This document shows, piece by piece, positions 1 through 64,000 of a stretch of 64,000 nucleotides of DNA. A program made the position numbers and the translations under genes. The stretch is from contig OY282354.1 of the NCBI GenBank assembly GCA_958295485.1, positions 1,054,001 through 1,118,000 on the forward strand. The letters run 5' to 3'. Each line of letters opens with the position of its first letter. Positions within the stretch are counted from its first letter, which is position 1. The notes below the pieces were generated by a model. It saw only the letters and a list, made by a program, of their open reading frames with translations, did not search any database and had not been told where the DNA came from. This DNA comes from an uncultured Gammaproteobacteria bacterium (GTDB taxonomy: Bacteria; Pseudomonadota; Gammaproteobacteria; Eutrophobiales; Eutrophobiaceae).

Positions 1-1
1 C

Positions 2-790
2 CCCTACCACCAGCAGGTCATGGCGAGCTTCGATGAGGTGTTGGCGCGGTCCCGATTAATGAAATTGGACGCGGGTTGCGAAGTCCGGAACCACGTTGAT
101 TTCAATTACCACTGGTATACAAGGGTTCGCATACATATACCGATCATTACGAATCCCGCCGTCATATTTTTTTGCGGCGATCAAAAAATCCGGATGCGGG
201 CAGGGGAGTGCTGGATATTCGACAATTGGCGGAGACACAATGTCATCAATGGTGGCGCGGCTGATCGCATACATCTGGTGATAGACTTGGCGGGTTCGTC
301 GCGTTTCTGGAAGATGGTAAGGGAAATGCTGCAATTCGACCTTGGGGGCAGTCCCAAAAGCGGCGGCCCGGGTATTAATGATCTCCTGCAATTTGTGCCG
401 TATGTTCCCGGCAAGCAGGTGGACATAGCCACCGAGAATTACAATATCTTACCGATCATGGCGCCGGGGGAAATCGATGCCTTGGTGGCGGACCTGATCC
501 GCGAATTCGAGCATCACCCCGATAACGATCCCGCCCTGGTCGACCGCTATAAAATCCTGCTGACTGATTTTGCCAGGGATTGGCGTGAAACGTGGCACCG
601 GTACGGCATTCAGAGGCGGGGACTGCCCCATTACCAAGGTCTGCTGGATAAAGTAAAACGCCAGTTGCACCCGAACCGGCGCGCATTGGTCACGTCCGGC
701 AATGATATTGGGGTCAACCCCATTATCGTACAGCGCATCCTGCGCGCGGCCCTGGCGGTTGATGTCTATGATCAATTCATCAACGGCTGA
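2..790 (+). CDS. Aspartyl/asparaginyl beta-hydroxylase-family protein (5' partial)
   Basis: The frame is open to the window edge; the first ATG inside the window is at 20, but the family normally has more sequence upstream, so the gene is probably cut. The visible N-terminal half carries the cupin/double-stranded beta-helix signature of Asp/Asn hydroxylases: RIHIP (first metal His), a GECW turn, HNVIN (distal His) and RIHLVID. By family knowledge this is an Fe(II)/2-oxoglutarate-dependent hydroxylase acting on Asp/Asn side chains or similar substrates. The C-terminal 120 residues are not recognisable. It lies near two sulfotransferases and a TonB receptor that run on the opposite strand, so a link to modification of an exported ligand or protein is only an inference. 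Confidence 0.72.
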   Translation, partial: PYHQQVMASFDEVLARSRLMKLDAGCEVRNHVDFNYHWYTRVRIHIPIITNPAVIFFCGDQKIRMRAGECWIFDNWRRHNVINGGAADRIHLVIDLAGSSRFWKMVREMLQFDLGGSPKSGGPGINDLLQFVPYVPGKQVDIATENYNILPIMAPGEIDALVADLIREFEHHPDNDPALVDRYKILLTDFARDWRETWHRYGIQRRGLPHYQGLLDKVKRQLHPNRRALVTSGNDIGVNPIIVQRILRAALAVDVYDQFING

Positions 791-811
791 TGCGGTATAC
801 GGGATGTTTCC

Positions 812-1078
812 TCAGGCCGCTTTATTCTCTCTTTGCAGCCGCGCTTGCGCCAAGTCGTAGGCCGCTTGCCGCCGCATCCAGAAATCGGCATTCGACCAGC
901 CAACCGCTTCGAGTTTCAAGGCCATCTCGGGCGAGATGCCAGACTGACCGTTCAACAATCGGGACAGGGTGACCCGCGCTATGCCTAATTTCTTCGCGGC
1001 CTCAGTAACACTCAACTTGTCGCCTAACCACCCCTCGTGGATACTTACACCCGGATGTGGAGGGTTCTTCATTGCCAT
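812..1078 (-). CDS. higA: HigA-family antitoxin (orphan)
   Basis: This is an 88-residue XRE-type helix-turn-helix protein. MKNPPHPG at the start, then LSVTEAAKKLGIARVTLSRLLNG and GISPEMALKLEAVGWSNADFWMR, are hallmark HigA/VapI antitoxin motifs. I chose the ATG at 1078 because a GAGG ribosome-binding site lies just upstream and family members begin with this MxMxNPPHPG motif; a longer in-frame start at 1135 would run through the higB remnant. HigA normally neutralises the RelE-like mRNA interferase HigB encoded immediately upstream and represses the operon. Here only the last codons of higB survive (1098-1139), so the antitoxin is an orphan that may be kept as a regulator or be decaying. Confidence 0.88.
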   Translation of the reverse strand: MAMKNPPHPGVSIHEGWLGDKLSVTEAAKKLGIARVTLSRLLNGQSGISPEMALKLEAVGWSNADFWMRRQAAYDLAQARLQRENKAA

Positions 1079-1097
1079 TTTCTTACCTCGTTTAATA

Positions 1098-1139
1098 TCA
1101 GTGATAATCGACCAAGTCCACGTCGCAGGCGTCACCGAG
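1098..1139 (-). pseudogene. higB: 3' remnant of a HigB toxin gene
   Basis: Read on the minus strand, the 13 codons before a TGA at 1098-1100 translate to LGDACDVDLVDYH, matching the typical HigB C-terminus (GdAyDVdLvDYH). An in-frame TAG lies directly upstream at 1140-1142, and the space up to the next gene is too short for the rest of the ~92-residue toxin. The fragment ends 19 bp before the higA start, which is the normal higB-higA arrangement. Confidence 0.8.
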
Positions 1140-1167
1140 CTATAGTGATGGGCGCGCTGTCGTTTGT

Positions 1168-3228
1168 CTACAGGTTTTCTTCGTATTTGAAATGCTTTAT
1201 CCAGGGTTCAAGCGCGGGTAGCGCCGGTTGCATTTCACGGCGGTAGCGTAGCCAGCGCCCCTTCGCTTCGGAATAGAGGGGCCGGGTAATCTGGTTGTAA
1301 CTCGCCGTCCTGATCAAGGGTCTGTTCCGGGCGGTTTGTTCATGATCCAGCAGGCCCGGATGCCACGGCGTCTGGATAAAATCCAGTATCGGCCGGCAGG
1401 TTTTTTCAACGTCCGCGATAAGGTCTTCGTATTTCACTTCGAGTACGTTCAGTTTTAAAACCGCCTGGTATTGTTCCCAGAGACTGAATACCTGGTCATA
1501 TAAATACGCCGCGTCTTCGAGGGTGTGAAAATTGGCGTTTGCCGAGGTTTCGTGGAAGGTCTGCATGAAGCAACTCAATACACAATCGGCGGGGTGGCGC
1601 AGCATCAGGATAAACCTGGCGTTCGGAAACACCCGGTATATTTCACCGACGTAAATGATGTTGAGGGCAAACCTGTCGATCAGCCTGGAATGACCGTCTT
1701 TCGGCTGCACGTGCCGCGTCAACATGTCGAAATAGGTCTTTTTAAGTCCCTCGACGTCACTGTCGGAAAGCCCCGCCAAGGCCGGCAGGCGCTCATCCGA
1801 ATATCCCGCAAGCCGGTTAATCATCCCCGGCGCGGCGTCGATTTCTTCAGCGACTTCAATGGCTGGGTGACCCCGCAGGATGGTGTCAACGAGCGTCGTG
1901 CCGGACCGGGGGAAGCCTATGATGAATATGGGTTGTTCCGTCTCATAATCCCTCTTGTCAGGGGGACTTGCAATTTTCGATTCCGGCTTGTTTACCTGCC
2001 ATTGCCTGATATTGTCACGGGTGAAATAACGTCGCCGGTTCTCTACGAATTTCAGAAACCGTTCCTTGCCGATGCCCTTGCGGGCGCTTAATTCCCGGGA
2101 TAAATGATTCGCTCTTTCTGCGTATCGAATCGCGGCGCCGGCATCATTCAATTTATCGCAGATATTCGTCAGCCGCGCCAGCCGCATCCTTTCATCGTGC
2201 ATGGCCAGGGTGTCGGCAAGTTGCCCGTCATCCCCGCGCAACGGCGCGGGAGCCTTCCCGTTCCCGTTTGCCGGATTCTCATTTGCGCGGGAAGGAGGGG
2301 GTACGCTCCCTTGCCCGTTTGCCGGATTCTCATTTGCGCGGGAAGGAGGGGGGGCGCTCCCTTGCCCGTTTGCCGGATTCTCATTTGCGCGGGAAGGAGG
2401 GGGTACGCTCCCGTTCCCGTTTGCCGGATTCTTATTTGCGCTGGGAGGGCGGGGGGCGCTCCCTTGCCCTTTTGCGACGCTCTCCCGGGGGAAAAGGCGC
2501 GCGCTCATCGGTTCCATATCGATGCGTTCGAGTAATGACCTGGCCTTTTCATGCTCTCCGTCAATATCGGCCATGACGCCTTCATAGAACCTGACCAGGA
2601 CGTGCTGCGCGCCCAGGGCTTTACCGGCGCGCGGGATCGCATCGCGCAGCTTTTCATGCTGGTTGGATTGCTCAAGGAAATGCAGCAAACCCCGGCGCGC
2701 CGGCAGGTAGTCTGCTTTAACGGCCAGCGCCTTTTCATAATGCCCGGCGACTTGGTCATGCTCGCCCAACTCCCACAACGTCTTGGCCAATGCGCCGGCG
2801 GCCTTGTAGTAATTCGGCGCCAGCGTCACGGCCCTTTTGTAGCACTCCGCCGCCGCCTCCCGGCGTTGCAGGTTTTCATAAACGATGCCCAGGTTGAAAC
2901 AGGCCTCGGCAAATTGCGGATCATGTTTAACGGCGCTGCTGAAACTGCCGAGCGCATCTTCCAACTGTCCGGCGCGAAGATACGCGATTCCCAGGCTGTT
3001 ATGCACTTTTGCAAAATCCGGCCTGACAGCCAGCGCCGCCTTGTAACTCTTGATCGCCGCGTCATATTCTTCAAGCTCCAGGCAGGCTGAACCCAACAGG
3101 CTGTGCAGGACCAATTCACCGGGATGAGAAACAAGCAGCGAACCCGCCCGCTCCGCCAGCGTCTTGAAATCCCCGCCCTTGTACAATTCAAACAACGATT
3201 TAACCACTGCCTGATCGAGCTTGCTCAT
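1168..3228 (-). CDS. TPR-repeat sulfotransferase with a proline-rich repeat linker
   Basis: This 686-residue protein has three parts. Residues about 5-200 are tetratricopeptide repeats (for example ACFNLGIVYENLQRREAAAECYKRA). Residues about 250-330 are a low-complexity linker built from a 17-residue unit (ANENPANGQGSAPPPSR) present about four times. The C-terminal half is a sulfotransferase domain with the PAPS 5'-phosphosulfate loop FIIGFPRSGTTLVDTIL near residue 435 and the 3'-phosphate motif RHPADCVLSC near 540. The family transfers sulfate from PAPS to hydroxyl groups; the TPRs suggest a protein partner or substrate. No signal peptide is seen. It starts 25 bp after a paralogous gene on the same strand (GGGAGG ribosome-binding site), so the two are likely co-transcribed. 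Confidence 0.88.
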   Translation of the reverse strand: MSKLDQAVVKSLFELYKGGDFKTLAERAGSLLVSHPGELVLHSLLGSACLELEEYDAAIKSYKAALAVRPDFAKVHNSLGIAYLRAGQLEDALGSFSSAVKHDPQFAEACFNLGIVYENLQRREAAAECYKRAVTLAPNYYKAAGALAKTLWELGEHDQVAGHYEKALAVKADYLPARRGLLHFLEQSNQHEKLRDAIPRAGKALGAQHVLVRFYEGVMADIDGEHEKARSLLERIDMEPMSARLFPRESVAKGQGSAPRPPSANKNPANGNGSVPPPSRANENPANGQGSAPPPSRANENPANGQGSVPPPSRANENPANGNGKAPAPLRGDDGQLADTLAMHDERMRLARLTNICDKLNDAGAAIRYAERANHLSRELSARKGIGKERFLKFVENRRRYFTRDNIRQWQVNKPESKIASPPDKRDYETEQPIFIIGFPRSGTTLVDTILRGHPAIEVAEEIDAAPGMINRLAGYSDERLPALAGLSDSDVEGLKKTYFDMLTRHVQPKDGHSRLIDRFALNIIYVGEIYRVFPNARFILMLRHPADCVLSCFMQTFHETSANANFHTLEDAAYLYDQVFSLWEQYQAVLKLNVLEVKYEDLIADVEKTCRPILDFIQTPWHPGLLDHEQTARNRPLIRTASYNQITRPLYSEAKGRWLRYRREMQPALPALEPWIKHFKYEENL
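1947..1971. repeat. REP-like element inside a coding region
   Basis: AATCCCTCTTGTCAGGGGGACTTG lies within the first sulfotransferase gene and is translated as SPPDKRDYE, just before the PAPS-binding loop. It is the only member of the CCCCCTTGTCAGGGGG family within an intact gene. Confidence 0.6.
2262..2470 (-). repeat. 51-bp minisatellite in the sulfotransferase linker
   Basis: About four copies of a 51-bp unit (plus-strand core TTGCCGGATTCTCATTTGCG CGGGAAGGAGGGGGTACGCT CCC) encode the 17-residue ANENPANGQGSAPPPSR repeats between the TPR and catalytic domains. Length is a multiple of three, so copy-number changes keep the frame. Confidence 0.88.
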
Positions 3229-3253
3229 ATTGCTTCCCTCCCCATCATCGAGT

Positions 3254-5260
3254 TCAGAACCCCAGGGCGTCTTTCAGGGGGGACAGGTGGGTTTCGTAGT
3301 GACGCCATTGGTCGAGGCCACTGCGGTAGATGGGCTGCCTGACTTGTTCGGAGCTTGGCGTCCTGACGTTGCGCTCGGTTTTATGGAAATCGATGCAGTT
3401 CTCCTCGAAGGGCAGGTTGCAGAAATCGAGGATGCGCCGTACCTGGGTTTCCAGGTCATCCACTACGTCTTCGTGCATGACGCGCAGTACAAATCCGGGC
3501 AGTACCCGGTCCCAGTGATCCATCAGGCGCGCGTAGGCGCTGTAATAGCGTCCGACTTCGTGGAGACCGTAGGTGAACTCCTGTCCCTCCCCGAATAACT
3601 GTTTGAAGCAACTGAAACAACAGGCCATGGGGTCGCGTCGAGCGTCGATCACCCTGGCATTGGGCAGGATAAGACGAATAAGGCCGACGTGCAGGAAGTT
3701 ATTCGGCATTTTATCGATGAAGCGGGGCGCTCCGGCCCGATAGACCCGGGTTTCTTTCAGGTATTGTTCCCCGAACCGTTTGAAATAGTCATCCCCGAGT
3801 TCATGCAGTATGACGGGATATTTGGACGTTTTCTCCGCTGATCTTCCACGTAATCTTTGCGCCAGGGCGAGTATGTTATGCAGCTCCAGGGTGCCGTCCA
3901 CCATGCTGTGGGACGCCAGGATTTGCTCCAGCAGCGTCGAGCCTGACCGGGGCAAGCCGACAATGAATATCGGGTCCCGGCAATCCAGCCCCAGGCCTTG
4001 CCGCCTGTCGAACAACTCGCGGGTACAGGTGTCTATCTGCGCCTGGACCCGTTCTTCCGTTGTTTCAGTCTTGTAACCGGTCTGGCGCTTCTTCAGGGCG
4101 TTGCCTCTTTCGTAGTATTCAAACGAAGCATCGTACTCGGCCCGGTCTTCCAGGGCCTTGCCTGCCGCGAAACACAAGTGGGTCCGGTCCTCGCCCGATA
4201 CGCCGGGCGTGTCCTCGTATCGTTTGATATGTTCAATTTCCTCATCCGTGAACCGATAGGTCTTCGTATTCGCCAGGCTCCAGAAGGCATCGCCGAACTC
4301 CGGTTTATGTTTGTACGCTTCCTGGTAGGATTGAACGGCCTGTTCAAGCGCCCCCATCGTCTTTTGCGCGTGGCCAACTTGCAGGTGTAACTCGTAACGG
4401 TCGGGATTGACTTTCAACACCTTTTTGTAAAGCGCAATACCCTCTTCGAACCTGCCGAGACCCACGAACGTCGTGGCTAAGACCCCTTGAAACCTGGGAT
4501 TGTCGGGCTGTTGCTCCAGCAGGCGCTTTGCCTGCTCATGGGCCTTTTCAAACCGGGTTTTCCTGATCAGGATATTGAGGTAATCAGTGCGGGCCGGCAC
4601 GTGGTCGGGCGCAAACTCCACGCAACTCTCCAGCAGAAATTCAGCGTCATCGTAAATTTTCAGTCGCGCGCCTATATCGGCCAACAGACGCATGGCTTCG
4701 ATATGATGCTTGCGCTTTTGCAGGAAGTCCCGGCACAACCGTTCGGCCTTGTACAGTTTGTTCTCGTGCATGAGGTCCATGGCGTTGACCAGTTCCGGCG
4801 GGAGTTGGTTGAGGAAATACAACTGTTCACGATTCACCTGGGCTTGCCTCTCCCTGCCGGCCCGCTCATTCAGGTTAACGAGCGCCCGCCAGCTTGCCGG
4901 CAAGGCAGGATTTAATTCGACCGCCCTGGCATAAGCCCGAATGGCGTCATCACTCCTGTTGATGGTTAAAAAAATATGTCCCTGCTCCTGCCAGGCGCGG
5001 GCATGTCCGGGATTTTTATCAAGCAGGATTTTCAGCGTCGCCAGCGCCTTATCGGATTGGTTGCCGTAACGCTGTGAAACCGCCAGCAGGTACAGGGCTT
5101 CCGATTGCTCATCATCTTCCGGCCCGGAGGCAAGCAGGGCCTGCATCAACAGGGCTGCGTCATTGAACCTGGCGGTTTGCACCAGTTCTTTTGCGCGGGT
5201 CAGTTTTTCAGTAGCGCCGGGGTGCTCCAATTGGTTGCGCCTCAATATCGGTGGATACAA
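3254..5260 (-). CDS. TPR-repeat sulfotransferase
   Basis: This 668-residue protein has the same architecture as its downstream neighbour but lacks the Pro/Asn-rich linker. TPR units fill residues about 20-330 (AWQEQGHIFLTINRSDDAIRAYARAVELNPALP is one). The sulfotransferase domain has FIVGLPRSGSTLLEQIL near residue 435 and DARRDPMACCFSCF near 540, corresponding to the PAPS 5' and 3' phosphate loops. It probably transfers sulfate from PAPS to an unknown acceptor in the cytoplasm. The TonB receptor gene lies upstream on the same strand, 232 bp away, with a hairpin between, so co-transcription with it is uncertain. Two paralogous enzymes may act on two sites or substrates. Confidence 0.87.
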   Translation of the reverse strand: MYPPILRRNQLEHPGATEKLTRAKELVQTARFNDAALLMQALLASGPEDDEQSEALYLLAVSQRYGNQSDKALATLKILLDKNPGHARAWQEQGHIFLTINRSDDAIRAYARAVELNPALPASWRALVNLNERAGRERQAQVNREQLYFLNQLPPELVNAMDLMHENKLYKAERLCRDFLQKRKHHIEAMRLLADIGARLKIYDDAEFLLESCVEFAPDHVPARTDYLNILIRKTRFEKAHEQAKRLLEQQPDNPRFQGVLATTFVGLGRFEEGIALYKKVLKVNPDRYELHLQVGHAQKTMGALEQAVQSYQEAYKHKPEFGDAFWSLANTKTYRFTDEEIEHIKRYEDTPGVSGEDRTHLCFAAGKALEDRAEYDASFEYYERGNALKKRQTGYKTETTEERVQAQIDTCTRELFDRRQGLGLDCRDPIFIVGLPRSGSTLLEQILASHSMVDGTLELHNILALAQRLRGRSAEKTSKYPVILHELGDDYFKRFGEQYLKETRVYRAGAPRFIDKMPNNFLHVGLIRLILPNARVIDARRDPMACCFSCFKQLFGEGQEFTYGLHEVGRYYSAYARLMDHWDRVLPGFVLRVMHEDVVDDLETQVRRILDFCNLPFEENCIDFHKTERNVRTPSSEQVRQPIYRSGLDQWRHYETHLSPLKDALGF

Positions 5261-5446
5261 GGTGCATTGTGCTGATTTCAGGGGTTGATTTCAAGGCCGG
5301 GTCACAACAGCTTGATTTTGACTATCAGCGAGTGCAGTGAGCGGGTCGAAACTGTCTTGAGCGAACAGGTTGAAGAAAAGAATAAGGTCAAGCGTGAATG
5401 GAATCTTTTTTGAGCAGACAAGCCCCGGGCTGAGAAAAGGGGCGGT

Positions 5447-5473
5447 GGCAGGTGAGGCTGATGCTCACCTGCC
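5447..5473 (-). terminator. Hairpin downstream of the TonB receptor gene
   Basis: A perfect 10-bp stem (GGCAGGTGAG / CTCACCTGCC) with a 7-nt loop begins 20 bp after the receptor stop codon. On the minus strand it is followed by a C/T-rich run (CCCCTTTTCT) rather than a clean U-tract, so it may be a weak terminator or an attenuator between the receptor and the sulfotransferase genes. The rest of the 232-bp gap shows nothing recognisable. Confidence 0.45.
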
Positions 5474-5492
5474 GCCGTTCCATTGTTGCCGG

Positions 5493-8387
5493 TTAATAGT
5501 CGTAGGAGAAGCGGACGCCGAAGGTGCGGGGCCGATTGGTCACTACTTTCGGGACGAACTGCAGGGTATCGACGTGCAGTTCGGCTCGTTCATTGGTGAC
5601 GTTGTTCACGAAGAGTTCGGCGCCCCAGTTCGCCTGCTCAATGCCTACCGCCATGTCCAGCAGGAAGTAGTCATCTTGCACGTAGCGGCCGTTCTTGCAA
5701 GTCTCGGGTACAGCGTAAGTGCCGCAAGTGCCACCGAGGAAATTACCGCCTTCATCCGCAATCTTCAGGCCTGAGCCCCGGCCGCCGTGGCTTAGCTCGG
5801 TGGTGCTTTCGATGTAGTAGGCGCTGCCCGCGATGCCCGACTTGCTTTCACCGGTATAGCTGATGCCGCCGGAGAGATAGGCGTTGCTGCCACCCATGAG
5901 GGCCAGGTCGAAGTCATAGCGCGCCCGCAGGTTGCCGGAAAAATCCGGGGTGAACGGCAACTCGCTGCCCCTCGGTACGGAAATCTCTTTCAACTGATCG
6001 TTCAGGCGGGTAATCTTGCTGTCCACGATGCTGAACGCGCCGGCGAAGGTCAGGTTTGGCGTGGGCATCCAGATGAAATCGGTGTCAAACCCCAGGACCT
6101 CCGCATCCCCCACGTTTTCGATGAATACCAGGAAGGCCACGTTGGACGGGTCGAACCTCGACGTTTGCAAGTCCGTTATATCGGAAAAATAAAGGGTGGA
6201 GTTGACCCGCAGGGTATTGTCCAGGAAATCCGCTTTCATGCCCAGTTCGTAATTATCCAGCTCATCGGTGAGGGCGATGGCCGGCACCCGATAGTTCTCG
6301 TACGGGCCCGTCTGATTGCTTGAGCGTTGACCTGCATTCCGGTTGGTGACGGGCGGACGGAAACCCTGTCCGAAGGTGATGAACAACAGGATGTCCTCGG
6401 TGACCCGCCAATCCAGGGAGGCTCGGAAGATGACATCGGACGCGTTCAGCACCCCATCATCATTAAGGTTGTCCACATTCAGCCGCCCGCTCTCAATATC
6501 CGCCAGCAAGGAGTCTATTGCACTGGAAGGGTTAGCGAACCTGCCGCCGCCGCCGGTACCGCTGAGGCCTGCTAATTCAAAGGCTTCTCTTGTACCCGTG
6601 CCCAAGGCGCGTAACCGTGCGGTAACATTATTGCCACCGGTGGCAAGCGTAGGTCCCAGCAGATCAGAACCCCTGGGTACATTGGGAAAAGCAGACCGCT
6701 CAGGATATTGGTCGGAATTATCACATCCATCCGGGCGGAATTTGCAGCGGAAGGAAAAGGTGCTCGCGCCCTTGAAATCAAAATCAATGTCGTACCAGCG
6801 GGCGCCGAAGCCAACGGTCACGTTCGGCAGGACGTCTACCTCAAGATGACCAAACAGGGCGAGTTGATCGGTCTTGCGGGTGTAGTCGTTGACGAAACTG
6901 GCGTCCCCGACAAACTCACGGTCCTCAGCGGTGAGATTCGTCCCCTCTACCACATCAGGCACCATGCGCAGGACCGGCCAGGCACCATCGCCGTCCTCTC
7001 CCGTGGCCGCGTCTTCAAAAGCGGATGAACCGTGGGTCGTCTGTTTGTCAAAGAACACGCCGGCTGTCACCCTTGCCCGGTATTCCTCGGGCATGGAGAC
7101 GCGGAATTCCTGGGTGAAACGAGTACTTTCGTTCTTGTCCCTGTAGGCTGCATCCGGGTCATTACAGGAGCTCAGGCCTACTGTGCCCCCAGGGTCGACG
7201 CCCACGAAGCCACTGCCACTGAAATCCCTGGTGCCGGCACATAGGTAATACACCTGGTAGCCACCGCCGTTGGTGTAATCTGAGTAGTCAATTGCCGCCT
7301 CCATTTCGCGGTCCAGGTAGCCGACCGCGTAGATGAAGTCCAACATGCCGATACGACCGTTGATGGTCAGGCTGGTCAGCCCGAATTCATCTTCATTGTT
7401 ATCCGGTTCAAACCGGGTCGTGCTGCTCTGGCCGTCCAGGTTGGGGTCGTAGGCGAATACCCCGTCCGTATCCAGGGATTGCTGGGTGTGCTGAACCAAT
7501 AAACCCCAGTCTTCAGTAGGCTCGTATGCCAGGCTGACCCGTCCACCGATATACTTGGCGTCGTTGAAGTCGTCTTCAACCAACGCGCTGTTGTCGGCGG
7601 CCTCGAATGGACTGTCGGGATGAACGGGGTACCCGGAGATATCGGCCCGGTTGAGCACGGCAACGCTGGGAGTGAAGCCGCCCGGAATGGGATTGCCACT
7701 CGCATTGAGGTTGCTGATATTATCAATCCAGCCGGCCTGGTGGTCGTGGTACCCAACCACGCGCACCGCCAACTCGTCGGTCACGGGCACGTTGAGATAG
7801 AACTCTTGGGAGTTACTCAGGTCACCACCCTTGGTGGTGGAGATATCCGCCTTGACGCCGCCCTGGAATTCGCCCATGGCGGGTTTATTGGTGATCAGGC
7901 GCACCGTGCCGGACTGGGAACTGGCGCCGAACAGGGTGCCTTGCGGCCCCGGCAACACCTCGATACGATTGAGGTCGGTCGCATATACGTCCAGGTTTTT
8001 ACCGCCGAAGGCGACCGGTTGCTCATCCAGGTACAGGGCCACCGCCGGTGACGAGCCCTGGATGGTTGAAATGGTATTCTTCGATTGCTCGGTGGCCGCG
8101 CCGCGAATGTAGAGCTCATGCTGTCCCGGCCCGGTGCCCATGCTCACCACGTTGGGCAGGTACTTGACGTAATCCTCGAAGGTGCTGATCCGCAATTCAC
8201 TGAGGTCATCGCCCTGCAGGGCTGAGACTGACACGGGAATGTCCTGGGTGGACTCGGCCCGTTTGGTTGCGGTCACGGTTATTTCCTCGATCTGGGCATT
8301 GGCCGGCACGCTGACGGCCGTTGCGGCGATAGCCGACAGGATCGCGCTATTCAGCTTGTTTCGCTTGAAATCAATCTGGTTTGACAT
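5493..8387 (-). CDS. TonB-dependent outer-membrane receptor
   Basis: This 964-residue protein has a signal peptide (residues 1-32, ending VPANAQ), a TonB box directly after it (IEEITVTATKR), a plug domain (DIPVSVSALQGDDLSELR, ELYIRGAAT, GSSPAVALYLDEQPV, IEVLPGPQGTLFGASSQSGTVRLITNKP) and a beta-barrel ending in the aromatic VRFSYDY. Such receptors import scarce or bulky ligands with energy from TonB-ExbBD. The FGASSQSGTVR form and the overall length place it in the large group often annotated as iron-complex receptors but commonly used for other ligands in marine or soil bacteria. No FecR/sigma pair is present. Its neighbours (sulfotransferases, Asp/Asn hydroxylase, 2OG dioxygenase) do not define the ligand. 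Confidence 0.93.
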   Translation of the reverse strand: MSNQIDFKRNKLNSAILSAIAATAVSVPANAQIEEITVTATKRAESTQDIPVSVSALQGDDLSELRISTFEDYVKYLPNVVSMGTGPGQHELYIRGAATEQSKNTISTIQGSSPAVALYLDEQPVAFGGKNLDVYATDLNRIEVLPGPQGTLFGASSQSGTVRLITNKPAMGEFQGGVKADISTTKGGDLSNSQEFYLNVPVTDELAVRVVGYHDHQAGWIDNISNLNASGNPIPGGFTPSVAVLNRADISGYPVHPDSPFEAADNSALVEDDFNDAKYIGGRVSLAYEPTEDWGLLVQHTQQSLDTDGVFAYDPNLDGQSSTTRFEPDNNEDEFGLTSLTINGRIGMLDFIYAVGYLDREMEAAIDYSDYTNGGGYQVYYLCAGTRDFSGSGFVGVDPGGTVGLSSCNDPDAAYRDKNESTRFTQEFRVSMPEEYRARVTAGVFFDKQTTHGSSAFEDAATGEDGDGAWPVLRMVPDVVEGTNLTAEDREFVGDASFVNDYTRKTDQLALFGHLEVDVLPNVTVGFGARWYDIDFDFKGASTFSFRCKFRPDGCDNSDQYPERSAFPNVPRGSDLLGPTLATGGNNVTARLRALGTGTREAFELAGLSGTGGGGRFANPSSAIDSLLADIESGRLNVDNLNDDGVLNASDVIFRASLDWRVTEDILLFITFGQGFRPPVTNRNAGQRSSNQTGPYENYRVPAIALTDELDNYELGMKADFLDNTLRVNSTLYFSDITDLQTSRFDPSNVAFLVFIENVGDAEVLGFDTDFIWMPTPNLTFAGAFSIVDSKITRLNDQLKEISVPRGSELPFTPDFSGNLRARYDFDLALMGGSNAYLSGGISYTGESKSGIAGSAYYIESTTELSHGGRGSGLKIADEGGNFLGGTCGTYAVPETCKNGRYVQDDYFLLDMAVGIEQANWGAELFVNNVTNERAELHVDTLQFVPKVVTNRPRTFGVRFSYDY

Positions 8388-8544
8388 CTCTCATCCCCCT
8401 TACTTTTAAGACTTAAGTTTTCACGATAATACAACAGAAGAAGCCTGGATGCAACATGAATCCGATATTTTTTACATTATACACGACATTGTTGGGAAAA
8501 GGAGACAGATTTATTTTTCTTTTATTTCGAAATTCCCGGGTTAA

Positions 8545-9714
8545 TCAGATCTGCCGGAAATCCCGGTTTTTTCTGCGTAATATCTCCAGGCGGCCCTGTA
8601 AATCATCCCGGCAGACGTAGCAGCCCTGCAAATGGCGATAACCGCTGTCAGGGTCAAAGGCGTTGCGCGCGTGCAGGATTCGGTAGTTATCGAATACCTG
8701 ACAATCGCCCTTGTTCAGGCGAAACCTGAACTGCATTTCAGCGCTGGTCGCGATAGCAAGAAACGCTCGATGCGCCCGGTAAAATTCCGCCTGTAATTCC
8801 GGTTCGATATCAACCGGTCCCAGCAGCGCCGGATGCAACCGGGCGCCGATAATATCACCATCTTCATCGACTTCGATAATAGCCCCGCGATTGACGATGT
8901 GCCAGTCATCGGCCATGGAACTGAATGTCACCGGCCGGGTACTCAAAAGGTTGAAAGCGGCAGGGTCCAGTTGTTGCAACTTTCTGGCCGAAGCAATGGA
9001 ATCAAGCAGGATACTTTCCCCGCCCCTGGCCTCATTATGCAAGCAATGCAGAAATTGGATACCCGGCAAATGCCGGCGACTGGGAAGGTCATTGTGAGGG
9101 TGCAACGCCTTCGAAGTATAGGCCAGGTTTTCGGGGTTTGGCTTTGACTCCACATCGAAATAACGACCAAAATGGGACTCTTCGAGGAAGGCGACGCGTT
9201 CGGCTAACCTGATAACGGCAAGGTTATCCGAGGGAACGTCGGTAACGATGCCAACGCCCACGTCGTCGATATGCTCCAACAGTTCGAGCAGGCCCTCCGG
9301 GCTGTTCATTACGCCGATAAAATCAACTGATACCGCTTTTTTACTGAACTCGGCGGCAGTCCAGGCGGTACGCCGTTTTTTGCGCGCCAGGCGTGCGGTT
9401 CGTTCACAGCGATGCTGGTCCAGCCAGCCCCAGCTGTAGTTACTGCCATCACAGGGGGCTTCATGTTCAGGCCAGGCGATATGCAGCCCGCGGGCATCGC
9501 TGCTGAACGATACGGGGGCTATATCCAGTGGAATCGCCATGAAGTCGACAATGCGCTCCCAGGCCTCCTGGTGGGTGCATTTCGGACAATGACAATTCTC
9601 CCTCAGCCAATAATAAAGGTGGCGACTGCTGTAACCCCCGGGCCAGGTAATATTCAGGCTGTCTGCCTGCGCTTCCACCCGGGGAATTTGACCTTGGGTG
9701 TCTTCGGCGCTCAT
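8545..9714 (-). CDS. Gamma-butyrobetaine-hydroxylase-like Fe(II)/2OG dioxygenase
   Basis: This is a 389-residue two-domain protein. Residues about 18-95 form the DUF971-type zinc domain with CHCPKCTH and a later His (AWPEHEAPCDGSNYSWGWL). Residues about 130-380 form a TauD/TfdA jelly roll with the metal site HPHNDLP near residue 205 and ILHARNAFD near 347, followed by Arg in GYRHLQGCYV. This order is that of gamma-butyrobetaine and trimethyllysine hydroxylases and of the bacterial 2-(trimethylamino)ethylphosphonate dioxygenases. It probably hydroxylates a quaternary-ammonium or carnitine-precursor compound with 2-oxoglutarate and O2. No carnitine genes flank it, so the substrate is open. It lies upstream of the TonB receptor on the same strand, 157 bp away. 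Confidence 0.85.
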   Translation of the reverse strand: MSAEDTQGQIPRVEAQADSLNITWPGGYSSRHLYYWLRENCHCPKCTHQEAWERIVDFMAIPLDIAPVSFSSDARGLHIAWPEHEAPCDGSNYSWGWLDQHRCERTARLARKKRRTAWTAAEFSKKAVSVDFIGVMNSPEGLLELLEHIDDVGVGIVTDVPSDNLAVIRLAERVAFLEESHFGRYFDVESKPNPENLAYTSKALHPHNDLPSRRHLPGIQFLHCLHNEARGGESILLDSIASARKLQQLDPAAFNLLSTRPVTFSSMADDWHIVNRGAIIEVDEDGDIIGARLHPALLGPVDIEPELQAEFYRAHRAFLAIATSAEMQFRFRLNKGDCQVFDNYRILHARNAFDPDSGYRHLQGCYVCRDDLQGRLEILRRKNRDFRQI

Positions 9715-9857
9715 ATTTGCACTGTCGGCTTTGGTAGTTCGGAAAAAAATGATTGACGATTATGACCGATGACGGGATATTACACCAGAAGCGCCATCTT
9801 CCGACCAGGGCTGTTCCAAAGTCGGGTCAAACCCGCGGAGCAGGGGCAGGAAAAGCC

Positions 9858-9886
9858 TTGACAAGAGGCGATTGCGATATTATTCT
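9858..9886 (+). promoter_or_regulatory. Sigma70-like promoter for the coiled-coil gene
   Basis: TTGACA at 9858-9863 and TATTCT at 9881-9886 are separated by 17 bp. They sit about 50 bp before the start codon at 9936, which has a strong AGGAGGT ribosome-binding site. Confidence 0.55.
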
Positions 9887-9935
9887 TGGCCCTGCATTGA
9901 AAACTTGAAAATGGATATGACATAGGAGGTGGATT

Positions 9936-10451
9936 ATGAGTCGCGAAATACCTGATACTACCCTTACTGACCGTGATTTCGAAGTAGCGCGCCAACTCGG
10001 CATGCTCTCCGGCGAGGTGCGGGTTCTAAAATGGGCAGGCCTTGTTGTTGTTACTGCTTTTCTCAGTTTTTACGGTTTCCTGTACAACGAAATCGGCAAT
10101 GTCCGTAGCGATGTCGCTAGTCTTCGTAGCGACATGCTTCAGGTGCAAATTGAACTTAACCAAGGGCTGACTGAACTTCGCCAGGGGATAGCCGGTCTTA
10201 ACCAGCAGATAACTGGTCTTAACCAACAGATAACTGGTCTTAACCAACAGATGGATGAGCTTCGTCAAGGGCAAGTTGGCCTTCGCAATCAATTGACGAG
10301 TGTCGAAGGGCGGTTGACGAACGTCGAAGGACGGTTGACGAGTGTCGAAGGGCGATTGACGAATGTTGAAGGACGGTTGACAGGTGTCGAAGAGCGACTC
10401 GGCGTACAATCGACGGTGTCTGTTTTATCTTTGGATGAGGCTACCCCGTAG
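9936..10451 (+). CDS. Membrane-anchored heptad-repeat coiled-coil protein
   Basis: This 171-residue protein has one transmembrane segment at about 32-50 (WAGLVVVTAFLSFYGFLY) and then a long coiled coil with exact seven-residue repeats: three of the type ITGLNQQ and five of the type LTSVEGR/LTNVEGR. The start is supported by AGGAGGTGGATT immediately upstream. Proteins of this layout are widespread and generally uncharacterised; they can act as spacers, sensors or stalks in the periplasm, but no enzymatic domain is present. It stands alone between the divergent dioxygenase gene and the convergent GntR gene. The repeats are nearly identical at DNA level, so its length is expected to vary between strains. 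Confidence 0.75.
   Translation: MSREIPDTTLTDRDFEVARQLGMLSGEVRVLKWAGLVVVTAFLSFYGFLYNEIGNVRSDVASLRSDMLQVQIELNQGLTELRQGIAGLNQQITGLNQQITGLNQQMDELRQGQVGLRNQLTSVEGRLTNVEGRLTSVEGRLTNVEGRLTGVEERLGVQSTVSVLSLDEATP
10190..10400 (+). repeat. Two 21-bp coding minisatellites (heptad repeats)
   Basis: Within the coiled-coil gene, a 21-bp unit (GGTCTTAACCAACAGATAAC plus T) occurs three times around 10194-10256. A different 21-bp unit (TTGACGAGTGTCGAAGGGCG plus G, alternating agtg/aacg) occurs about five times around 10293-10395. Each unit encodes one heptad, so copy-number changes keep the reading frame and the coiled-coil register. Confidence 0.85.
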
Positions 10452-10519
10452 GGTTTGCCCCCGGGCCGGCCGCCTTCATGCCGGAACCGGTATCGTTATG
10501 CCGAACCGGGGGAGAACCT

Positions 10520-11185
10520 TTACTTTTCCAATTCGGTAAACACCCGTTCGCTGATTTCCAGTGTGCGTTGGATATGGTAATCCGTTGCCTTGCAGGCGGC
10601 TTTCACGTCCCTTGCCAGGGTTGTTTGCATAATTTCCAGGTGCTCCCGGTGCACGTTCCGGTCTTCTTCGTGCGCCAATATGGAAATGAAACGGTATCTT
10701 TTATGTTGTTCATACAATATGTGCCTGAAGCGTAACAGCCAGGTGGAGGTGCAGGCTGCAATCAGGGCTTCGTGAAATTCTTCGTTGCGCCGTTCCCATT
10801 CGTCAAGGTTCTTTCCATAGATTTCATCCGCCTTTTGCAGGCGATGGTAGGCCGCAATAACGTTCGCTTCCCATTCATCATCGCCGTTCCTGATACTTTC
10901 CTTTATGGCTTCGCGTTCCAGCAGGCTGCGCGTGCGGGTCAAGTCCCGGAGGTCATTCAAGGAAATGGGCGCGACCTTGAATCCCCGTTGTTCCTCAACC
11001 GTGACAAAACCCTCGCCGGCCAGCCTGTTCAATGCCTCCCGCAACGGGCTTGCGCCAATTTGGTAATCCTCCCGCAGTTCCTCGATGCGGAGTTTGGCGC
11101 CCGGCGTCAATTTCCCCCCGATAATATCTGACCGAAGCCGGTGATAGGATGATTCAACCAGTGTCTTGGCAGGTGAAGTCAACAT
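10520..11185 (-). CDS. GntR-family transcriptional regulator (FadR/FCD subfamily)
   Basis: This 221-residue protein has an N-terminal winged helix at about 10-75 (YHRLRSDIIGGKLTPGAKLRIEELREDYQIGASPLREALNRLAGEGFV) and a C-terminal all-helical FCD ligand domain at about 85-210 (LTRTRSLLEREAIKESI; the metal-site-type residues D..R, H in EEFHEALIAACTS and the HREHLEIMQTTLARD helix). FCD regulators sense carboxylic acids or other pathway metabolites and usually repress their own operon. It is divergent from the GST/meta-pathway operon across a 190-bp region containing three CG-centred operator-like sites 19 bp apart. The same motif precedes the DUF1302 operon and the Rieske oxygenase gene, so I infer it is the island's regulator. 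Confidence 0.92.
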   Translation of the reverse strand: MLTSPAKTLVESSYHRLRSDIIGGKLTPGAKLRIEELREDYQIGASPLREALNRLAGEGFVTVEEQRGFKVAPISLNDLRDLTRTRSLLEREAIKESIRNGDDEWEANVIAAYHRLQKADEIYGKNLDEWERRNEEFHEALIAACTSTWLLRFRHILYEQHKRYRFISILAHEEDRNVHREHLEIMQTTLARDVKAACKATDYHIQRTLEISERVFTELEK

Positions 11186-11277
11186 TTATAAGGACATAAC
11201 AGGTTATTTTGCAGCCGTGTACATTGTGTCGCGGGAAACCCCGGCCTGCCGGCGCCTCCCTGGCATCAGGGTGACAA

Positions 11278-11328
11278 AATATCGATAAAAAAAATAAATA
11301 TCGATATAATTGGACATTAACGATATAA
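11278..11328. promoter_or_regulatory. Three operator-like sites with 19-bp spacing (GntR/GST divergent region)
   Basis: TATCGATA at 11280-11287, ATATCGATAT at 11298-11307 and AACGATAT at 11319-11326 are centred at 11283.5, 11302.5 and 11321.5, exactly 19 bp apart. A plausible sigma70 promoter for the GST operon overlaps them (TTGGAC 11310-11315, 16 bp, TATACG 11332-11337). The ATATCGATAT core recurs in only two other non-coding places by eye, both before catabolic genes. Confidence 0.6.
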
Positions 11329-11375
11329 CACTATACGCTAAAAGGTAGAATAATACATAAGAATTTCTTAAGATC

Positions 11376-12158
11376 ATGTTGGAATTATATACACACCCCA
11401 TGTCGCCTTGCGCGCAGAAAGTGCGCATCGTCCTGGCGGAGAAGAACCTGGATTGGGAAAAACATCACGTGAGTTTGCCCGATAAGGAAAACCTCAAGCC
11501 GGACTATCTTGAGTTGAATCCCCTGGGTGTAGTGCCGACGCTGGTGGATGACGGCCAACCCGTCATTGAATCATCCATTATCTGTGAATACCTGGAGGAT
11601 AAATTCCCCGAGCCGAAACTACGGCCTGATAACCCTTACCACGCTTCACAAATGCGCTTCTGGATGAAGCATGTAGACAACAAGGTTCATCCCAGCTGTG
11701 GGGCTTTACAGTGGCCCTTGGTTATGGCGGATAAACTTAAAGGGCTGTCGGCAGCGGAGATGGACGCCATGATCGATAAAGTGGTGGAAAAACCACGGCG
11801 GGAAAGACAGAGACGTTTATTAAAACACGGTTATGACGCCCCCGATATCACCGATGCGGTCGGGACCTATGAGAAGACCATCGCCGATATGGAACAGGTA
11901 TTGAGCGCCCAGGACTGGGTCGCCGGCGACAAGTTTTCTTTAGCCGATGCGGCCATGGCCCCGTATTTTCAAACCTTGTATCAATTCGGCTGGAGTGACT
12001 GGTACCTGTCCCGCAAAAAGGTCGCCGCCTGGTATGAAAGATGCGTTGCGCGCGCATCCTACCAGACCGGGGTCGCCGCAGATTTTCCCGCTGAAACACT
12101 GGCTGTTTTAAGAAGCAAGGGAGAGATGCCCTGGAAAAAAATACAAGAGCGCCTGTGA
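11376..12158 (+). CDS. Glutathione S-transferase family protein
   Basis: This 260-residue protein has a thioredoxin-fold N domain (residues 1-80) with the motif HPMSPCAQKVRIVL, where SPC at about 10-12 is a Ser/Cys active site, plus NPLGVVPTLVDDG and IIESSIICEYLEDKFPEP (glutathione gamma-Glu binding: VPTL and ES). A helical C domain follows with FSLADAAMAPYFQTL. Family knowledge includes beta-etherases, reductive dehalogenases of PcpC type and isomerases among cysteine-bearing bacterial GSTs of this length. It is the first gene of the aromatic operon, directly behind the operator sites. In this setting glutathione-dependent removal of a ring substituent or isomerisation is likely, but the substrate is unknown. 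Confidence 0.87.
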   Translation: MLELYTHPMSPCAQKVRIVLAEKNLDWEKHHVSLPDKENLKPDYLELNPLGVVPTLVDDGQPVIESSIICEYLEDKFPEPKLRPDNPYHASQMRFWMKHVDNKVHPSCGALQWPLVMADKLKGLSAAEMDAMIDKVVEKPRRERQRRLLKHGYDAPDITDAVGTYEKTIADMEQVLSAQDWVAGDKFSLADAAMAPYFQTLYQFGWSDWYLSRKKVAAWYERCVARASYQTGVAADFPAETLAVLRSKGEMPWKKIQERL

Positions 12159-12191
12159 GAAAAGAATTTGACCGCGGGGCCGTCATTAAAG

Positions 12192-12617
12192 ATGAAAGTA
12201 ACGGTAGAGCAGAATAACATCCACTGGGAAGCCGCCAATGCGCTTGTACAGGTCGCGGCGAACCGGGCTGATGAGTTGAACGTGAAGGTCAATATCGCAG
12301 TAGTGGACAGCGGTGGTCACCTGGCTGCATTCCTGCGGATGCCGGGTTCGGCGTTCCATTCAATCGACGTCGCCATCAGCAAGGCGTATACGGCAATGAG
12401 CTTCGGCATGCCTACGTCACAATGGGGGCCGGTTGCCGATACCTTGTCTCCTTTATGTAAAAAGGGCCTCCTGACGCTGGATAAACTGATGACCTGTGGC
12501 GGGGGCGTTCCCATAGAAGTCGATGGACATCGCATTGGAGGAATCGGTGTTTCCGGGGCAACTGAAAAACAGGATGAAGAAATTGCCTGTCACGCGTTAA
12601 AAATTCTACAACGGTAG
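12192..12617 (+). CDS. HbpS/GlcG-family (DUF336) protein
   Basis: This protein of about 141 residues shows the GlcG/HbpS fold pattern: NIAVVDSGGHLAAFLRMPGSAFHSIDVAISKAYTAMSF, then GLLTLDKLMTCGGGVPIEVDGHRIGGIGVSGATEKQDEEIACHAL. Members bind haem or cobalamin, or are of unknown role, and they are frequent accessory genes in aromatic and glycolate catabolic operons. The ATG at 12192 is preferred to the TTG at 12168 because family alignment begins near MKVTVEQ, although neither start has a strong ribosome-binding site. It sits between the GST and the semialdehyde dehydrogenase gene in a clear operon. Its role here could be cofactor handling or a small hydrolytic/isomerising step; no catalytic residue can be named. 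Confidence 0.82.
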   Translation: MKVTVEQNNIHWEAANALVQVAANRADELNVKVNIAVVDSGGHLAAFLRMPGSAFHSIDVAISKAYTAMSFGMPTSQWGPVADTLSPLCKKGLLTLDKLMTCGGGVPIEVDGHRIGGIGVSGATEKQDEEIACHALKILQR

Positions 12618-12641
12618 TTTGGTGAGCGAGGGTTCAGAACG

Positions 12642-14132
12642 ATGCACGCAAGAGTAAAACAAGATACGTCAAGCACGCCGTTTTGTCATTTTATCAATGG
12701 TGAATTCGTCGGCTCAGCCAACGGCAGGATGTTTGACGTATTCTATCCGGTAACCGGCGAGATGTACGCGCAAGTCCATGAGGCGGGCAAGGAAGAGGTC
12801 GATGCGGCGGTAAAGGCCGCCCGGACGGCTTTAACGGGTCCCTGGGGCGCGCTGACCGTTCAACAACGGGTCGGGTTATTGCATGAACTGGCCGATGGAA
12901 TTAACGCCCGGTTTGACGATTTTCTCGAGGCGGAGTGTTTTGATACCGGCAAACCCTACTCGTTGGCCAGACACGTCGATATTCCACGGGGCGCGGCCAA
13001 CTTTAAAATCTTTGCCGACATTATTAAAAACGTACCGACCGAATCCTTCATGATGGAGACACCGGACGGCGCCGGCGCTTTGAATTATGCGATACGGGCG
13101 CCCAAAGGCGTCGTTGCCGTAATTTGCCCCTGGAATTTACCGTTACTCCTGATGACCTGGAAAGTGGGACCGGCAATGGCCTGTGGCAACACTGTCGTGG
13201 TCAAGCCGTCGGAAGAAACTCCCGCAACGACCACTTTGCTGGGCGAGGTGATGAACGAAGTAGGCATACCCGCCGGGGTGTATAACGTGGTGCATGGCCT
13301 GGGGCCTGATTCCGCCGGTCAATTTCTGGCCCAACACCCTGATATAGACGCGATCACGTTCACCGGCGAGACGGTGACCGGCGCCGAGATCATGAAAGCC
13401 GCCGCGGTGGGTTTGCGCGACGTGTCATTCGAGATGGGTGGCAAGAATGCCGGATTGGTGTTCGCAGATTGCGACATGGATAAGGCTATAGAAGGCGCCA
13501 TGCGTTCAGCCTTTGCCAATTGTGGCCAGGTTTGCCTTGGAACGGAAAGGATCTACGTTGAACGACCGATTTTTGCTGAATTCGTGGAGCGACTCAAAAA
13601 CAATGCTGAAACCCTGACGCCGGGCCGACCGGAGGCAGGCGCCACGAACCTCGGCCCCATGATCAGCCGGCAGCAAAGAAACAAGGTACTGTCTTACTAT
13701 AAAAAGGCCAGGGAGGAAGGCGCGGAGATTATCACCGGTGGCGGTATCCCCCAGGCGCCGGCTGAACTGGAGGCCGGTTTCTGGATTGAACCGACCATCT
13801 GGACGGGCTTGCCGGAATCATCCCCCGTTGTGCGCGAGGAAATCTTCGGCCCCTGTTGCCATATTCAGCCCTTTGACGAGGAAGAGGAAGCGGTCAGCAT
13901 GGCGAACGATACGCCTTATGGGCTGGCGACGGCAATCTGGACGGGAAACGCGGCACGCGCCCACCGGGTCGCAGCCGCCGTCGAAGTGGGCATTACCTGG
14001 GTCAACTGCTGGTTCTTGCGTGATCTCAGGACGCCTTTCGGCGGGTCTAAACAATCGGGGATCGGCCGGGAAGGTGGCGTGCACTCCCTGGAGTTCTATA
14101 CGGAAATGCGTAACGTCTGCCTGAAACTATAG
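12642..14132 (+). CDS. 2-Hydroxymuconic semialdehyde dehydrogenase-like aldehyde dehydrogenase
   Basis: This 496-residue NAD(P)+-dependent aldehyde dehydrogenase has a complete active site: the NAD motif region PWNLPLLLMTWKVGPAMACGN, FTGETVTGAEIM, the general-base Glu in FEMGGKNAG (about 262) and the nucleophilic Cys in FANCGQVCLGTER (about 296). Length and the MTWKVGPAMACGN/TPFGGSKQSGIGREGG pattern fit the DmpC/XylG group that oxidises 2-hydroxymuconic semialdehyde to 4-oxalocrotonate. The downstream hydratase, aldolase and decarboxylase genes make that assignment credible. No 4-oxalocrotonate tautomerase or extradiol dioxygenase is seen in the window, so upstream steps must be encoded elsewhere. 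Confidence 0.88.
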   Translation: MHARVKQDTSSTPFCHFINGEFVGSANGRMFDVFYPVTGEMYAQVHEAGKEEVDAAVKAARTALTGPWGALTVQQRVGLLHELADGINARFDDFLEAECFDTGKPYSLARHVDIPRGAANFKIFADIIKNVPTESFMMETPDGAGALNYAIRAPKGVVAVICPWNLPLLLMTWKVGPAMACGNTVVVKPSEETPATTTLLGEVMNEVGIPAGVYNVVHGLGPDSAGQFLAQHPDIDAITFTGETVTGAEIMKAAAVGLRDVSFEMGGKNAGLVFADCDMDKAIEGAMRSAFANCGQVCLGTERIYVERPIFAEFVERLKNNAETLTPGRPEAGATNLGPMISRQQRNKVLSYYKKAREEGAEIITGGGIPQAPAELEAGFWIEPTIWTGLPESSPVVREEIFGPCCHIQPFDEEEEAVSMANDTPYGLATAIWTGNAARAHRVAAAVEVGITWVNCWFLRDLRTPFGGSKQSGIGREGGVHSLEFYTEMRNVCLKL

Positions 14133-14374
14133 CAATGACCACCGCAAACCCCCTGAATCCTTCTATGAGGTTGCTATTGTCAACCCTTTTCTGTTCAACT
14201 GATTATTTGGCGCCTTGCCGTTATATGTCTTGTCTCATGGCAAGTATACCTTCATCATTAACCGGTTGCCTGGTCCTGGTCACAACGCGCCAGCCCTTAA
14301 CCAGGCTGGGGGTAGCGGGGGTCAGGGCAACCACAGGGGGTTAGCGGTGGCAAGAACATACAGAATACTGAAGA
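14133..14374. other. Intergenic stretch within the meta-pathway operon
   Basis: These 242 bp separate the dehydrogenase and hydratase genes, which is unusually long for this otherwise tight operon. I see no intact gene, clear promoter or terminator. A short minus-strand open frame is present but unrecognisable, so it may be the scar of a lost gene (for example a missing pathway enzyme). Confidence 0.4.
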
Positions 14375-15160
14375 ATGGATAAAGACAAAATAGCATCTTA
14401 CGGCAATACGCTTTACGATTGTCTTCGCAATCGCAAGACTATTGCGCCGATCACCGAACAAGAGTCCGATGTTACTATCGAGAACGCCTATCATATTTCG
14501 TTGCAACTGCTGCAGCGGCGCCTGGATGACGGTGAGAAGATCATCGGCAAAAAGATCGGTGTCACCAGTAAGGCCGTGCAAAACATGCTGAATGTGCATC
14601 AGCCGGATTTTGGTTACCTGACCGATCGTATGGTCTATGATAATGGGGCTGAAATGCCCATCAGTTCAGAATTGATCCAGCCCAAGGCAGAGGGCGAGAT
14701 CGCTTTTATATTGAAGCATGACCTGGCCGGGCCGGGTGTTACCAATGCTGAAGTTCTCCGGGCGACAGAATGCGTGATGCCTTGTTTTGAGATTGTCGAT
14801 TCACGCATCCGCGACTGGAAGATTAAAATTCAGGACACGATTGCGGACAATGCTTCCTGCGGGTTGTTCCTGTTGGGCGACCGGGCTGTCAATCCCAGGA
14901 ACGTCGACTTGGTCACCTGCGGCATGGTCCACGAAAAGAACGGAGAAATCATTGCCACGGGAGCCGGCGCCGCGGCATCAGGTTCGCCGGTGAATTGCGT
15001 CGCCTGGCTGGCGAATACCCTGGGCGCGTTCGGCATCAAGTTGCAGGCGGGTGAGGTGATCCTGTCAGGTTCCCTGGTTCCCCTGCATGGGATAGTTCCG
15101 GGCGACTCGATGAATTTATCCATTGGCGGCATCGGCAAGGCCTCGGTTCGTTTTACCTGA
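14375..15160 (+). CDS. 2-Oxopent-4-enoate hydratase (DmpE/MhpD type)
   Basis: This 261-residue protein belongs to the fumarylacetoacetase-like hydratase/decarboxylase family. It shows the metal-site region PKAEGEIAFILKHDL (Glu ligands), CFEIVDSRIRDWKIKIQDTIADNASCGLFLLGD and the C-terminal ASGSPVNCVAWLANTLGAFG...GEVILSGSLVP. DmpE-type enzymes hydrate 2-hydroxypenta-2,4-dienoate to 4-hydroxy-2-oxovalerate and form a complex with the paralogous decarboxylase, which is also present (17164-17952). Of the two paralogues, this one is assigned as hydratase because it lies next to the acetaldehyde dehydrogenase/aldolase pair and has the hydratase-like N-terminus; the split between the two roles is by position and is not certain. 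Confidence 0.85.
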   Translation: MDKDKIASYGNTLYDCLRNRKTIAPITEQESDVTIENAYHISLQLLQRRLDDGEKIIGKKIGVTSKAVQNMLNVHQPDFGYLTDRMVYDNGAEMPISSELIQPKAEGEIAFILKHDLAGPGVTNAEVLRATECVMPCFEIVDSRIRDWKIKIQDTIADNASCGLFLLGDRAVNPRNVDLVTCGMVHEKNGEIIATGAGAAASGSPVNCVAWLANTLGAFGIKLQAGEVILSGSLVPLHGIVPGDSMNLSIGGIGKASVRFT

Positions 15161-15166
15161 TTGAAA

Positions 15167-15189
15167 GTCCCCCTTGCCAGGGGGAGAAC
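15167..15189. repeat. REP-like CCCCCTTG(T/C)CAGGGGG element
   Basis: GTCCCCCTTGCCAGGGGGAG is a short near-palindrome between the hydratase and acetaldehyde dehydrogenase genes. It is one member of a dispersed family found at least seven times in the window, mostly between genes. Confidence 0.65.
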
Positions 15190-15207
15190 TTGTGAGAGTT
15201 TGATGAT

Positions 15208-16116
15208 ATGAAAGTAAACGCTGCATTGGTTGGTTCCGGCAATATCGGCACGGACCTGATGATGAAGGCGTTGCGCAGTGACCGGATTAATCCCGTCTGG
15301 GTGGCGGGCATTGATCCGGATTCTGAAGGTTTGGCCAAGGCAAAAGCAAGTGGATTGAAGACCACCCATGAGGGGGTCGATGGGTTGATTGACCATCTAA
15401 AGAACGATCATGTTAAAATTGCCTTTGATGCCACCTCCGCCTACGTGCACCCTGACAATTCCAGGAAATTGGAAGCGAAGGGGGTGCTGGTCATCGACCT
15501 GACCCCGGCGGCCATCGGGCCTTACTGCGTGCCGCCCGTTAATTTACAGGAACACGTGGGCCGCCAGGAATCCAACGTGAACATGGTCAGTTGCGGGGGG
15601 CAGGCGACTATTCCCCTGGTGGCGGCGGTGAGCAGGGTGCAGCCGGTGAAGTATGCGGAAATCGTGGCAACGGTGGCGTCGAAATCCGCCGGTCCCGGCA
15701 CCCGTAAAAACATAGATGAATTTACCCGAACCACGGCTAACGGCATAGAACGGGTTGGTGGCGCAAAACAGGGCAAGGCAATCATCATCCTCAACCCGGC
15801 GGAACCCCCCATGATCATGCGCGATACCATCCATTGCTTAACGGAAGACGCCCCGGACGAAGACGCTATTACAAAGTCCGTCAATGACATGATTGCAGAA
15901 GTGCAAAAATACGTGCCCGGCTATCGCCTGAAAAACGGACCGGTTTTCGATGGCAGCCGCGTCTCCATCTTCATGGAGGTAAAAGGTCTTGGGGATTATC
16001 TCCCTGAGTATGCCGGGAATTTGGATATCATGACTGCCGCGGCCCTGCGCGCCGGTGAGATGTTTGCGAAAGAGATCATCGATGGCGCCTTGAGTTTGGA
16101 AGCGGTCAGCGTTTGA
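15208..16116 (+). CDS. Acetaldehyde dehydrogenase (acylating), DmpF/MhpF type
   Basis: This 302-residue protein has an N-terminal Rossmann motif [14 protein letters not shown], the catalytic Cys in [16 protein letters not shown] (about residue 128-131) and the family block [54 protein letters not shown]. It converts acetaldehyde, NAD+ and CoA to acetyl-CoA. Acetaldehyde is channelled from the aldolase encoded immediately downstream (10-bp gap), with which it forms the well-known DmpFG/BphIJ complex. Length and residues are typical. It is the energy-conserving last step of the meta-cleavage route. Confidence 0.96.
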
Positions 16117-16126
16117 GGATACAGCT

Positions 16127-17167
16127 ATGGATTTAACAGGTAAAAAAGTCAGGTTGCACGACATGTGCTTACGCGACGGCATGCATGCAAAACGCCATCA
16201 AATCAGCATTGAACAGATGATCAGCGTCGCTTCTGCGCTGGATGATGCGGGTATTCACCTCATTGAAGTGACCCATGGCGACGGGCTCGGCGGCGCCTCC
16301 ATCAATTACGGTTTTCCCGCCAGCAGTGATGAAGATTATTTGAAGGCGGTTGTCCCCGAGATGAAGAATGCAAAAATCTCCGCCCTGTTGCTGCCCGGGA
16401 TCGGCACCGTGGATCATTTGAACATGGCCAGGGATTGTGGTGTTCATACCATCCGCGTCGCTACCCACTGTACCGAGGCGGACGTGTCCGGGCAACATAT
16501 CAACCTGGCAAGGAAACTGGGCCTGGATACGGTCGGGTTCCTGATGATGGCCCACATGGTGGAACCCCGGCAACTATTGGAACAGGCGAGGTTGATGGAG
16601 TCTTACGGGGCCAATTGCATCTATTGCACTGATTCCGCCGGTTACATGTTGCCGGATGACGTCACGGCCCGTATCGGCGCATTGCGCGGCGGATTAAATG
16701 AAGATACCGAAATCGGTTTTCATGGCCACCACAACTTGGCCATGGGCATTGCCAACTCGCTGGCCGCCATCGAGGCCGGGGCGGATCGCATCGATGGTTC
16801 CGCTGCGGGCCTGGGCGCCGGCGCCGGCAACACGCCCCTGGAAGTGTTCAATGCGGTACTGGACCGCATGGGCGTTGAAACAGGCGTGGATGTATTCAAG
16901 TTGATGAACGTGGCGGAGGACTTGGTAGTGCCCATGATGGATCAACTAATCCGGGTTGATCGCGATTCATTGATCATGGGTTATGCGGGCGTGTATTCCT
17001 CCTTTCTCCTGCATGCCAAACGCGTAGGGGAAAAGTACCATATTCCCTCCGGCGATATCCTGGTTGAGCTTGGCAAGATGAAAACCATCGGCGGCCAGGA
17101 AGATATGATTGAAGACGTGGCGCTGAATATGGTGAAAGAGCGACAGGAAAGCAGGGTTGCCCCATGA
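16127..17167 (+). CDS. 4-Hydroxy-2-oxovalerate aldolase (DmpG/MhpE type)
   Basis: This 346-residue HMGL-like TIM-barrel aldolase has the N-terminal catalytic [10 protein letters not shown] (Arg/Asp/His), the conserved [17 protein letters not shown], and the metal site [42 protein letters not shown]. It cleaves 4-hydroxy-2-oxovalerate to pyruvate and acetaldehyde with Mn2+. A GAGGATACAGCT ribosome-binding site precedes the ATG. Its stop overlaps the next start (ATGA), so translation of the decarboxylase is coupled. Every key block of the family is present. Confidence 0.96.
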
Positions 17168-17952
17168 CGTTGGATCAAGCCACAATTGCTCAGCTGGCGG
17201 AGCGCCTGGAGAATGCCGAGTTGAACAGGCAGCCGGTGACCAGGATCACCGATGCTTACCCGGATATGGATTGGGATGACGCCTATGGGATTCAATCTGC
17301 GATACGCAAGCGCAAAGTCGCGCGAGGCAACAAAATCGCCGGGTTGAAAATGGGATTGACGTCCCGGGCGAAGATGAAGCAAATGGGGGTGGAGACACCG
17401 GTTTACGGATTTTTGCCTGATTATGGCAGTTATGCAGACGGCGCCGAAATCGATATGGCGACTTTTATCCATCCCCGCGTAGAAGCTGAAGTGGCGATCG
17501 TGACCCGGACGGAATTATCGGGCCCCGGTTGTCATATCGGGCAGGTATTGCCGGCCATCGATTTCGTCGTTGCGGCGGTGGAGATTATTGATTCCCGTTA
17601 TGAGAATTTTCGGTTCGACCTGAAAAGCGTCATCGCCGACAACACCTCGGCCGCCGGCTTCGTTGCCGGCAGCATGATACGGGAGGCGGCTGACCTGGAT
17701 ATGCCGACCCTGGGCGTCGTCATGGAAAAAAACGGTGAGATTGTTGAACTGGGCGCGGGCGCGGCGGTGCTGGGCCATCCTGCCTCCAGCGTAGCCATGC
17801 TGGCGAATATGCTGGCTTCAAGGGACGAGGCAATACCCGCCGGCGCGTTTATCATGACCGGAGGAATAACGGCAGCCGTTGCAGTCGGAAAAGGCGATGC
17901 CATCAATGTGCGTTTTCAGGATCTCGGCAAGGTATCAATGAGCTTCAAATGA
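17164..17952 (+). CDS. 4-Oxalocrotonate decarboxylase (DmpH/XylI type)
   Basis: This 262-residue paralogue of the hydratase has [49 protein letters not shown] (metal Glu residues), [36 protein letters not shown] and [21 protein letters not shown]. The family decarboxylates (3E)-2-oxohex-3-enedioate to 2-hydroxypentadienoate with Mg2+ in complex with the hydratase. It overlaps by 4 nt with the aldolase before it and with the lipoprotein gene after it, an indication of tight co-expression of the pathway with the envelope genes downstream. DmpH assignment over DmpE rests on motif detail and gene order. Confidence 0.87.
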
Positions 17953-18956
17953 AATTTCAAACCAGACCATCCGCCTTGTTTTTCATGGCGTCCCTGCTGT
18001 GCGCGTTCGTGGCGCTGGGGGGGTGTGAGGCGCCCTTGGTGCTGGATGCGGTGGAAAAAGCGCAAAAATCTCCCATACGCAGGACAGATAACTTCCAGGC
18101 GGTCAGTTCTTTTCAACAGAATATTGTTGCAGTGGGGTCAAGTGGGATTATCCTCGTGTCACAGGACAACGGCGCTGCCTGGCAACGCCATGAAATTCCT
18201 TCCTGGCCTTCATTCATGGATGTCACCAGTTGCAGCAACGGCCTGTTTGCCGCGTTAGCCTTTGAAGGCGAGGTATGGGTCTCCAACGACAGCGGCGCCA
18301 CCTGGAGCATGAATAAACTCGCTACGGAAGAGGCGCCCCAGGCCATCCAGTGCGATCCCTCGAACAATTTATGGGTGGTAGGCAGTTTTTCCACCATATC
18401 GATCAGCCGGGATGCCGGCAACAGTTGGACGGTATCGTCCCGGGATGAAGACGTGATTTATACGGACATCCAGTTTTTCGATGAACAGACAGCCTATATC
18501 GCCGGTGAATTCGGCGCTTTTCTCAAGACAACGGATGCGGGCGCCAGTTGGGAATTATTGCCTCCCATGCCCGGTGAGTTTTATCCGCAGAGCATGTATT
18601 TTGAAGACCTGGACAAGGGCTGGGTCGCCGGCCTGGGCGGCGTTGTCCTCGAGACGACGGACGGGGGGCGCGCCTGGAAGAGACAATCCACCGGTAGCCT
18701 GGTGACCTTGTATACCCTGGTGAAATCCGCTGGCCATATATTCGTCACGGGAGGCGAAGGCGCTTTATTCCGGTATGATGGCGCCGGATGGATGCAAATC
18801 CATCATGGCCAACCGTTCCGGTTGTACCTGCGTGGCATACAGCCACTGCCTGAGCACAAATTAATCGTCGCCGGCCCTGCCGGTGTATTGCACGTTTTTT
18901 CCATCAAGGAGTTATTGGGACAGACAGGCGCCCCTGTCGCTTATAACGGCCCATAA
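17949..18956 (+). CDS. YCF48/BNR-repeat lipoprotein
   Basis: This 335-residue protein starts with a lipoprotein signal (LLCAFVALGGCEAP, predicted lipidated Cys about residue 26). The body is a beta-propeller built from YCF48/BNR units: ILVSQDNGAAWQRHEI, VWVSNDSGATWSMNKL, ISISRDAGNSWTVSS, FLKTTDAGASWELLPP, VLETTDGGRAWKRQST. It is translationally coupled to the decarboxylase (ATGA overlap) and is followed at once by the RND transporter. The same lipoprotein-RND-DUF1302-DUF1329 set occurs in several proteobacterial hydrophobic-compound catabolic clusters, so a role in envelope passage or export of substrates is likely but unproven. Confidence 0.83.
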   Translation: MKFQTRPSALFFMASLLCAFVALGGCEAPLVLDAVEKAQKSPIRRTDNFQAVSSFQQNIVAVGSSGIILVSQDNGAAWQRHEIPSWPSFMDVTSCSNGLFAALAFEGEVWVSNDSGATWSMNKLATEEAPQAIQCDPSNNLWVVGSFSTISISRDAGNSWTVSSRDEDVIYTDIQFFDEQTAYIAGEFGAFLKTTDAGASWELLPPMPGEFYPQSMYFEDLDKGWVAGLGGVVLETTDGGRAWKRQSTGSLVTLYTLVKSAGHIFVTGGEGALFRYDGAGWMQIHHGQPFRLYLRGIQPLPEHKLIVAGPAGVLHVFSIKELLGQTGAPVAYNGP

Positions 18957-18973
18957 TATCAGCGAACGTGAAA

Positions 18974-21364
18974 ATGGATACCAGCCAGATTTTCCCCCGT
19001 TTCGGCAACTTCCTGTTCAACAACAGAAAATTCGTATTGGCCGTCATCTTTTCGATTACGGCCTTTTTTGCATGGCAGATCCCGGCGGTCCGAATGTTGT
19101 CGGATTTTGCCGACCTGCTGCCCCAGGAACACCCTTATATACAACTGCATAACAGTATCCGCGATACCTTCGGGGGCGCCAATATTATCGTCATGGCCAT
19201 GGAAGTGGAGGAAGGCACTATCTTCACCAATGATTCCCTGGACAGGATTCACCGTATAACGCAAAAGCTGGACACCGTATCCAACATCAACCACGACCTG
19301 GTGAGCAGCCTGACCCACCGCAATACCCGCAAGATATTCCTGACGCCGGATGGAACCATACGCTCGCAAAACTATTATGACCCGCACCATGATGAATACA
19401 GCGGAGAGCAACTGGCCAAGATTCAAAGGGACGTGCTGGCAAGCACCAACGTCTATGGCCTGCTGGTTTCCCCTGATATGAAATCGGCCCTGATCAAGGG
19501 AACGCTGAATGAAGGCCAGCTTGATTATGGCAAGGTATTTGAAGAATTGCAGGAGATTCGGGCGTCTGAAGCCGCGCCCGGGGTAAAGATACATGCAACC
19601 GGCCATCCGGTGCTGGTGGGCTGGGTGGATTCCTACAGCGGCGATATCCTGCTTATATTTTTTTATACAATACTAATCGTCCTGGCAATCCTGATCTTCT
19701 ACTCGCGGCGCTTGTACGGCATCCTGTTGCCGTTGCTTGGCATGATATTGACCAGTATTTGGGGCGTGGGTTTCATGGGGGTATTCGGTTATAACCTGGA
19801 CCCGTTGATGCTGGTTGTGCCGTTTCTTATTTCAGCCCGCGCCATGTCCCACGGCATCCAGAAAATGGAGCGGTATTTTCTTGAATTATCCCGTACCGGT
19901 GAGAAGGTGTCGGCGGCCCGTAATACTTTTAACGCCTTGTTCAGGCCCGGCGCGTTAGCTATTGTGGCGGACGCCTCGGCTCTCTACCTCATCGGGCTTG
20001 GTTCCGTGCCGATTAATGACAAAATGGCCGTTTATGCATCTTTCTGGGCGGTGTGCATGGTGGTCACGGTGTTGATCGTGGTTCCCATGTTGCTGGCGGA
20101 GTTGCCCAGGCCCAAGAACGTGGCCGTCAAGCATACGGTGATACGGAGTATTTTTCCCAAGTTCGCCCAGGTTGTCGGGACGAGCAGGCGCTCGAGGGGA
20201 GTGTTAATCACCTGTCTCGTGATCGCCTGTTGCGCGACTTATTTCAGTTCCTGGGTAGAGATCGGTGAACCGGAGCCGGGTTCACCGCTGCTCTATCGCG
20301 ATCATGATTTTAATATTTCGTCGACGGCCATAAACGACAGATTTCCGGGCGCTGAGGAATTATTCATTATCGCCCGCGCCGATGAGATTGGGGGGTTGAA
20401 AAAACCGGAAATCATGAAAGCCCTGGCGGATTTCCAGAACCACATGATGCTGGATCCAAAACTTGGTGGCGTAAAAGGGGTAAATAACCTGCTCACTCAA
20501 GTGAATCAAATGACCCGGAATAATGACCCGCGCTGGGCGGTGATTCCATCCATCGATCAAAATATCGGTGGCTTGTTGTTCATGTTCATGATGTCCTCGC
20601 CGACCTCGGGCGCATTGCTGGAATATATCGATACTGATGACCGGTTGGCCAATATGGTTTTCTATTATAAAGACCATACCGGCGAGACCATCCGGCGCGC
20701 CATATACATGGCCAAGGAATGGATAGAAACCAAAGGCAGGGATATCGAAGGTTTACACCTTGACTTGGCGGGGGGGCCCGTCGGCGTTACCGCAGCCATC
20801 AATGAAGAGGCCTTTGAAACCAACGTGATCGTCGTGCCGGCCGTGCTGATCCTTATATTAGGCTTTACGCTATGGTTTTACGGCTCGTTTCATTCCGGTT
20901 TCATGATGCTGGTATCCATGTCGTTCGCCACCACGTTGACCTACGCCTGCATGGGAATATTGAAAATGGGGCTGAACGTCAACACCGTACCGATGATCGC
21001 GGTTGGGATAGGTCTCGGCGTGGATTACGCTATCTACATGATGGACCGGATCAAGGAGGAAATGCACGTGGCCAAAGACGTGCAGGACGCTATCCGGCGG
21101 GCGGTCAGCACTACCGGTGTCGCTATTGCCTTGACGGCTACGACCCTGGTCGGCGGCATCATAATGTGGGTGTTTATTTCTGAATTGCGTTTCCAGGCGG
21201 ATGCCGCGCGGTTGTTGATTATCATGTTGGTCATGAACATGGCGTCAGCCATGTTCCTGGTGCCGGCGTGGGTGAATATCTTCAAACCGAAATTTATCAT
21301 GGATGCGGCGAAAGAGCGTTGGGCGGAAGGCGAAGGTTCCACGGTTGATGAGATTGAGGATTAA
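18974..21364 (+). CDS. RND/MMPL-family transporter
   Basis: This protein of about 796 residues has two repeated halves, each with a periplasmic loop and a transmembrane bundle. TM1 is FVLAVIFSITAFFAWQIPAV. The first cluster includes ILLIFFYTILIVLAILIFYS and GILLPLLGMILTSIWGVGFMGVFG, and the second includes VIVVPAVLILILGFTLWFYG, MAVGIGLGVDYAIYMMDRI and IALTATTLVGGIIMWVFI. The pattern is that of the MMPL/HpnN branch rather than tripartite AcrB pumps. It is proton-driven by family knowledge and usually moves lipids or hydrophobic molecules. I use the ATG at 18974; a GTG at 18968 is possible. It lies in one operon with the lipoprotein and upstream of the promoter for the DUF1302/DUF1329 pair. Confidence 0.92.
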   Translation: MDTSQIFPRFGNFLFNNRKFVLAVIFSITAFFAWQIPAVRMLSDFADLLPQEHPYIQLHNSIRDTFGGANIIVMAMEVEEGTIFTNDSLDRIHRITQKLDTVSNINHDLVSSLTHRNTRKIFLTPDGTIRSQNYYDPHHDEYSGEQLAKIQRDVLASTNVYGLLVSPDMKSALIKGTLNEGQLDYGKVFEELQEIRASEAAPGVKIHATGHPVLVGWVDSYSGDILLIFFYTILIVLAILIFYSRRLYGILLPLLGMILTSIWGVGFMGVFGYNLDPLMLVVPFLISARAMSHGIQKMERYFLELSRTGEKVSAARNTFNALFRPGALAIVADASALYLIGLGSVPINDKMAVYASFWAVCMVVTVLIVVPMLLAELPRPKNVAVKHTVIRSIFPKFAQVVGTSRRSRGVLITCLVIACCATYFSSWVEIGEPEPGSPLLYRDHDFNISSTAINDRFPGAEELFIIARADEIGGLKKPEIMKALADFQNHMMLDPKLGGVKGVNNLLTQVNQMTRNNDPRWAVIPSIDQNIGGLLFMFMMSSPTSGALLEYIDTDDRLANMVFYYKDHTGETIRRAIYMAKEWIETKGRDIEGLHLDLAGGPVGVTAAINEEAFETNVIVVPAVLILILGFTLWFYGSFHSGFMMLVSMSFATTLTYACMGILKMGLNVNTVPMIAVGIGLGVDYAIYMMDRIKEEMHVAKDVQDAIRRAVSTTGVAIALTATTLVGGIIMWVFISELRFQADAARLLIIMLVMNMASAMFLVPAWVNIFKPKFIMDAAKERWAEGEGSTVDEIED

Positions 21365-21391
21365 TTTTTTGGAAAAAAGTAGCGGAAGTGA

Positions 21392-21419
21392 TTGAGATCA
21401 GCAGAAAAAACGTTATAAT
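21392..21419 (+). promoter_or_regulatory. Sigma70 promoter of the DUF1302 operon
   Basis: TTGAGA at 21392-21397 and TATAAT at 21414-21419 are spaced by 16 bp. The predicted start site (about 21426) falls inside the ATATCGATAT palindrome, a classic position for a repressor operator. Confidence 0.65.
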
Positions 21420-21460
21420 TCCAAAATATCGATATTTTTCAGTGCCAATAACGTACGTTA
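21406..21460. promoter_or_regulatory. Operator-like palindromes before the DUF1302 gene
   Basis: AAAATATCGATATTTT (21423-21438) is a perfect 16-bp palindrome centred at 21430.5. A weaker site, AAAACGTTATAA, is centred at 21411.5, exactly 19 bp away as at the other two loci. A third perfect palindrome, TAACGTACGTTA, lies at 21449-21460 and may be a separate regulator site. Confidence 0.6.
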
Positions 21461-21485
21461 ATACAGTAGAAGGGGGGATGAATTG

Positions 21486-23528
21486 ATGAATATCCGCAGA
21501 GTTGCTCTTACCTTGTTGTCGAGCGCGATGACGTGTTTCTTCGTCATGGCGCCAATGCAGGCATCAGCCTGGAATTCCAGGGACGGCACCTGGGAACTCC
21601 ATGGTTTTGTCGATAACACCTATCACAACCGGGATGACTATGGCATCACCAAGGAACGGGTTCGCGGTCAGCTGGAGTGGTCGAAGATTTTCAAGCCGAC
21701 GGGCCTGTTCTCCGAGCTCTCTTTTCACGGGACCCTCAGGGCCACCTACGACGGGGTGTATGACCTGAACGATGACGAATTTGGCGACCGGTCCGGGGGG
21801 GCTGTTTTCGGCTCCAATTCCGGCCTGCCAGGTTCTGTCAATGGTTTGCAAACCCCTTGGGCATCGTCACCGGTCACCGCGAACAATCCTAACCTGCCTG
21901 GCGGGGGCGGATTTGGCATTGATACCGGGATCAATCCCAATGCCGGTTTGAAGAAAGTGGGTAGTGAACTTGGTTCCCGCAATAACAACGGTGAATTCGG
22001 TGGGGGGCTGGAGTTCTTTACTCCCACGCGGCCCTGCAACGTGGACTCCCGCGGTTGTATCCCGGGTTACATGGATGCGGACGCGGATGACCTGCGTTTC
22101 CCCGAGTTCACTGATGACCATGGCTGGTTGCGGGAGATTTATATCGATGCCACCATGCCGGTGGGCAAGGGCGATGAGATCAACTTCCGGGTAGGCCGCC
22201 AGCAGATCGTCTGGGGCAGAACCGACTTGTTCCGCGTGCTGGACCAGGTCAATCCCATTGATTTCTCCATTCAGAGCATCTACGAGGAGTTTGAAGACAG
22301 CCGTATTCCCCTGGGGATCTTCTCCGCCGAATACCGCGCCGGCGCGGTCGGCGCCTTTGACGACCTGAACTTCCAGGTGATCTGGAACTTCGAGAAATTC
22401 CGTCCGAACACGCTGGGACAGGGCGGCCAACCTTATAACATACTGCTGGCGGGTGATTTGTTTCGGGCATTGAAAAATTGCTGGGACAATGGCTGCACGG
22501 TCAGTAACTTTGCCACCGGACTGGTGCCGGGTGGCAACCTGGCTACCGATTTTCCAGCGCAGGTTATCGGTATTCGGGATGCCCACCTGCCGGGCTGGGA
22601 CATGGACCAAGGGGGTGTGAGACTGGAAGGCGTGTTCAGGAGCGTGGGTTTCTCGGTGAATGCCATGACGTTTTACTCGCAACTGCCTTCATTGCGTGGC
22701 GGGATTCCTGCAAAGAATGCTTTCCTGGCGCCCGGGGCAGCGCATCCCATAGTGCCTGATCCGACCGAGGTCGGTGGCCTGTTCAAGCCACGACCTTATC
22801 TCCCGGCGTTCGACATTCACTTCCCGCGGGTCACCTTGGTGGGGGCATCCGCCGATTTTTATGTAGACCCGATAAAGTCGGCGATCCGGATGGAGGTAGC
22901 CCATACCAGCGGCGAGGAGTTTGCCGACACGTCGAAATCACGCCTGTTTTCCGAATCCGACGTGGTTCGTTGGGTGGTAGGCTGGGACCGGCCGACTTAT
23001 ATTCGCTGGTTGAATCCGAACAGGACCTTCCTGCTGTCAGGGCAGATTTTCGGCCAGCATATCCTCGATCACGAAACGCAGCTGTCACCGTTGGGCGAGG
23101 AGATAGGATTCCAGGACTGGAAGAACGGCTTTATCGGCACTTTCCTGTTCCAGGGTTTCTATGCTAACGACCGCATTCTGCCGCGCTTGATTATGGCCCA
23201 CGATTTCCGGGCAAAAGCGACTGTGCTCGGCCCGGGAGTGGATTATCTCATCAACGATAGCCTGCGCCTGATCGTCGGCGCCAATATCAAGTTAGGCACT
23301 GGCCGTCGGGTGGCTGATGACGGACGGACCTCAAATACATTTCCACCTTTTACCGCCGGGGCGGCCTGCGCTCCCCCGGATAGTGTCGCTCCCTGCTTGC
23401 CCGGCAATGAAACACCTAGTCTCGGGATTCGCAGGGGTTTCGAACCCCTGGGGCGCTTCCGTTCCGGTCCCCTGGGCATGGCGCAACATGAAGATGAGTT
23501 TCAAATACTGATCCGCTATCGCTTCTAA
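21486..23528 (+). CDS. DUF1302 family outer-membrane beta-barrel protein
   Basis: This 680-residue protein has a signal peptide (about 1-28, MAPMQASA). DUF1302 features follow: WELHGFVDNTYHNRDDYGITKERVRGQLEWSK, LREIYIDATMPVGKGDEINFRVGRQQIVWGRTDLFRVLDQVNP and a C-terminal strand HEDEFQILIRYRF ending in Phe. It is predicted to be an outer-membrane barrel. ATG 21486 is chosen over TTG 21483 because AGGGGGG lies 8 nt upstream. DUF1302 and DUF1329 genes are almost always adjacent, as here. By association with RND transporters in steroid, phenolic and lipid catabolic clusters they may move hydrophobic substrates across the envelope. Confidence 0.9.
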   Translation: MNIRRVALTLLSSAMTCFFVMAPMQASAWNSRDGTWELHGFVDNTYHNRDDYGITKERVRGQLEWSKIFKPTGLFSELSFHGTLRATYDGVYDLNDDEFGDRSGGAVFGSNSGLPGSVNGLQTPWASSPVTANNPNLPGGGGFGIDTGINPNAGLKKVGSELGSRNNNGEFGGGLEFFTPTRPCNVDSRGCIPGYMDADADDLRFPEFTDDHGWLREIYIDATMPVGKGDEINFRVGRQQIVWGRTDLFRVLDQVNPIDFSIQSIYEEFEDSRIPLGIFSAEYRAGAVGAFDDLNFQVIWNFEKFRPNTLGQGGQPYNILLAGDLFRALKNCWDNGCTVSNFATGLVPGGNLATDFPAQVIGIRDAHLPGWDMDQGGVRLEGVFRSVGFSVNAMTFYSQLPSLRGGIPAKNAFLAPGAAHPIVPDPTEVGGLFKPRPYLPAFDIHFPRVTLVGASADFYVDPIKSAIRMEVAHTSGEEFADTSKSRLFSESDVVRWVVGWDRPTYIRWLNPNRTFLLSGQIFGQHILDHETQLSPLGEEIGFQDWKNGFIGTFLFQGFYANDRILPRLIMAHDFRAKATVLGPGVDYLINDSLRLIVGANIKLGTGRRVADDGRTSNTFPPFTAGAACAPPDSVAPCLPGNETPSLGIRRGFEPLGRFRSGPLGMAQHEDEFQILIRYRF

Positions 23529-23553
23529 AAACATAAACGGAGGCTCAAGAACC

Positions 23554-24870
23554 ATGATTAAGCATATCAAGTGCATCAAATATCTGGGTGTCGCATCGCT
23601 CCTGGCGTTCAGCCTGAACGCATGGGCTGATTTCACCGAAGAAGACGTAAGAAAATCGTTCTATCCCTATGAAAACTGGACACCGGAATTTCCCGGTTAC
23701 ACGCCCGGCATGGTGATAGATAAAAATAACGTGGAACAGTTCAAGGATATCCTTGACCCGGCCCTGTATGATCACGTAAAAAACGCCGATGCCAGTTTGC
23801 AGACCAAGGAGACGGAATCCCTGGAACTGCACCCGAACTATATCAAGGCCACGCTGGAAGCAGTGAAGAATCCGCCAAAGCTGAGCGCCGACGGTCTGGT
23901 GGATAATTTTGTCGCAGGCCGGGCATTTCCGGCTGAGCCGGACGTGAATGACCCGCAGGCCGGCCTGAAACTGGCCTGGAACTACCAATACGGCTATAAC
24001 TGGGGCGATAATGCGGCGATTTCCCCGTTTTACTGGAAGTTCAGGAACGCCAAGTCGGGAAAATTAGAGCGATCCATCAAGTGGAGCTTTCATTTTCTCA
24101 ACTGGAAGCACAGGGTCAACCAGGACCCGGTGCCGGAATTCGAGGACAATCCCGCGCAATTGTTCCGTTCCGTTTATGTAAAAGCGCTGCAACCCTTCGA
24201 TATCGCCAATACGCAATTGCTTATCCACAGGTATAAAGACGACCTCAAGCGTGACGACGCCTGGCTGTACCTGGGCTTCCAGCGACGCGTTCGCCGTCTT
24301 GCCACGGGCCAGACGACCGATTCGTTCCTCGGCACCGACGTCATGATCGAGGATTTCGAGGGCTACAACAGTCGTGTATCCGACTATGACTGGAAATATA
24401 TCGGCAGCAAGAATGCCTTGCTGCCGTTCCATAACCATAATGACCTGGACTTGGCAACCGATATGCCGCCGGAACCCGACGGCTACCAGTTTATTGACGT
24501 GGACGGTTGTTTCCCCAAGACCACGTGGGAATTGCGCAAGATCTATGAATTACATGGTACTGCGAAGGACCCAAACCATCCCTTGAGCCGGCGCGTGATG
24601 TATTTGGATGCGCAAACCGCGACGATCCCGCGCCAGGCGCAATTCGACCGCAAGGGAGACCTGTGGAAGTCCTTTAGCATCTGCCAGGCCTACCCGGACA
24701 CGCACATGCCCAAGAACAAGGGCACCGGTGTATCCATCGACGATTGCTTCATGATGTATGACGTGCAGGCCCAACATTGCACGACCGGCCAGTTCAAGGG
24801 TCAACTCGACCCGAAGTTGAACCCCCCGCAGATGTTCACGGTCCAGAACCTGCGCAAGAGCGGAAGGTAA
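23554..24870 (+). CDS. DUF1329 family periplasmic protein (copy 1)
   Basis: This 438-residue protein has a signal peptide (ending LNAWA, about residue 25) and DUF1329 blocks: VEQFKDILDPALYDHVKNADASLQTKETESLELHPNYIKAT, NFVAGRAFPAEPDVNDPQAGLKLAWN, and DAWLYLGFQRRVRRLATGQTTDSFLGTDVMIEDFEGYNSR. The last block resembles LolA/LolB-like lipoprotein carriers in character, as noted for the family. A GGAGG site lies before the ATG. It follows DUF1302 by 25 bp. A divergent paralogue is encoded at 29652, so the locus carries two versions, perhaps for different substrates. Confidence 0.9.
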   Translation: MIKHIKCIKYLGVASLLAFSLNAWADFTEEDVRKSFYPYENWTPEFPGYTPGMVIDKNNVEQFKDILDPALYDHVKNADASLQTKETESLELHPNYIKATLEAVKNPPKLSADGLVDNFVAGRAFPAEPDVNDPQAGLKLAWNYQYGYNWGDNAAISPFYWKFRNAKSGKLERSIKWSFHFLNWKHRVNQDPVPEFEDNPAQLFRSVYVKALQPFDIANTQLLIHRYKDDLKRDDAWLYLGFQRRVRRLATGQTTDSFLGTDVMIEDFEGYNSRVSDYDWKYIGSKNALLPFHNHNDLDLATDMPPEPDGYQFIDVDGCFPKTTWELRKIYELHGTAKDPNHPLSRRVMYLDAQTATIPRQAQFDRKGDLWKSFSICQAYPDTHMPKNKGTGVSIDDCFMMYDVQAQHCTTGQFKGQLDPKLNPPQMFTVQNLRKSGR

Positions 24871-24910
24871 ACAAGGCAACAGAAAACAGGGGGCGGAGGA
24901 CAGCCCCCTC

Positions 24911-24956
24911 CCCCCTGACAAGCGCGATAACCCCCTGAAGCCCCCTTGTCAGGGGG
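24911..24956. repeat. REP-like inverted repeat pair
   Basis: CCCCCTGACAAG (24911-24922) and CTTGTCAGGGGG (24945-24956) are perfect inverse copies separated by 22 bp. They belong to the dispersed CCCCCTGACAAGGGGG family and form a strong hairpin after the DUF1329 gene, so they may also act as a transcript barrier. The rest of the 203-bp gap before 25074 shows nothing recognisable. Confidence 0.7.
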
Positions 24957-25073
24957 ATTTTGGTAGTTATGGGAGAATGTTGCGGGTTGGGACTTCTGCG
25001 ACGCCCTCAGGGGAGAGGGCGCCAAAATATCCATGCAAAATTGAAATGATGGAAACGAACCACGGTCGAGAAA

Positions 25074-25679
25074 ATGACAGAGAGCGTTGATTTAAAGGTT
25101 TTTTTCAATTTTCGCAGTCCTTATTGTTATCTTGCCGGCAAGACCATGTTCAGCCTGGTGGATAATTATAGCGTCAATTTCATCTGGCGACCCCTGGCCG
25201 GGTGGGACGGCCGCTCAGCGCCGGAGAGAGCCAAGGTAAAAATCCCTATTACCCGGCAGGACGTGGCCCGGTGGGCAAAACGTATGAATATCCCCTGCAT
25301 TCCTCCCCCGATTACCACTGACCCAACCCCAGCGGGCGTCGGTTCCCTGTTGGCTGAAGAGCGAGGCCGTCTGCGGGAATATATTGTCGAAGTGATGAAT
25401 GCTGAATGGGGGAGTGGCCTGGACATCGGGCAACCGGATATATTACGCGGCGCCGCGGAACGCGCCGGTCTTGACGGCGCCGAGTTTGAAACGGCATTGT
25501 CTGACCCGGTAAAACAAAAAACCCTGGGAGATAATTGGCATGAGGCCCGGGAGACCGGCGTCATCGGCGTGCCGACGTTTGTCATTGGCGATCAAATCTT
25601 CTGGGGCAATGACCGGATTGATTTCGTGCATGAGCATCTGTGTGAACTGGGGTTGAGAAAGACTTTAAAGACTTTTTAG
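25074..25679 (+). CDS. 2-Hydroxychromene-2-carboxylate isomerase-like (DsbA/kappa-GST) protein
   Basis: This 201-residue DsbA-family thioredoxin-fold protein has the N-terminal FFNFRSPYCYLAGK, the HCCA isomerase/kappa-class GST active-site region (Ser-Pro-Tyr), then VNFIWRPLAGW, and a cis-Pro loop VIGVPTFVIGDQIFWGNDRIDFVHEHL. NahD-type enzymes isomerise 2-hydroxychromene-2-carboxylate to trans-o-hydroxybenzylidenepyruvate using glutathione in naphthalene-like degradation. No naphthalene dioxygenase or aldolase is nearby, so it may isomerise another ring-fission product. It lies in the operon between DUF1329 and the RdhA-like gene. Confidence 0.82.
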   Translation: MTESVDLKVFFNFRSPYCYLAGKTMFSLVDNYSVNFIWRPLAGWDGRSAPERAKVKIPITRQDVARWAKRMNIPCIPPPITTDPTPAGVGSLLAEERGRLREYIVEVMNAEWGSGLDIGQPDILRGAAERAGLDGAEFETALSDPVKQKTLGDNWHEARETGVIGVPTFVIGDQIFWGNDRIDFVHEHLCELGLRKTLKTF

Positions 25680-25771
25680 TTTTGAATTCCAGTGATTAGT
25701 TTCCAGTCTCTCCCAACATGGAAATATGGTTCGAACCCCCCCGAATCCTGACAACTGAAAACTAAACAGCC

Positions 25772-28006
25772 ATGCGACTTTTTTCCCATAAAAACCGGGC
25801 AGCGCACCTGGGCCAGTTCCCCCTGGAAAGACTGGCAAGAACAGGTTCAAATATCGAGTATCCCGCAACCCGAAAACATCGCGCCATAACGGTAGAAGCG
25901 CCGGACAACCCGTTATCCCTGGCTAATGCCTTTCGCGAATACATCGATTTATTCGACCGGATGCGCTTGGGCGACCCTGCTTCGAGGCAGGCGCCTATTC
26001 CGTCAGATCCGGTGGAACGCGCAAACCACCTGAAGGCTGCCTGCTACAACCTGGACGTAAGCATGGCGGCGACCTGCGCCATACCAAAACAGGCGATCCT
26101 GGAACAACCTGTTATTAACGAGTCACTGACAAACGCGCAAGAGAAAGAGTATCTTGCCGGTTCCGCTTCGAATGTCATGGCGGAAACCAGTGTCAGGGAA
26201 GGGCGGGAGGCTTGGCGGCGTTCTTTGGAAAATACCGGAAAGGGATTTGATCATACCCATGCGCTTGTCCTGCTGGTCGAGTATGCCAGGGACCCGGAAC
26301 CCGGTATTGAAAGCGAAACCTGGTTGATGGGAACCCAACCGCAACGGGCTGCCGTCAGGGCGGCGGAGGCCGCCGCCGTGATGGTGAATTACATTCGCAT
26401 ACTGGGTTTCGAAGCGATGCTGCATACGGCGACAGCGACGGACTTGGACCTCGACAGCCTGTTGCTTTGCAGCGGCCTGGGTGAAATCAATAACAAGAAC
26501 GGCAGTGAGACGGTAACCAATCCTTACCTCGGCGATCGATTCGGCCTGGCCGTGGTTTCAACAACCATGGAGATAATGGCGGATCAACCCCTGGCTGAAA
26601 GAGGCTTCAAGGCTACGGTGAAATCCCATGGCCCGGGTTGGTGGTTGGGCCTGGGCGGAACGCGACCAGGCTATAAGGGCAGGCTGTTCAAAAACAGGCC
26701 GTTTCACCTGGGACCCTATCCCATGGAGAAATTAAAGCCGCAGGAAAAAGCCACTACCCTCATCGACAAGCCAAACGTGCCGCGCATCCCGAAGCGGCAT
26801 GACATGTTCATCCGCGCGGCCCTGGGCGACCTGGGTGAAAAGACACAGAAAGAGCTGGAAAACTTCCGCATGATTACCAAGTCCCCCTATGGTCACGCCA
26901 TGGCGCCACCGCTGGGGGCCATGGTCCCGCTCCAGTACGGCAAGGAAGCGGAGCAGGCAATGCCGGGAACGGACGATCCGAAAAAAAACGCCGAGGCGGT
27001 AAAAGCCGCCCTGTATTATTTAGGCGCGGATATGGTGGGTATCTGTGAATTGCCGGACTATGCCTGGTATTCACATGACCTGGACGGCTCGGAGATAAAA
27101 CCCTATCATAAATACGGGATTGCCATATTAGTTGACCAGGGATACGAAACCATGGAGGGCGCCAGTGGCGATGACTGGATCAGTGGCGCGCAAAGTATGC
27201 GCGCCTACCTGCGGGCCCAGTTGATAGGCGGCATTGTCGGCAGCCATATCCGTTCTCTCGGCTATCCGGCCCGTGGTCACAGCGTCATGGACCAGGATGT
27301 CCTGCACATACCGATTATACTGGAGGCAGGTCTGGGTGAGTTGAGCCGGATCGGTGAACTCGTACTGAACCCCTACGTGGGACCGCGGTTCAAATCAGGC
27401 GTCATCACTACCGACATGCCGTTGTTGCCGGACAAGCCCATTGATTTTGGCTTGCAGGACTTTTGCGAAAAATGCACCAAGTGTGCCCGTGAATGCCCCT
27501 GCCAAGCCATTCCTTATGGCGACAAGATCATGTTCAACGGCTATGAAATGTGGAAACCGGACGTGGAGAAGTGCGCCCGTTATCGTATTACCAACGCCGC
27601 CGGTTCCATGTGCGGGCGTTGCATGAAGACCTGTCCCTGGAATATCGAAGGGGTATTGGCGGAACGACCTTTCCTGTGGGCGGCCATGAACCTGCCTTTT
27701 ACCCGGAAATGGATCGCCAGGCTGGATGACAAGGTCGGCAACGGTTTGATCAATCCCGTGAAAAAATGGTGGTGGGACCTGGATTCGGATGAAAACGGCA
27801 ACATTATCCGGGCCGGGAAAACCAATAAACGACAATTTTCCAGGCGTACAAACATGGATCCGGCGAAGCAAAGCATGGGTTGTTTCCCGGCTGAAACGGC
27901 ATCGCCGCCGTTATCGGAGCATCCGATAATCCTGGATCGGCGGATAGCTGTTAAAAAGTACAAAAGCGCTGAGATTCCGGGCAAATACAAAGCTCCAATA
28001 AAATAA
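25772..28006 (+). CDS. Reductive dehalogenase-like cobalamin/Fe-S protein (cytosolic, catabolic type)
   Basis: This 744-residue protein has a C-terminal ferredoxin-like module with two [4Fe-4S] sites (CEKCTKCARECP, Cys 565/568/571/575; Cys601; CGRCMKTCP, Cys 614/617/621). Before it are two tandem nitroreductase-like domains: about 90-300 is a degenerate copy of about 400-560 (NYIRILGFEAMLHT vs SHIRSLGYPARGHS; TNPYLGDRFGLAVVSTT vs LNPYVGPRFKSGVITTD). This matches the NpRdhA-type, oxygen-tolerant, non-respiratory reductive dehalogenases with a vestigial N-terminal repeat. There is no Tat signal and no RdhB anchor gene, which fits a cytosolic enzyme. It may remove halogen (or another ring substituent) from an aromatic ring, or reduce another bond; a cobalamin-binding assignment needs structural modelling. 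Confidence 0.8.
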   Translation: MRLFSHKNRAAHLGQFPLERLARTGSNIEYPATRKHRAITVEAPDNPLSLANAFREYIDLFDRMRLGDPASRQAPIPSDPVERANHLKAACYNLDVSMAATCAIPKQAILEQPVINESLTNAQEKEYLAGSASNVMAETSVREGREAWRRSLENTGKGFDHTHALVLLVEYARDPEPGIESETWLMGTQPQRAAVRAAEAAAVMVNYIRILGFEAMLHTATATDLDLDSLLLCSGLGEINNKNGSETVTNPYLGDRFGLAVVSTTMEIMADQPLAERGFKATVKSHGPGWWLGLGGTRPGYKGRLFKNRPFHLGPYPMEKLKPQEKATTLIDKPNVPRIPKRHDMFIRAALGDLGEKTQKELENFRMITKSPYGHAMAPPLGAMVPLQYGKEAEQAMPGTDDPKKNAEAVKAALYYLGADMVGICELPDYAWYSHDLDGSEIKPYHKYGIAILVDQGYETMEGASGDDWISGAQSMRAYLRAQLIGGIVGSHIRSLGYPARGHSVMDQDVLHIPIILEAGLGELSRIGELVLNPYVGPRFKSGVITTDMPLLPDKPIDFGLQDFCEKCTKCARECPCQAIPYGDKIMFNGYEMWKPDVEKCARYRITNAAGSMCGRCMKTCPWNIEGVLAERPFLWAAMNLPFTRKWIARLDDKVGNGLINPVKKWWWDLDSDENGNIIRAGKTNKRQFSRRTNMDPAKQSMGCFPAETASPPLSEHPIILDRRIAVKKYKSAEIPGKYKAPIK

Positions 28007-28066
28007 TTCTGTATTTTTATTTGTGTCCATCTGCATAATCCACGGATTAATAAGGGGGGGATTGAT

Positions 28067-29629
28067 ATGAGCGCCATACTCGAAAAAGAAGTTGCAAAAA
28101 ATGCTGTTCGGCCATACACCGGCGCTGAGTTTCTTGAGGAATTAAAAGACGACCGGGAAATCTGGATCTATGGTGAGCGGGTCAAAGACGTAACCACGCA
28201 CCCCGCTTTTCGCAATCCTGCACGGATGATGGCGCGGCTTTACAACGCCCTGCATAACCAGGCGGAGTACCCACACTTGCGTACGGATACGGACACCGGC
28301 AACGGCGGCTTTACCCACCCTTATTTCAAGGTGGCGCACACCCGCGAGGACGTGATTGCGCAACGTGAAGCAATCGCCCAATGGGCAAGGTTGACTTACG
28401 GCTGGATGGGCCGCACTCCCGATTACAAGGCCAGCCTGATGCTGACGCTGGGATTCAACCCGACGTATTTTGGTGACTATGCCGATAATGCGCGGAGCTG
28501 GTATAAAAATGCGCAGGAACGCGTCCCGTTTTTGAACCATGCCCTGGTTAATCCCCCGGTTGATCGCAATAAATCCCACGAAGAGATCGAAGACGTCTAT
28601 ATGCACTGCGTGAAAGAAACCGACGAGGGCATTATTATCTCCGGCGCAAAAGTAGTTGCCACGGGGTCGGCGTTGACCCACTACAATTTTTTAGGTCAAT
28701 ACGGGCCGATACCCGTTAAAGACAAACGCTTTGCCATATCCGGCATGTTGAAAATGAATACCCCGGGAGTAAAGCTGCTCTGTCGTCCCTCCTATGCCTA
28801 TGCGGCTGAAGTCATGGGCAGTCCGTTTGATAACCCGCTGTCCAGCCGGCTGGATGAGAATGACGCCATATTGATATTGGACAATGCCTTGATGCGCTGG
28901 GAGGATATTTTCATTTACCAGGACCTGGATGCGGCCAGCACTTTTTTAGGTACCTCCGGTTGGGCCTACACCTTTGCCTTTCATGGTTGTACGCGACTTG
29001 CCGTCAAGTTTGATTTTATTACCGGATTATTCATGAAGGCCCTGGAGATCACCGGCGCCAAGGATTTTCGCGGCGTGCAGGTGGCCATCGGTGAAATGCT
29101 CGTGTGGCGACACCTCTTCTGGGCCTTGTCTGACGCCATGTGCGGCATGCCCGATGATTTCAAGGGGGTGAAAGTGCCCAATGGCCATGCCGGGCACGTA
29201 TATCGAGTCCTGATGACCATGGCCTATCCCCGGGCAAAAGAGTTGATTGAGAATATGGTCGCCAGTGGTCTTATCTACCTGAATTCCCACGCTACGGATT
29301 TCAACGTGCCGGAGTTGAAGGGGTATTTGAATAAATACCTGCGCGGTTCTTACGGCCATGATGCGGAAGATCGGGTCAAGACCATGCGCCTGTTATGGGA
29401 CGCCATAGGTACGGAGTTTGGTGGCCGCCATGAACTGTATGAGCGTAACTATTCCGGCAATAATGAAAATATCCGCATCGAAGCATTATGGGAGGCGCAG
29501 GGTTCCGGCCTGGATAAACAACTCAAAGACTTTGCCCAGCAGTGCATGGATGAATATGACACCAACGGTTGGACCGTGGCGGACCTGATAAATCCCCATG
29601 ACGTCAATCTATTTATGAAAAAGAATTAA
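28067..29629 (+). CDS. HpaB/TftD-type FADH2-dependent phenol monooxygenase (copy 1)
   Basis: This 520-residue member of the 4-hydroxyphenylacetate 3-monooxygenase oxygenase family (HpaB, PvcC, chlorophenol monooxygenases TftD/HadA) shows PYTGAEFLEELKDDREIWIYGERVKDVTTHPAFRN at the N-terminus, the central KVVATGSALTHYNFLGQYG, FDNPLSSRLDENDAILILDNALMRWEDIF and GRHELYERNYSG. It uses reduced flavin from a separate reductase and O2 to ortho- or para-hydroxylate phenols. No HpaC/TftC reductase gene is in the window. AGGGGGGG precedes the ATG. A near-identical second copy starts at 32045. Followed by intradiol dioxygenases, it may feed them a di- or trihydroxybenzene such as hydroxyquinol. Confidence 0.93.
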   Translation: MSAILEKEVAKNAVRPYTGAEFLEELKDDREIWIYGERVKDVTTHPAFRNPARMMARLYNALHNQAEYPHLRTDTDTGNGGFTHPYFKVAHTREDVIAQREAIAQWARLTYGWMGRTPDYKASLMLTLGFNPTYFGDYADNARSWYKNAQERVPFLNHALVNPPVDRNKSHEEIEDVYMHCVKETDEGIIISGAKVVATGSALTHYNFLGQYGPIPVKDKRFAISGMLKMNTPGVKLLCRPSYAYAAEVMGSPFDNPLSSRLDENDAILILDNALMRWEDIFIYQDLDAASTFLGTSGWAYTFAFHGCTRLAVKFDFITGLFMKALEITGAKDFRGVQVAIGEMLVWRHLFWALSDAMCGMPDDFKGVKVPNGHAGHVYRVLMTMAYPRAKELIENMVASGLIYLNSHATDFNVPELKGYLNKYLRGSYGHDAEDRVKTMRLLWDAIGTEFGGRHELYERNYSGNNENIRIEALWEAQGSGLDKQLKDFAQQCMDEYDTNGWTVADLINPHDVNLFMKKN

Positions 29630-29651
29630 TCCGTAGCATCTACGGACAAAC

Positions 29652-30947
29652 ATGACGTTGCGAGCCCTGATTTTTGCATTTTTCTGCCTGTTGATTAACT
29701 CCGGCGTTCTGGCGGCGGACATTGTCGAGCGTTCGTTCAGCATTGATCGGGAAAAAATGAGCTCGCTCAATCCCGCCCCCGGAACGGTGATTACGAAAGC
29801 GAACGTTAAAGCATTCAGTCATATCCTGACGCCGAAATTCATTGACCTGATCAGCGAAGAATTTCTGACGATTGCCGTGGGTGAACCTTTATCCTTCGAC
29901 CCGCACCCGGCTTATGTCGAAGCCACCGAACGGCATCTTGGAAAAACCAGGCTTGGAGATAAACCGGGCATCATATTGAACTATATTGCCGGCCGGCCGT
30001 TTCCCCGGGAGCCGCAACTTGATGATCCCCGCGCGGGTGACAAACTGGCCTGGAATTTTCGCTACACCTATGCCTATGACGGCGGTGAGGTCGCCAGTTT
30101 TTATTGGCAATATAAAGACATAAGGAAAAATAAAATCGAAAGAAGGTTATCATTCTACGCAAGTTCATTAAGGTTCATGCACCGGCATGTCCAGGAGCCT
30201 GTCCCGGACTTGCCCGGGAATCCATCGCAGATTTTCAATGCCCTTTACCTGAACGTGTTGTCGCCACCGGATTTGCGCGGGACGCAATTACTGGTGCAAC
30301 GATTGGAAGATGACACCAGGCAGGAACAAACCTGGCTTTATCTTGCCACCCACAGGCGGGTCCGTCGCCTGGCGTCAGGACAAACCACGGATGCCTTCCT
30401 GGGCAGCGATATAATGATAGAAGATTTTCTCGGATATAACGGTCGTATCATGGACCAGAAATGGACCTACAAGGGTGAAGCCTGGGTATTGTTGCCTTAC
30501 TTTAATCACGATCAGCAACAATTGGAAGAGGCGGGACATCAGCAGGACGGCTATAAATTCGTCGGCTTCCATGGCAAGGGAGACTGTTTCCCAAACGTAA
30601 CCTGGCATGTACGCAAAGCGTATATACTGGAAGCGGAGCCTTATTGGAAACAACATCCCCTGTCAAAACGCCGTTATTATGTGGATGCCCAGACAATGCA
30701 ACCGGCTTACGGGCATATCTTTGACCGTTCGGGTAATTTGTGGAAGACAGGCATGGGGGCATACTCACATCCGGACAGGCATCACCCTGCCAATCATGGG
30801 TCAGGCGCGCCCGTTATAGATGCGGCATCCATGATCGATATCCAGGCCATGCACTGTACGACCCTGCAATTCAAGGCGACGGTGTCGAAAAAAAGATTGC
30901 GGGAAACGGATTTTACCGTACAGGCATTACGCGCCAAAGGGCGTTAG
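29652..30947 (+). CDS. DUF1329 family periplasmic protein (copy 2)
   Basis: This 431-residue paralogue of the 23554 gene has a signal peptide (FFCLLINSGVLAA), then VKAFSHILTPKFIDLISEEFLTIAVGEPLSFDPHPAYVEAT, NYIAGRPFPREPQLDDPRAGDKLAWNFRY and TWLYLATHRRVRRLASGQTTDAFLGSDIMIEDFLGYNGR. It is in the operon 22 bp after hpaB copy 1, without a DUF1302 partner beside it. A 145-bp internal piece of this gene (30570-30714) is found again between hpaB copy 2 and dioxygenase copy 2, showing that the gene was once duplicated along with its neighbours and then deleted. Confidence 0.88.
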   Translation: MTLRALIFAFFCLLINSGVLAADIVERSFSIDREKMSSLNPAPGTVITKANVKAFSHILTPKFIDLISEEFLTIAVGEPLSFDPHPAYVEATERHLGKTRLGDKPGIILNYIAGRPFPREPQLDDPRAGDKLAWNFRYTYAYDGGEVASFYWQYKDIRKNKIERRLSFYASSLRFMHRHVQEPVPDLPGNPSQIFNALYLNVLSPPDLRGTQLLVQRLEDDTRQEQTWLYLATHRRVRRLASGQTTDAFLGSDIMIEDFLGYNGRIMDQKWTYKGEAWVLLPYFNHDQQQLEEAGHQQDGYKFVGFHGKGDCFPNVTWHVRKAYILEAEPYWKQHPLSKRRYYVDAQTMQPAYGHIFDRSGNLWKTGMGAYSHPDRHHPANHGSGAPVIDAASMIDIQAMHCTTLQFKATVSKKRLRETDFTVQALRAKGR

Positions 30948-31058
30948 AATATCACCAGCGGTTCCCGCTAACCGGGCTATCGTGTATAAGGAAACCGGGA
31001 ATTGGCCGGCCGGGCATTATCATTACTTACGAGCGCGATTATATTTGGAGGATTGATT

Positions 31059-31934
31059 ATGCGTGATTTTACCATTGACAACCTGACGGAAATCGTCTTG
31101 GAAGAATACGGCTCCAAGACAAAAGATCCCCGGTTCAGACAAATCATCACTTCATTGCTTGAACATCTCCATGCTTTTGTGAAAGACGTAGAGTTGACCG
31201 AAGAAGAATGGTTCAAGGCGATCATGTTTTTAACCGATACAGGCAAAATGTGCGATGACAAACGCCAGGAATTCATTTTATTGTCGGACGTATTGGGTGT
31301 CTCCATGCTGGTGGATGCGATTAATCACCCCAAGTCAGGCAGGGGGACGGAATCGACCGTATTGGGACCTTTTTACGTAGCGCACGCGCCGGAGTACGAA
31401 AACGGCGCCAGCATCATTAAACAGGACCAGGGTGGAGAAGTGGCATTGGTCCAGGGCAAGGTGACCGACCCTGACGGCGACCCCATTGCCGGCGCCAAAT
31501 TGGATGTATGGCAAACCGCCGCCAACGGCTCTTATGATGTACAGGATCCGACTATGCCTGAATATAACATGCGCGGTATTTTTACTACGGATACGGAAGG
31601 CAACTATGCTTTCGTCACGGAAAAACCCCTGTCTTATTCCGTCCCGACGGATGGTACCGTTGGCGTCCTGCTCAATGCCAGCGGCCGCCACGCCATGCGC
31701 CCCGCCCATATCCACTTTATTGTTTCGGCGGATGGCTATGAATCACTGACTACCCACGTGTTTTCTGCGGGAGATGAATACCTGGATTCAGATGCGGTGT
31801 TTGCCACCAAGAGTTCGTTAATCGGAGATTACAAAGAATCAAATGACACTGACAAGGCGGCGCAATACAATATCTCCGCGCCGTTCAGCCACCTGCGCTT
31901 CGACATGGGCCTGATGCCGGTGGGGGCCGGGTGA
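31059..31934 (+). CDS. Intradiol ring-cleavage dioxygenase, hydroxyquinol 1,2-dioxygenase type (copy 1)
   Basis: This 291-residue non-haem Fe(III) intradiol dioxygenase has an N-terminal catechol-dioxygenase helical domain (FRQIITSLLEHLHAFVKDVELTEEEWFKAIMFLTDTGKM, DDKRQEFILLSDVLGVSMLVDAIN) and a catalytic beta domain with ligands Tyr159, Tyr193, His217 and His219 (RPAHIHF). The motif set and length fit hydroxyquinol or chlorocatechol 1,2-dioxygenases, which open the ring between the two hydroxyls. The ATG at 31059 is preferred over 31002 because GGAGG lies 7 nt upstream and the family starts here. It is the first of three tandem copies. No cycloisomerase or maleylacetate reductase is present in the window. 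Confidence 0.93.
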   Translation: MRDFTIDNLTEIVLEEYGSKTKDPRFRQIITSLLEHLHAFVKDVELTEEEWFKAIMFLTDTGKMCDDKRQEFILLSDVLGVSMLVDAINHPKSGRGTESTVLGPFYVAHAPEYENGASIIKQDQGGEVALVQGKVTDPDGDPIAGAKLDVWQTAANGSYDVQDPTMPEYNMRGIFTTDTEGNYAFVTEKPLSYSVPTDGTVGVLLNASGRHAMRPAHIHFIVSADGYESLTTHVFSAGDEYLDSDAVFATKSSLIGDYKESNDTDKAAQYNISAPFSHLRFDMGLMPVGAG

Positions 31935-31945
31935 CGCCAGGAAGG

Positions 31946-31974
31946 TTCCCCCCTGACAAGGGGAGTAGGGGGAT
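31946..31974. repeat. REP-like element after dioxygenase copy 1
   Basis: TTCCCCCCTGACAAGGGGAG followed by TAGGGGGATG. It is the same composite (CCCCTGACAAGGGG then TAGGGGGAT) as at 32011 and 35719. Confidence 0.7.
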
Positions 31975-32010
31975 GAACCGACTTGATGAAAGAAGCAAAT
32001 AATGGGAAGA

Positions 32011-32040
32011 TTCCTCTTGACAAGGGCAATTAGGGGGATT
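32011..32040. repeat. REP-like element upstream of hpaB copy 2
   Basis: TTCCTCTTGACAAGGGCAAT followed by TAGGGGGATT. Its AGGGGG tail ends a few bases before the ATG at 32045 and serves as the apparent Shine-Dalgarno sequence of hpaB copy 2. The duplication junction lies in this GGGGATTGA stretch. Confidence 0.7.
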
Positions 32041-32044
32041 GAGT

Positions 32045-33607
32045 ATGAGCGCCATGCTCGAAAAAGAAGCTGCAAAAAATGCTGTTCGGCCATACACCGG
32101 CGCTGAGTTTCTTGAGGAATTAAAAGACGATCGGGAAATCTGGATCTATGGCGAGCGGGTCAAAGACGTAACCACGCACCCCGCTTTTCGCAATCCTGCA
32201 CGGATGCTGGCGCGGCTTTACAACGCCCTGCATAACCAGGCGGAGTATCCACACTTGCGTACGGATACGGACACCGGCAACGGCGGCTTTACCCACCCTT
32301 ATTTCAAGGTGGCGCACACCCGCGAGGACGTGATTGCGCAACGTGAAGCAATCGCCCAATGGGCAAGGTTGACTTACGGCTGGATGAGCCGCACTCCCGA
32401 TTACAAGGCCAGTCTGATGCTGACGCTGGGATTCAACCCGACGTATTTTGGTGACTATGCCGATAATGCGCGGAGCTGGTATAAAAATGCGCAGGAACGC
32501 GTCCCGTTTTTGAACCATGCCCTGACCAACCCCCCAGTCGATCGCAATAAATCCCACGAAGATATCGAAGACGTCTATGTGCACTGCGTGAAAGAAACCG
32601 ACGAGGGCATTATTATCTCCGGCGCAAAAGTAGTTGCCACGGGGTCGGCGTTGACCCACTACAATTTTTTAGGTCAATGCGGGCCGATACCCGTTAAAGA
32701 CAAACGCTTTGCCATATCCGGCATGTTGAAAATGAATACCCCGGGAGTAAAGCTGCTCTGTCGTCCCTCCTATGCCTATGCGGCTGAAGTCATGGGCAGT
32801 CCGTTTGATAACCCGCTGTCCAGCCGGCTGGATGAGAATGACGCCATATTGATATTGGACAATGCCTTGATGCGCTGGGAGGATATTTTCATTTACCAGG
32901 ACCTGGATGCGGCCAGCACTTTTTTAGGTACCTCCGGTTGGGCCTACACCTTTGCCTTTCATGGTTGTACGCGACTTGCCGTCAAGTTTGATTTTATTAC
33001 CGGATTATTCATGAAGGCCCTGGAGATCACCGGCGCCAAGGATTTTCGCGGCGTGCAGGTGGCCATCGGTGAAATGCTCGTGTGGCGACACCTCTTCTGG
33101 GCCTTGTCTGACGCCATGTGCGGCATGCCCGACGATTTCAAGGGGGTGAAAGTGCCCAATGGCCATGCCGGGCACGTGTATCGAGTCCTTGTGACCATGG
33201 CTTATCCCCGGGCGAAAGAGTTGATTGAGAATATGGTCGCCAGTGGTCTTATCTACCTGAATTCCCATGCTACGGATTTCAACGTGCCGGAGTTGAAGGG
33301 GTATTTGAATAAATACCTGCGCGGTTCTTACGGCCATGATGCGGAAGATCGGGTCAAGACCATGCGCCTGTTATGGGACGCCACAGGCACGGAGTTTGGT
33401 GGCCGCCATGAACTGTATGAGCGTAACTGTTGCGGCAATAATGAAAATATCCGCATCGAAGCATTATGGGAGGCGCAGGGTTCCGGCCTGGACAAACAAC
33501 TCAAAGACTTTGCCCAGCAGTGCATGGATGAATATGATACCAACGGTTGGACGGTGGCGGACTTGATAAATCCCCATGACGTCAATCTGTTCATGAAAAA
33601 GAATTAA
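32045..33607 (+). CDS. HpaB/TftD-type FADH2-dependent phenol monooxygenase (copy 2)
   Basis: This 520-residue protein differs from copy 1 at about a dozen positions only (for example WMGR to WMSR, GQYG to GQCG, RNYSG to RNCCG, ALVN to ALTN). All family blocks are intact, so it should be active on a phenolic substrate with reduced flavin. The ATG at 32045 corresponds to the start of copy 1; a TTG six bases upstream is ignored. Its ribosome-binding site (TAGGGGGATT) comes from a REP-like element rather than the native leader. The near identity implies a recent duplication or gene conversion; the Tyr-to-Cys change near GQ(Y/C)G lies in a family-conserved block and could affect activity. Confidence 0.93.
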   Translation: MSAMLEKEAAKNAVRPYTGAEFLEELKDDREIWIYGERVKDVTTHPAFRNPARMLARLYNALHNQAEYPHLRTDTDTGNGGFTHPYFKVAHTREDVIAQREAIAQWARLTYGWMSRTPDYKASLMLTLGFNPTYFGDYADNARSWYKNAQERVPFLNHALTNPPVDRNKSHEDIEDVYVHCVKETDEGIIISGAKVVATGSALTHYNFLGQCGPIPVKDKRFAISGMLKMNTPGVKLLCRPSYAYAAEVMGSPFDNPLSSRLDENDAILILDNALMRWEDIFIYQDLDAASTFLGTSGWAYTFAFHGCTRLAVKFDFITGLFMKALEITGAKDFRGVQVAIGEMLVWRHLFWALSDAMCGMPDDFKGVKVPNGHAGHVYRVLVTMAYPRAKELIENMVASGLIYLNSHATDFNVPELKGYLNKYLRGSYGHDAEDRVKTMRLLWDATGTEFGGRHELYERNCCGNNENIRIEALWEAQGSGLDKQLKDFAQQCMDEYDTNGWTVADLINPHDVNLFMKKN

Positions 33608-33628
33608 TCCGCGGCATCTGCGGACAAA

Positions 33629-33773
33629 CATGGCAAGGGAGACTGTTTCCCAAACGTAACCTGGCATGTACGCAAAGCGTATATACTGGAAGCGGAGCCT
33701 TATTGGAAACAACATCCCCTGTCAAAACGCCGTTATTATGTGGATGCCCAGACAATGCAACCGGCTTACGGGC
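33629..33773 (+). pseudogene. Internal fragment of a duplicated DUF1329 gene
   Basis: These 145 bp match 30570-30714 inside DUF1329 copy 2. The left edge joins the hpaB downstream sequence at the shared bases CATG; the right edge joins the dioxygenase leader at CGGGC(AT). This is the residue of a full DUF1329 gene that was deleted after the hpaB-DUF1329-dioxygenase unit was duplicated. Confidence 0.9.
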
Positions 33774-33816
33774 GTTACCATTATTTACGGGCCCGATTAT
33801 ATCCGGAGGATTGATT

Positions 33817-34719
33817 ATGCGTGATTTTACCATTGACAATCTGACGGAAATCGTCTTGGAAGAATACGGCTCCAAGACAAAAGATCCCCGGTTCAGGCAA
33901 ATTATCACTTCATTGCTTGAACATCTCCATGCTTTTGTGAAAGACGTGGAGTTGACCGAAGAAGAATGGTTCAAGGCGATCATGTTTTTAACCGATACAG
34001 GCAAAATGTGCGATGACAAGCGCCAGGAATTCATTTTGTTGTCGGACGTATTGGGTGTCTCCATGCTGGTGGATGCGATTAATCACCCCAAGTCAGGCAG
34101 GGGGACAGAATCGACCGTATTGGGACCTCTTTACGCAGAGGGCGCGCCGGAGTATGAAAACGGCGCCAGCATCATTAAACAGGGCCGGGGTGGAGAAGTG
34201 GCGTTAGTCCAGGGCAAGGTGACCGACCCTGACGGCGACCCCATTGCCGGCGCCAAATTGGATGTATGGCAAACCGCCGCCAACGGCGTCTATGATACAC
34301 GGGATCCAACTGTGCCTGAATATAACATGCGCGGTATTTTTACTACGGATACGGAAGGCAACTATGCCTTCGTCACGGAAAAACCCGTATCTTATTCCGT
34401 TCCGACGGATGGCGCCGTTGGCGTCCTGCTCAATGCCAGCGGTCGCCACGCCATGCGTCCCGCCCATATCCACTTTATTGTTTCAGCCGATGGCTATGAA
34501 TCACTGACTACCCAGGTGTTTTCTGCGGGAGATGAATACCTGGATTCAGATGCGGTGTTTGCCACCAAGAGTTCGTTAATCGGAGATTACAAAGAATCAA
34601 ATGACGCTGACAAGGCGGCGCAATACAATATCTCCGCGCCGTTCAGCCACCTGCGCTTCGACATGGGCCTGATGCGGAAGATCGGGTCAAGACCATGCGC
34701 CTGTTATGAGACGCCATAG
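33817..34719 (+). CDS. Intradiol dioxygenase, hydroxyquinol 1,2-dioxygenase type (copy 2, chimeric 3' end)
   Basis: This 300-residue second copy of the intradiol enzyme keeps the metal ligands (NGVYDTRD, PVSYSVPT, RPAHIHF). The body is nearly identical to copies 1 and 3. The last 14 residues after FDMGLM (RKIGSRPCACYETP) do not belong to the family: they are an out-of-frame reading of the hpaB 3' region, fused at TGATGC (34670-34675). The catalytic domain is complete before this point, so function is probably kept. The ATG at 33817 has a GGAGGA site 7 nt upstream; the longer frame from 33703 reads through the DUF1329 fragment and is rejected. Confidence 0.9.
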   Translation: MRDFTIDNLTEIVLEEYGSKTKDPRFRQIITSLLEHLHAFVKDVELTEEEWFKAIMFLTDTGKMCDDKRQEFILLSDVLGVSMLVDAINHPKSGRGTESTVLGPLYAEGAPEYENGASIIKQGRGGEVALVQGKVTDPDGDPIAGAKLDVWQTAANGVYDTRDPTVPEYNMRGIFTTDTEGNYAFVTEKPVSYSVPTDGAVGVLLNASGRHAMRPAHIHFIVSADGYESLTTQVFSAGDEYLDSDAVFATKSSLIGDYKESNDADKAAQYNISAPFSHLRFDMGLMRKIGSRPCACYETP

Positions 34720-34789
34720 GCACGGAGTTTGGTGGCCGTCATGAACTGTATGAGCGTAACTGTTGCGGCAATGCAACCGGCTTACGGGC
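34670..34789 (+). pseudogene. hpaB 3' fragment fused to a DUF1329 sliver
   Basis: From 34670 to about 34772 the sequence copies the hpaB region encoding DAEDRVKTMRLLWD...YERN, most like copy 2 (TAACTGTTGCGGCAAT). It then switches at CAAT to a short DUF1329 piece (34769-34789) and on to the dioxygenase leader. It is a scar of a second duplication followed by deletion. Confidence 0.88.
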
Positions 34790-34832
34790 ATTACCATTAT
34801 TTACGGGCACGATTATATTTGGAGGATTGATT

Positions 34833-35729
34833 ATGCGTGATTTTACCATTGACAATCTGACGGAAATCGTCTTGGAAGAATACGGCTCCAAGACAAAAGA
34901 TCCCCGGTTCAGGCAAATTATCACTTCAGCGCTTAAACATCTCCATGCTTTTGTGAAAGACGTGGAGTTGACCGAAGAAGAATGGTTCAAGGCGATCATG
35001 TTTTTAACCGATGCAGGCAAAATGCGCGATGACAAGTGCCAGGAATTCGTTTTGTTGTCGGACGTATTGGGTGTCTCCATTCTGGTGGATGCGATTAATC
35101 ACCCTAAGTCAGGCAGGGGGACGGAATCGACCGTATTGGGGCCTCTTTACGTGGAGGGCGCGCCGGAGTATGAAAACGGCGCCAGCATCATTAAACAGGG
35201 CCGGGGTGGAGAAGTGGCGTTAGTCCAGGGCAAGGTGACCGACCCTGACGGCGACCCCATTGCCGGCGCCAAATTGGATGTATGGCAAACCGCCGCCAAC
35301 GGCGTCTATGATATACAGGATCCGACTATGCCTGAATATGACATGCGCGGTATTTTTACTACGGATACGGAAGGCAACTATGCCTTCGTCACGGAAAAAC
35401 CCCATTCTTATTCCGTTCCGACGGATGGCGCCGTTGGCGTCCTGCTCAATGCCAGCGGCCGCCACGCCATGCGTCCCGCCCATATCCACTTTATTGTTTC
35501 AGCCGATGGCTATGAATCACTGACTACCCAAGTATATTCCGCAGGAGATGAATACCTGGATTCAGATGCGGTGTTTGCCACCAAGAATTCGTTAATCGGA
35601 GATTACAAAGAATCAAATGACGTTGACAAGGCGGCGCAATACAATATCTCCGCGCCGTTCAGTCACCTGCGCTTCGACATGGGCCTGATGCCGGTGGGGC
35701 CGGGTGACGCCAGGAAGGTTTCCCCCTGA
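34833..35729 (+). CDS. Intradiol dioxygenase, hydroxyquinol 1,2-dioxygenase type (copy 3)
   Basis: This 298-residue third copy has intact ligands (NGVYDIQD, PHSYSVPT, RPAHIHF) and the same GGAGGATTGATT leader. It differs from copies 1 and 2 in helices (SALKHLHAF, MRDDKCQEFVLL) and next to an Fe-ligand Tyr (EKPHSYS vs EKPLSYS/EKPVSYS). The C-terminus runs GLMPVGPGDARKVSP, into the REP-like element. It is followed after 22 bp by the CoA-transferase gene, which is probably the ancestral arrangement. The copies may have diverged in substrate range or serve gene dosage. Confidence 0.93.
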   Translation: MRDFTIDNLTEIVLEEYGSKTKDPRFRQIITSALKHLHAFVKDVELTEEEWFKAIMFLTDAGKMRDDKCQEFVLLSDVLGVSILVDAINHPKSGRGTESTVLGPLYVEGAPEYENGASIIKQGRGGEVALVQGKVTDPDGDPIAGAKLDVWQTAANGVYDIQDPTMPEYDMRGIFTTDTEGNYAFVTEKPHSYSVPTDGAVGVLLNASGRHAMRPAHIHFIVSADGYESLTTQVYSAGDEYLDSDAVFATKNSLIGDYKESNDVDKAAQYNISAPFSHLRFDMGLMPVGPGDARKVSP

Positions 35730-35750
35730 CAAGGGGGGCTAGGGGGATTG
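35719..35750. repeat. REP-like element upstream of the CoA-transferase
   Basis: TTTCCCCCTGACAAGGGGGG followed by CTAGGGGGATTG. The AGGGGG (35741-35746) serves as the apparent Shine-Dalgarno for the TTG start at 35752. Confidence 0.7.
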
Positions 35751-35751
35751 C

Positions 35752-36978
35752 TTGTACGACCTGCTGAAAGACCTGCGTGTCGTAGAGGGCTCCGCCTTTG
35801 TCGCCGCGCCCCTGGGTGGCATGACCCTGGCGCAGTTGGGCGCGGACGTCATACGCTTTGACCAGGTCGGCGGGGGGCTTGACTACAGGCGCTGGCCGGT
35901 CACGGAGCAGGGGCAAAGTTTATACTGGTCGGGTTTGAACAAGGCCAAACGTTCCATCGTAATCGACCTGCGCTCACAGGAAGGAAGAGAACTCGTCATC
36001 GCCCTGATAACCGAAGCCAGCCCCAATGCCGGCATATTCCTGACCAACTTTCCACCGTCGGATTGGTTGAATTATCCCTTGTTGCAGGCGCAACGGGACG
36101 ACCTGATCATGGTGAACGTACAGGGCAACCCGGACGGCGGCAACGCAGTCGATTATACGATCAATTCCGCTACGGGCATCCCCTGTGCGACGGGCCCGGA
36201 AGATAATCAACCTCCGGTTAATCACATGTTCCCGGCCTGGGACGCGCTTGCCGGCATCAATGCGGCCCTTGCCGTGACAGTCGCCGAGCGACAACGCCGT
36301 CTCACCGGTGAAGGCCAACTCATCAGGCTTGCGCTGGCGGATATTGCATTTTCCATGGTGGGTAACCTGGGACACATCGCTGAAGTGCAAATTAATGGTG
36401 AAGATCGTCCGGCAATCGGCAATCGGCTGTATGGCGCTTTCGGTCACAACTTTAAAACCAGGGACCGGCGTGAGATCATGATCGTTGCCATCACCCAAAG
36501 ACAGTGGAAGAACCTGGTCGCGGCAGCTCGACTTGAACATGAGTTGCGGCGGATAGAAACCGGGCGTGGATTGGATCTCAACCGGGAAGGCGACCGTTAC
36601 AGGGCTACGGAAGCAATTATAAATTTGTTGGCGCCCTGGTGCGCCGCCCATGATTTTACGGAGCTGACCTTGATATTGGATTCCCATGATGTGTGTTGGG
36701 GGCCGTACCAGACGTTTTCGCAACTGGTCAATGATGATCCCCGTTGCTCCGTGAAAAACCCCGTTTTTGAAACGGTTTTTCAACCCGGTATCGGCGAATG
36801 CCTGATGCCGGGCTCGCCACTGCGGTTTGAGTCAAGGCAAAGGCAAGCGGTTAAACCGGCGCCGCGGCTTGGCGCCGATACCGATGAAATACTGGCTACG
36901 ATATTGGGCCTGGGCAGCGCCGTCATTGGCGACTTGCACGACCGGGGAATCGTCGCCGGCATGACGAATGGGGCCTAA
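35752..36978 (+). CDS. Family III (CaiB/BaiF) CoA-transferase
   Basis: This 408-residue protein has the class III CoA-transferase pattern: LLKDLRVVEGSAFVAAPLGGMTLAQLGADVIRFDQ at the N-terminus, ILITEASPNAGIFLTNF, and Asp164 in AWDALAG, equivalent to the catalytic Asp that forms the aspartyl-CoA anhydride, followed by ERQRRLTGEGQLIRLALAD. A TTG start is inferred because AGGGGG lies 5 nt upstream and no ATG fits. The enzyme moves CoA between carboxylic acids or within one (as in mesaconyl-CoA C1-C4 transferase). With a hydratase and a methylsuccinyl-CoA-dehydrogenase-like gene next to it, it may activate or isomerise a C5 dicarboxylate. Confidence 0.88.
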   Translation: MYDLLKDLRVVEGSAFVAAPLGGMTLAQLGADVIRFDQVGGGLDYRRWPVTEQGQSLYWSGLNKAKRSIVIDLRSQEGRELVIALITEASPNAGIFLTNFPPSDWLNYPLLQAQRDDLIMVNVQGNPDGGNAVDYTINSATGIPCATGPEDNQPPVNHMFPAWDALAGINAALAVTVAERQRRLTGEGQLIRLALADIAFSMVGNLGHIAEVQINGEDRPAIGNRLYGAFGHNFKTRDRREIMIVAITQRQWKNLVAAARLEHELRRIETGRGLDLNREGDRYRATEAIINLLAPWCAAHDFTELTLILDSHDVCWGPYQTFSQLVNDDPRCSVKNPVFETVFQPGIGECLMPGSPLRFESRQRQAVKPAPRLGADTDEILATILGLGSAVIGDLHDRGIVAGMTNGA

Positions 36979-37048
36979 TCCCTGGAATGCTGTAATCCGG
37001 AAACGGGCAGCTTATCCATCAAAACAATATTGGTGAAGCGCCGGCGCA

Positions 37049-37957
37049 ATGACACACGACGAATTATTTCCCGGATGGACGCCCAGGGTCGATAACTGCA
37101 GGGAGATAATTTCACCTGTCCCGGTCAACAGGCTGGCGGCTACACTGGATGAAACGGCGTCGAATTACAGGGATGGCGACAGCCTGCCGTCATTGTGGCA
37201 CTGGATTTTTTTTATCAAGCCCGCGCCCCATGGGAGCATGGACAGGGACGGCCACCAGAAACGGGGTGATTTCCTTCCCCCCGTGCCGTTGCCGCGGCGC
37301 ATGTTCGCCGGGTTGAAGACGACCTTCCGGCATCCGCTCATCATCGGACTTGAGGCCGAGCGTGAATCAGAAGTTATCGATATAAAAGAAAAATCCGGCG
37401 CTTCCGGGCCTTTGGTCTTTGTCAGGATACAGGTCAGGATCAGGCAAAAAGAACGGCTCTGCATCATTGAAGAACAGGAAATTGTCTATCGGGAAATGGG
37501 CGCCCCCCTGGCATTGCCGGAGGTGAAACCCTTCCTGAAACCGCCGGCGAACAGTTGGTCGAAAGAAATTACCGTGGATGCTTTAATGTTGTTTCGGTTC
37601 TCGGCAATGACGTTTAACGGGCATAAGATCCATTATGACAGGGCCTATGCCTCTGAAGAAGAAGGCTATCCCGGGCTTGTGGTGCATGCCCCCCTGGTAG
37701 CCATGTTGTTGTTGCAACTCCTGAGAAAAAATACCGATAAAGGAGTCAGCCAATTCGATTTCCGGGCGATGGCGCCGATATTCGATGGCCAATCCTTTCA
37801 GCTATCAGCTGTCGAAGCGGAAACCGATAGCCTGAACATGCGGGTATTACGCGCGGACGGAAAAACCGCGGCGCAAGCAGTCGCGCAAACCCACATCATA
37901 AATCAAAGACCTGACCCCATGCGTAGTGCAAGCAGTCCCGCGCATCGGTTAAGATAA
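37049..37957 (+). CDS. HTD2/mesaconyl-CoA-hydratase-like hydroxyacyl-thioester dehydratase
   Basis: This 302-residue double-hotdog protein has an N-terminal FAS1-like dehydratase half (LWHWIFFIKPAPHGSMDRDGHQKRGDFLPPVPLPRRMFAG) and a C-terminal MaoC-type half with the catalytic-type block FRFSAMTFNGHKIHYDRAYASEEEGYPGLVVHAPLVAMLLL. This is the pattern of mesaconyl-C4-CoA hydratases and fungal HTD2. It probably hydrates or dehydrates a branched enoyl-CoA. The native C-terminus seems replaced: after VAQTHII the frame runs into a 27-bp repeat (37894-37920) that recurs at 44650, adding about 20 foreign residues. It sits between the CoA-transferase and acyl-CoA dehydrogenase genes. Confidence 0.82.
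   Translation: MTHDELFPGWTPRVDNCREIISPVPVNRLAATLDETASNYRDGDSLPSLWHWIFFIKPAPHGSMDRDGHQKRGDFLPPVPLPRRMFAGLKTTFRHPLIIGLEAERESEVIDIKEKSGASGPLVFVRIQVRIRQKERLCIIEEQEIVYREMGAPLALPEVKPFLKPPANSWSKEITVDALMLFRFSAMTFNGHKIHYDRAYASEEEGYPGLVVHAPLVAMLLLQLLRKNTDKGVSQFDFRAMAPIFDGQSFQLSAVEAETDSLNMRVLRADGKTAAQAVAQTHIINQRPDPMRSASSPAHRLR
37894..37920. repeat. 27-bp dispersed repeat, copy A
   Basis: CATCATAAATCAAAGACCTG plus ACCCCAT is identical to 44650-44676. It overlaps the 3' end of the hydratase gene. It could be the end of a small mobile or REP-type element, but no transposase is nearby. Confidence 0.75.
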
Positions 37958-38056
37958 TATTAAAGCCACAGGGTTTGACTCGCCATTCCGGGTGAAGCGA
38001 AGAATCCATTTCCTTGACATTCTGCGTATACCCCGTGGTTAAAATAATCCCTCATC

Positions 38057-39724
38057 ATGGAAAAACTGTTAGAACAATCACAAAAGGCCATCGCAGGCAT
38101 TGAAAGACTGGCGCAGGGCTGCCGGGAAACCCTGTCAGAGAAAATCACCAGGGACAATGCCATTGATATGCCGTCTCTTGAACGCTACCAATTCATTGCT
38201 CACGGGTATGCCTGGATTGCGACTTACCTCGAAGCGATTAAACAGCTGGCGGCTTGGGCGGGGCAGTTACAGGCGCAGGACACAGTCACGGAGCTGGAAC
38301 AGGTAATATACAAGGTTGGCATCGGCGGTTACCTGCAGCAATTGTTGCATGGCATTCCAATGAGTCAGGATGAAGTTATCCGCCCGGATGATTTCGCCTC
38401 CTCGGCGATATTGGCTGAAATCATGGCCGAGGGCGCCATCGACTCGCTGATAAAAGACGGCGACACCAATGCAAATCGTTTACGCATCGTCGAGTTGATC
38501 ATCGATGCCGACCAGTCCGGTGAATTCGGTGAACTTGCATTAGGTGAAACCTTGAACATGGTCAGGGACCAGTTCCGGCGTTTCGCGGACGAGGAAATAA
38601 GCAATCGGGCCGATGAATGGCACAGGCAAGACAGGCTGATTCCCTTCGAATTGATCCGCAAACTGGCTGAGCTGGGGGTATTTGCGGTCTGCATTCCGGA
38701 AGAGTATGCCGGCCACGCCATGGGGAAGCTGACCATGTGTGTTATCACCGAAGAACTTGCCAGGGGTTATATCGGCGTCGGCTCAATCGCCACCCGTTCC
38801 GAGATAGCCGCCGAGTTGATACTGAATGCCGGAACGGCAGGGCAAAAAAAACATTACCTGCCAAAAATCGCCTCGGGTGAAATGATCCCGGCGGCGGTCT
38901 TTACCGAACCGGATAGAGGCTCCGATTTGGCCGGTTTGACCACAAGGGCGGTAAAAAACGCCCATGGCTACGAAATAACCGGCAACAAAACCTGGAGCAC
39001 CCATGCGGCCAGGGCCAACTTGATGACCCTGCTGGCGCGAACGAATCCCACGGACAAAGGTTATAAGGGCCTCAGCATGTTTCTCATTGAAAAGCCCAGT
39101 GGCACGGATAATGACCCTTTTCCATCGGAGGGAATGAGTGGCAGTGAAATTCCGGTCATAGGTTATCGGGGGATGAAAGAGTACGAACTCAGTTTTGATA
39201 GATTCAAGACGGGCGCCGATGCCTTATTGGGGGGGGTTGAGGGGCAGGGCTTCAAGCAACTCATGTCTTCGTTTGAAACAGCCCGCATTCAAACCGCCGC
39301 AAGAGGAATCGGCGTTGCCCGGAATGCGTTGGAATTGGCTTTGCGCTATGCCAGGCAGCGGATGCAGTTCGGGAAACCGATTCTTGCCTATCCCCGGGTT
39401 GCCGGGAAGATCGGCTGGATGGTTGCCGAGATCATGTTGTTAAGGCAGCTTGTCTATTATGCCGCCCGCCGAATGAATTCAGGCAAACGTTGTGACATAG
39501 AGGCAGGCATGGCAAAGCTGTTAAGCGCCAAAGTGGCCTGGTCCTGCGCCGATAACGCATTGCAGATCCACGGGGGGAATGGTTATGCAGTCGAGTATTC
39601 CATCTCTCGAGTGTTATGTGACGCCAGGGTGTTGAATATATTCGAGGGTTCAGCGGAAATCCAGGCCAATGTCATAGCCAGGGGTTTGCTCCACAGGCAT
39701 TTGCAGCAGGCGGGCAGCCGTTGA
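38057..39724 (+). CDS. (2S)-Methylsuccinyl-CoA dehydrogenase-like acyl-CoA dehydrogenase
   Basis: This 555-residue flavoprotein is longer than ordinary acyl-CoA dehydrogenases because of an N-terminal helical extension of about 165 residues (FIAHGYAWIATYLEAIKQLAAWA, IGGYLQQLLHGIPMSQDEVIRP). The extension and the core blocks (AVFTEPDRGSDLAGLTTRA, ITGNKTWSTHAARANLMTLLART, YRGMKEYELSFDRF, SSFETARIQTAARGIGVARNALELALRYARQRMQFG, LQIHGGNGYAVEYSISRVLCDARVLNIFEGSAEIQ) match the methylsuccinyl-CoA dehydrogenase (Mcd) group of the ethylmalonyl-CoA pathway. It would oxidise methylsuccinyl-CoA (or a close analogue) to mesaconyl-CoA with FAD and ETF. Crotonyl-CoA carboxylase and ethylmalonyl-CoA mutase are absent here, so a catabolic role is more likely than the full pathway. 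Confidence 0.82.
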   Translation: MEKLLEQSQKAIAGIERLAQGCRETLSEKITRDNAIDMPSLERYQFIAHGYAWIATYLEAIKQLAAWAGQLQAQDTVTELEQVIYKVGIGGYLQQLLHGIPMSQDEVIRPDDFASSAILAEIMAEGAIDSLIKDGDTNANRLRIVELIIDADQSGEFGELALGETLNMVRDQFRRFADEEISNRADEWHRQDRLIPFELIRKLAELGVFAVCIPEEYAGHAMGKLTMCVITEELARGYIGVGSIATRSEIAAELILNAGTAGQKKHYLPKIASGEMIPAAVFTEPDRGSDLAGLTTRAVKNAHGYEITGNKTWSTHAARANLMTLLARTNPTDKGYKGLSMFLIEKPSGTDNDPFPSEGMSGSEIPVIGYRGMKEYELSFDRFKTGADALLGGVEGQGFKQLMSSFETARIQTAARGIGVARNALELALRYARQRMQFGKPILAYPRVAGKIGWMVAEIMLLRQLVYYAARRMNSGKRCDIEAGMAKLLSAKVAWSCADNALQIHGGNGYAVEYSISRVLCDARVLNIFEGSAEIQANVIARGLLHRHLQQAGSR

Positions 39725-39806
39725 AAAGTACAAAGGCGCCGATAGCCCGGAGGAGTGCAAGGCCCGGATAAAACAGTTTTGATTTTATTCAGTCGCGGCC
39801 AGGGTT

Positions 39807-40931
39807 TTATACAACCGGGATCACTTTACCGTCATATTCAGTTTCAGTCGCTTTTCTGATCAATTCCACCAGCGCCGGGTTACGGGGATCGGGTATCTTT
39901 GTGTCATTCTCTTTGCGCAGCTGGTCCAGGATGCGGCGACACCGGACTGTAGCGCTGTCCATGGACAACAACACCGGGTCGACGTCGTCGATATCTACCG
40001 CGCCCAGTGATTGCAACATGTTTTGTTGGGCCTCGATCATGGGCTTGTCCTGGGTCCCGAACGCCGTTTCTATTGCCTGGGTCCAGATTTTATCCATTTC
40101 AGCGCTGTCCTTGTCATGGTCCCTGGCAACGCCCCAATAATAATAAGTGGATGTTTCATCCTTGGGTGTGAGGATATCCGTGCCATACATCCAGATACCT
40201 TCGTTTCGCGGTTTGCCCTTGGGGGTAATGCCTACGTCCAGCAACATGTGACAAGGGGCGTCCCAGCGCATATACAACCAATGGTCTACGGGCTTGCCAT
40301 AGTCGTTGAACATGTGGTCCCAGGCCGGTGGCGCCAGCCCGTCCGGGCACCATCGGTTCGACCACACGGTTGTCCCGTCTTGCAGGAGTTCATGTTGCCC
40401 GCGCTTGATGGCGTCGCTTCCCAATATGCCCTTGTGCAGGAACTCTACGTGGGAAAGGTCCATCAGGTTATCTGAAATCAGCTCGTAGCAGCCATCCATT
40501 TCTATGACGCCCTGTACCGAAGGGTAATCAGCGTTGGTATGGCAACTGAAATCAGGAATGGTTTCAGGGGCGGCCAGGGCGGGGTCGCCCATCCAGATCC
40601 ACAACATGTTATGGACTTCTTCCAGCGGGTAGGCCCTGGTGCGCATTCTTTCAGGAATCCTGCCGTCTCCATGGGGATTATGCACGCATTGACCGGTACC
40701 GTCATAACGCAGTCCGTGATAGGCGCACTCGACCACGTCCCCCAACAACGTGCCCATGTGCAAGGGTGAATACCGATGTGGGCAGGTATTGTTTATAGCA
40801 ACCGCTTCATTATTTTCCTTACGGTAGAACAAGACGGATTCACCGATGATGGTGCGTTCAAACAGTTCCTTTTTAACTTCATAGCTCCATGCCGCAACAT
40901 ACCAGGCATTTTTCAGGAAAGGTTTTGCCAT
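39807..40931 (-). CDS. Rieske non-haem iron oxygenase, VanA/DdmC-like O-demethylase type
   Basis: This 374-residue oxygenase subunit has the Rieske site NTCPHRYSPLHMG...VECAYHG (Cys/His pairs about residues 49-72) and the mononuclear iron motif DNLMDLSHVEFLH (Asp/His/His about 155-167). Length and the NLMDLSHxxxxH form fit the vanillate/dicamba O-demethylase group, which cleave aryl-methyl ethers or hydroxylate rings, rather than alpha-beta ring dioxygenases. It needs a ferredoxin/reductase; a matching [2Fe-2S] ferredoxin lies at 48555-48830. Its promoter carries ATATCGATAT sites, linking it to the same regulon as the two plus-strand operons. It is transcribed toward, and converges with, the Mcd-like gene. 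Confidence 0.92.
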   Translation of the reverse strand: MAKPFLKNAWYVAAWSYEVKKELFERTIIGESVLFYRKENNEAVAINNTCPHRYSPLHMGTLLGDVVECAYHGLRYDGTGQCVHNPHGDGRIPERMRTRAYPLEEVHNMLWIWMGDPALAAPETIPDFSCHTNADYPSVQGVIEMDGCYELISDNLMDLSHVEFLHKGILGSDAIKRGQHELLQDGTTVWSNRWCPDGLAPPAWDHMFNDYGKPVDHWLYMRWDAPCHMLLDVGITPKGKPRNEGIWMYGTDILTPKDETSTYYYWGVARDHDKDSAEMDKIWTQAIETAFGTQDKPMIEAQQNMLQSLGAVDIDDVDPVLLSMDSATVRCRRILDQLRKENDTKIPDPRNPALVELIRKATETEYDGKVIPVV

Positions 40932-40961
40932 TTGAATATACCCTCAACGCTGTTTTTATTA

Positions 40962-40992
40962 AAAACGATAATTATAACAAATATCGATATTA
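40962..40992. promoter_or_regulatory. Operator-like sites and -10 of the Rieske oxygenase gene
   Basis: AATATCGATATT (40980-40991) is centred at 40985.5 and AAAACGATAATT at 40966.5, exactly 19 bp apart. Between them, on the minus strand, is TATAAT (40972-40977), 40 bp before the start codon at 40931. Sites flanking the -10 suggest repression. Confidence 0.6.
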
Positions 40993-41084
40993 TTTCCATC
41001 CATCGCCTGATGAACCGGGCAACCACGCCGACGTCGGCGAGACCAAGATCAAGTAGATTTTCTTGAAGATGACTGGCAACGCGT

Positions 41085-41190
41085 TGTAAAACTCGTATTA
41101 ACAACTTGTTTTTTTCGTATTAACACCCTGCAAAACTCGTATTAACAACTTGTTTTTTTCGTATTAACACCCTGTAAAACTCGTATTAAC
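41085..41190. repeat. 44-bp tandem repeat upstream of the DUF4143 ATPase gene
   Basis: A 44-bp unit (AAAACTCGTATTAACAACTT then GTTTTTTTCGTATTAACACCCTG and one variable base) occurs about 2.4 times. Each unit contains two CGTATTAACA(A/C)C boxes, giving five boxes in all. It lies in the 296-bp gap between the divergent Rieske and ATPase genes, ending about 40 bp before the ATPase start, so it could be an operator array or iteron-like site. Confidence 0.8.
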
Positions 41191-41227
41191 TTGTGGAAAA
41201 GTTCCAGTTGATGGTATATATTCCGCA

Positions 41228-42520
41228 ATGTCGAACGGAAACCAGATCCACGCAAAACGACCCATGTACCCCAGAAACTTACAACCTTTCCTTGAAGAAT
41301 TACTTATGGAATTCCGTGTGCTTTACCTGACGGGTCCTCGACAGGCGGGCAAAACCACACTGGCGCGCGCCGTTGCCGGAAATTTGGATATGGACTACAT
41401 TACCTTGGACGATCAGGCGATTCTGGCATCCGTTGAAACAGACCCACATGGTTTTATACGTTCCTTGGGTCCCAGGAAAGTAGTACTGGACGAGTTTCAA
41501 TATGCCCCAGGCCTGATTCCTGCCATTAAAGAGGTTTCAGACCGATTGGCCCCCAATGAAAAGGGCAAATTTTTATTGACGGGGTCAACGGATATATTTC
41601 GCTCTGCTCACGCCCGGGAATCTTTACCGGGACACTTGGCGCGACTGGAGCTTTACCCTCTTTCCATTACTGAAATGACAGGGCAATCCCTGAATATTAT
41701 CGACTATCTGTTGGGCGGAAAATTTCAGTCAAAGCCAGTTCCTTTCATCAGCCGGGAGCAGCTTGCCGGATTGCTGTTAAATGGTGGTTACCCGGAGATA
41801 CAAGATAAAAGTGTTCGAGGGAAACAGGTATGGTTTAAATCCTATATGGAGGGGAGACTGTATAAAGATTTTGAAAGCCTGTATGCGGCGCGTGGCGACT
41901 ATCATTCCAAACTGCACGCCTTGGCGCCTTATCTCGCCGGACTGAGTGGCAACCTGTTAAAATACTCGAATATTGCCAATGACCTGGAACTGAACGACAA
42001 ACTGGTAAAAAACTATATTGAAATTCTCGAATTGATGTTTATCATCCGCCGACTCCCCGCCTGGTTAAAAAACCGTGCAAAGAGGATGGCGACGCGAATG
42101 CCGAAAATGCACTTTGTCGATACCGGCCTTGCCTGTCATCTGCTGGGGTTGCGTAACGAAGAGCAATTGCTGCAAAGTCAGCATTATGGTGGGTTGCTGG
42201 AGAATCTGGTGTGCATGGAATGTTGCAAGCAAGCATCCTGGGCGCGGGAAGACGTCAATTTATATCACTTTCGGAATAATCGGAAACGCGAAGTCGATAT
42301 TATCCTGGAGAGAAACAATGCAAAGATCGTCGGCATTGAAATCAAGGCTTCAACAAGCGTGAAACCTTTGGATTTCAAGGGGTTGGCAATGTTGGCAGAG
42401 TTTGCCGGCAAACAGTTTGAACGAGGCGTCCTGTTTTATACGGGACAGGAAATACTGCCGTTTCAATACGGAAGCCTGACTTTTCATGCATTGCCGATTG
42501 GCCTGATCCTGTCGGATTAG
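41228..42520 (+). CDS. AAA-family ATPase with DUF4143 domain
   Basis: This 430-residue protein has an AAA_14 ATPase domain with Walker A GPRQAGKTTLARA (about 37-49), Walker B KVVLDEFQYAPGLIP, and sensor-like FLLTGSTDIF. The C-terminal DUF4143 domain contains the PD-(D/E)XK-like block FRNNRKREVDIILERNNAKIVGIEIKAS. These widespread proteins have no agreed function; roles in stress, toxin-like activity or mobile elements have been suggested. ATG 41228 or 41264 could be the start. The five-box tandem repeat upstream suggests dedicated control. It does not belong to the catabolic theme and its 3' end abuts the permease array, so it may mark an insertion point. Confidence 0.88.
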   Translation: MSNGNQIHAKRPMYPRNLQPFLEELLMEFRVLYLTGPRQAGKTTLARAVAGNLDMDYITLDDQAILASVETDPHGFIRSLGPRKVVLDEFQYAPGLIPAIKEVSDRLAPNEKGKFLLTGSTDIFRSAHARESLPGHLARLELYPLSITEMTGQSLNIIDYLLGGKFQSKPVPFISREQLAGLLLNGGYPEIQDKSVRGKQVWFKSYMEGRLYKDFESLYAARGDYHSKLHALAPYLAGLSGNLLKYSNIANDLELNDKLVKNYIEILELMFIIRRLPAWLKNRAKRMATRMPKMHFVDTGLACHLLGLRNEEQLLQSQHYGGLLENLVCMECCKQASWAREDVNLYHFRNNRKREVDIILERNNAKIVGIEIKASTSVKPLDFKGLAMLAEFAGKQFERGVLFYTGQEILPFQYGSLTFHALPIGLILSD

Positions 42521-42549
42521 AAAGCGAATTATTGATCCTGGATATATAG
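42521..42549 (+). pseudogene. 3' sliver of a ferredoxin gene (array unit 1)
   Basis: AAAGCGAATTATTGATCCTG and the following GATATATAG match the last codons (KSELLVLDI-stop) of the intact ferredoxin gene ending at 48830. It lies directly after the ATPase stop codon and before permease copy 1. Confidence 0.8.
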
Positions 42550-42556
42550 AAGCTCC

Positions 42557-44326
42557 ATGCAGCCTGCAACCAGTCAGCGCGACCAGAACGTCCTTTATGA
42601 GCCCGACGAGCGGCCACCGCACGCAATAACCTTCTTAGTAGGTTTTCAGAATGCCGGGGTCGCTATTGCGAGCGTTGCGCTCATGCCGGCTATCGTGGCG
42701 CGGGCCGCGGGCACAGGCGAGCCTTACCTGTCGTGGTCGGTCTTCGCGGCGCTTATCGTGTGCGGGTTGACCACGATGCTGCAAGCCGTGCGCATCGGGC
42801 GCATCGGCGCCGGATATATCCTCCTGATGGGGGCCTCCGGCGCCTTTGTCGCAGTTTGCGTGACGGCGCTTGTCGAAGGCGGACCGGCAATGCTGGCGAC
42901 CCTGATTGTCATCTCGTCGCTGGCCCAGTTCGCGCTCTCGGCGCATCTTTCCCTGCTGCGGCGGATCATCACGCCAACCGTGGTAGGTACCGTGATCATG
43001 CTGAGCCCCGTGACCGTCATGCCGATCGTTTTCGACACGTTGACAGACGTGCCGGCAGGAACGCCGCCCCTCGCCGCGCCCGCCAGCGCCGCCGTGACCT
43101 TGGTCGTCATGGTGATGCTTGTGCTCCGGGTTTCAGGCGTGTGGCGTCTCTGGGTGCCGGTCATGGGGATCATCGCAGGTTGCCTCGTTGCCTCGTTCTT
43201 TGGCCTTTATGACATCGGGCGCGTGGGCGCAGCCGCCTGGATTGGGGTTCCCACGAGTGGCTGGCCGGGGTTTGACCTCGGGTTTGGCCCCGTTTTCTGG
43301 TCGCTCCTGCCGGCCTTCGTGTTTATGAACCTGGTCATCGCCATCAGGACGATTGGCGACGCTATCGCCATCCAGAAGGTCTCGTGGCGCCGGCCGCGCG
43401 CCCCGGACTTTCAGGTGGTGCAAGGCGCGGTTGCGGCAAACGGCATGGGCAGCCTGCTTTCCGGTTTAGTCAGCACGGTGCCAAGCGCGGTCTACTCCTT
43501 GAGTACTTCCATTACGGAACTCACCGGCGTTGCCGCGCGTGGCGTCGGCGTGTGTATCGGCATCGTGTTTTTGGCGGCGGCCTTCCTGCCCAAGTTATCG
43601 GCGCTCCTGCTGGCGGTCCCGAATCCCGTAGCCGCGGCTTATTTGCTGGTGCTAATGGCGCTGCTCTTCATGTTGGGTGTGGAGATCATCGTCCAGGACG
43701 GCGTGGACTACCGCAAGGCGACGGTGGCGGGGGTTTCGTTCTGGGTCGGGGTGGGATTCCAGCACCAGCTTATTTTCGCGGAATATATCGGCGAAAGGTG
43801 GCTTACGTTGCTCAGCAACGGCATCACAGCCGGTGGCCTCACGGCGGTCCTGCTGACCCTGTTCATCGGATTGACAGCGCCCCGCAGCCGGCGCATTGAG
43901 ACCGCGCTTGCCGTTGCGGACTTGCCGAAGATCAGGGCTTTCCTGGAAGCGTTCGCCGCCCGCCGGGGTTGGAATGTCGCGATGGCGGATCGCCTGTGTC
44001 TGGCAGCTGAGGAAACCCTGCAGATACTCATTCAGCAGGGGGAAGACGAAGCTACGGCGAAAGAGCGACGTTTGCGCCTGGTGGCGCGCAGCGATGGCGC
44101 CAGCGCGGCCAATCTCGAGTTTGTGGCTGCAACCGGTGAAGGGAATATCGAGGATCACATAGCCATCCTCGGGGAACGGGATGTCAACACCCCTCTCGAA
44201 CATGAAATCTCGCTCCGGCTGCTGCGACAGTTCACCTCATCCGTGCGCCACCAGCAATATCACGACTCGGATATTGTGACGATCCGCATTGACGTCCCGC
44301 CGCGGGAGAGAGAAACAACGACGTAA
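42557..44326 (+). CDS. NCS2 (xanthine/uracil permease family) transporter with C-terminal GHKL-like domain (copy 1)
   Basis: This 589-residue protein has an N-terminal part (about 25-440) with 12 or more hydrophobic helices and NCS2 landmarks aligning with UraA: VIAIRTIGDAIAIQ (TM8), then GLLSGLVSTVPSAVYSLSTSITELTGVAARGVG (TM10 region) and VDYRKATVAGVSF. The C-terminal 140 residues are cytosolic and resemble an anti-sigma/GHKL ATPase fold (FAARRGWNVAMADRLCLAAEETLQILI). At the UraA Glu241 position it has Arg264, and the GEN/Glu290 motif reads STS, so nucleobase transport cannot be assumed. It is copy 1 of four tandem paralogues. Confidence 0.8.
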   Translation: MQPATSQRDQNVLYEPDERPPHAITFLVGFQNAGVAIASVALMPAIVARAAGTGEPYLSWSVFAALIVCGLTTMLQAVRIGRIGAGYILLMGASGAFVAVCVTALVEGGPAMLATLIVISSLAQFALSAHLSLLRRIITPTVVGTVIMLSPVTVMPIVFDTLTDVPAGTPPLAAPASAAVTLVVMVMLVLRVSGVWRLWVPVMGIIAGCLVASFFGLYDIGRVGAAAWIGVPTSGWPGFDLGFGPVFWSLLPAFVFMNLVIAIRTIGDAIAIQKVSWRRPRAPDFQVVQGAVAANGMGSLLSGLVSTVPSAVYSLSTSITELTGVAARGVGVCIGIVFLAAAFLPKLSALLLAVPNPVAAAYLLVLMALLFMLGVEIIVQDGVDYRKATVAGVSFWVGVGFQHQLIFAEYIGERWLTLLSNGITAGGLTAVLLTLFIGLTAPRSRRIETALAVADLPKIRAFLEAFAARRGWNVAMADRLCLAAEETLQILIQQGEDEATAKERRLRLVARSDGASAANLEFVAATGEGNIEDHIAILGERDVNTPLEHEISLRLLRQFTSSVRHQQYHDSDIVTIRIDVPPRERETTT

Positions 44327-44393
44327 CATCTTCGGTTCCGGCAAAATCAGGGCCGGCCCTTTCAAAACAGCCCCCAAACCCTCTTTCGACGAA

Positions 44394-44438
44394 CAGCGGG
44401 AACTTCACACTTCAAACTTCACCCAGCAGTTCCCGCTG
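44394..44438. repeat. Inverted repeat in the inter-permease region
   Basis: CAGCGGGAACT (44394-44404) and AGTTCCCGCTG (44428-44438) form a perfect 11-bp stem with a 23-nt loop, after permease copy 1 and before the ferredoxin remnant. It may be a terminator-like hairpin (no U-tract) or an element end. Confidence 0.6.
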
Positions 44439-44452
44439 CCAGTGGGGACTAT

Positions 44453-44813
44453 TTGGTATTTCCCTGTGGATTCAGGTATGATCGCGCAAATGTTAGAGGT
44501 GAAGGCAGCAGGCGCCGGCGATACCTGTACCGTCGATGTATGGGGTCTCCATTGCCAATGCTCTGGGCGAGCGCGGGATAATCATTCCCGCGTCATGTAG
44601 GGGATATGCGGCGCCTGTCTGACAAAGGTCCTGGAAGGCGAACCGGACGCATCATAAATCAAAGACCTGACCCCATCATACGTGGCAAAGATCCTGGAAG
44701 GCAAACCGGAGTATAATGATATGTTTCTTACGGATGAAGAAAGAGCGGCCAACGACCAGATAACCCTGTGCTGTTCCCGGGCCAAAAGCGAATTATTGGT
44801 CCCGGATATATAG
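44453..44813 (+). pseudogene. Decayed [2Fe-2S] ferredoxin gene (array unit 2)
   Basis: Aligned with the intact gene (48555-48830), this copy has an extra base near 44540 (GTCGATGTATGG vs GTCGAGGATGG), a 5-base deletion that destroys the first cysteine motif (TGTAGGGG vs TGTGAACAGGGG), and an insertion of about 60 bp near 44648-44690 that contains the 27-bp dispersed repeat and a partial duplication (GGCAAAGATCCTGGAAGGCA). The 3' end is intact. It cannot encode a cluster-binding protein. Confidence 0.9.
44650..44676. repeat. 27-bp dispersed repeat, copy B
   Basis: Identical to 37894-37920. Here it lies within the insertion in the decayed ferredoxin gene, showing it entered that gene. Confidence 0.75.
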
Positions 44814-44820
44814 AATCAAC

Positions 44821-46590
44821 ATGCAGCCTGCAACCGGTCACCGCGACGAGCACGTCCTCTATGAACCCGACGATCGGCCACCGCGCGCAGTAACCCTCTT
44901 ACTGGGTTTTCAGGCTGCCGCCGTCACTATTTCAACCATTGTGCTCATGCCGGCTATCGTGGCGCGGGCCGCGGGCGCAGGCGATCCTTACCTGTCGTGG
45001 TCGGTCTTCGCGGCGCTTATCGTCAGCGGGTTGACCACGATGCTGCAAGCCGCGCGCATCGGGCGCATCGGCGCCGGGTATATCTTCCTGATGGGGACCT
45101 CCAGCGCCTTTATCGCGGTTTGCGCGACAGCGCTTGTCGAGGGTGGACCGGCAATGTTGGCGACCCTGATTGTCGTCTCGTCGTTGATCCAGTTCACGCT
45201 CTCAAGGCATCTTTCCCTGCTGCGGCGGATCATCACGCCAACCGTGGCGGGTACCGTGATCATGTTGATCGCCGTGACCGTCATGCCGATCGTCTTCGAT
45301 AAGTTGACAGACGTGCCGGCAGGAACGCCGACCCTTGCCGCGCCCGCCAGCGCCGGCGCGACCTTGATCGTCATGGTGATGCTTGTGCTCCGGGTTTCCG
45401 GCATGTGGCGTCTCTGGGTGCCGCTCATGGGGATCGTCGCGGGTTGCCTCGTTGCCTCGTTCTATGGCCTTTATGACGTCCGGCGCGTGGTCGCAGCCGC
45501 CTGGATTGGGGTTCCCACGGGCGGTTGGCCGGGGTTTGACCTCGGGTTTGGTCCCGTTTTCTGGTCGCTCCTGCCAGCCTTCGTGCTTGTGACCCTGGTC
45601 ACCGCCATCAAGACGATTGGCGACGCTGTCGCCATCCAGAGAATCTCGTGGCGCCGGCCGCGCGCCCCGGACTTTCGGGTGGTGCAAGGCGCGGTTGCGG
45701 CAGCCAGCGTGGGCAACCTGCTTTCCGGTTTAGTCAGCACGGTGCCGAACATAGCCTACTCTACGGGTATTTCCATCGCGGAACTCACCGGCGTTGCCGC
45801 GCGCCGCGTCGGCGTATGCGTCGGCATCGTATTTTTGGCGGCGGCCTTCCTGCCCAAGTTGTTGGCGCTCCTGCTGGCGGTCCCGAATCCTGTCGTCGCG
45901 GCTTATTTGCTGGCGCTATTGTCGCTGCTCTTCGTGTTGGGTATGCGGATCATCGTCCAGGACGGCGTGGACTACCGCAAGGCGACGGTGGTGGGGGTTT
46001 CATTCTGGACCGGGGTGGGATTCCAGAACCAGCTTATCTTCGCGGAATATATCGATGAAAGGTGGCTTATGTTGCTCGGCAACGGCATCACAGCCGGTGG
46101 TCTCACGGCGGTCCTGCTGACCCTGTTCATCGAATTGACGGCGCCCCGCAGCCGACGCATTGAGACCGCGCTTGCCGTTGCGGACTTGCCGAAGATCAGG
46201 GCTTTCCTGGAAGCGTTCGCCGCCCGCCGGGGTTGGAATGTCGCGATGGCGGATCGCCTGTGTCTGGCGGCTGAGGAAACCCTGCAGATACTCATTCAGC
46301 AAGGGGAGGACGAAGCTGCGGAGAAAAGGCGACGTTTGCGCTTGGTAGCGCGCAGCGATGGCGCCAGCGCGGCCAATCTCGAGTTTGTGGCTGCAACCGG
46401 TGAAGGGAATATCGAGGATCACATGGCCATCCTCGCGGAACGGGACGTCACCGCCCCTCTCGAACATGAAATCTCGCTCCGGCTGCTGCGACAGTTCGCC
46501 TCATCCGTGCGCCACCAGCAATATCACGACTCGGATATTGTGACGATCCGCATTGACGTCCCGCCGCGGGAGAGAGAAACAACGGCGTAA
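44821..46590 (+). CDS. NCS2-type permease with GHKL-like domain (copy 2)
   Basis: This 589-residue paralogue of copy 1 starts with the same MQPATGHRD leader. The membrane part differs from copy 1 mainly in TM1 (LLGFQAAAVTISTIVLMPAI) and the TM10 loop (STVPNIAYSTGISIAELTG). The C-terminal domain is almost unchanged (MADRLCLAAEETLQILIQQGEDEA). The UraA Glu241 position is Lys264. Like the other copies it has no obvious ribosome-binding site but follows the ferredoxin stop by 7 bp, so translation is likely coupled to the upstream ferredoxin frame in the intact unit; here the ferredoxin copy is decayed. Confidence 0.8.
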   Translation: MQPATGHRDEHVLYEPDDRPPRAVTLLLGFQAAAVTISTIVLMPAIVARAAGAGDPYLSWSVFAALIVSGLTTMLQAARIGRIGAGYIFLMGTSSAFIAVCATALVEGGPAMLATLIVVSSLIQFTLSRHLSLLRRIITPTVAGTVIMLIAVTVMPIVFDKLTDVPAGTPTLAAPASAGATLIVMVMLVLRVSGMWRLWVPLMGIVAGCLVASFYGLYDVRRVVAAAWIGVPTGGWPGFDLGFGPVFWSLLPAFVLVTLVTAIKTIGDAVAIQRISWRRPRAPDFRVVQGAVAAASVGNLLSGLVSTVPNIAYSTGISIAELTGVAARRVGVCVGIVFLAAAFLPKLLALLLAVPNPVVAAYLLALLSLLFVLGMRIIVQDGVDYRKATVVGVSFWTGVGFQNQLIFAEYIDERWLMLLGNGITAGGLTAVLLTLFIELTAPRSRRIETALAVADLPKIRAFLEAFAARRGWNVAMADRLCLAAEETLQILIQQGEDEAAEKRRRLRLVARSDGASAANLEFVAATGEGNIEDHMAILAERDVTAPLEHEISLRLLRQFASSVRHQQYHDSDIVTIRIDVPPRERETTA

Positions 46591-46610
46591 CATCTTCGGG
46601 TCTGGTAAAA

Positions 46611-46709
46611 AATGATATGCTTCTTACGGATGAAGAAAGAGCGGCCAACGATCAAATGACCCTGCGCTGTTCCCGGGCCAAAAGCGAATTATTAGTCCTG
46701 GATATATAG
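46611..46709 (+). pseudogene. 3' fragment of a ferredoxin gene (array unit 3)
   Basis: The sequence equivalent to NDMLLTDEERAANDQMTLRCSRAKSELLVLDI is retained up to the stop at 46707-46709, but the N-terminal two-thirds, with three of the four cluster cysteines, is missing. It begins immediately after the tail of permease copy 2. Confidence 0.9.
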
Positions 46710-46716
46710 AATCTCC

Positions 46717-48495
46717 ATGCAGCCTGCAACCGGTCACCGCGACCAGTACGTCCTTTATGAGCCCGACGAGCGGCCACCGCGCGCAGTAACCATCCTACTG
46801 GGTTTTCAGGCTGCCACAGTCACTATTTCAACCATTGTGCTCATGCCGGCTATTGTGGCGCGGGCCGCGGGCGCGGGCGAGACTTACCTGTCGTGGTCGG
46901 TCTTCGCGGCGCTTATCGTGAGCGGGTTGACTACGATGCTGCAAGCCACGCACATCGGGCACGTCGGGCGCATCGGCGCTGGATATATCCTCGTGATGGG
47001 GGCCTCCGGCGCCTTTATCGCGGTTTGCGTGACGGCGCTTGTCGAAGGCGGGCCGGCAATGTTGGCGACCCTGATTGTCGTCTCGTCGTTGATCCAGTTC
47101 GCGCTCTCGGCGCATCTCTCCCTGCTGCGGCGGATCATCACACCAACCGTGACGGGTACCGTGATCATGCTGAGCGCCGTGACTGTCATGCCGATCGTCT
47201 TCGATAAGTTGACAGACGTGCCGGCAGGAACGCCGCCCCTCGCCGCGCCGGCCAGCGCCGCCGCGACCTTGGTCGTCATCGTGATGCTTGTGCTCCGGGT
47301 TTCCGGCGTGTGGCGTCTCCGGGTGCCGCTCATGGGGATCGTCGCGGGTTGCCTCGTTGCCTCGTTCTTTGGGCTTTATGACGTCCGGCGCGTGGGCGCA
47401 GCCGCCTGGATTGGGGTTCCCACGGGCGGCTGGCCGGGATTTGACCTCGGGTCTGGTCCCGTTTTCTGGTCGCTCCTGCCGGCCTTCGTGCTTGTAACCC
47501 TGGTCACCGCCATCAAGACGATTGGCGACGCTGTCGCCATCCAGAGGGTCTCGTGGCGCAAGCCGCGCGCCCCGGACTTTCGGGTGGTGCAAGGCGCGGT
47601 TGCGGCAGCCAGCGTGGGCAACCTGCTTTCCGGTTTAGTCAGTACAGTGCCGAACATAGCCTACTCCGCGGGTACTTCCATCACGGAACTCACCGGCGTT
47701 GCCGCGCGCCGCGTCGGCGTATGTATCGGCATCGTGTTTTTGGCGGCGGCCTTCCTGCCCAAGTTGTCGGCGCTCCTGCTGGCGGTCCCGAATCCCGTAG
47801 TCGCGGCCTATTTGCTGGTGCTAATGTCGCTGCTTTTGATATTGGGTATGCGGATCATCGTCCAGGACGGCGTGGACTACCGCAAGGCGACGGTGGTGGG
47901 GGTTTCGTTCTGGGTCGGGGTGGGATTCCAGAACCAGCTCATCTTTGCGGAATATATCGGCGAAAGGTGGCTTGTGTTGCTCGGCAACGGCATCACAGCC
48001 GGTGGCCTCACGGCGATCCTGCTGACCCTGTTCATCGAATTGACGGCGCCCCGTAGCCAGCGCATCGAGACCGCGCTTGCGGTCGCGGACTTGCCGAAGA
48101 TCAGGGCTTTCCTGGAAGCGTTCGCCGCCCGCCGGGGTTGGAATGTCGCGATGGCGGATCGCCTGTGTCTGGCGGCTGAGGAAACCCTGCAGATACTCAT
48201 TCAGCAAGGGGAGGACGAAGCTACGGCCAAAGGGCGGCGTTTGCGCCTGGTGGCGCGCAGCGATGGCGCCAGCGCGGCCAATCTCGAGTTCGTGGCTGCA
48301 ACCAGTGAAGGGAATATCGAGGATCACATGGCTATCCTAGCGGAACGGGACGTCACCGCCCCCCTCGAACATGAAATCTCGCTCCGGTTGCTGCGACAGT
48401 TCACTTCATCCGTGCGCCACCAGCAATATCACGACTCGGATATTGTGACGATCCGCATTGACGTCCTGCCGCGGGAGAGAGAAACAACGGCGTAA
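46717..48495 (+). CDS. NCS2-type permease with GHKL-like domain (copy 3)
   Basis: This 592-residue copy is very close to copy 2 but has a 3-residue insertion from a 9-bp tandem duplication (ATHIGHVGRIGAGYI vs ARIGRIGAGYI). TM10 reads STVPNIAYSAGTSITELTG, and Lys267 replaces the UraA Glu241 residue. The C-terminal domain is again nearly identical to the other copies. It is followed by the only intact ferredoxin gene of the array. Confidence 0.8.
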   Translation: MQPATGHRDQYVLYEPDERPPRAVTILLGFQAATVTISTIVLMPAIVARAAGAGETYLSWSVFAALIVSGLTTMLQATHIGHVGRIGAGYILVMGASGAFIAVCVTALVEGGPAMLATLIVVSSLIQFALSAHLSLLRRIITPTVTGTVIMLSAVTVMPIVFDKLTDVPAGTPPLAAPASAAATLVVIVMLVLRVSGVWRLRVPLMGIVAGCLVASFFGLYDVRRVGAAAWIGVPTGGWPGFDLGSGPVFWSLLPAFVLVTLVTAIKTIGDAVAIQRVSWRKPRAPDFRVVQGAVAAASVGNLLSGLVSTVPNIAYSAGTSITELTGVAARRVGVCIGIVFLAAAFLPKLSALLLAVPNPVVAAYLLVLMSLLLILGMRIIVQDGVDYRKATVVGVSFWVGVGFQNQLIFAEYIGERWLVLLGNGITAGGLTAILLTLFIELTAPRSQRIETALAVADLPKIRAFLEAFAARRGWNVAMADRLCLAAEETLQILIQQGEDEATAKGRRLRLVARSDGASAANLEFVAATSEGNIEDHMAILAERDVTAPLEHEISLRLLRQFTSSVRHQQYHDSDIVTIRIDVLPRERETTA

Positions 48496-48554
48496 CATCT
48501 TCGGGTCCGGTAAAGCGTCATGTGAACACTTGGTATTTCCCCGTGGATTCAGGT

Positions 48555-48830
48555 ATGATCGCGCAAATGTTCAAGGTGAAGACAGCAAGCACCGGCGATA
48601 CCTATACCGTCGAGGATGGGGTCTCCATTGTCAATGCCCTGGGCGAGCACGGGATAATCATTCCCGTGTCATGTGAACAGGGGATATGCGGTACCTGTCT
48701 GACAAAGGTCCTGGAAGGCGAACCGGAGCATAATGATATGTTTCTTACGGATGAAGAAAGAGCGGCCAACGATCAAATGACCCTGTGCTGTTCCCGGGCC
48801 AAAAGCGAATTATTGGTCCTGGATATATAG
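48555..48830 (+). CDS. [2Fe-2S] plant-type ferredoxin (PDR/VanB C-terminal-domain-like)
   Basis: This small ferredoxin of about 91 residues has all four cluster cysteines: SCEQGICGTCLTKVLEGEP (three Cys) and MTLCCSRA (the fourth). It resembles the C-terminal ferredoxin domain of phthalate dioxygenase/vanillate demethylase reductases but lacks the flavin and NADH domains. That makes it a stand-alone electron carrier, plausibly for the Rieske oxygenase at 39807, with the reductase elsewhere. Start is uncertain: ATG 48555 or 48567, neither with a good ribosome-binding site. It ends 7 bp before permease copy 4. Confidence 0.85.
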   Translation: MIAQMFKVKTASTGDTYTVEDGVSIVNALGEHGIIIPVSCEQGICGTCLTKVLEGEPEHNDMFLTDEERAANDQMTLCCSRAKSELLVLDI

Positions 48831-48837
48831 AATCAAC

Positions 48838-50595
48838 ATGCAGCCTGCAACCAGTCAACGCAACCAGTACATCCTTTATGAGCCCGCCGAGCGGCCGCCA
48901 CGCGCAGTAACCCTCTTTGTGGGTTTTCAGACTGCCTCGCTCACTATTGCAGGCATTGTGCTTACGCCGGCTATCGTGGCGCGGGCTGCGGGCACAGGCG
49001 AGACTTACCTGTCGTGGGCGGTCTTCGCGGCGCTTATCGTCAGCGGGTTGACCACGATGCTGCAAGCCGCGCGCATCGGGCGTTTCGGCGCCGGGTATAT
49101 CCTCCTGATGGGAACCTCCGGCGCCTTTATCGCAGTTTGCGTGACGGCGCTTGTCGAAGGCGGACCGGCAATGTTGGCGACCCTGATTGTCGTCTCGTCG
49201 CTGATCCAGTTCGCGCTCTCGAGGCATCTTTCCCTGCTGCGGCGGATCATCACGCCAACCGTGGCGGGTACCGTGATCATGTTGATCGCCGTGACCGTCA
49301 TGCCGATCATCTTCGACATGTTGACAGACGTGCCGGCAGGAACGCCGACCCTCGCCGCGCCCGCCAGCGCCGGCGCGACCTTGGTCGTCACCGTGATGCT
49401 TGTGCTCCGGGTTTCTGGCATGTGGCGTCTCTGGGTGCCGGTCATAGGGATCACCGCGGGCTGCATCGTTGCCTCGTTCTTTGGCCTTTATGACGTCCAG
49501 CGCGTGGACGCAGCCGCCTGGATTGGGGTTCCCACGGGTGGTTGGCCGGGGTTTGACCTCGGGTTTGGCCCCGTTTTCTGGTCGCTCCTGCCGGCCTTCG
49601 TGTTTGTGACCCTGGTCGGCGCCATCGAGACGATTGGCGACGCTGTCGCTGTCCAGAAGATCTCGTGGCGCAAGCCGCGCGCCCCGGACTTTCGGGTGGT
49701 GCAAGGCGCGGTTGCGGCAGACGGCATGGGCAACCTGCTTTCCGGTTTTGCCGGCACGATGCCGAACACGACCTACTCATCGAGTATTGCCATCACGGAA
49801 ATCACCGGCGTTGCCGCGCGTGGCGTCGGCGTGTGTATCGGCATCGTATTTTTGGTGGTGGCCTTCCTGCCCAAGTTGTCGGCGGTCCTGCTGGCGATCC
49901 CGAATCCCGTAGTCGCGGCTTATTTGCTGGTGCTAATAGCGCTACTCTTCGTGTTGGGTATGCGGATCATCGTCCAGGACGGCGTGGACTACCGCAAGGC
50001 GACGGTGGCGGGGGTTTCGTTCTGGATCGGGGTGGGATTCCAGAACCAGCTCATCTTCGCGGAATATATCGACGAAAGGTGGCTTGCGTTGCTCAGCAAC
50101 GGCATGACATCCGGTGGCCTCACGGCGGTCCTGCTGACCCTGTTCATCGAATTGACGGCGCCCCGCAGCCAGCGCATTGAGACTGCGCTTGCGGTCGCGG
50201 ACTTGCCGAAGATCAGGGCTTTCCTGGAAGCGTTCGCCGCCCGCCGGGGCTGGAATGTCGCGATGGCGGATCGTTTGTGTCTGGCAGCTGAGGAAACCAT
50301 GCAGATACTCATTCAGCAAGGGGAAGATGAAACTGCGGAGAAAAGGCGGCGTTTGCGCCTGGTGGCGCGTAGCGATGGCGCCAGCGCGGCCAATCTCGAG
50401 TTCGTGGCTGCAACCGGTGAAGGGAATATTGAGGATCACATGGCCATCCTCGCGGAACGGGACGTCACCGCCCCTCTCGAACATGAAATCTCGCTCCGGC
50501 TGTTGCGACAGTTCACTTCATCCGTGCGGCACCAGCAATATCACAACTCGGATATTGTGACGATCCGCATTGACGTCCCGCCGCGGGAGAGATAA
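48838..50595 (+). CDS. NCS2-type permease with GHKL-like domain (copy 4)
   Basis: This 585-residue protein is the most family-like copy: TM8 reads GAIETIGDAVAVQ with Glu264 at the UraA Glu241 position, and TM10 reads GFAGTMPNTTYSSSIAITEITG, close to the canonical GSTPNTTY block. Other copies have Arg or Lys and altered TM10. The stop comes four codons earlier than in the other copies (RER then TAA). The C-terminal domain is as in the others. It is probably the least diverged transporter of the array and the best candidate for a functional nucleobase-type carrier. Confidence 0.82.
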   Translation: MQPATSQRNQYILYEPAERPPRAVTLFVGFQTASLTIAGIVLTPAIVARAAGTGETYLSWAVFAALIVSGLTTMLQAARIGRFGAGYILLMGTSGAFIAVCVTALVEGGPAMLATLIVVSSLIQFALSRHLSLLRRIITPTVAGTVIMLIAVTVMPIIFDMLTDVPAGTPTLAAPASAGATLVVTVMLVLRVSGMWRLWVPVIGITAGCIVASFFGLYDVQRVDAAAWIGVPTGGWPGFDLGFGPVFWSLLPAFVFVTLVGAIETIGDAVAVQKISWRKPRAPDFRVVQGAVAADGMGNLLSGFAGTMPNTTYSSSIAITEITGVAARGVGVCIGIVFLVVAFLPKLSAVLLAIPNPVVAAYLLVLIALLFVLGMRIIVQDGVDYRKATVAGVSFWIGVGFQNQLIFAEYIDERWLALLSNGMTSGGLTAVLLTLFIELTAPRSQRIETALAVADLPKIRAFLEAFAARRGWNVAMADRLCLAAEETMQILIQQGEDETAEKRRRLRLVARSDGASAANLEFVAATGEGNIEDHMAILAERDVTAPLEHEISLRLLRQFTSSVRHQQYHNSDIVTIRIDVPPRER

Positions 50596-50646
50596 ACAAC
50601 GGCGTAACATCTTCGGGTCCGGCAAAATCAAGGGCCGGCCATTTCA

Positions 50647-51717
50647 CTATTTATCGGCAACGAGATAAGGTTTGAATCCCGGAGTAAACCTTTCCGTGAA
50701 GCCGGCGCCGGTGTTTATCATAAAATAAGCGGCAATGTCATGTTTTAATGCCAGCGCAAAACCTTTTTCCGGGCCTGAAACGAGTAAACCGGTTGCCCAT
50801 GCGTCCGCCTGCATGGCTGATGGATGCAGCACGGTCACCGAGACCAGTCCATGGGCCACCGGCCGGCCAGTGAGGGGATCAATCGTGTGTGAATAGCGGG
50901 TTCCATCCTGTTCGAAAAAATTCCGATAATCACCGGATGTCGCCATGGCGATATTATCCAGCTTGATGAGCTCCTGCACGGAGCGCTGGTCGGCAACGGG
51001 TTTTTCAATGCCGATTTGCCAGGGCAGGTTCTTGTTGTTCACGCCCCTGGCGCGTATTTCCCCGCCGATTTCGACCAGGTAGTTGGCCAGTTCCAATTGC
51101 TCCAGGTAATCAGCGACCTTATCCACGCCGTAGCCCTTTGCTATGGCGGAAAGATCGATAAAGACCCCGGCATCCGTTTTTTTTACGGCGGCTGCAGCGG
51201 GGGCCAGTTGAAGTTTTTTATATCCAACATTATTCAATGCCTGTTTTATTTGATTTTCTGTTGGAACAACGACTCCTTTTTCAGGGCCGAACCCCCACAG
51301 GTTGATCACGGGACCAACGGTCACGTCAAAGGCCCCCAGTGTCAGTTGGCTTATATCCCGCGCTGCCTGTAACACGTATAGAAGTGATTCGCCGGCAGGG
51401 AGCCAGTCGGTCACCTCGGCGCGATTTATCCGCATCAATTCGGAATCGGGCAGGTACGTGGACATCTCGTTGTTTATTTTATCGAGAATGCCGGCGATCC
51501 CTCCCTGCAATCTTTGTTTTGGAACCGGTAACGGGTGGGCGTTGATTACAACGGAATAAGTCGTCCCCATTGTGACGCCGGAGAACTCATATGCACCGCG
51601 TTCTGGTTTCCCCGGCCCGCAGGCGGACAAAGACAAAACGAGACAGGCGAACAGGGCCGGGATTAAACGAAAAACAGGTGAGAAATACGGGTTAAATCCG
51701 TAGCGGCAAGCCTCCAT
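50647..51717 (-). CDS. apbE: FAD:protein FMN transferase (ApbE family lipoprotein)
   Basis: This protein of about 356 residues has a lipoprotein signal (LIPALFACLVLSLSAC), then the ApbE core: FSGVTMGTTYSV, INNEMSTYLPDSELMRIN, DVTVGPVINLWGFGPE, VFIDLSAIAKGYGVDKVADYLE, VEIGGEIRARGVN and SGDYRNFFEQDGTRYSHTIDPLTGRPV...DAWATGLLVSG. ApbE attaches FMN covalently to Thr of target proteins in the periplasm (Nqr, Rnf or other flavin-carrying proteins). The ATG at 51717 is chosen because it starts the signal peptide; the longer frame to 51786 reads through the end of aceK. It overlaps the aceK 3' end by about 26 nt. No flavinylation target is seen in the window. Confidence 0.9.
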   Translation of the reverse strand: MEACRYGFNPYFSPVFRLIPALFACLVLSLSACGPGKPERGAYEFSGVTMGTTYSVVINAHPLPVPKQRLQGGIAGILDKINNEMSTYLPDSELMRINRAEVTDWLPAGESLLYVLQAARDISQLTLGAFDVTVGPVINLWGFGPEKGVVVPTENQIKQALNNVGYKKLQLAPAAAAVKKTDAGVFIDLSAIAKGYGVDKVADYLEQLELANYLVEIGGEIRARGVNNKNLPWQIGIEKPVADQRSVQELIKLDNIAMATSGDYRNFFEQDGTRYSHTIDPLTGRPVAHGLVSVTVLHPSAMQADAWATGLLVSGPEKGFALALKHDIAAYFMINTGAGFTERFTPGFKPYLVADK

Positions 51718-53473
51718 GACCCTGTCCTCTGTCTTCTGTTTCTTGTCCCCTGATTGGTATAGGGTGCCGGAAATAGGGAATGACAAGTTCGATATCGCCT
51801 TTTATGAGTTTGTTTTTAATGCGATTCCAGTAATCGGAAGTCAGGAGGTCGCCGTGAACCTGCAGGAACAAGGCGCGTAAATCCGGGCTCATCGAAAGGA
51901 ACCTGATGAATTCTTCGGGGAAAATGTCATTCTTGTTTACGTGAAACCACGCCTCCGAACGCATCGTGTCAGCGTCATCGTCACTATCGGGTATCCTGCG
52001 AAAGTCACATTCCGTCACCAGCGCAACTTCATCATAATCATAAAAGACAACCCGCCTGTGCCGGGTCACGCCGAAATTTTTCAGCAATAAATCACCCGGA
52101 AAGATATTCGTATTGGCGAGATCCTTAATGGTTTGTCCATAATCCAGTATCACTTGGTCGGCGTTGGCCTTGTCAACTTCCCTCAGGTAGAGATTCAAGG
52201 GTCGAACCCGTCGCTCGATATAAACGTGGTCAATGATTAATTTGTCGCCCTCGATATGGATGGTATCCGCCGCCTCGCTTAACAATTCATCCAGCAAGTC
52301 ACCATCAAATCGCTCAAGGGGGAATTCCAGGTTGCGGAATTCCTGGGTGTCGATCAATCGGCCGGCTCGATCATGTTGGGAGACAAGTTTGTATTTATTT
52401 TGTACCTCTTCCCGGGTGATGGTTTTCGGATAGCCGAACCTGTCCCGGATAATTTTAAATACGAGATCGTATGATGGCAGCGTAAATACCAGCATCACCA
52501 ACCCCTTATCCCCGTCGGCAAGCACGAACTTGTCCGTCGTGCTGTTCATATGGTGTGAGAATATCCGGTAACGTTCAGTCTTTCCCTGGCGCAGCCGGCC
52601 CAAGACCGTATAGAGTTCGTCTATTGGCTTGCCTGGCAGGATCGAATGCAAAAAGTGCACTGCGCCGATGACTGAATGCGGGTTGGCAAAATAATAAGAG
52701 CGGGTGTAACTGAATACGATGCTGACCTCTTCCTCGGATAACAGTATTGCGTCCGTTTCTATGCCGGCGGCGGAATTTTTCAAGGCAATAACGATGGGAT
52801 TGACGTGGGTTTGCTGGATCGTTCTGCCGATTAAATAGGCCCGGGCTGATTGAAAAAATGCAGAATCAATAAACTCGAACCTTAAAAATTCACCGAATTC
52901 TTCCAGGTGAGCTTGGTAATAGCGATTGATTTCCTGGCCGATGGCTTTTACATCCAGGCCGATGTTTTTATAGGGGACCTTGAAGGAAAAATCCTCAAGA
53001 ATTTTTTGAAACGTCTTGCTCAACGAACCCCAGTGGGGATAACGGTTCAACGTCAGGGTTTCAAATGGATTAAATCCTTCATCCGGCGCCGATGAAATGA
53101 ATTCCAACTCAGGATCAATGCCTACGGTGTCGAAAATTCGACGGGTAATGGAATTGAAAAACGTCTTCATGAAACCGGCGTCCGGCACGTTCTCCAATCG
53201 TTCTCCGTAATACCGGCGTATGTCATTCCAAAGTTTATGATCGTTTACCTTGGGGCCTAAGTTTCTCCTTAAAGAGAGAACGATTCGACGCACGGATTTT
53301 TCATAGAAATCAACCCGCTCCGAGATGTCCTGCTGGTGCCCTTCCCAGTCCTGTTGCTCGAAGCGGCGTCGCGCCCGCTCCGTTATCCGGGTAAAACTCT
53401 CGTTGTACCTGAGGAAGCCTTCAAAGATTAGTTCGGCGTTTTGCGCAATAATCTTTTTACGGGGCACGCGCAT
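51692..53473 (-). CDS. aceK: Isocitrate dehydrogenase kinase/phosphatase
   Basis: This 593-residue bifunctional AceK has the long N-terminal regulatory region (LRRNLGPKVNDHKLWNDIRRYYGERLENVPDAGFMKTFFNSITRRIFDTVG), GAVHFLHSILPGKPIDELYTVLGRLRQGKTERYR, the ATP-binding GLVMLVFTLPSYDLVFKIIRDRFGYPK, and VTRHRRVVFYDYDEVALVTECDFRRIP. It phosphorylates and dephosphorylates isocitrate dehydrogenase to switch flux between the TCA cycle and the glyoxylate shunt. The gene starts 6 bp after the icd stop, so target and regulator are in one transcript. aceB and aceA are not in the window. The C-terminal tail is extended by a Gln/Glu/Asp/Arg-rich segment. Confidence 0.95.
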   Translation of the reverse strand: MRVPRKKIIAQNAELIFEGFLRYNESFTRITERARRRFEQQDWEGHQQDISERVDFYEKSVRRIVLSLRRNLGPKVNDHKLWNDIRRYYGERLENVPDAGFMKTFFNSITRRIFDTVGIDPELEFISSAPDEGFNPFETLTLNRYPHWGSLSKTFQKILEDFSFKVPYKNIGLDVKAIGQEINRYYQAHLEEFGEFLRFEFIDSAFFQSARAYLIGRTIQQTHVNPIVIALKNSAAGIETDAILLSEEEVSIVFSYTRSYYFANPHSVIGAVHFLHSILPGKPIDELYTVLGRLRQGKTERYRIFSHHMNSTTDKFVLADGDKGLVMLVFTLPSYDLVFKIIRDRFGYPKTITREEVQNKYKLVSQHDRAGRLIDTQEFRNLEFPLERFDGDLLDELLSEAADTIHIEGDKLIIDHVYIERRVRPLNLYLREVDKANADQVILDYGQTIKDLANTNIFPGDLLLKNFGVTRHRRVVFYDYDEVALVTECDFRRIPDSDDDADTMRSEAWFHVNKNDIFPEEFIRFLSMSPDLRALFLQVHGDLLTSDYWNRIKNKLIKGDIELVIPYFRHPIPIRGQETEDRGQGHGGLPLRI

Positions 53474-53479
53474 GGGTCG

Positions 53480-54775
53480 CTACATGTTTTCGATCAAGGC
53501 CTGGCCGAATTCACTACACCTGACTTCATTGGCGCCTTCCATCAGCCGGGCAAAATCGTAGGTAACGGTTTTGGAACTGATGGTTTTATCCATGCCGGAA
53601 ATGACGAGGTCCGCGGCTTCCGTCCAGCCCAGGTAACGCAGCATCATCTCACCGGAAAGGACCAGGGAGCCCGGGTTGACCTTGTCCTGGTTGGCATACT
53701 TGGGCGCAGTGCCGTGGGTCGCCTCGAAAATGGCATGGCCGGTGTCATAATTGATATTGCCCCCCGGGGCAATGCCGATTCCCCCGACCTGCGCGGCCAG
53801 CGCGTCCGACAGGTAATCGCCGTTCAGGTTCATCGTGGCGATGACGTCGAATTCCTTAGGACGGGTCAGCACCTGTTGCAAGGTAATATCGGCAATCGCA
53901 TCCTTGATCAGGATTTTGCCGCCGCCCAGGGCCGCGGCCTGTTCCTCGTCGGCGGCCCTTGCGCCGCTATCGCCACGGGTGCGCTCCCACTGGTCCCAGG
54001 TATAAGTTTGATCAGGGAAAGAATTTTCCGCCAGGGCATAACCCCAGTTTCGAAAGGCCCCTTCGGTAAACTTCATAATGTTGCCTTTATGCACAAAAGT
54101 AACGCTTTTACGATGGTTATCAATCGCGTATCGAATCGCCGCCCTGACCAGACGCTCCGTGCCTTCCCGCGACACCGGTTTGATGCCAATCCCTGTCGTA
54201 TCCGGGAACCGGATCTTTTGGTAATAGTTGGGAAACGCTCCTTTCAAGAGTTCGAGAAATTTTTTGTTGTCTGCCGACCCCTGTTCAAACTCTATGCCGG
54301 CGTAAATATCCTCGGTGTTTTCCCGAAATATCACCATGTTGACATATTGCGGGTTTCTCGTCGGAGAAGGCACACCCTCGAACCACCTGACCGGGCGCAG
54401 GCAAACGTAGAGATCCAGGATCTGCCTCAAGGCGACATTCAGTGAACGGATGCCGCCACCGATTGGCGTGGTCAGGGGGCCTTTGATGGCGACCAGGTAT
54501 TCACGGCACCGGGCCAGGGTCTCATCAGGCAGCCAGGAGCCGGTCAATTCATTGGCTTTTTCTCCCGCGTAAACCTCCAGCCAGTGAATTTCCCTGCTGC
54601 CGCCATAGGCTTTTTTTACCGCAGCATCAAGGACTTGTTCGGTTGCCCGCCAGACGTCCGGGCCGATGCCGTCTCCCTCTATAAACGGTATCACCGGGTT
54701 GGCCGGAACCTGTAAACGTCCGTCCACCATGGTGATTTTCTCCCCTCCGGGGGGTGTTGATAACGCTGTCGTCAC
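53480..54775 (-). CDS. icd: NADP-dependent isocitrate dehydrogenase
   Basis: This 431-residue enzyme has the family blocks [122 protein letters not shown] and [33 protein letters not shown]. The substrate-binding Ser region (regulated by AceK in E. coli) falls in [15 protein letters not shown]. It oxidises isocitrate to 2-oxoglutarate with NADP+. The start is GTG at 54775 with AAGGAG upstream. It is followed directly by aceK. Confidence 0.96.
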
Positions 54776-55203
54776 TTTATATTTCTCCTTTTTCAGGTTA
54801 TTTACAGGCTTCTCATGGATTCACTTCAGCTCAAACGTCAGGAAGCATGAGACCTGACGATCATATCGACTTCAGCCGGCATATCTCACCAATGGATGCG
54901 CTGAGCGCGCTTTGGTTGACGGGGCGCCAGCGAGGATGAGCATAAGTTTTTCTCTTGATCATTGCGTTATTCGATGTAAAAGCGGTCGAGTTATACTCAT
55001 TTCTGGTGTATGGGCTGAATAGTGAGGTGGGTGTATCCGGCGTTGTAGAATTGTTTTTTCCAAAGACAACAAGCAACATGGGAGGAGTACACCACCATGA
55101 GAAAAGATAAAGCAGTTTCACTGAAAAATCCAGAGGAAAATTCAGGCGCCAAGAGTTCCCGCTGTTCGCCGAAAACAGGTATTGACCGGGCCGGGTCTGT
55201 GGA
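54776..55203. other. 428-bp intergenic region with a doubtful small ORF
   Basis: The region holds the icd leader and probably its promoter. A small frame from ATG 55097 (GGAGGAG 9 nt upstream) encodes MRKDKAVSLKNPEENSGAKS and further to a stop at 55258, antisense to the end of the isochorismatase gene. The good ribosome-binding site suggests a gene start, perhaps the truncated 5' end of a lost (possibly transposase) gene, but this cannot be confirmed. Nothing else is recognisable. Confidence 0.35.
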
Positions 55204-55884
55204 TCAACTGCAACGACCGATAAATTCCTTGCCCGTCATCACGTCGCCGAACTGTTGAATGATGGTTTCCAGGGTGGCCTGATGTTCGCGGTCTGACAGG
55301 GTTGAACAGCAGTCCTCGATCAGGACCACGTTGAAATCCATGTCAAAGGCATTCCGCGCCGCGCTCTCGCAGCAGATGTTGGTCTTTGTGCCGGCTATCA
55401 GCAAGGTCTCAATGCCGCGGCTGCGCAATACCCTTTCAAGTCGCGACGCGCCCGGGCTCAGGCAACCGTAACGGTTTTTGACCAGGTGGAAGTCGTTTTC
55501 ATCCACTTCCAGTTCGTGCCATAACCTTACGCCTTCCTCGCCCGGCGACATGTACTGCATGGTGCGTTCACGCACCTCGCCGGCAACCATGTGGTTGAAG
55601 AAATTCTCCCAATCGGATTTACCGCCCCGGTGGTCGAATTCACTGACTATCCAGATAATATCGCCGCCTTTGTCCCGTAATTCTTTTGCCAGACGGTTTA
55701 TGTTCGCGATGGTGCCGCGGCTTGCCGGAACTTCGGCGGGCGCGCCCGGCTTGCAAAAGGCATTTTGCATGTCGATGACTATCAAGGCGCATTTTGCCGG
55801 GTCGAAATTATCGTAGATATGAAAACGGCCACGGCGTTTTTCAACCCGGGCGACGATCTCTTCGCTTATTCGAATATCATGCAT
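55204..55884 (-). CDS. Isochorismatase-fold cysteine hydrolase (N-carbamoylsarcosine amidase-like)
   Basis: This 226-residue protein has the catalytic triad of the cysteine-hydrolase family: Asp in VIDMQNAFC, Lys in HLVKNRYGCLSPG and Cys in IAGTKTNICCESAARNAFD, with cis-peptide motif GTKTN. Members include nicotinamidase, isochorismatase, biuret hydrolase and N-carbamoylsarcosine amidohydrolase. Because it lies beside hydantoinase A/B-type genes, hydrolysis of an N-carbamoyl amino acid to the amino acid, CO2 and NH3 is the most economical guess; isochorismate and nicotinamide roles have no support here. A 121-bp gap separates it from the Zn-ribbon gene upstream. Confidence 0.88.
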   Translation of the reverse strand: MHDIRISEEIVARVEKRRGRFHIYDNFDPAKCALIVIDMQNAFCKPGAPAEVPASRGTIANINRLAKELRDKGGDIIWIVSEFDHRGGKSDWENFFNHMVAGEVRERTMQYMSPGEEGVRLWHELEVDENDFHLVKNRYGCLSPGASRLERVLRSRGIETLLIAGTKTNICCESAARNAFDMDFNVVLIEDCCSTLSDREHQATLETIIQQFGDVMTGKEFIGRCS

Positions 55885-55980
55885 ACATTGCCTCCCATTA
55901 ATCCTCCCGCGTGAGGGTGTCCGGTTTTCATCAGCGTCATAGTCCCCTTAGTCATTCCAACATCCCTTTTACGACACGCT

Positions 55981-55994
55981 CCTGTCAGGGGGAT
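55981..55994. repeat. Half REP-like element
   Basis: CCTGTCAGGGGGAT is half of the dispersed CCCCCTTGTCAGGGGGAT family, in the gap between the isochorismatase and Zn-ribbon genes. Confidence 0.45.
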
Positions 55995-56005
55995 AAGGTT
56001 AACCT

Positions 56006-56266
56006 TCAGGTAAAAATTTTATCGTGCAGAAACGGATCATCTTTCATGGCGGTTTCCGTATCTAACAGCGCGCCGCAATTCGGACAACTGAAAACCCGTA
56101 GCAAGACCTGTTCGTCGGTGGAATAGGGGTCGCCCAGGGTTCGCATCGGCGTTTCGTTCAATATGGCTTTCTCTTTCCAGTTGACGTCCTTGTCGCACAA
56201 GCCGTGCCCGCAGTGTCCGCAGACGATGCTTGTCCCGTCCAGGTCAAGGGTTTGTGACAGCCGCAT
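56006..56266 (-). CDS. Small zinc-ribbon subunit (acetone carboxylase gamma-like)
   Basis: This 86-residue protein has two CxxC pairs (VCGHCGHGLCDKDVNWKEKA and FSCPNCGALLDTETA) that would hold one zinc. It resembles the small subunits of acetone/acetophenone carboxylases and is encoded with HyuB and HyuA homologues, overlapping hyuB by 23 nt. Its presence argues that the complex could be an ATP-dependent carboxylase or a three-subunit hydantoinase, since simple N-methylhydantoinases lack it. It probably has a structural role at the active site. Confidence 0.8.
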   Translation of the reverse strand: MRLSQTLDLDGTSIVCGHCGHGLCDKDVNWKEKAILNETPMRTLGDPYSTDEQVLLRVFSCPNCGALLDTETAMKDDPFLHDKIFT

Positions 56267-58094
56267 GACCGCCTCCGTTTTTTCTTTTCCTCCGCGCCAA
56301 TAAATCGGTTCTTTTTTTGTCCGTCAGCTTTTTATCAAGCCGTCCTGTTTTGTCGTCGATGGCTACTCCATAGACATTTTCTGCAAATTCCGGGGACACC
56401 AGCCCGTGTTCGACGTCTCGGCAGACCTCTTCGTCCGGGCGGAGCAGGGGGTCTCCATAGCCACCGCCGCCATTCCACCTGACGTACAACGCATCATTGC
56501 CCATCAAGGGAAACACGCCCCAGTCAACGGCCTGTTTTTCCCCCGACATGGCATCCAATCGTATGGGGTGACTATGACCATCCGCCGTTTTCGACTCATT
56601 GTTTTTTATCCAGATATAGGCGTTGGGCGAACCGGGGTAGCCGCCGGCCAGGCCGTCACTCATCGGGAACTTGGCGCCTTTGCCGGAAACCACATAATGC
56701 ATCCCACCGTCAGGCGCATCGTGTGGCACGAATGATAATTCCATGCCGACGCCGCCGCGATAACGTCCGGGACCGCCGGAATCTTTCAGACGGCGACGGA
56801 ATAAATAACGGATCGGGAAGGTATATTCAATGGTTTCGATATTGGCCATCCGCGAAATGGGATTCGGGATCTCGCCACCTACCTCGATGCCGTCCGCCCA
56901 GGTCCTGGCGCCGCCGGCGCCGGCGAACGTCTCCGTCAAAATACCGATGGCCTGCTTGTGATGCTGGTTTTGGCCGAACAGGAATACGGCGAAGTGGTTG
57001 GCGTGCCACACGGCGGTGGCTTCGCTTGCATATTTTTCGCTGGCGCTGAGCATCTTGCCGATGGTAATGCAAGCCGCATTGTTGACGGATTGTATGGCCC
57101 CGACCGTAGCGACGGAAACGGGCGCCGGCCGGTTGCAATTCACGATGGTTCCCGGCGGCGCGATCATGGTAATGGGTTTGATTACCCCTTCATTCCAGGT
57201 AATGTCATAGCAGAGTAGCGGAAACAGCGGCGCGAACAGTCCACCTAAGGAAGCCCACTTTGTGCAATTGATGGCATGTCGGCTTTGTTCACTGGAGCCC
57301 GTGAAATCGAAGACGAGGGTATCGTTCCGCTTGGTCATGGTCAGCTCGACCCTGGCGATTTCATCCTTCACGCTCAGGTATTGCCTGGATTGCCACTGCC
57401 CATCGGGCAATTCCCTCAGGCGGGCGCGTAGCTTTTCCCCTGACTGGGTGATCAATGTCTTGCAGGTTTCATCAACGGTTTCGATGCCGTATTTTTCGAT
57501 GAGGGAGCGCATGCGTTTCCGGGCCACGTTGTTGCAGGCGATCATGGAATTCAAGTCCAATGCAACCATATCCGGCGAGCGCACCATGTTCAGGAAAGTG
57601 TCCATGATTGCCCGGTTGACTTCACCTTTTTCCACGAGGCGCAGTCCCGGCGAACTGAAGCCTTCCGTGTAAATATTTTCGGCGTCGGGACAAAACCCGC
57701 CGGGGTTGGTGGCGCCAATATCGTACACGTGCACGAAACAAGCGCTCCAGGCTACCAGTTCTTTCTTGAAGTGGATGGGCGCCACCAGGTAGACGTCGGA
57801 AGTATGCAGGGCCGCGGTATAGGGATCATTCAAAAGGAATACATCGCCTTCATGGATGTCGCCCCGAAACCGCCTGATGATGGATTTACACGCCTCTGCG
57901 GCGCTGGTGAGGTGGTGCAGGAAACCAACGCCGCCCATTAACAGGGAACCGTCGGCGCGGTACAGCGACACCATCAAATCATGGCCTTCGTTGGTGATGG
58001 CGCTGCCCGATACGTTTTTCAACGTGATCACCGCTTCATCCACGACGCGAAATAACCGGTGGCGAATGATCGAAAACGTAATCGGATCAATCAT
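56244..58094 (-). CDS. Hydantoinase B/oxoprolinase-family subunit
   Basis: This 616-residue HyuB family protein shows DPITFSIIRHRLFRVVDEAVITLKNVSGSAITNEGHDLMVSLYRADG, DVFLLNDPYTAALHTSDVYLVAPIHFK, LVFDFTGSSEQSRHAINCT, NCNRPAPVSVATVGAIQSVNNA and RRRLKDSGGPGRYRGGVGMELSF. It partners with HyuA (3-bp gap upstream) in ATP-dependent hydantoin or oxoproline opening, or in carboxylation of ketones. The upstream HyuA plus downstream small zinc protein gives the order A-B-Zn typical of acetone-carboxylase-like operons. Confidence 0.9.
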   Translation of the reverse strand: MIDPITFSIIRHRLFRVVDEAVITLKNVSGSAITNEGHDLMVSLYRADGSLLMGGVGFLHHLTSAAEACKSIIRRFRGDIHEGDVFLLNDPYTAALHTSDVYLVAPIHFKKELVAWSACFVHVYDIGATNPGGFCPDAENIYTEGFSSPGLRLVEKGEVNRAIMDTFLNMVRSPDMVALDLNSMIACNNVARKRMRSLIEKYGIETVDETCKTLITQSGEKLRARLRELPDGQWQSRQYLSVKDEIARVELTMTKRNDTLVFDFTGSSEQSRHAINCTKWASLGGLFAPLFPLLCYDITWNEGVIKPITMIAPPGTIVNCNRPAPVSVATVGAIQSVNNAACITIGKMLSASEKYASEATAVWHANHFAVFLFGQNQHHKQAIGILTETFAGAGGARTWADGIEVGGEIPNPISRMANIETIEYTFPIRYLFRRRLKDSGGPGRYRGGVGMELSFVPHDAPDGGMHYVVSGKGAKFPMSDGLAGGYPGSPNAYIWIKNNESKTADGHSHPIRLDAMSGEKQAVDWGVFPLMGNDALYVRWNGGGGYGDPLLRPDEEVCRDVEHGLVSPEFAENVYGVAIDDKTGRLDKKLTDKKRTDLLARRKRKNGGGHAAVTNP

Positions 58095-58097
58095 TTT

Positions 58098-60200
58098 TCA
58101 TGTTGCCTCGATAACAATATTTTTATATCCGTCCATTTGCCCCTGTTGGTTATCCTGTATCACGATGGTGGTAATGGGCGTGTGTATGACGGCCGGTCCG
58201 GCAATGATATTCCCGGGTCGCAGTTTTTCAAAGTCATATACGTTTGTTTCGATCAAACTGTCGCGACCGTCAACAAATACCCTGCGTTGCCCGGTTAATG
58301 CCAGGCCCGGGTCGGTATCTCCCGGGGACGTTGCTGAAAACCCGGAACGCTCGACCCTGCCGAAGGCGCTCAGCCTGAATTGGGTCATTTCAATACCGGC
58401 GTCACGATAGGCGGAGCCTTTGCCGTAGCGGTTTTCATACAGGGCTTCAAAATCGTTGATTAATCGCTCCATTCCGTTGCCATCCAGTGGTGTATCGGCG
58501 CGTACCGGCGTGATGAGTTCATGCACTTGCAAGGCATAACGAAACCCCACTGACCACTTGAAGCTCATTTTATCGTCTGAAAATCCTTCTTCTTTCAGTG
58601 TTTCTCTTGCTTCCTTCAGCATGGGCTCATAGATGGCGTTAACCTCCGCGGCCGGGCAGGGAACGGGTATGGTCATGGCCGTACTGTAATCGTGCATGAC
58701 ATCGGCCCTGGCCAGGCCGAATGCGCAATTCACCGATGCGGTATAAGGCACGATGATCCGTTTAACCCTGAGTTCCCGGGCAAAGGCGCTCGCTAACATG
58801 GGACAGGAGCCGCCAAAGGCATGCAGGACGAAATCCCGGGGATCCAGGCCCTGCTCCACGGTGATCTTGTGTATCAGGTCGGTGATTTGCGCGTTTGCCA
58901 CGCGGAATATGCCGATTGCGGCATCCTCGACGGACAGACCCAGGGGCGCCGCGATTTTTTCCCTGAATACCTGTTCCGTTGTTGGGACGTCCAGGGGCAT
59001 GGTACCGTTGAGGAAACGCCGGGGGTCGATATAGCCCAGCAATAACAACACGTCGGTTACAGTAGGTTGGGTCCCGCCGAGTCCGTAACAAACGGGTCCG
59101 GGATTTGCCCCGGCGCTTTGCGGGCCGACCTGGGGCGCTGAGGTATCTTCTTCCAGGGTGATCAAACTGCCGCCGCCGGCGCCGATGGATGCCACGTCGA
59201 TCTTCGGCACGGAATAGTGAAACCGGTCTATCAGGGGTTCCCGGGCATACTCGATCTCCCCGTTCTGTATAATGCCCACCTTGAAGGTGGTGCCGCCCAT
59301 GTCCGCCGCGATGATGTCTTTATCACCCATGTTGTCGCCAAGAAACTTGCTGCCGATGACCCCGGCGACGGGGCCGCACTCCAGCATGTTCACCGCCCGT
59401 TCCGCGGCGCGTTCGGCCGGCAACAGGCCGCCATAACCCTGCATGACCAATACCGGTCCCCGGTAACCGCGCTCATCCAATAGCTTTTGCAGGTTACTGA
59501 TGTAGTTGTTTACCATTTGCCCGGCATAGGCATTGATTACCGTGGTCGAGGTGCGCTCATACTCGCCGGGCGCCGGGGCTACTTCACTTGAGATTGATAC
59601 GTGGATTCCATCATCCCGCGCCTTGATGATCGAGCGTATGCGCTGTTCATGGACGGGGTTGGAAAATGACCACAGCAGGGCAACGGCAATGGATTCGACC
59701 TGCTTCTCGTCAACGAGATAATCGACGGCTTGCTCGACCTGGGCCTCGTCCAACTCGCGAACGATCGCGCCTTTATAATCGACGCGCTCGGCGACGCCCC
59801 GGACCAGGTCGAACGGGACTAAGGGAACAGGCCTGTCCGTAGCGACCGGGTGCTTGAGACCTTCTTCCGAGAGACCGGCCCAACGGCCATAAGCGCCCCG
59901 GGTCACCAGCAGGGTATCTTCAAATCCTGCCGTAGTGATTAAGCCGGTCCTGGCGCCTTTGCGTTCGATCAAGGTATTATCCACGACTGTGGAGCCATGG
60001 ATAAACAAGGTGGCGCGGTCAAAAACGGTTTTAACGTCTACCTGCATGGCATCGGCGGCAGACCGGATGGAATCCATGACTCCCCCGGCAAAATCGGGCG
60101 GGGTGGATAAGGCCTTGCCGATGACGAGGGATTTACCGCCTTCGACGATAACCGTATCGGTGCAGGTTCCACCTACGTCTGTCGCTACCACAAAGGACAT
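58098..60200 (-). CDS. Hydantoinase A/oxoprolinase-family subunit
   Basis: This 700-residue HyuA protein has the ASKHA-type nucleotide motifs VATDVGGTCTDTVIVEGG (N-terminus) and IIAADMGGTTFKVGIIQNGEIEY, together with IHGSTVVDNTLIERKGARTGLITTAGFEDTLLVTRGAYGRW, SSEVAPAPGEYERTSTTVINAY and VLHAFGGSCPMLASAFARELRVKRIIVPYTASVNCAFGLARADVMHDYS. It binds ATP to activate the substrate carbonyl for hydrolysis or carboxylation. The substrate could be N-methylhydantoin (giving N-carbamoylsarcosine) or a ketone; the adjacent amidohydrolase and amidase favour the former, the zinc-ribbon subunit the latter. It is divergent from the amidase across a 79-bp gap. Confidence 0.92.
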   Translation of the reverse strand: MSFVVATDVGGTCTDTVIVEGGKSLVIGKALSTPPDFAGGVMDSIRSAADAMQVDVKTVFDRATLFIHGSTVVDNTLIERKGARTGLITTAGFEDTLLVTRGAYGRWAGLSEEGLKHPVATDRPVPLVPFDLVRGVAERVDYKGAIVRELDEAQVEQAVDYLVDEKQVESIAVALLWSFSNPVHEQRIRSIIKARDDGIHVSISSEVAPAPGEYERTSTTVINAYAGQMVNNYISNLQKLLDERGYRGPVLVMQGYGGLLPAERAAERAVNMLECGPVAGVIGSKFLGDNMGDKDIIAADMGGTTFKVGIIQNGEIEYAREPLIDRFHYSVPKIDVASIGAGGGSLITLEEDTSAPQVGPQSAGANPGPVCYGLGGTQPTVTDVLLLLGYIDPRRFLNGTMPLDVPTTEQVFREKIAAPLGLSVEDAAIGIFRVANAQITDLIHKITVEQGLDPRDFVLHAFGGSCPMLASAFARELRVKRIIVPYTASVNCAFGLARADVMHDYSTAMTIPVPCPAAEVNAIYEPMLKEARETLKEEGFSDDKMSFKWSVGFRYALQVHELITPVRADTPLDGNGMERLINDFEALYENRYGKGSAYRDAGIEMTQFRLSAFGRVERSGFSATSPGDTDPGLALTGQRRVFVDGRDSLIETNVYDFEKLRPGNIIAGPAVIHTPITTIVIQDNQQGQMDGYKNIVIEAT

Positions 60201-60279
60201 CGCTTTACAAAAACCGGCGCGTGACTGGTATGATTATTCATGTTCTTTTCATAGCATATTCAACAAAGGTAAACAATCA

Positions 60280-61776
60280 ATGAATTTCAGACTTCCCGAC
60301 AGCAAAGAACTGGCGCGATTAGCGAATGAATTGAATATAGCGATGGACGAGAGCAAGGCTCAAAAACTGCTTGAATATATGCAGCCCCTTGCCAGCGGCT
60401 ATGAATTTATTGATGGGTGTGAAGATGAATTGCCGGTATCAGCGTACCCGGGGCGGGATTACCGGTATCCAGAGGCGGATGAAAACAGGTTCGGCGCCTG
60501 GCTGGTCAAATGCAACATCAAGGGCGCCGATTCAGGTCCCTTGCTCGGAAAGAAGGTAGCGGTAAAGGATAATATCTTTGTGGCGGAGCTGCCCCTCACG
60601 GATGGGTCGAACGCGCTGGCTGATTTTGTCGCTGACTTCGATGCGGTGGTCGTGGATAGACTGCTCGGCGCCGGCGCTGACATTACAGGAAAATCCGTAT
60701 GTGAATATATGTGCCTGTCGGGCGGCAGCGCGACTTCGTCAGGCGGCATCGTGCAAAACCCCAGGCGGCCGGGTTATTCCACCGGCGGTTCTTCCTCAGG
60801 CAGCGCGGCCCTGGTTGCCGCCGGTGAAGTCGATATGGCCCTGGGCACCGATCAAGGCGGTTCCGTGCGTATCCCGGCCAGCTGGACTGGCGTTGCAGGA
60901 ATGAAAGCAACCTGCGGCATCGTTCCATTCACCGGCGGCGTGCCTATGGAGACCTCCATAGATTACATAGGCCCCCTGACGAATACCGTTGCCGATAATG
61001 CCTTGTGCCTGGAGGTCCTGGCCGATGATGGAAAAAGTGACGGGCGAAATTATACCCAGGCTTTGGGCCAAACGATAAGGGGGCTGAAAATCGCCGTTGT
61101 GAAGGAAGGTTTCGGTTGGCCGTCTTCGGATAGCGCCGTCGATGAATGTGTCAAGTCGGCGGCTTCGCGCTTTGAGTCTTTGGGGGCGGCAGTGAAGGAA
61201 ATATCAATACCCGGGCATTTATCCGGCCCGGGTATATGGGGGGCTGTTGTAACGGACGGGTTTTGGCAAACATTGAAACTCAATGGGTTGGGGTATAACT
61301 ATGAGGGTATTTATTCACCCGCGCTGCACGAAATGATGCGGGATTGGACGACCCGGACCAGTGATGCGCCGATTAACGCGGAATTACTCTGGTTGTTGGG
61401 CAAGCACCTGGAAAGCTATCGCGGTCGTTACTATGCCAAAGCGAAGAACCTGGTGCGGAGACTACGGGCCGGCTACGATAAACCCCTGCAGGAATTTGAC
61501 CTGTTGCTGATGCCCACTACGGTTACCACGGCCACTGAAAACCCGGCGTCAGGGCCACAGGCTGGTTATGATGAAATAATGTACACTGCTTTCGGCAATA
61601 CCCTGAACACCTGCCAGTTTAATGTCACCGGACATCCGGCTGTTTCAATCCCCTGCGGCCTGAAAGACGAATTGCCGGTGGGTCTCATGTTGGTTGGCAG
61701 ACACTTCGAGGAAAAAACTATTTACCGGGCAGCCCACGCCTTTGAACAGTCGGTGGACTGGCAAACCCTCTCCTGA
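60280..61776 (+). CDS. Amidase (amidase-signature family)
   Basis: This 498-residue enzyme has the Ser-cisSer-Lys triad: Lys in GKKVAVKDNIFV (about residue 93), GGSSSGSAALVAAGEVDMALGTDQGGSVRIPASWTG with cis-Ser near 170 and the nucleophile Ser near 195. The C-terminus TGHPAVSIPCGLKDELPVGLMLVGRHFEEKTIYRAAHAFEQ is typical. The ATG at 60280 is chosen; the open frame to 59935 overlaps hyuA and is spurious. It hydrolyses an amide, possibly a product of the hydantoinase-type route. It is transcribed away from hyuA, possibly from a shared divergent promoter. Confidence 0.92.
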   Translation: MNFRLPDSKELARLANELNIAMDESKAQKLLEYMQPLASGYEFIDGCEDELPVSAYPGRDYRYPEADENRFGAWLVKCNIKGADSGPLLGKKVAVKDNIFVAELPLTDGSNALADFVADFDAVVVDRLLGAGADITGKSVCEYMCLSGGSATSSGGIVQNPRRPGYSTGGSSSGSAALVAAGEVDMALGTDQGGSVRIPASWTGVAGMKATCGIVPFTGGVPMETSIDYIGPLTNTVADNALCLEVLADDGKSDGRNYTQALGQTIRGLKIAVVKEGFGWPSSDSAVDECVKSAASRFESLGAAVKEISIPGHLSGPGIWGAVVTDGFWQTLKLNGLGYNYEGIYSPALHEMMRDWTTRTSDAPINAELLWLLGKHLESYRGRYYAKAKNLVRRLRAGYDKPLQEFDLLLMPTTVTTATENPASGPQAGYDEIMYTAFGNTLNTCQFNVTGHPAVSIPCGLKDELPVGLMLVGRHFEEKTIYRAAHAFEQSVDWQTLS

Positions 61777-61798
61777 TCCATGAAGCGGAGACGAACTG

Positions 61799-61966
61799 AT
61801 GAACAACGCATCATTGGATTATGTCTACTGGCAAGATGAAGAAATGTGGTTGGGATATCTTGATGAATATCCTGATTACATGACCCAAGGGGAAACGATA
61901 GATGAATTGAAGGAAAATTTGACTGGGATCTATAAGGAACTCACCAGTGGTCATATCCGGTCGTGA
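61799..61966 (+). CDS. HicB-like antitoxin, short orphan
   Basis: This 55-codon ORF begins 22 bp after the amidase and reads MNNASLDYVYWQDEEMWLGY, LDEYPDYMTQGETIDELKEN and LTGIYKELTSGHIRS. The sequence YIYWQDxxMWLGYLxEYPDYxTQGETxxELxENLxxLYxxLTSG is characteristic of short HicB-type proteins that usually run about 70 residues and end with a DNA-binding-like VRKVAEL tail, followed by hicA. Here it stops right after the SGHIRS segment and no hicA frame follows (the minus-strand racemase gene ends at 61981). It is an orphan, truncated antitoxin. Confidence 0.7.
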   Translation: MNNASLDYVYWQDEEMWLGYLDEYPDYMTQGETIDELKENLTGIYKELTSGHIRS

Positions 61967-61980
61967 GACATCATGTTCGC

Positions 61981-62724
61981 TCAGGTGGGCGGAAACAGCT
62001 GGTCATCCTGGATAGTCTCAGGGGCCGGGAATGCGTGTTTTGAGTGTGTCAGGCCCAGCTCCAGGAATATCTCGCACAATTTATAGGCGATAACGCCGGG
62101 GTTGATTACGGGCACAGGCAGGTTCTCCCTTAAAAACTTGTGAGACTGGTGCATGGTGGTTGAACCCAGCACAATGACGTCAGCGCCGTCTTCTTCGATT
62201 GCTTTCAAACCCTGCGTTTTTAATTTATCAAATACCACTTCTTCCTTGCCGGCCAGCAATTCCTGCACGTCCGGACGGGTATCGATGTGCCTGATTGAGG
62301 CGACTTTATCTTCCAGGCCGTATTCTTTCAGGGTCTTGCCGTATAAAGGCACCCAGGGTTGCCACATCGTCAGGATCGAGAATTTACGTCCCAGGGTTGA
62401 GGCGATGTGAAATGAGGATTGTCCGGGACCAATAACCGGGATATTCAACCTGGAACGCAAGGCGTAAAGGCCTGAATCGCTTACCGTGTTGATGCAGACT
62501 GCGGCGCAACCTTCCTCCTCTGCCCTGAGCCCGGCGTCAATCACGATGGTATCCATGATATAGGCATCGTAATAACTGTTGGCCAGCGACATCAGTTTTT
62601 TCGAGCCGACAAACTCCACGTCGAATTCCGGACGGATATATTCCGCCGGAATCTGGCTTTCAATCAACTCCCTGGTATGCTCACTCATCGGTACCGGGAA
62701 AATGACTTTGATTTTTTTACCCAT
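61981..62724 (-). CDS. Asp/Glu racemase-family protein (hydantoin racemase / maleate isomerase-like)
   Basis: This 247-residue protein has the two-domain Asp/Glu racemase layout: a first catalytic block GCAAVCINTVSDSGLYALRSRLNIPVIGPG with Cys, and a second block DVIVLGSTTMHQSHKFLRENLPVPVINPGVIAYKL where the usual Cys (GCT/GCA) is Ser. Two-Cys members racemise hydantoins or Asp/Glu; members with one Cys can be isomerases or decarboxylases. The ATG at 62724 has AAGGAG upstream; the long frame to 63342 is antisense to the thiolase and rejected. Its position near the hydantoinase-type genes suggests hydantoin racemase, but the Ser change makes this uncertain. Confidence 0.82.
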   Translation of the reverse strand: MGKKIKVIFPVPMSEHTRELIESQIPAEYIRPEFDVEFVGSKKLMSLANSYYDAYIMDTIVIDAGLRAEEEGCAAVCINTVSDSGLYALRSRLNIPVIGPGQSSFHIASTLGRKFSILTMWQPWVPLYGKTLKEYGLEDKVASIRHIDTRPDVQELLAGKEEVVFDKLKTQGLKAIEEDGADVIVLGSTTMHQSHKFLRENLPVPVINPGVIAYKLCEIFLELGLTHSKHAFPAPETIQDDQLFPPT

Positions 62725-62743
62725 GATCTGATCTCCTTGGAGC

Positions 62744-62769
62744 TTGACAAGACCATAATACTCTATAAT
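62744..62769 (+). promoter_or_regulatory. Promoter of the thiolase gene, possibly leaderless
   Basis: TTGACA (62744-62749) and a perfect TATAAT (62764-62769) lie 14 bp apart, shorter than the optimum. The ATG at 62776 is 6 nt after the -10, so the transcript would begin at or next to the start codon. No Shine-Dalgarno sequence precedes either possible ATG (62776, 62782). Confidence 0.5.
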
Positions 62770-62775
62770 TATCCG

Positions 62776-63984
62776 ATGGTCATGGGAGAAACCTACATCC
62801 CCTACGGTGGTTACTGGACTACCCCGTTCGTCAAATGGCAGGGCAGTCTTGCGCACCTGCACAGCGTCGAATTTGCCGCCCGCGTGACCAAGCGGGTATT
62901 GGCGGATAAGCGCCTGGATGCAAGACAGTTCGATTATGGCGTGTTGGGGATGACGATACCGCAAAAGAGTTGTTTTTACGGCTTGCCCTGGTTGATGGGC
63001 ATGGCCGGCGCTGAGCATATCGGTGGGCCTGTCATAAGCCAGGCCTGCGCCACCAGCGCCCGCGTCATGGCAACCGCTTCCCGGGAGATTCAAGCCGGCC
63101 AGGCGGAATGCGTGTTGACCGTAACGACGGATCGCCTCTCGAACGGTCCCCACATCTATTATCCAAACCCGGTCGGGCCGGGTGGTACGGGTATCACCGA
63201 AGACTGGGTGATGAGTAATTTCAACCAGGACCCCTATGTGAAATGCGACATGACGACTACCGCGGAGAACTGCGCAAAAAAGTGGAGCGTTTCGACTGCT
63301 GAACAGCATGAAATCGTTTTGCGTCGTTATGAACAATATCAACAGGCGCTGGAAAAGAAAGAGGGTGGGTCATTTCAACAAAAATACATGTTGCTGCCTT
63401 TTGATGTGCCGGATCAAAGATATAGGAAAACGCTGAAAACCCTTGAGGGAGATGAGGGCATTGCCGTAACCAGCGCCGGGAAAATGGCCGGGTTGAAACC
63501 GGTTCAGGAAAACGGCACGATTACTTTTGCCGGCCAGACCCACCCGGCCGATGGCAATGCGGGCATGATCATCGCGACCGAGCCTAAGGCCCGTGAACTG
63601 GGTAGTGACCCGCACGTTACGATCAGGATAGTGGCATACGGACAGGCAAGGGAAAAGCCGGCGTATATGCCGGCGGCGCCAATTCCGGCGAGCCGGCGCG
63701 CATTGGCCGCGGCGGGCATTTCGATAAAGGAAGTGAAGGCCATCAAGTCCCATAATCCATTTATCGTCAACGACATCATTTTCGCAAAAGAGATGGGCGT
63801 CGATGTCATGGAGATGAACAACTACGGCTGTTCCCTGATCTGGGGTCATCCGCAAGGCCCCACGGGTATGCGCGCGGTTATCGAACTGATCGAAGAACTC
63901 GCGCTTAAAGGCGGCGGTTATGGTTTGTTTCATGGTTGCGCTGCCGGTGATACCGCCATGGCGGTAGTAATACACGTTTCCTGA
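62776..63984 (+). CDS. Thiolase-family acyl-CoA acyltransferase
   Basis: This protein of about 402 residues has the thiolase nucleophile region GGPVISQACATSARVMATASREIQAG (Cys about residue 95) and the C-terminal catalytic blocks IKSHNPFIVNDIIFAKEMG and GHPQGPTGMRAVIELIEELALKGGGYGLFHGCAAGDTAMAVVIHV (His, and GCAAGD Cys). It should catalyse CoA-dependent cleavage of a 3-oxoacyl-CoA or the reverse condensation. ATG 62776 (or 62782) is chosen; the longer ORF from 62677 overlaps the divergent racemase start. If the HyuAB-Zn complex is a ketone carboxylase, thiolytic cleavage of the resulting 3-oxoacid (as CoA ester) would be a logical next step. Confidence 0.9.
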   Translation: MVMGETYIPYGGYWTTPFVKWQGSLAHLHSVEFAARVTKRVLADKRLDARQFDYGVLGMTIPQKSCFYGLPWLMGMAGAEHIGGPVISQACATSARVMATASREIQAGQAECVLTVTTDRLSNGPHIYYPNPVGPGGTGITEDWVMSNFNQDPYVKCDMTTTAENCAKKWSVSTAEQHEIVLRRYEQYQQALEKKEGGSFQQKYMLLPFDVPDQRYRKTLKTLEGDEGIAVTSAGKMAGLKPVQENGTITFAGQTHPADGNAGMIIATEPKARELGSDPHVTIRIVAYGQAREKPAYMPAAPIPASRRALAAAGISIKEVKAIKSHNPFIVNDIIFAKEMGVDVMEMNNYGCSLIWGHPQGPTGMRAVIELIEELALKGGGYGLFHGCAAGDTAMAVVIHVS

Positions 63985-64000
63985 CAAATGTACGATGCAG

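Follow-up and report, generated by a model that had tools for sequence, protein, structure and literature searches.

An NpRdhA-type reductive dehalogenase without a fused reductase encoded in an aromatic ring-cleavage gene cluster of an uncultured gammaproteobacterium

Reductive dehalogenases (RdhAs) related to the protein described here fall into several known groups. NpRdhA from Nitratireductor pacificus pht-3B (structures 4RAS and 6ZXU) is a proven dehalogenase with a described pocket (PMC7565698). Its gene lies near ferredoxin oxidoreductase and ferredoxin genes, and candidate ferredoxin partners failed in vitro (PMC10463259). JtRdhA and other self-sufficient RdhAs (about 1070–1090 aa) carry a fused reductase domain; JtRdhA debrominates 2,6-dibromophenol, 2,6-dibromo-4-methylphenol and 3-bromo-4-hydroxyphenylacetate and is active both anaerobically and aerobically (PMC10463259). 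PceA represents the respiratory enzymes, and a short marine reductive dehalogenase has been characterised as oxygen-sensitive (PMC13101508). The debrominating sponge bacteria found in the literature consulted are anaerobic Desulfoluna (PMC12203066).

The gene studied here, RDH1, was located in a 64,000-nt stretch of DNA (the window) at positions 25772..28006 of the plus strand, as given in the earlier sequence-only reading, and encodes a protein of 744 aa without internal stops. RDH1 scored 206 bits against TIGR02486, the reductive dehalogenase core profile (cut-off 160.35), and matched NpRdhA (4RAS) in phmmer with an E value of 4.7e-174. The structure prediction proposed as a check gave a model resembling NpRdhA over its whole length (Z 46.3, 2.5 A, 675 residues aligned; 40–44% identity in structure alignments), whereas PceA and other respiratory RdhAs shared only the cobalamin/Fe-S core (Z 24–25 over about 300–330 residues) and lack the extra N-terminal repeat. 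The N-terminal half had been described as a degraded copy of the central domain, and BLASTP indeed aligned residues 2–274 with 304–557 (25% identity, 281 columns, E 3e-20), with A194 opposite Y479 and G258 opposite K541. No match to RDH1 was found in PHROGs, nor any Rfam match at the gathering level in the window. The Pfam Dehalogenase family PF13486 matched neither RDH1 nor anything in the genome search and controls; since the aligned sequence of NpRdhA was also unmatched, this family does not define the NpRdhA-type subgroup and was set aside.

The catalytic residues Y479, K541 and R605 correspond to Y426, K488 and R552 of NpRdhA, and the equivalents of the substrate-binding S422 (S475 in RDH1) and of M423 are also retained. 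The two predicted [4Fe-4S] motifs were confirmed as C565/C568/C571/C575 and C601/C614/C617/C621. Each of these eight cysteines, like the Y479/K541/R605 set, was found in every one of the 98 full-length rows of an RdhA alignment built from matches above 60 bits, from which L081–L085 and L011 were excluded as repeats or fragments and which still contains copies of the same gene (e.g., L001/L124, L002/L128, L086/L097 and L089/L102). Since all members of the family share these catalytic residues, they are no proof of the RDH1 substrate. Differences from NpRdhA included K307, replaced by L362 in an entrance loop two residues longer, P311 (R366), A419 (G472) and N452 (V505). The residue equivalent to L362 was alanine in the fused RdhAs displayed in the entrance-residue comparison.

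RDH1 and NpRdhA are alike in length and in having neither a Tat signal nor a fused reductase. No twin-arginine motif was present within residues 1–60 (the N-terminus reads MRLFSHKNRA, against MRLYSNRDRP in NpRdhA), and there is no room for rdhB because the flanking gaps measure 92 and 60 nt and lead directly to a DsbA-like gene and hpaB. The absence of a Tat signal and of rdhB agrees with the previous reading; with both missing, assignment to the respiratory reductive dehalogenases was rejected. The catalytic part equals that of the self-sufficient RdhAs, but Pfam detected no Fer2 domain in RDH1 and the C-terminal reductase with its [2Fe-2S] domain is missing, while the fused relative L048 has Fer2; a self-sufficient enzyme was likewise ruled out. 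In the tree, for which L035, L086–L090 and three short RdhA rows were additionally excluded and fused rows were trimmed to 740 aa from the N-terminal motif, the fused clade (34 rows) and the RDH1 clade lay on one side of a branch with SH-aLRT 96 and NpRdhA was placed on the opposite side. Sequence, predicted fold and pocket residues thus uphold the NpRdhA-type assignment, and RDH1 belongs to the catabolic reductive dehalogenases of this type that carry no fused reductase, a group already known.

The cluster around RDH1 is bordered at its 5' edge by a GntR/FCD regulator gene on the minus strand (10520..11185), and all following genes are on the plus strand. A glutathione S-transferase of the Cys type with an SPCA motif (11376..12158) and an HbpS-like protein (PF03928; 12168..12617) precede the genes for the meta-cleavage lower pathway, which encode 2-hydroxymuconic semialdehyde dehydrogenase (12642..14132; TIGR03216, 857 bits, cut-off 693), 2-oxopent-4-enoate hydratase DmpE (14375..15160; TIGR03220, 428 bits, cut-off 409), acylating acetaldehyde dehydrogenase DmpF (15208..16116; TIGR03215, 465 bits, cut-off 282), 4-hydroxy-2-oxovalerate aldolase DmpG (16127..17167; TIGR03217, 549 bits, cut-off 286) and 2-oxo-3-hexenedioate decarboxylase DmpH (17164..17952; TIGR03218, 429 bits, cut-off 351). 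Then come YCF48-like, MMPL transporter, DUF1302 and DUF1329 proteins (17949..24870), probably an uptake/export set, and a DsbA/2-hydroxychromene-2-carboxylate isomerase-like protein (25074..25679; 2IMD, E 5.4e-20). The glutathione S-transferase noted earlier as a nearby gene is therefore present, but it lies 14 kb upstream and the DsbA-like gene is the immediate 5' neighbour.

Downstream of RDH1, an HpaB/SgcC-like FAD-dependent aromatic monooxygenase (28067..29629), a second DUF1329 paralogue (29652..30947) and a hydroxyquinol-type intradiol dioxygenase (31059..31934) are followed by a recent tandem duplicate of hpaB (32045..33607; 97.6% identity over 1600 nt to copy 1) and two further dioxygenase copies (33817..34719 and 34827..35729; 95% and 94% DNA identity to copy 1). 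The monooxygenases had been called TftD/HpaB-type; the HpaB part stood, with 633 bits to 4OO2 and 593 bits to HpaB, whereas the TftD part was rejected, as TftD (3HWC) gave only 93 bits. We take 4OO2 to be SgcC, although the structure file names it chlorophenol-4-monooxygenase. The substrate of these FADH2-dependent proteins may differ from that of HpaB because they scored 676 against the NCBIfam HpaB-2 equivalog, below its cut-off of 885. Dioxygenase copy 1 matched PnpC (281 bits) and 6-chlorohydroxyquinol dioxygenase (261 bits) better than the best catechol dioxygenase (163 bits), and the dioxygenases are of the hydroxyquinol type, in agreement with the earlier reading. A methylsuccinyl-CoA module follows, namely a 2-methylfumaryl-CoA (mesaconyl-CoA C1-C4) isomerase-like protein (35752..36978; 8APQ, 478 bits; TIGR04253, 517 bits, below the cut-off of 725), an itaconyl/mesaconyl-CoA hydratase-like protein (37049..37957; 8KHG, 187 bits) and a methylsuccinyl-CoA dehydrogenase-like protein (38057..39724; 6ES9, 615 bits over residues 7–545; 8CIW, 300 bits). 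A phenol hydroxylase, an extradiol dioxygenase, a flavin reductase and an electron donor for RdhA were absent from the cluster. As the sequence-only reading had stated of a dedicated partner, none of the 39 window proteins scanned with Pfam was a ferredoxin or ferredoxin reductase, which sets RDH1 apart from the gene of NpRdhA.

RDH1 orthologues from four congeners were 80–84% identical and shared the gene order where the contig was long enough: from gntR through the methylsuccinyl-CoA dehydrogenase gene in G005 (contig C114), where genes of this module also follow the dioxygenase with other ORFs in between, and from gntR to the dioxygenase, where the contig ends, in G001 (C74). HpaB copy 1 was 93–94% identical in congeners. 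Among the best 80 of 515 RDH1 relatives, the HpaB/dioxygenase link was confined to congeners (three loci, L001, L002 and L012) and a phenol hydroxylase link outside the genus was found once. In that locus, L005, phenol hydroxylase genes immediately precede the gene of a relative 65% identical to RDH1, and catechol 2,3-dioxygenase, 2-hydroxymuconic semialdehyde dehydrogenase and DmpH are encoded no more than 7 kb after it. Clustering of neighbour families in 73 loci revealed no neighbour common to the whole RdhA family; the largest cluster, short-chain-dehydrogenase-like by its N-terminus, comprised 12 loci.

The same genome carries a phenol hydroxylase/catechol 2,3-dioxygenase operon (C1:3.196–3.203 Mb), and this operon together with L005 strengthened the suggestion that the gene set recalls halophenol degradation. 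The genome also encodes a DmpP-like reductase and a Fer2 protein (C1:3.197–3.199 Mb) and an HpaC/RutF-like reductase (C1:1009624). The search for cobalamin synthesis or salvage detected a cobalamin riboswitch, a BtuB-like receptor, a BtuF-like binding protein, an ABC ATPase and CobO, and judging by its uptake genes the bacterium imports cobalamin. CbiC was absent from all four genus genomes searched, which is a hint of salvage and no more. BluB (TIGR02476) was not used, as the genus genomes gave only sub-cut-off nitroreductase relatives and the model matched 14 of 14 controls too.

The reading that we favour, with good but incomplete confidence, is that RDH1 is a cytoplasmic corrinoid/[4Fe-4S] enzyme that would dehalogenate ortho-halophenols and feed aerobic ring cleavage. 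We infer what it acts on, that it tolerates oxygen and where its electrons come from. Imported cobalamin would be bound base-off and receive two electrons through the two [4Fe-4S] clusters; as in NpRdhA, the halogen ortho to the phenolic OH would contact cobalt, with the phenolate held by S475, K541 and R605 and the proton supplied by Y479. NpRdhA binds a substrate carboxylate through the entrance lysine K307; as RDH1 has L362 instead, its substrates are likelier to be uncharged (bromo)phenols than halo-hydroxybenzoates. The dehalogenated phenol may be hydroxylated by the phenol hydroxylase of the genome or by HpaB. Ring opening may then fall to catechol 2,3-dioxygenase or to the hydroxyquinol-type enzyme, and the DmpC/E/F/G/H-type proteins may complete the breakdown, with methylated products entering the methylsuccinyl-CoA module. 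Since the cluster encodes no donor, RDH1 probably draws its electrons from a shared ferredoxin or oxygenase reductase. As its gene stands among genes for the oxygen-dependent breakdown of the remaining ring, RDH1 probably allows natural brominated phenols to serve the bacterium as food. Aerobic operation is not automatic, given the oxygen sensitivity of the characterised short marine enzyme.

A single substrate does not explain the presence of both the meta-cleavage and the hydroxyquinol/methylsuccinyl-CoA genes. The latter, placed directly 3' of the dioxygenase, and the tandem amplification of hpaB and the dioxygenase could point to RDH1 as a true reductive dehalogenase of a halogenated methyl-hydroquinone or cresol-like compound (cf. 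the acceptance of 2,6-dibromo-4-methylphenol by JtRdhA). HpaB would turn the dehalogenated product into a methylhydroxyquinol, whose intradiol cleavage, followed by reduction and thiolysis, would give methylsuccinyl-CoA for conversion to citramalyl-CoA by the three downstream enzymes; the meta-cleavage genes would be a separate unit sharing the locus. This route is rather unlikely: no maleylacetate reductase was found (an Fe-ADH search gave two unspecific, distant matches), no 3-oxoadipyl-CoA step was seen, plain phenol is indicated both by L005 and by the lower-pathway dmp genes, and the methylsuccinyl-CoA genes may be chance neighbours.

The structural relationship of the model to QueG (Z 14.4) raises another alternative, in which an RdhA-like corrinoid reductase catalyses a different reaction, such as deoxygenation of an oxygenase-made epoxide or arene oxide, as QueG does with epoxyqueuosine. 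It would account for a second RdhA, RDH2, which adjoins paaABCDE and thus stands beside phenylacetyl-CoA epoxidase; RDH2 lay by paaA in four of the six genus genomes that have it, and in none of seven stretches outside the genus, several of them short (L097, L100, L101, L102, L147, L148 and L149). However, RDH1 keeps the phenolate-binding Ser/Lys/Arg and the Tyr donor of NpRdhA, and its sequence resembles QueG much less (TIGR00276, 26 bits, cut-off 200, against 206 bits for TIGR02486), so that epoxyqueuosine reductase itself was excluded and the wider reading is very improbable. Slighter still is the chance that the gene has decayed or has no functional link to the aromatic-degradation locus in which it lies, as the missing electron-transfer partner might suggest; the frame is intact, the active site invariant and the gene retained in the congeners, with its neighbours where the contigs are long enough.

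Beyond the favoured dehalogenation of ortho-halophenols, the two paralogues may, more tentatively, perform the first steps of two aerobic ring-activation routes, RDH1 leading to phenol hydroxylase/meta-cleavage and hydroxyquinol cleavage and RDH2 to phenylacetyl-CoA epoxidation. In such a hybrid pathway, reductive first and oxygenative afterwards, natural brominated phenols and arylacetates derived from bromotyrosine would be the substrates, and the DmpP-/PaaE-like FAD/[2Fe-2S] reductases belonging to the oxygenases would donate the electrons. Selection between neutral and carboxylated substrates would depend on the entrance residue, which is Leu in RDH1, Arg in RDH2 and Lys in NpRdhA. The RDH1 family is already known; the interest lies in how the pathways are connected. 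After the in vitro failure of the NpRdhA candidates, an RdhA coupled in this way would be well suited to showing which cellular partner reduces the enzymes that have no fused reductase. If true, the coupling of catabolic RdhAs to oxygenase pathways would provide an aerobic route for sponge organobromines; near relatives of the source bacterium include a marine-sponge symbiont, and the genus has at least one sponge-derived member.

The RdhA-like protein encoded at 25772–28006 of the plus strand (RDH1; 744 aa) was assigned to the reductive dehalogenase family TIGR02486 (206 bits, cut-off 160.35), with the model of the epoxyqueuosine reductase QueG giving 26 bits only. Its best solved relative was the catabolic enzyme NpRdhA (4RAS; E 4.7e-174), and the respiratory PceA matched far more weakly (E 2.6e-27). 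The AlphaFold2 model (mean pLDDT 82.5, pTM 0.90), built with 31 sequences from the window and the loci, had NpRdhA chains as its best Foldseek match (E 6.7e-67). In VIA-align, the model was superposed on NpRdhA with Z 46.3 (2.5 Å, 675 residues), compared with about 24–25 for PceA-type structures and 14.4 for QueG. The predicted structure thus agreed with the NpRdhA-type assignment of the sequence-only reading. RDH1 is a further member of an already known enzyme kind, with dehalogenation and the halogen removed being predicted. Its oxygen tolerance and electron donor are putative. The genome encodes a haem-copper oxidase (COX1) and one HpaC/RutF-like flavin reductase, the latter 44 kb before the window.

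Alignment mapping placed S422, M423, Y426, K488 and R552 of NpRdhA at S475, M476, Y479, K541 and R605 of RDH1, all kept, and F291 and F310 at the equally kept F346 and F365 (residue roles according to PMC7565698). The catalytic Tyr/Lys-Arg set, named as a check in the sequence-only reading, and the two [4Fe-4S] motifs described there were both found: Y479, K541 and R605 were invariant in the 98 full-length rows of an alignment including some copies of the same gene, as were the eight cluster cysteines, with S475 kept in 97 rows and M476 in 96. The N-terminal half had been described as a degraded, NpRdhA-like repeat, and residues 2–274 indeed aligned with 304–557 (25% identity, 281 columns, E 3e-20), with Ala194 and Gly258 at the positions of the catalytic Tyr and Lys; of the cluster cysteines, the two that were checked lay beyond the aligned repeat. 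NpRdhA has the same internal-repeat architecture.

The differences from NpRdhA were F290→M345, K307→L362, P311→R366, A419→G472 and N452→V505. A finer alignment showed that the entrance loop of RDH1 and its close kin is two residues longer than that of NpRdhA and carries Leu in place of Lys307, whereas RDH2, the second RdhA of the genome, has Arg at this place and a loop of NpRdhA length. Because K307 of NpRdhA forms a salt bridge to the carboxylate in one bound form of bromo-hydroxybenzoate (PMC7565698), RDH1 may prefer uncharged phenols and RDH2 carboxylated ones. Two catabolic subfamilies are represented by NpRdhA and the reductase-fused JtRdhA (PMC10463259; PMC7565698); JtRdhA removes bromine from 2,6-dibromophenol at 6.8%, from 2,6-dibromo-4-methylphenol at 8.2% and from 3-bromo-4-hydroxyphenylacetate at 99.3% of its best rate (PMC10463259).

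In a tree of 93 rows, made by a quick method without bootstrap, RDH1 and its congeners formed a starred set (100), close to non-fused proteins of Gammaproteobacteria (L003, L004, L005, L034, L008 and L010). A starred branch (SH-aLRT 96) separated this set, together with the fused NADPH-type clade of 34 rows (100), from RDH2, actinobacterial proteins and NpRdhA, the last on a long branch. RDH1 is therefore a non-fused RdhA grouping with fused ones, not with NpRdhA.

The cluster around RDH1 begins with gntR, a Cys-type GST, HbpS, 2-hydroxymuconic semialdehyde dehydrogenase and DmpE, DmpF, DmpG and DmpH; all five meta-cleavage enzymes passed their NCBIfam cut-offs. YCF48, MMPL, DUF1302, DUF1329 and DsbA/HCCA-isomerase-like genes precede RDH1, which is followed by HpaB, DUF1329, a hydroxyquinol-type dioxygenase and tandem copies of HpaB and dioxygenase. 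The region 28056–35748 (+) represents a recent tandem amplification of two HpaB and three intradiol dioxygenase genes (97.6% identity over 1600 nt and 94–96%, respectively). A module for methylsuccinyl-CoA to citramalyl-CoA adjoins these ring-cleavage genes at 35752–39724 (+), and consists of 2-methylfumaryl-CoA isomerase-, mesaconyl-CoA hydratase- and methylsuccinyl-CoA dehydrogenase-like genes. The isomerase-like protein scored 517 bits, below the cut-off of 725, and matched 8APQ with 478 bits.

RDH1 or its orthologues (80–84%) occurred in five of the seven genomes of the genus, its own included, with a fragment in G002, and RDH2 in six. In G005 (contig C114), the gene order was kept from gntR to the methylsuccinyl-CoA dehydrogenase, apart from four additional ORFs, one of them typA-like, that interrupt the final three genes; in G001 (C74), it was kept from gntR as far as the dioxygenase. 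HpaB and dioxygenase were single-copy in G005, with one each in G001 before the contig end. Outside the genus, the RDH of locus L005 (65% identity to RDH1) directly follows the genes of a multicomponent phenol hydroxylase, that of its reductase included, and precedes catechol 2,3-dioxygenase (439 bits, cut-off 320), 2-hydroxymuconic semialdehyde dehydrogenase and DmpH. At L004, YCF48, MMPL, DUF1302, DUF1329 and two GST-like genes precede RDH. Among the loci of the best 80 of 515 relatives, some of them short, phenol hydroxylase was near RDH at one (L005) and HpaB or dioxygenase at three, all congeners (L001, L002 and L012). The link between RDH1 and oxygenase genes is strong within the genus and thin outside it.

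The upper phenol pathway was located outside the cluster, at 3.196–3.205 Mb of contig C1, comprising phenol hydroxylase subunits, two separate proteins with Fer2, one of which is a reductase, an alpha/beta hydrolase and catechol 2,3-dioxygenase (424 bits, cut-off 320). The search for cobalamin synthesis or salvage revealed one cobalamin riboswitch (93 bits, cut-off 31.5) ahead of a BtuB-like receptor (TIGR01779, 529 bits, under the cut-off of 600) and CobO (218 bits, cut-off 168). Nearby were an ABC ATPase, a permease-like ORF and a BtuF-like protein (189 bits, under the cut-off of 234); CbiC was found in none of the four genomes searched.

RDH2 (738 aa, NpRdhA-type; L091:8855–11071, C1:2.65 Mb) lies near the phenylacetyl-CoA epoxidase operon paaABCDE. 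An acetate-type symporter, a DUF485-like ORF and an acyl-CoA ligase were also nearby. The link was present in G000, G001, G003 and G005 and absent from the 9-kb contig of G004; the G006 contig stops at RDH2 and was outside this comparison. In G005, paaA–E and paaX, each over its cut-off, directly follow RDH2; in G000, three ORFs separate RDH2 from paaA, and paaX had no match in the fetched stretch around RDH2. In other genera of the family (L097, L101, L147 and L148), Rieske-oxygenase-like ORFs with 27–35% identity to the protein encoded at 39807–40931 of the window lie near RDH2-like genes. A third Rdh-like protein, a short one (327 aa; L092:9321–10304, C1:2.256 Mb) scored 127.5 bits with TIGR02486, under the cut-off, and keeps the Tyr, with Arg and Phe replacing the catalytic Lys and Arg.

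The point of interest is the wiring: two RdhA paralogues of one genome are each placed within or next to a separate pathway of aerobic ring activation. No report of RdhA wired to such oxygenase operons was found among open-licence papers, covered mostly as listings and, for PMC12203066, PMC10640470 and PMC12756903, as passages. Putative bhbA homologues are widespread in the Roseobacter clade (PMC13101508). Matching sequences connected G001 (L002) with isolate jk18x1bzbins.61 and G005 (L001) with APA_bin_93. MAGs with the jk18x prefix originate from Caribbean Ircinia sponges (PMC9531527), and the APA and RHO3 bins might, as a guess, be sponge bins too.

Elsewhere in the window, four tandem xanthine/uracil-type permeases (84–91% identical) are encoded at 42557–50595 (+), each with a C-terminal HATPase_c_2-like stretch under the Pfam cut-off, and two large TPR-sulfotransferase proteins adjoin each other at 1168–5260 (−).

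Follow-up and report, generated by a model that had tools for sequence, protein, structure and literature searches.

A tandem array of four NCS2-type permease genes fused to a degenerate RsbW-like domain: one putative transporter and three possibly receptor-like paralogues

The window analysed here, 64,000 nucleotides of a gammaproteobacterial genome for whose placement RpoB served as the marker, contains four intact open reading frames in tandem, all on the plus strand and spanning positions 42557 to 50595. In a profile search the four encoded proteins (589, 589, 592 and 585 residues) match the NAT/NCS2 family PF00860 with 130-172 bits against a cut-off of 27, and the genome has no further PF00860 gene. 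The copies share 84-87% identity in protein and 91-93% in DNA. The four-copy tandem NCS2 array proposed in the first-pass annotation is thus borne out. The features of the locus are as follows.

39807..40931, minus strand: VanA-type Rieske oxygenase, adjoining the ferredoxin in sibling genomes and divergent there
41228..42520, plus strand: AAA_14/DUF4143 ATPase gene, an apparent insertion between the Rieske gene and the ferredoxin
42521..42551, plus strand: ferredoxin 3' tail (about 31 bp) before copy 1, directly next to the inserted ATPase gene
42557..44326, plus strand: copy 1, NCS2 with RsbW-like C-terminal domain, 589 aa; R264 (TM8 Glu to Arg), D295 to Asn
43346..43348, plus strand: copy 1 codon (Arg) matching copy 4 E264
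43877..44323, plus strand: pseudo-RsbW C-terminal domain of copy 1
44453..44815, plus strand: ferredoxin relic before copy 2, with an in-frame stop and a small internal duplication
44821..46590, plus strand: copy 2, NCS2 with RsbW-like C-terminal domain, 589 aa; K264, A295
45610..45612, plus strand: copy 2 codon (Lys) matching copy 4 E264
46141..46587, plus strand: pseudo-RsbW C-terminal domain of copy 2
46611..46713, plus strand: ferredoxin 3' remnant (about 100 bp) before copy 3
46717..48495, plus strand: copy 3, NCS2 with RsbW-like C-terminal domain, 592 aa with an insertion of 3 residues; the E264 and D295 equivalents are Lys and Ala
47515..47517, plus strand: copy 3 codon (Lys) matching copy 4 E264
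48046..48492, plus strand: pseudo-RsbW C-terminal domain of copy 3
48522..48830, plus strand: intact [2Fe-2S] ferredoxin before copy 4; conserved part from the ATG at 48567, matching the start in sibling genomes
48838..50595, plus strand: copy 4, NCS2 with RsbW-like C-terminal domain, 585 aa; E264 and D295 kept
49627..49629, plus strand: copy 4 TM8 E264 codon GAG (equivalent to UapA E356 and UraA E241)
50158..50592, plus strand: pseudo-RsbW C-terminal domain of copy 4 (structure modelled)
50605..50646, plus strand: repeat-unit tail 3' of copy 4, also present after copy 1

That the array is an assembly artefact with a lower true copy number is extremely improbable. Repetitiveness is the sole point in its favour, whereas the copies lie 7-9% apart in DNA and their spacers are unlike. 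Moreover, these sole PF00860 genes lie within a contig of 3.57 Mb, the assembly having 6 contigs in all, and collapse or misassembly is therefore unlikely.

A ferredoxin or its relic had been noted before each copy. The relics are indeed traceable, but the gene is intact before copy 4 only and copy 1 retains just the short tail. A functional partnership of ferredoxin and permease was considered and rejected as the simplest reading: in sibling genomes the ferredoxin and the Rieske gene form a divergent pair with the permease located elsewhere, and in none of the named relatives does a ferredoxin occur within 8 kb of the permease. Most simply, the ferredoxin belongs to the neighbouring Rieske oxygenase.

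The profile matches and the predicted structure support a 14-TM core/gate NCS2 fold, the full-length model, which is of low confidence (67), matching UapA (Foldseek E 2e-14), UraA and SVCT1. In UapA, E356 and D388 are irreplaceable for transport, and the E356D change increases binding 18-fold while abolishing transport (PMC3405029). Equivalents of both residues are kept in copy 4 and in 29 of 29 outside relatives, and both are replaced in copies 1-3. Over the sites Q85, E356, D388 and N409 of UapA, copy 4 reads Q, E, D and S, and copies 1-3 read Q, R/K, N/A and S/G; the irreplaceable set is thus incomplete in every copy. The Q85 equivalent is kept by all and that of N409 is lost family-wide. 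Departures from family-conserved residues number 24-28 in each of copies 1-3 versus 11 in copy 4, and the changes in copies 1-3 cluster in TM8-10 (7-10 of 47 conserved sites).

The C-terminal domain had been called GHKL- or anti-sigma-like. When the copy 4 domain (residues 441-585) is scanned alone, HATPase_c_2 scores 28.1 bits against a cut-off of 27.4; the match falls below cut-off when full-length proteins are scanned, and as isolated domains 23 of 37 family members match at E<=0.01. A domain profile compared with the sequences of solved structures returned chance matches only. The AlphaFold model of the copy 4 domain, of moderate confidence (pLDDT 77), has GHKL topology. Its first Foldseek matches are the RsbW/SpoIIAB/UsfX anti-sigma kinases (E 9e-8), and all 19 PDB matches at E<=0.001 are UsfX, RsbW or SpoIIAB complexes, with the RsbW domain of Rv1364c next. 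Fold and profile thus agree with the earlier call, but not in the sense of an active GHKL kinase. The ATP-binding residues of the N-, G1- and G2-boxes are missing in 33 of 33 sequences: the N-box Asn is absent (L/Q/A/H at position 489, T/I/S/A/L at 490), no DxGxG pattern occurs at 521-530, and the G2 site is occupied by E550 and S552. The domain is for this reason regarded as a pseudo-kinase, and judging from its sequence an ATP-dependent kinase step appears unlikely. It has conserved residues of its own, namely E485, E486, E521, N530, D533, S552-L-R, H565, Y568, D572 and T575.

The contrast between a nearly invariant C-terminus and a variable TM1 and TM8-TM10, pointed out in the first-pass annotation, is evident in both identity and regional substitution rates. 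The C-terminal part of copies 1-3 is 92-97% identical to that of copy 4, while TM1 and TM8-10 change fastest. For the C-terminus, five of the six pairs give pN/pS values of 0.09-0.25, and copies 1 and 2 give 0.49. Recent gene conversion was ruled out as the cause, as dS there is normal and as high as elsewhere; the constancy is thus attributable to selection. Some mosaicism among the copies is seen (runs test, P 0.006). For TM8-10 pN/pS is about 1-2 and never significantly above 1, and copies 1-3 have lost the two residues irreplaceable in UapA; the suggested selection for new substrates is thus not supported as it was worded. In the pair formed by copies 2 and 3, which have the lysine in common, TM dN/dS is 0.37, with a nonsynonymous deficit in TM2-7 (P 0.006). 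Because copies 2 and 3 are under purifying selection, copies 1-3 are not a case of simple decay. The residue losses are explained no worse by a change of role than by a change of substrate.

Fusions of NCS2 with an RsbW-like domain were found in at least 37 other genomes from at least 8 phyla, 18 of these genomes being sponge MAGs as judged by name. The fusion itself, which had been considered unusual, therefore defines a widespread family; what is unusual is the array, as no tandem arrangement was seen among the fusion-bearing relatives outside this genome. No paper on an NCS2/anti-sigma fusion was found in the open-access literature searched. The array clade is sister to the Latescibacterota copies, and copy 4 is both the first branch within the array and the nearest to the outside family. 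In sibling genomes there are four or five paralogues, and the residue at their TM8 Glu site is E, D, K, R or G. Some relatives adjoin allantoinase-like/OHCU decarboxylase, DUF1989 or hydantoinase-like genes, and no catabolic gene context conserved across phyla was found among the relatives.

Inspection of neighbourhoods by eye identified no STAS, SpoIIE or sigma gene adjoining the array or its close relatives, and a partner-switching linkage (STAS and PP2C genes) is absent from the window and from close relatives. This genome does encode two STAS proteins away from the array, at about 1799.5 and 1805.7 kb of contig 1, as well as a strong SpoIIE phosphatase. Distant NCS2 proteins with a C-terminal extension and K/H at the TM8 Glu site reside in STAS-NCS2-SpoIIE or NCS2-STAS operons, STAS and SpoIIE being linked in L117 and L176 and STAS only in L177. 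The C-terminal domains of these proteins show weak homology to that of the array (hhalign E 1e-4, probability 57%).

In this context, we put forward, at about even chances, that the array comprises one transporter (copy 4) and three receptor-like paralogues with one common signalling interface. This reading draws on the residue losses, the constrained C-terminus, the STAS-linked distant relatives and the STAS and SpoIIE genes of this genome. The fusion gene, an NCS2 fold joined to a degenerate RsbW-like domain, probably came from a lineage akin to that of the Latescibacterota copies and settled beside the ferredoxin; the ferredoxin-permease unit was then amplified and the extra ferredoxins decayed. 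Copy 4 would stay transport-competent, with a nucleobase- or hydantoin-like compound as probable cargo. Copies 1-3, which have lost the TM8 Glu and TM9 Asp and gained a basic residue in the pocket under strong purifying selection on the C-terminus, would most likely be ligand receptors (transceptors) or altered-ligand facilitators. As their transport residues are lost and the switch-like domain is intact, they are possibly transporters turned sensors. Ligand occupancy would alter binding by the pseudo-RsbW domain, plausibly to a STAS anti-anti-sigma protein, with possible effects on transcription or transport activity. The predicted fold, the residue losses, the pattern of selection and the history of the array come from the analysis itself, and ligand sensing, the STAS partner and such effects are inferences. 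Against the receptor-like reading, the domain also occurs in outside relatives whose TM8 Glu is normal and thus does not depend on a membrane part unable to transport; the missing partner genes, the weak homology to STAS-linked domains and the confidence of the two structural models also weigh against it.

In an alternative scenario, favoured by the first-pass annotation, all four copies are active permeases with diverged substrates and a common regulatory domain. The C-terminal domain would only support or gate transport, like the STAS domain of SLC26, and E264K/R and D295N/A would shift specificity, for example towards an anionic substrate, with another coupling. The fast change of TM1 and TM8-10, the varied TM8 residues in sibling genomes and the catabolic neighbours of some relatives are in its favour. 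Yet the nonsynonymous excess is never significant, the context genes are not conserved and the Glu and Asp are irreplaceable in UapA, and we regard this scenario as possible but the less probable one. Dosage amplification followed by decay, with copies 1-3 nearing pseudogenes and neutral pocket changes, is improbable: it would account for the excess of conserved-site departures in copies 1-3, and the ferredoxins of the same repeat units did decay, but all frames are intact, the C-terminus and the membrane part of copies 2 and 3 are constrained, and the changes are concentrated in TM8-10 rather than evenly spread.

If the receptor-like reading is true, a nucleobase carrier fold can be wired directly to an anti-sigma switch, so that nutrient sensing would reach gene expression with no two-component system in between, and one parent and three derivatives at a single locus offer a natural series for the study of transporter-to-sensor evolution. 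The fusion seems to be concentrated in sponge-associated bacteria from many phyla, which points to a common host-derived ligand. More tentatively, the family could be an undescribed class of membrane receptor derived from NCS2, in which a non-coupled pocket acts on a degenerate anti-sigma domain and through it governs partner-switching, spread horizontally among sponge symbionts and represented here by the parent transporter and, next to it, three receptors that differ in their pockets; this wider proposal we hold doubtful.

Compared with known systems, the array shares fold and PF00860 with NAT/NCS2 permeases of the UraA, UapA and XanQ/PbuX type, and copy 4 and the outside relatives also share the TM8 Glu and TM9 Asp. 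It differs in the added cytosolic RsbW-like domain, in the absence of Glu and Asp from copies 1-3 and, across the fusion family, in Ser/Thr and Ser instead of Gln/Glu and Asn at the TM10 positions of UapA Q408 and N409. With the anti-sigma serine kinases RsbW, SpoIIAB and UsfX the domain has the predicted fold, the top Foldseek matches and the Pfam match in common; unlike them it lacks the N-box Asn, DxGxG and GxGxG, is fused to a 14-TM carrier and conserves its own residue set. The operons of distant gammaproteobacteria (L117, L176 and, with STAS, L177) likewise encode an NCS2 protein that has a C-terminal extension and is basic at the TM8 position, but at only about 26% identity to the array and with partner genes adjoining there and not here. 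Finally, SLC26/SulP carriers with a C-terminal STAS domain are of the same membrane fold class and also end in a domain of the kind used in anti-sigma partner-switching; the array carries the opposite partner, the anti-sigma side instead of the STAS side.

The array comprises four NCS2 permease genes, arranged head to tail on one strand:

42557-44326, plus strand, copy 1, 589 codons, intact, PF00860 match
44821-46590, plus strand, copy 2, 589 codons, intact, PF00860 match
46717-48495, plus strand, copy 3, 592 codons, intact, PF00860 match
48838-50595, plus strand, copy 4, 585 codons, intact, PF00860 match

A profile search retrieved no other PF00860 gene in the whole genome (3.74 Mb); the array is on its first contig, of 3.57 Mb. 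The copies are 84-87% identical in protein and 91-93% in DNA, and the repeat unit is a ferredoxin gene plus a permease gene. Only copy 4 is preceded by an intact ferredoxin gene. Copy 2 has a broken one in front of it and copy 3 no more than a short piece of the 3' end, and the roughly 31 bp left ahead of copy 1 abut an AAA_14/DUF4143 ATPase gene (41228-42520). In two sibling genomes the ferredoxin (about 80-83% identical) adjoins, in divergent orientation, the gene of a VanA-type Rieske oxygenase 83% identical to that of the window (39807-40931), and the permeases are located away from this pair. Thus, judging from gene order, the ferredoxin would most simply be the redox partner of the oxygenase, the permease having come in beside it. 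Since the Rieske and ferredoxin genes are neighbors in the siblings, the ATPase gene, which here precisely separates the former from the ferredoxin tail, looks like an insertion.

By phmmer, copy 4 aligns with UapA and UraA, and the structures closest to its full-length model include both of these and SVCT1. On UapA, Q31 corresponds to Q85, E264 to E356, D268 to D360, D295 to D388, S315 to Q408 and S316 to N409. Q85, E356, D388 and N409 are reported to be irreplaceable in UapA, where the E356D change abolishes transport while substrate affinity goes up 18-fold (PMC3405029). All 29 outside relatives share E264, D268 and D295 and carry Ser/Thr-Ser at the TM10 pair. Copy 4 retains these residues and the pair; in copies 1, 2 and 3, position 264 is R, K and K, and position 295 is N, A and A. 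Departures from family-conserved sites number 24-28 in copies 1-3 versus only 11 in copy 4, the excess being largest in TM8-10 (7-10 of 47 versus 3 of 47) and absent from the C-terminal domain (2 of 31 versus 3 of 31). Two loci of sibling genomes, L112 and L116, encode NCS2 paralogs without this domain (Arg at the TM8 site in L112), next to large polyketide-synthase-like genes and an RND-efflux-like gene.

The first-pass annotation had called the C-terminal domain GHKL/anti-sigma-like, and rightly so, since profile, model and structure comparison agree. HATPase_c_2 scores 21-24 bits on full-length proteins, below the 27.4 cut-off, and 28.1 bits on the isolated copy 4 domain; 23 of the 37 family members match at E ≤ 0.01. 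The AlphaFold model (pLDDT 77, pTM 0.75) has the GHKL order strand-helix-helix-strand-strand-helix-strand-strand, and all 19 PDB matches at E ≤ 0.001 are UsfX, RsbW or SpoIIAB (best 8.9e-8), with the Rv1364c RsbW domain next. A fifth domain relic (G000:C1:2389695-2390048 of the host genome; about 5700-6050 in locus L113), 36% identical, is interrupted by one stop and lacks an NCS2 part; some 2.4 kb from it is a transposase-like frame.

Among 369 genomes sampled from the host's class, seven encode distant NCS2 proteins that carry a C-terminal extension. At two loci, L117 and L176, the NCS2 gene has a STAS gene on one side and a SpoIIE-type phosphatase gene on the other; at a third (L177:4624-10056) it is followed by STAS, a UrtA-similar ABC-type periplasmic binding protein and a chemoreceptor-like gene, possibly a sensory operon (L117 neighbors were checked with Pfam, those of L176 and L177 read by eye from sequence). 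At the TM8 site these three have Lys, Lys and His, respectively, and the other four Arg or Asn, a change that repeats that of copies 1-3. Homology of these C-terminal domains with those of the array is marginal (hhalign E 1e-4, probability 57%). The host genome encodes two STAS proteins, nearly identical to each other and with Ser in their YISSAGLRV loop, and has one strong SpoIIE-type phosphatase match; putative partners are thus present, unlinked to the array. The two STAS anti-anti-sigma-like genes (L186:3484-3828 and 9601-9945; contig 1 near 1799.5 and 1805.7 kb) lie about 6 kb apart, one with an ammonium-transporter-like gene directly 3'.

The fusion was detected at 37 loci, with no further tandem array among them, when 84,980 species genomes were scanned by pattern; the loci belong to Latescibacterota, Gemmatimonadota, Pseudomonadota, Binatota, Deinococcota, Nitrospirota, Acidobacteriota and Rhodothermota, most bearing genomes holding one to five paralogs. 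Of 398 genomes sampled evenly across the host's phylum, only one besides the host's has the domain. By bin names 18 of the 37 loci come from sponge metagenomes, the RHO, COS, CAR and IRC prefixes being assigned by inference to the sponge species of PMC8163846 and two remaining MPN records by accession series; the MPNO/bin129 accession is entered under Aplysina aerophoba in PMC5649159. At one locus (L055:5111-7421) the fusion gene has TauD and an allantoinase-like/OHCU decarboxylase fusion as neighbors, a hint that its substrates are purines or allantoin. RpoB places the host in Gammaproteobacteria (identity 70% to Pseudomonadales, 57% to Alphaproteobacteria, 49% to Latescibacterota). In contrast, a quick tree search paired the array with a sister clade from Latescibacterota (SH-aLRT 98, 74% identity), apart from the sibling-genome orthologs (65%), with copy 4 the first branch inside the array (support 97). 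This conflict points to horizontal acquisition of the permease.

The reading that we hold most probable, at an even chance, is as follows; the predicted fold, the missing residues, selection and the history of the array are shown, and ligand, partner and output we infer. Copy 4 would be a working transporter, and copies 1-3 would bind ligand without coupled transport, relaying its occupancy to the common pseudo-RsbW domain, which would act through binding a partner. In the main rival, which we judge rather unlikely, all four might be active permeases of differing specificity gated by the C-terminal domain, comparable to the STAS domain of SLC26 carriers. In TM1 and TM8-10, pN/pS is near 1 to 2 when copy 1, copy 4 and the 2/3 pair are compared with one another, with no significant N excess in any copy pair (smallest P 0.069). 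Between copies the C-terminal domain gives 0.09-0.25 in five of six pairs and 0.49 in copies 1-2. Gene conversion is ruled out as the cause of this constancy, because dS there is as high as in the membrane part; mosaic patterns (P 0.006) suggest occasional conversion among the copies. Decay of copies is improbable and fits the data poorly: copies 2 and 3, both with lysine at 264, give a membrane-part dN/dS of 0.37, with a significant deficit of N changes in both TM2-7 and TM11-14, so that the lysine type is being maintained rather than decaying. An assembly artefact, also at odds with the data, is scarcely credible.

NCS2 and the RsbW-like domain are each already known; we found no description of their fusion in the open-access literature searched. 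What looks new is a pseudo-RsbW-tailed NCS2 family, its spread among apparently sponge-associated phyla and an array with repeated loss of coupling residues. RsbW-type proteins of the GHKL superfamily hold Mg-ATP by the N-box Asn, DxGxG and the G2 glycines. The array domain is like these anti-sigma kinases in fold, but the Mg-ATP residues are gone (absent in 33 of 33 sequences) and another set, E485, E486, E521, N530, D533, S552-L-R, H565, Y568, D572 and T575, is invariant instead, so that the domain appears to be a pseudo-kinase whose own role is conserved.
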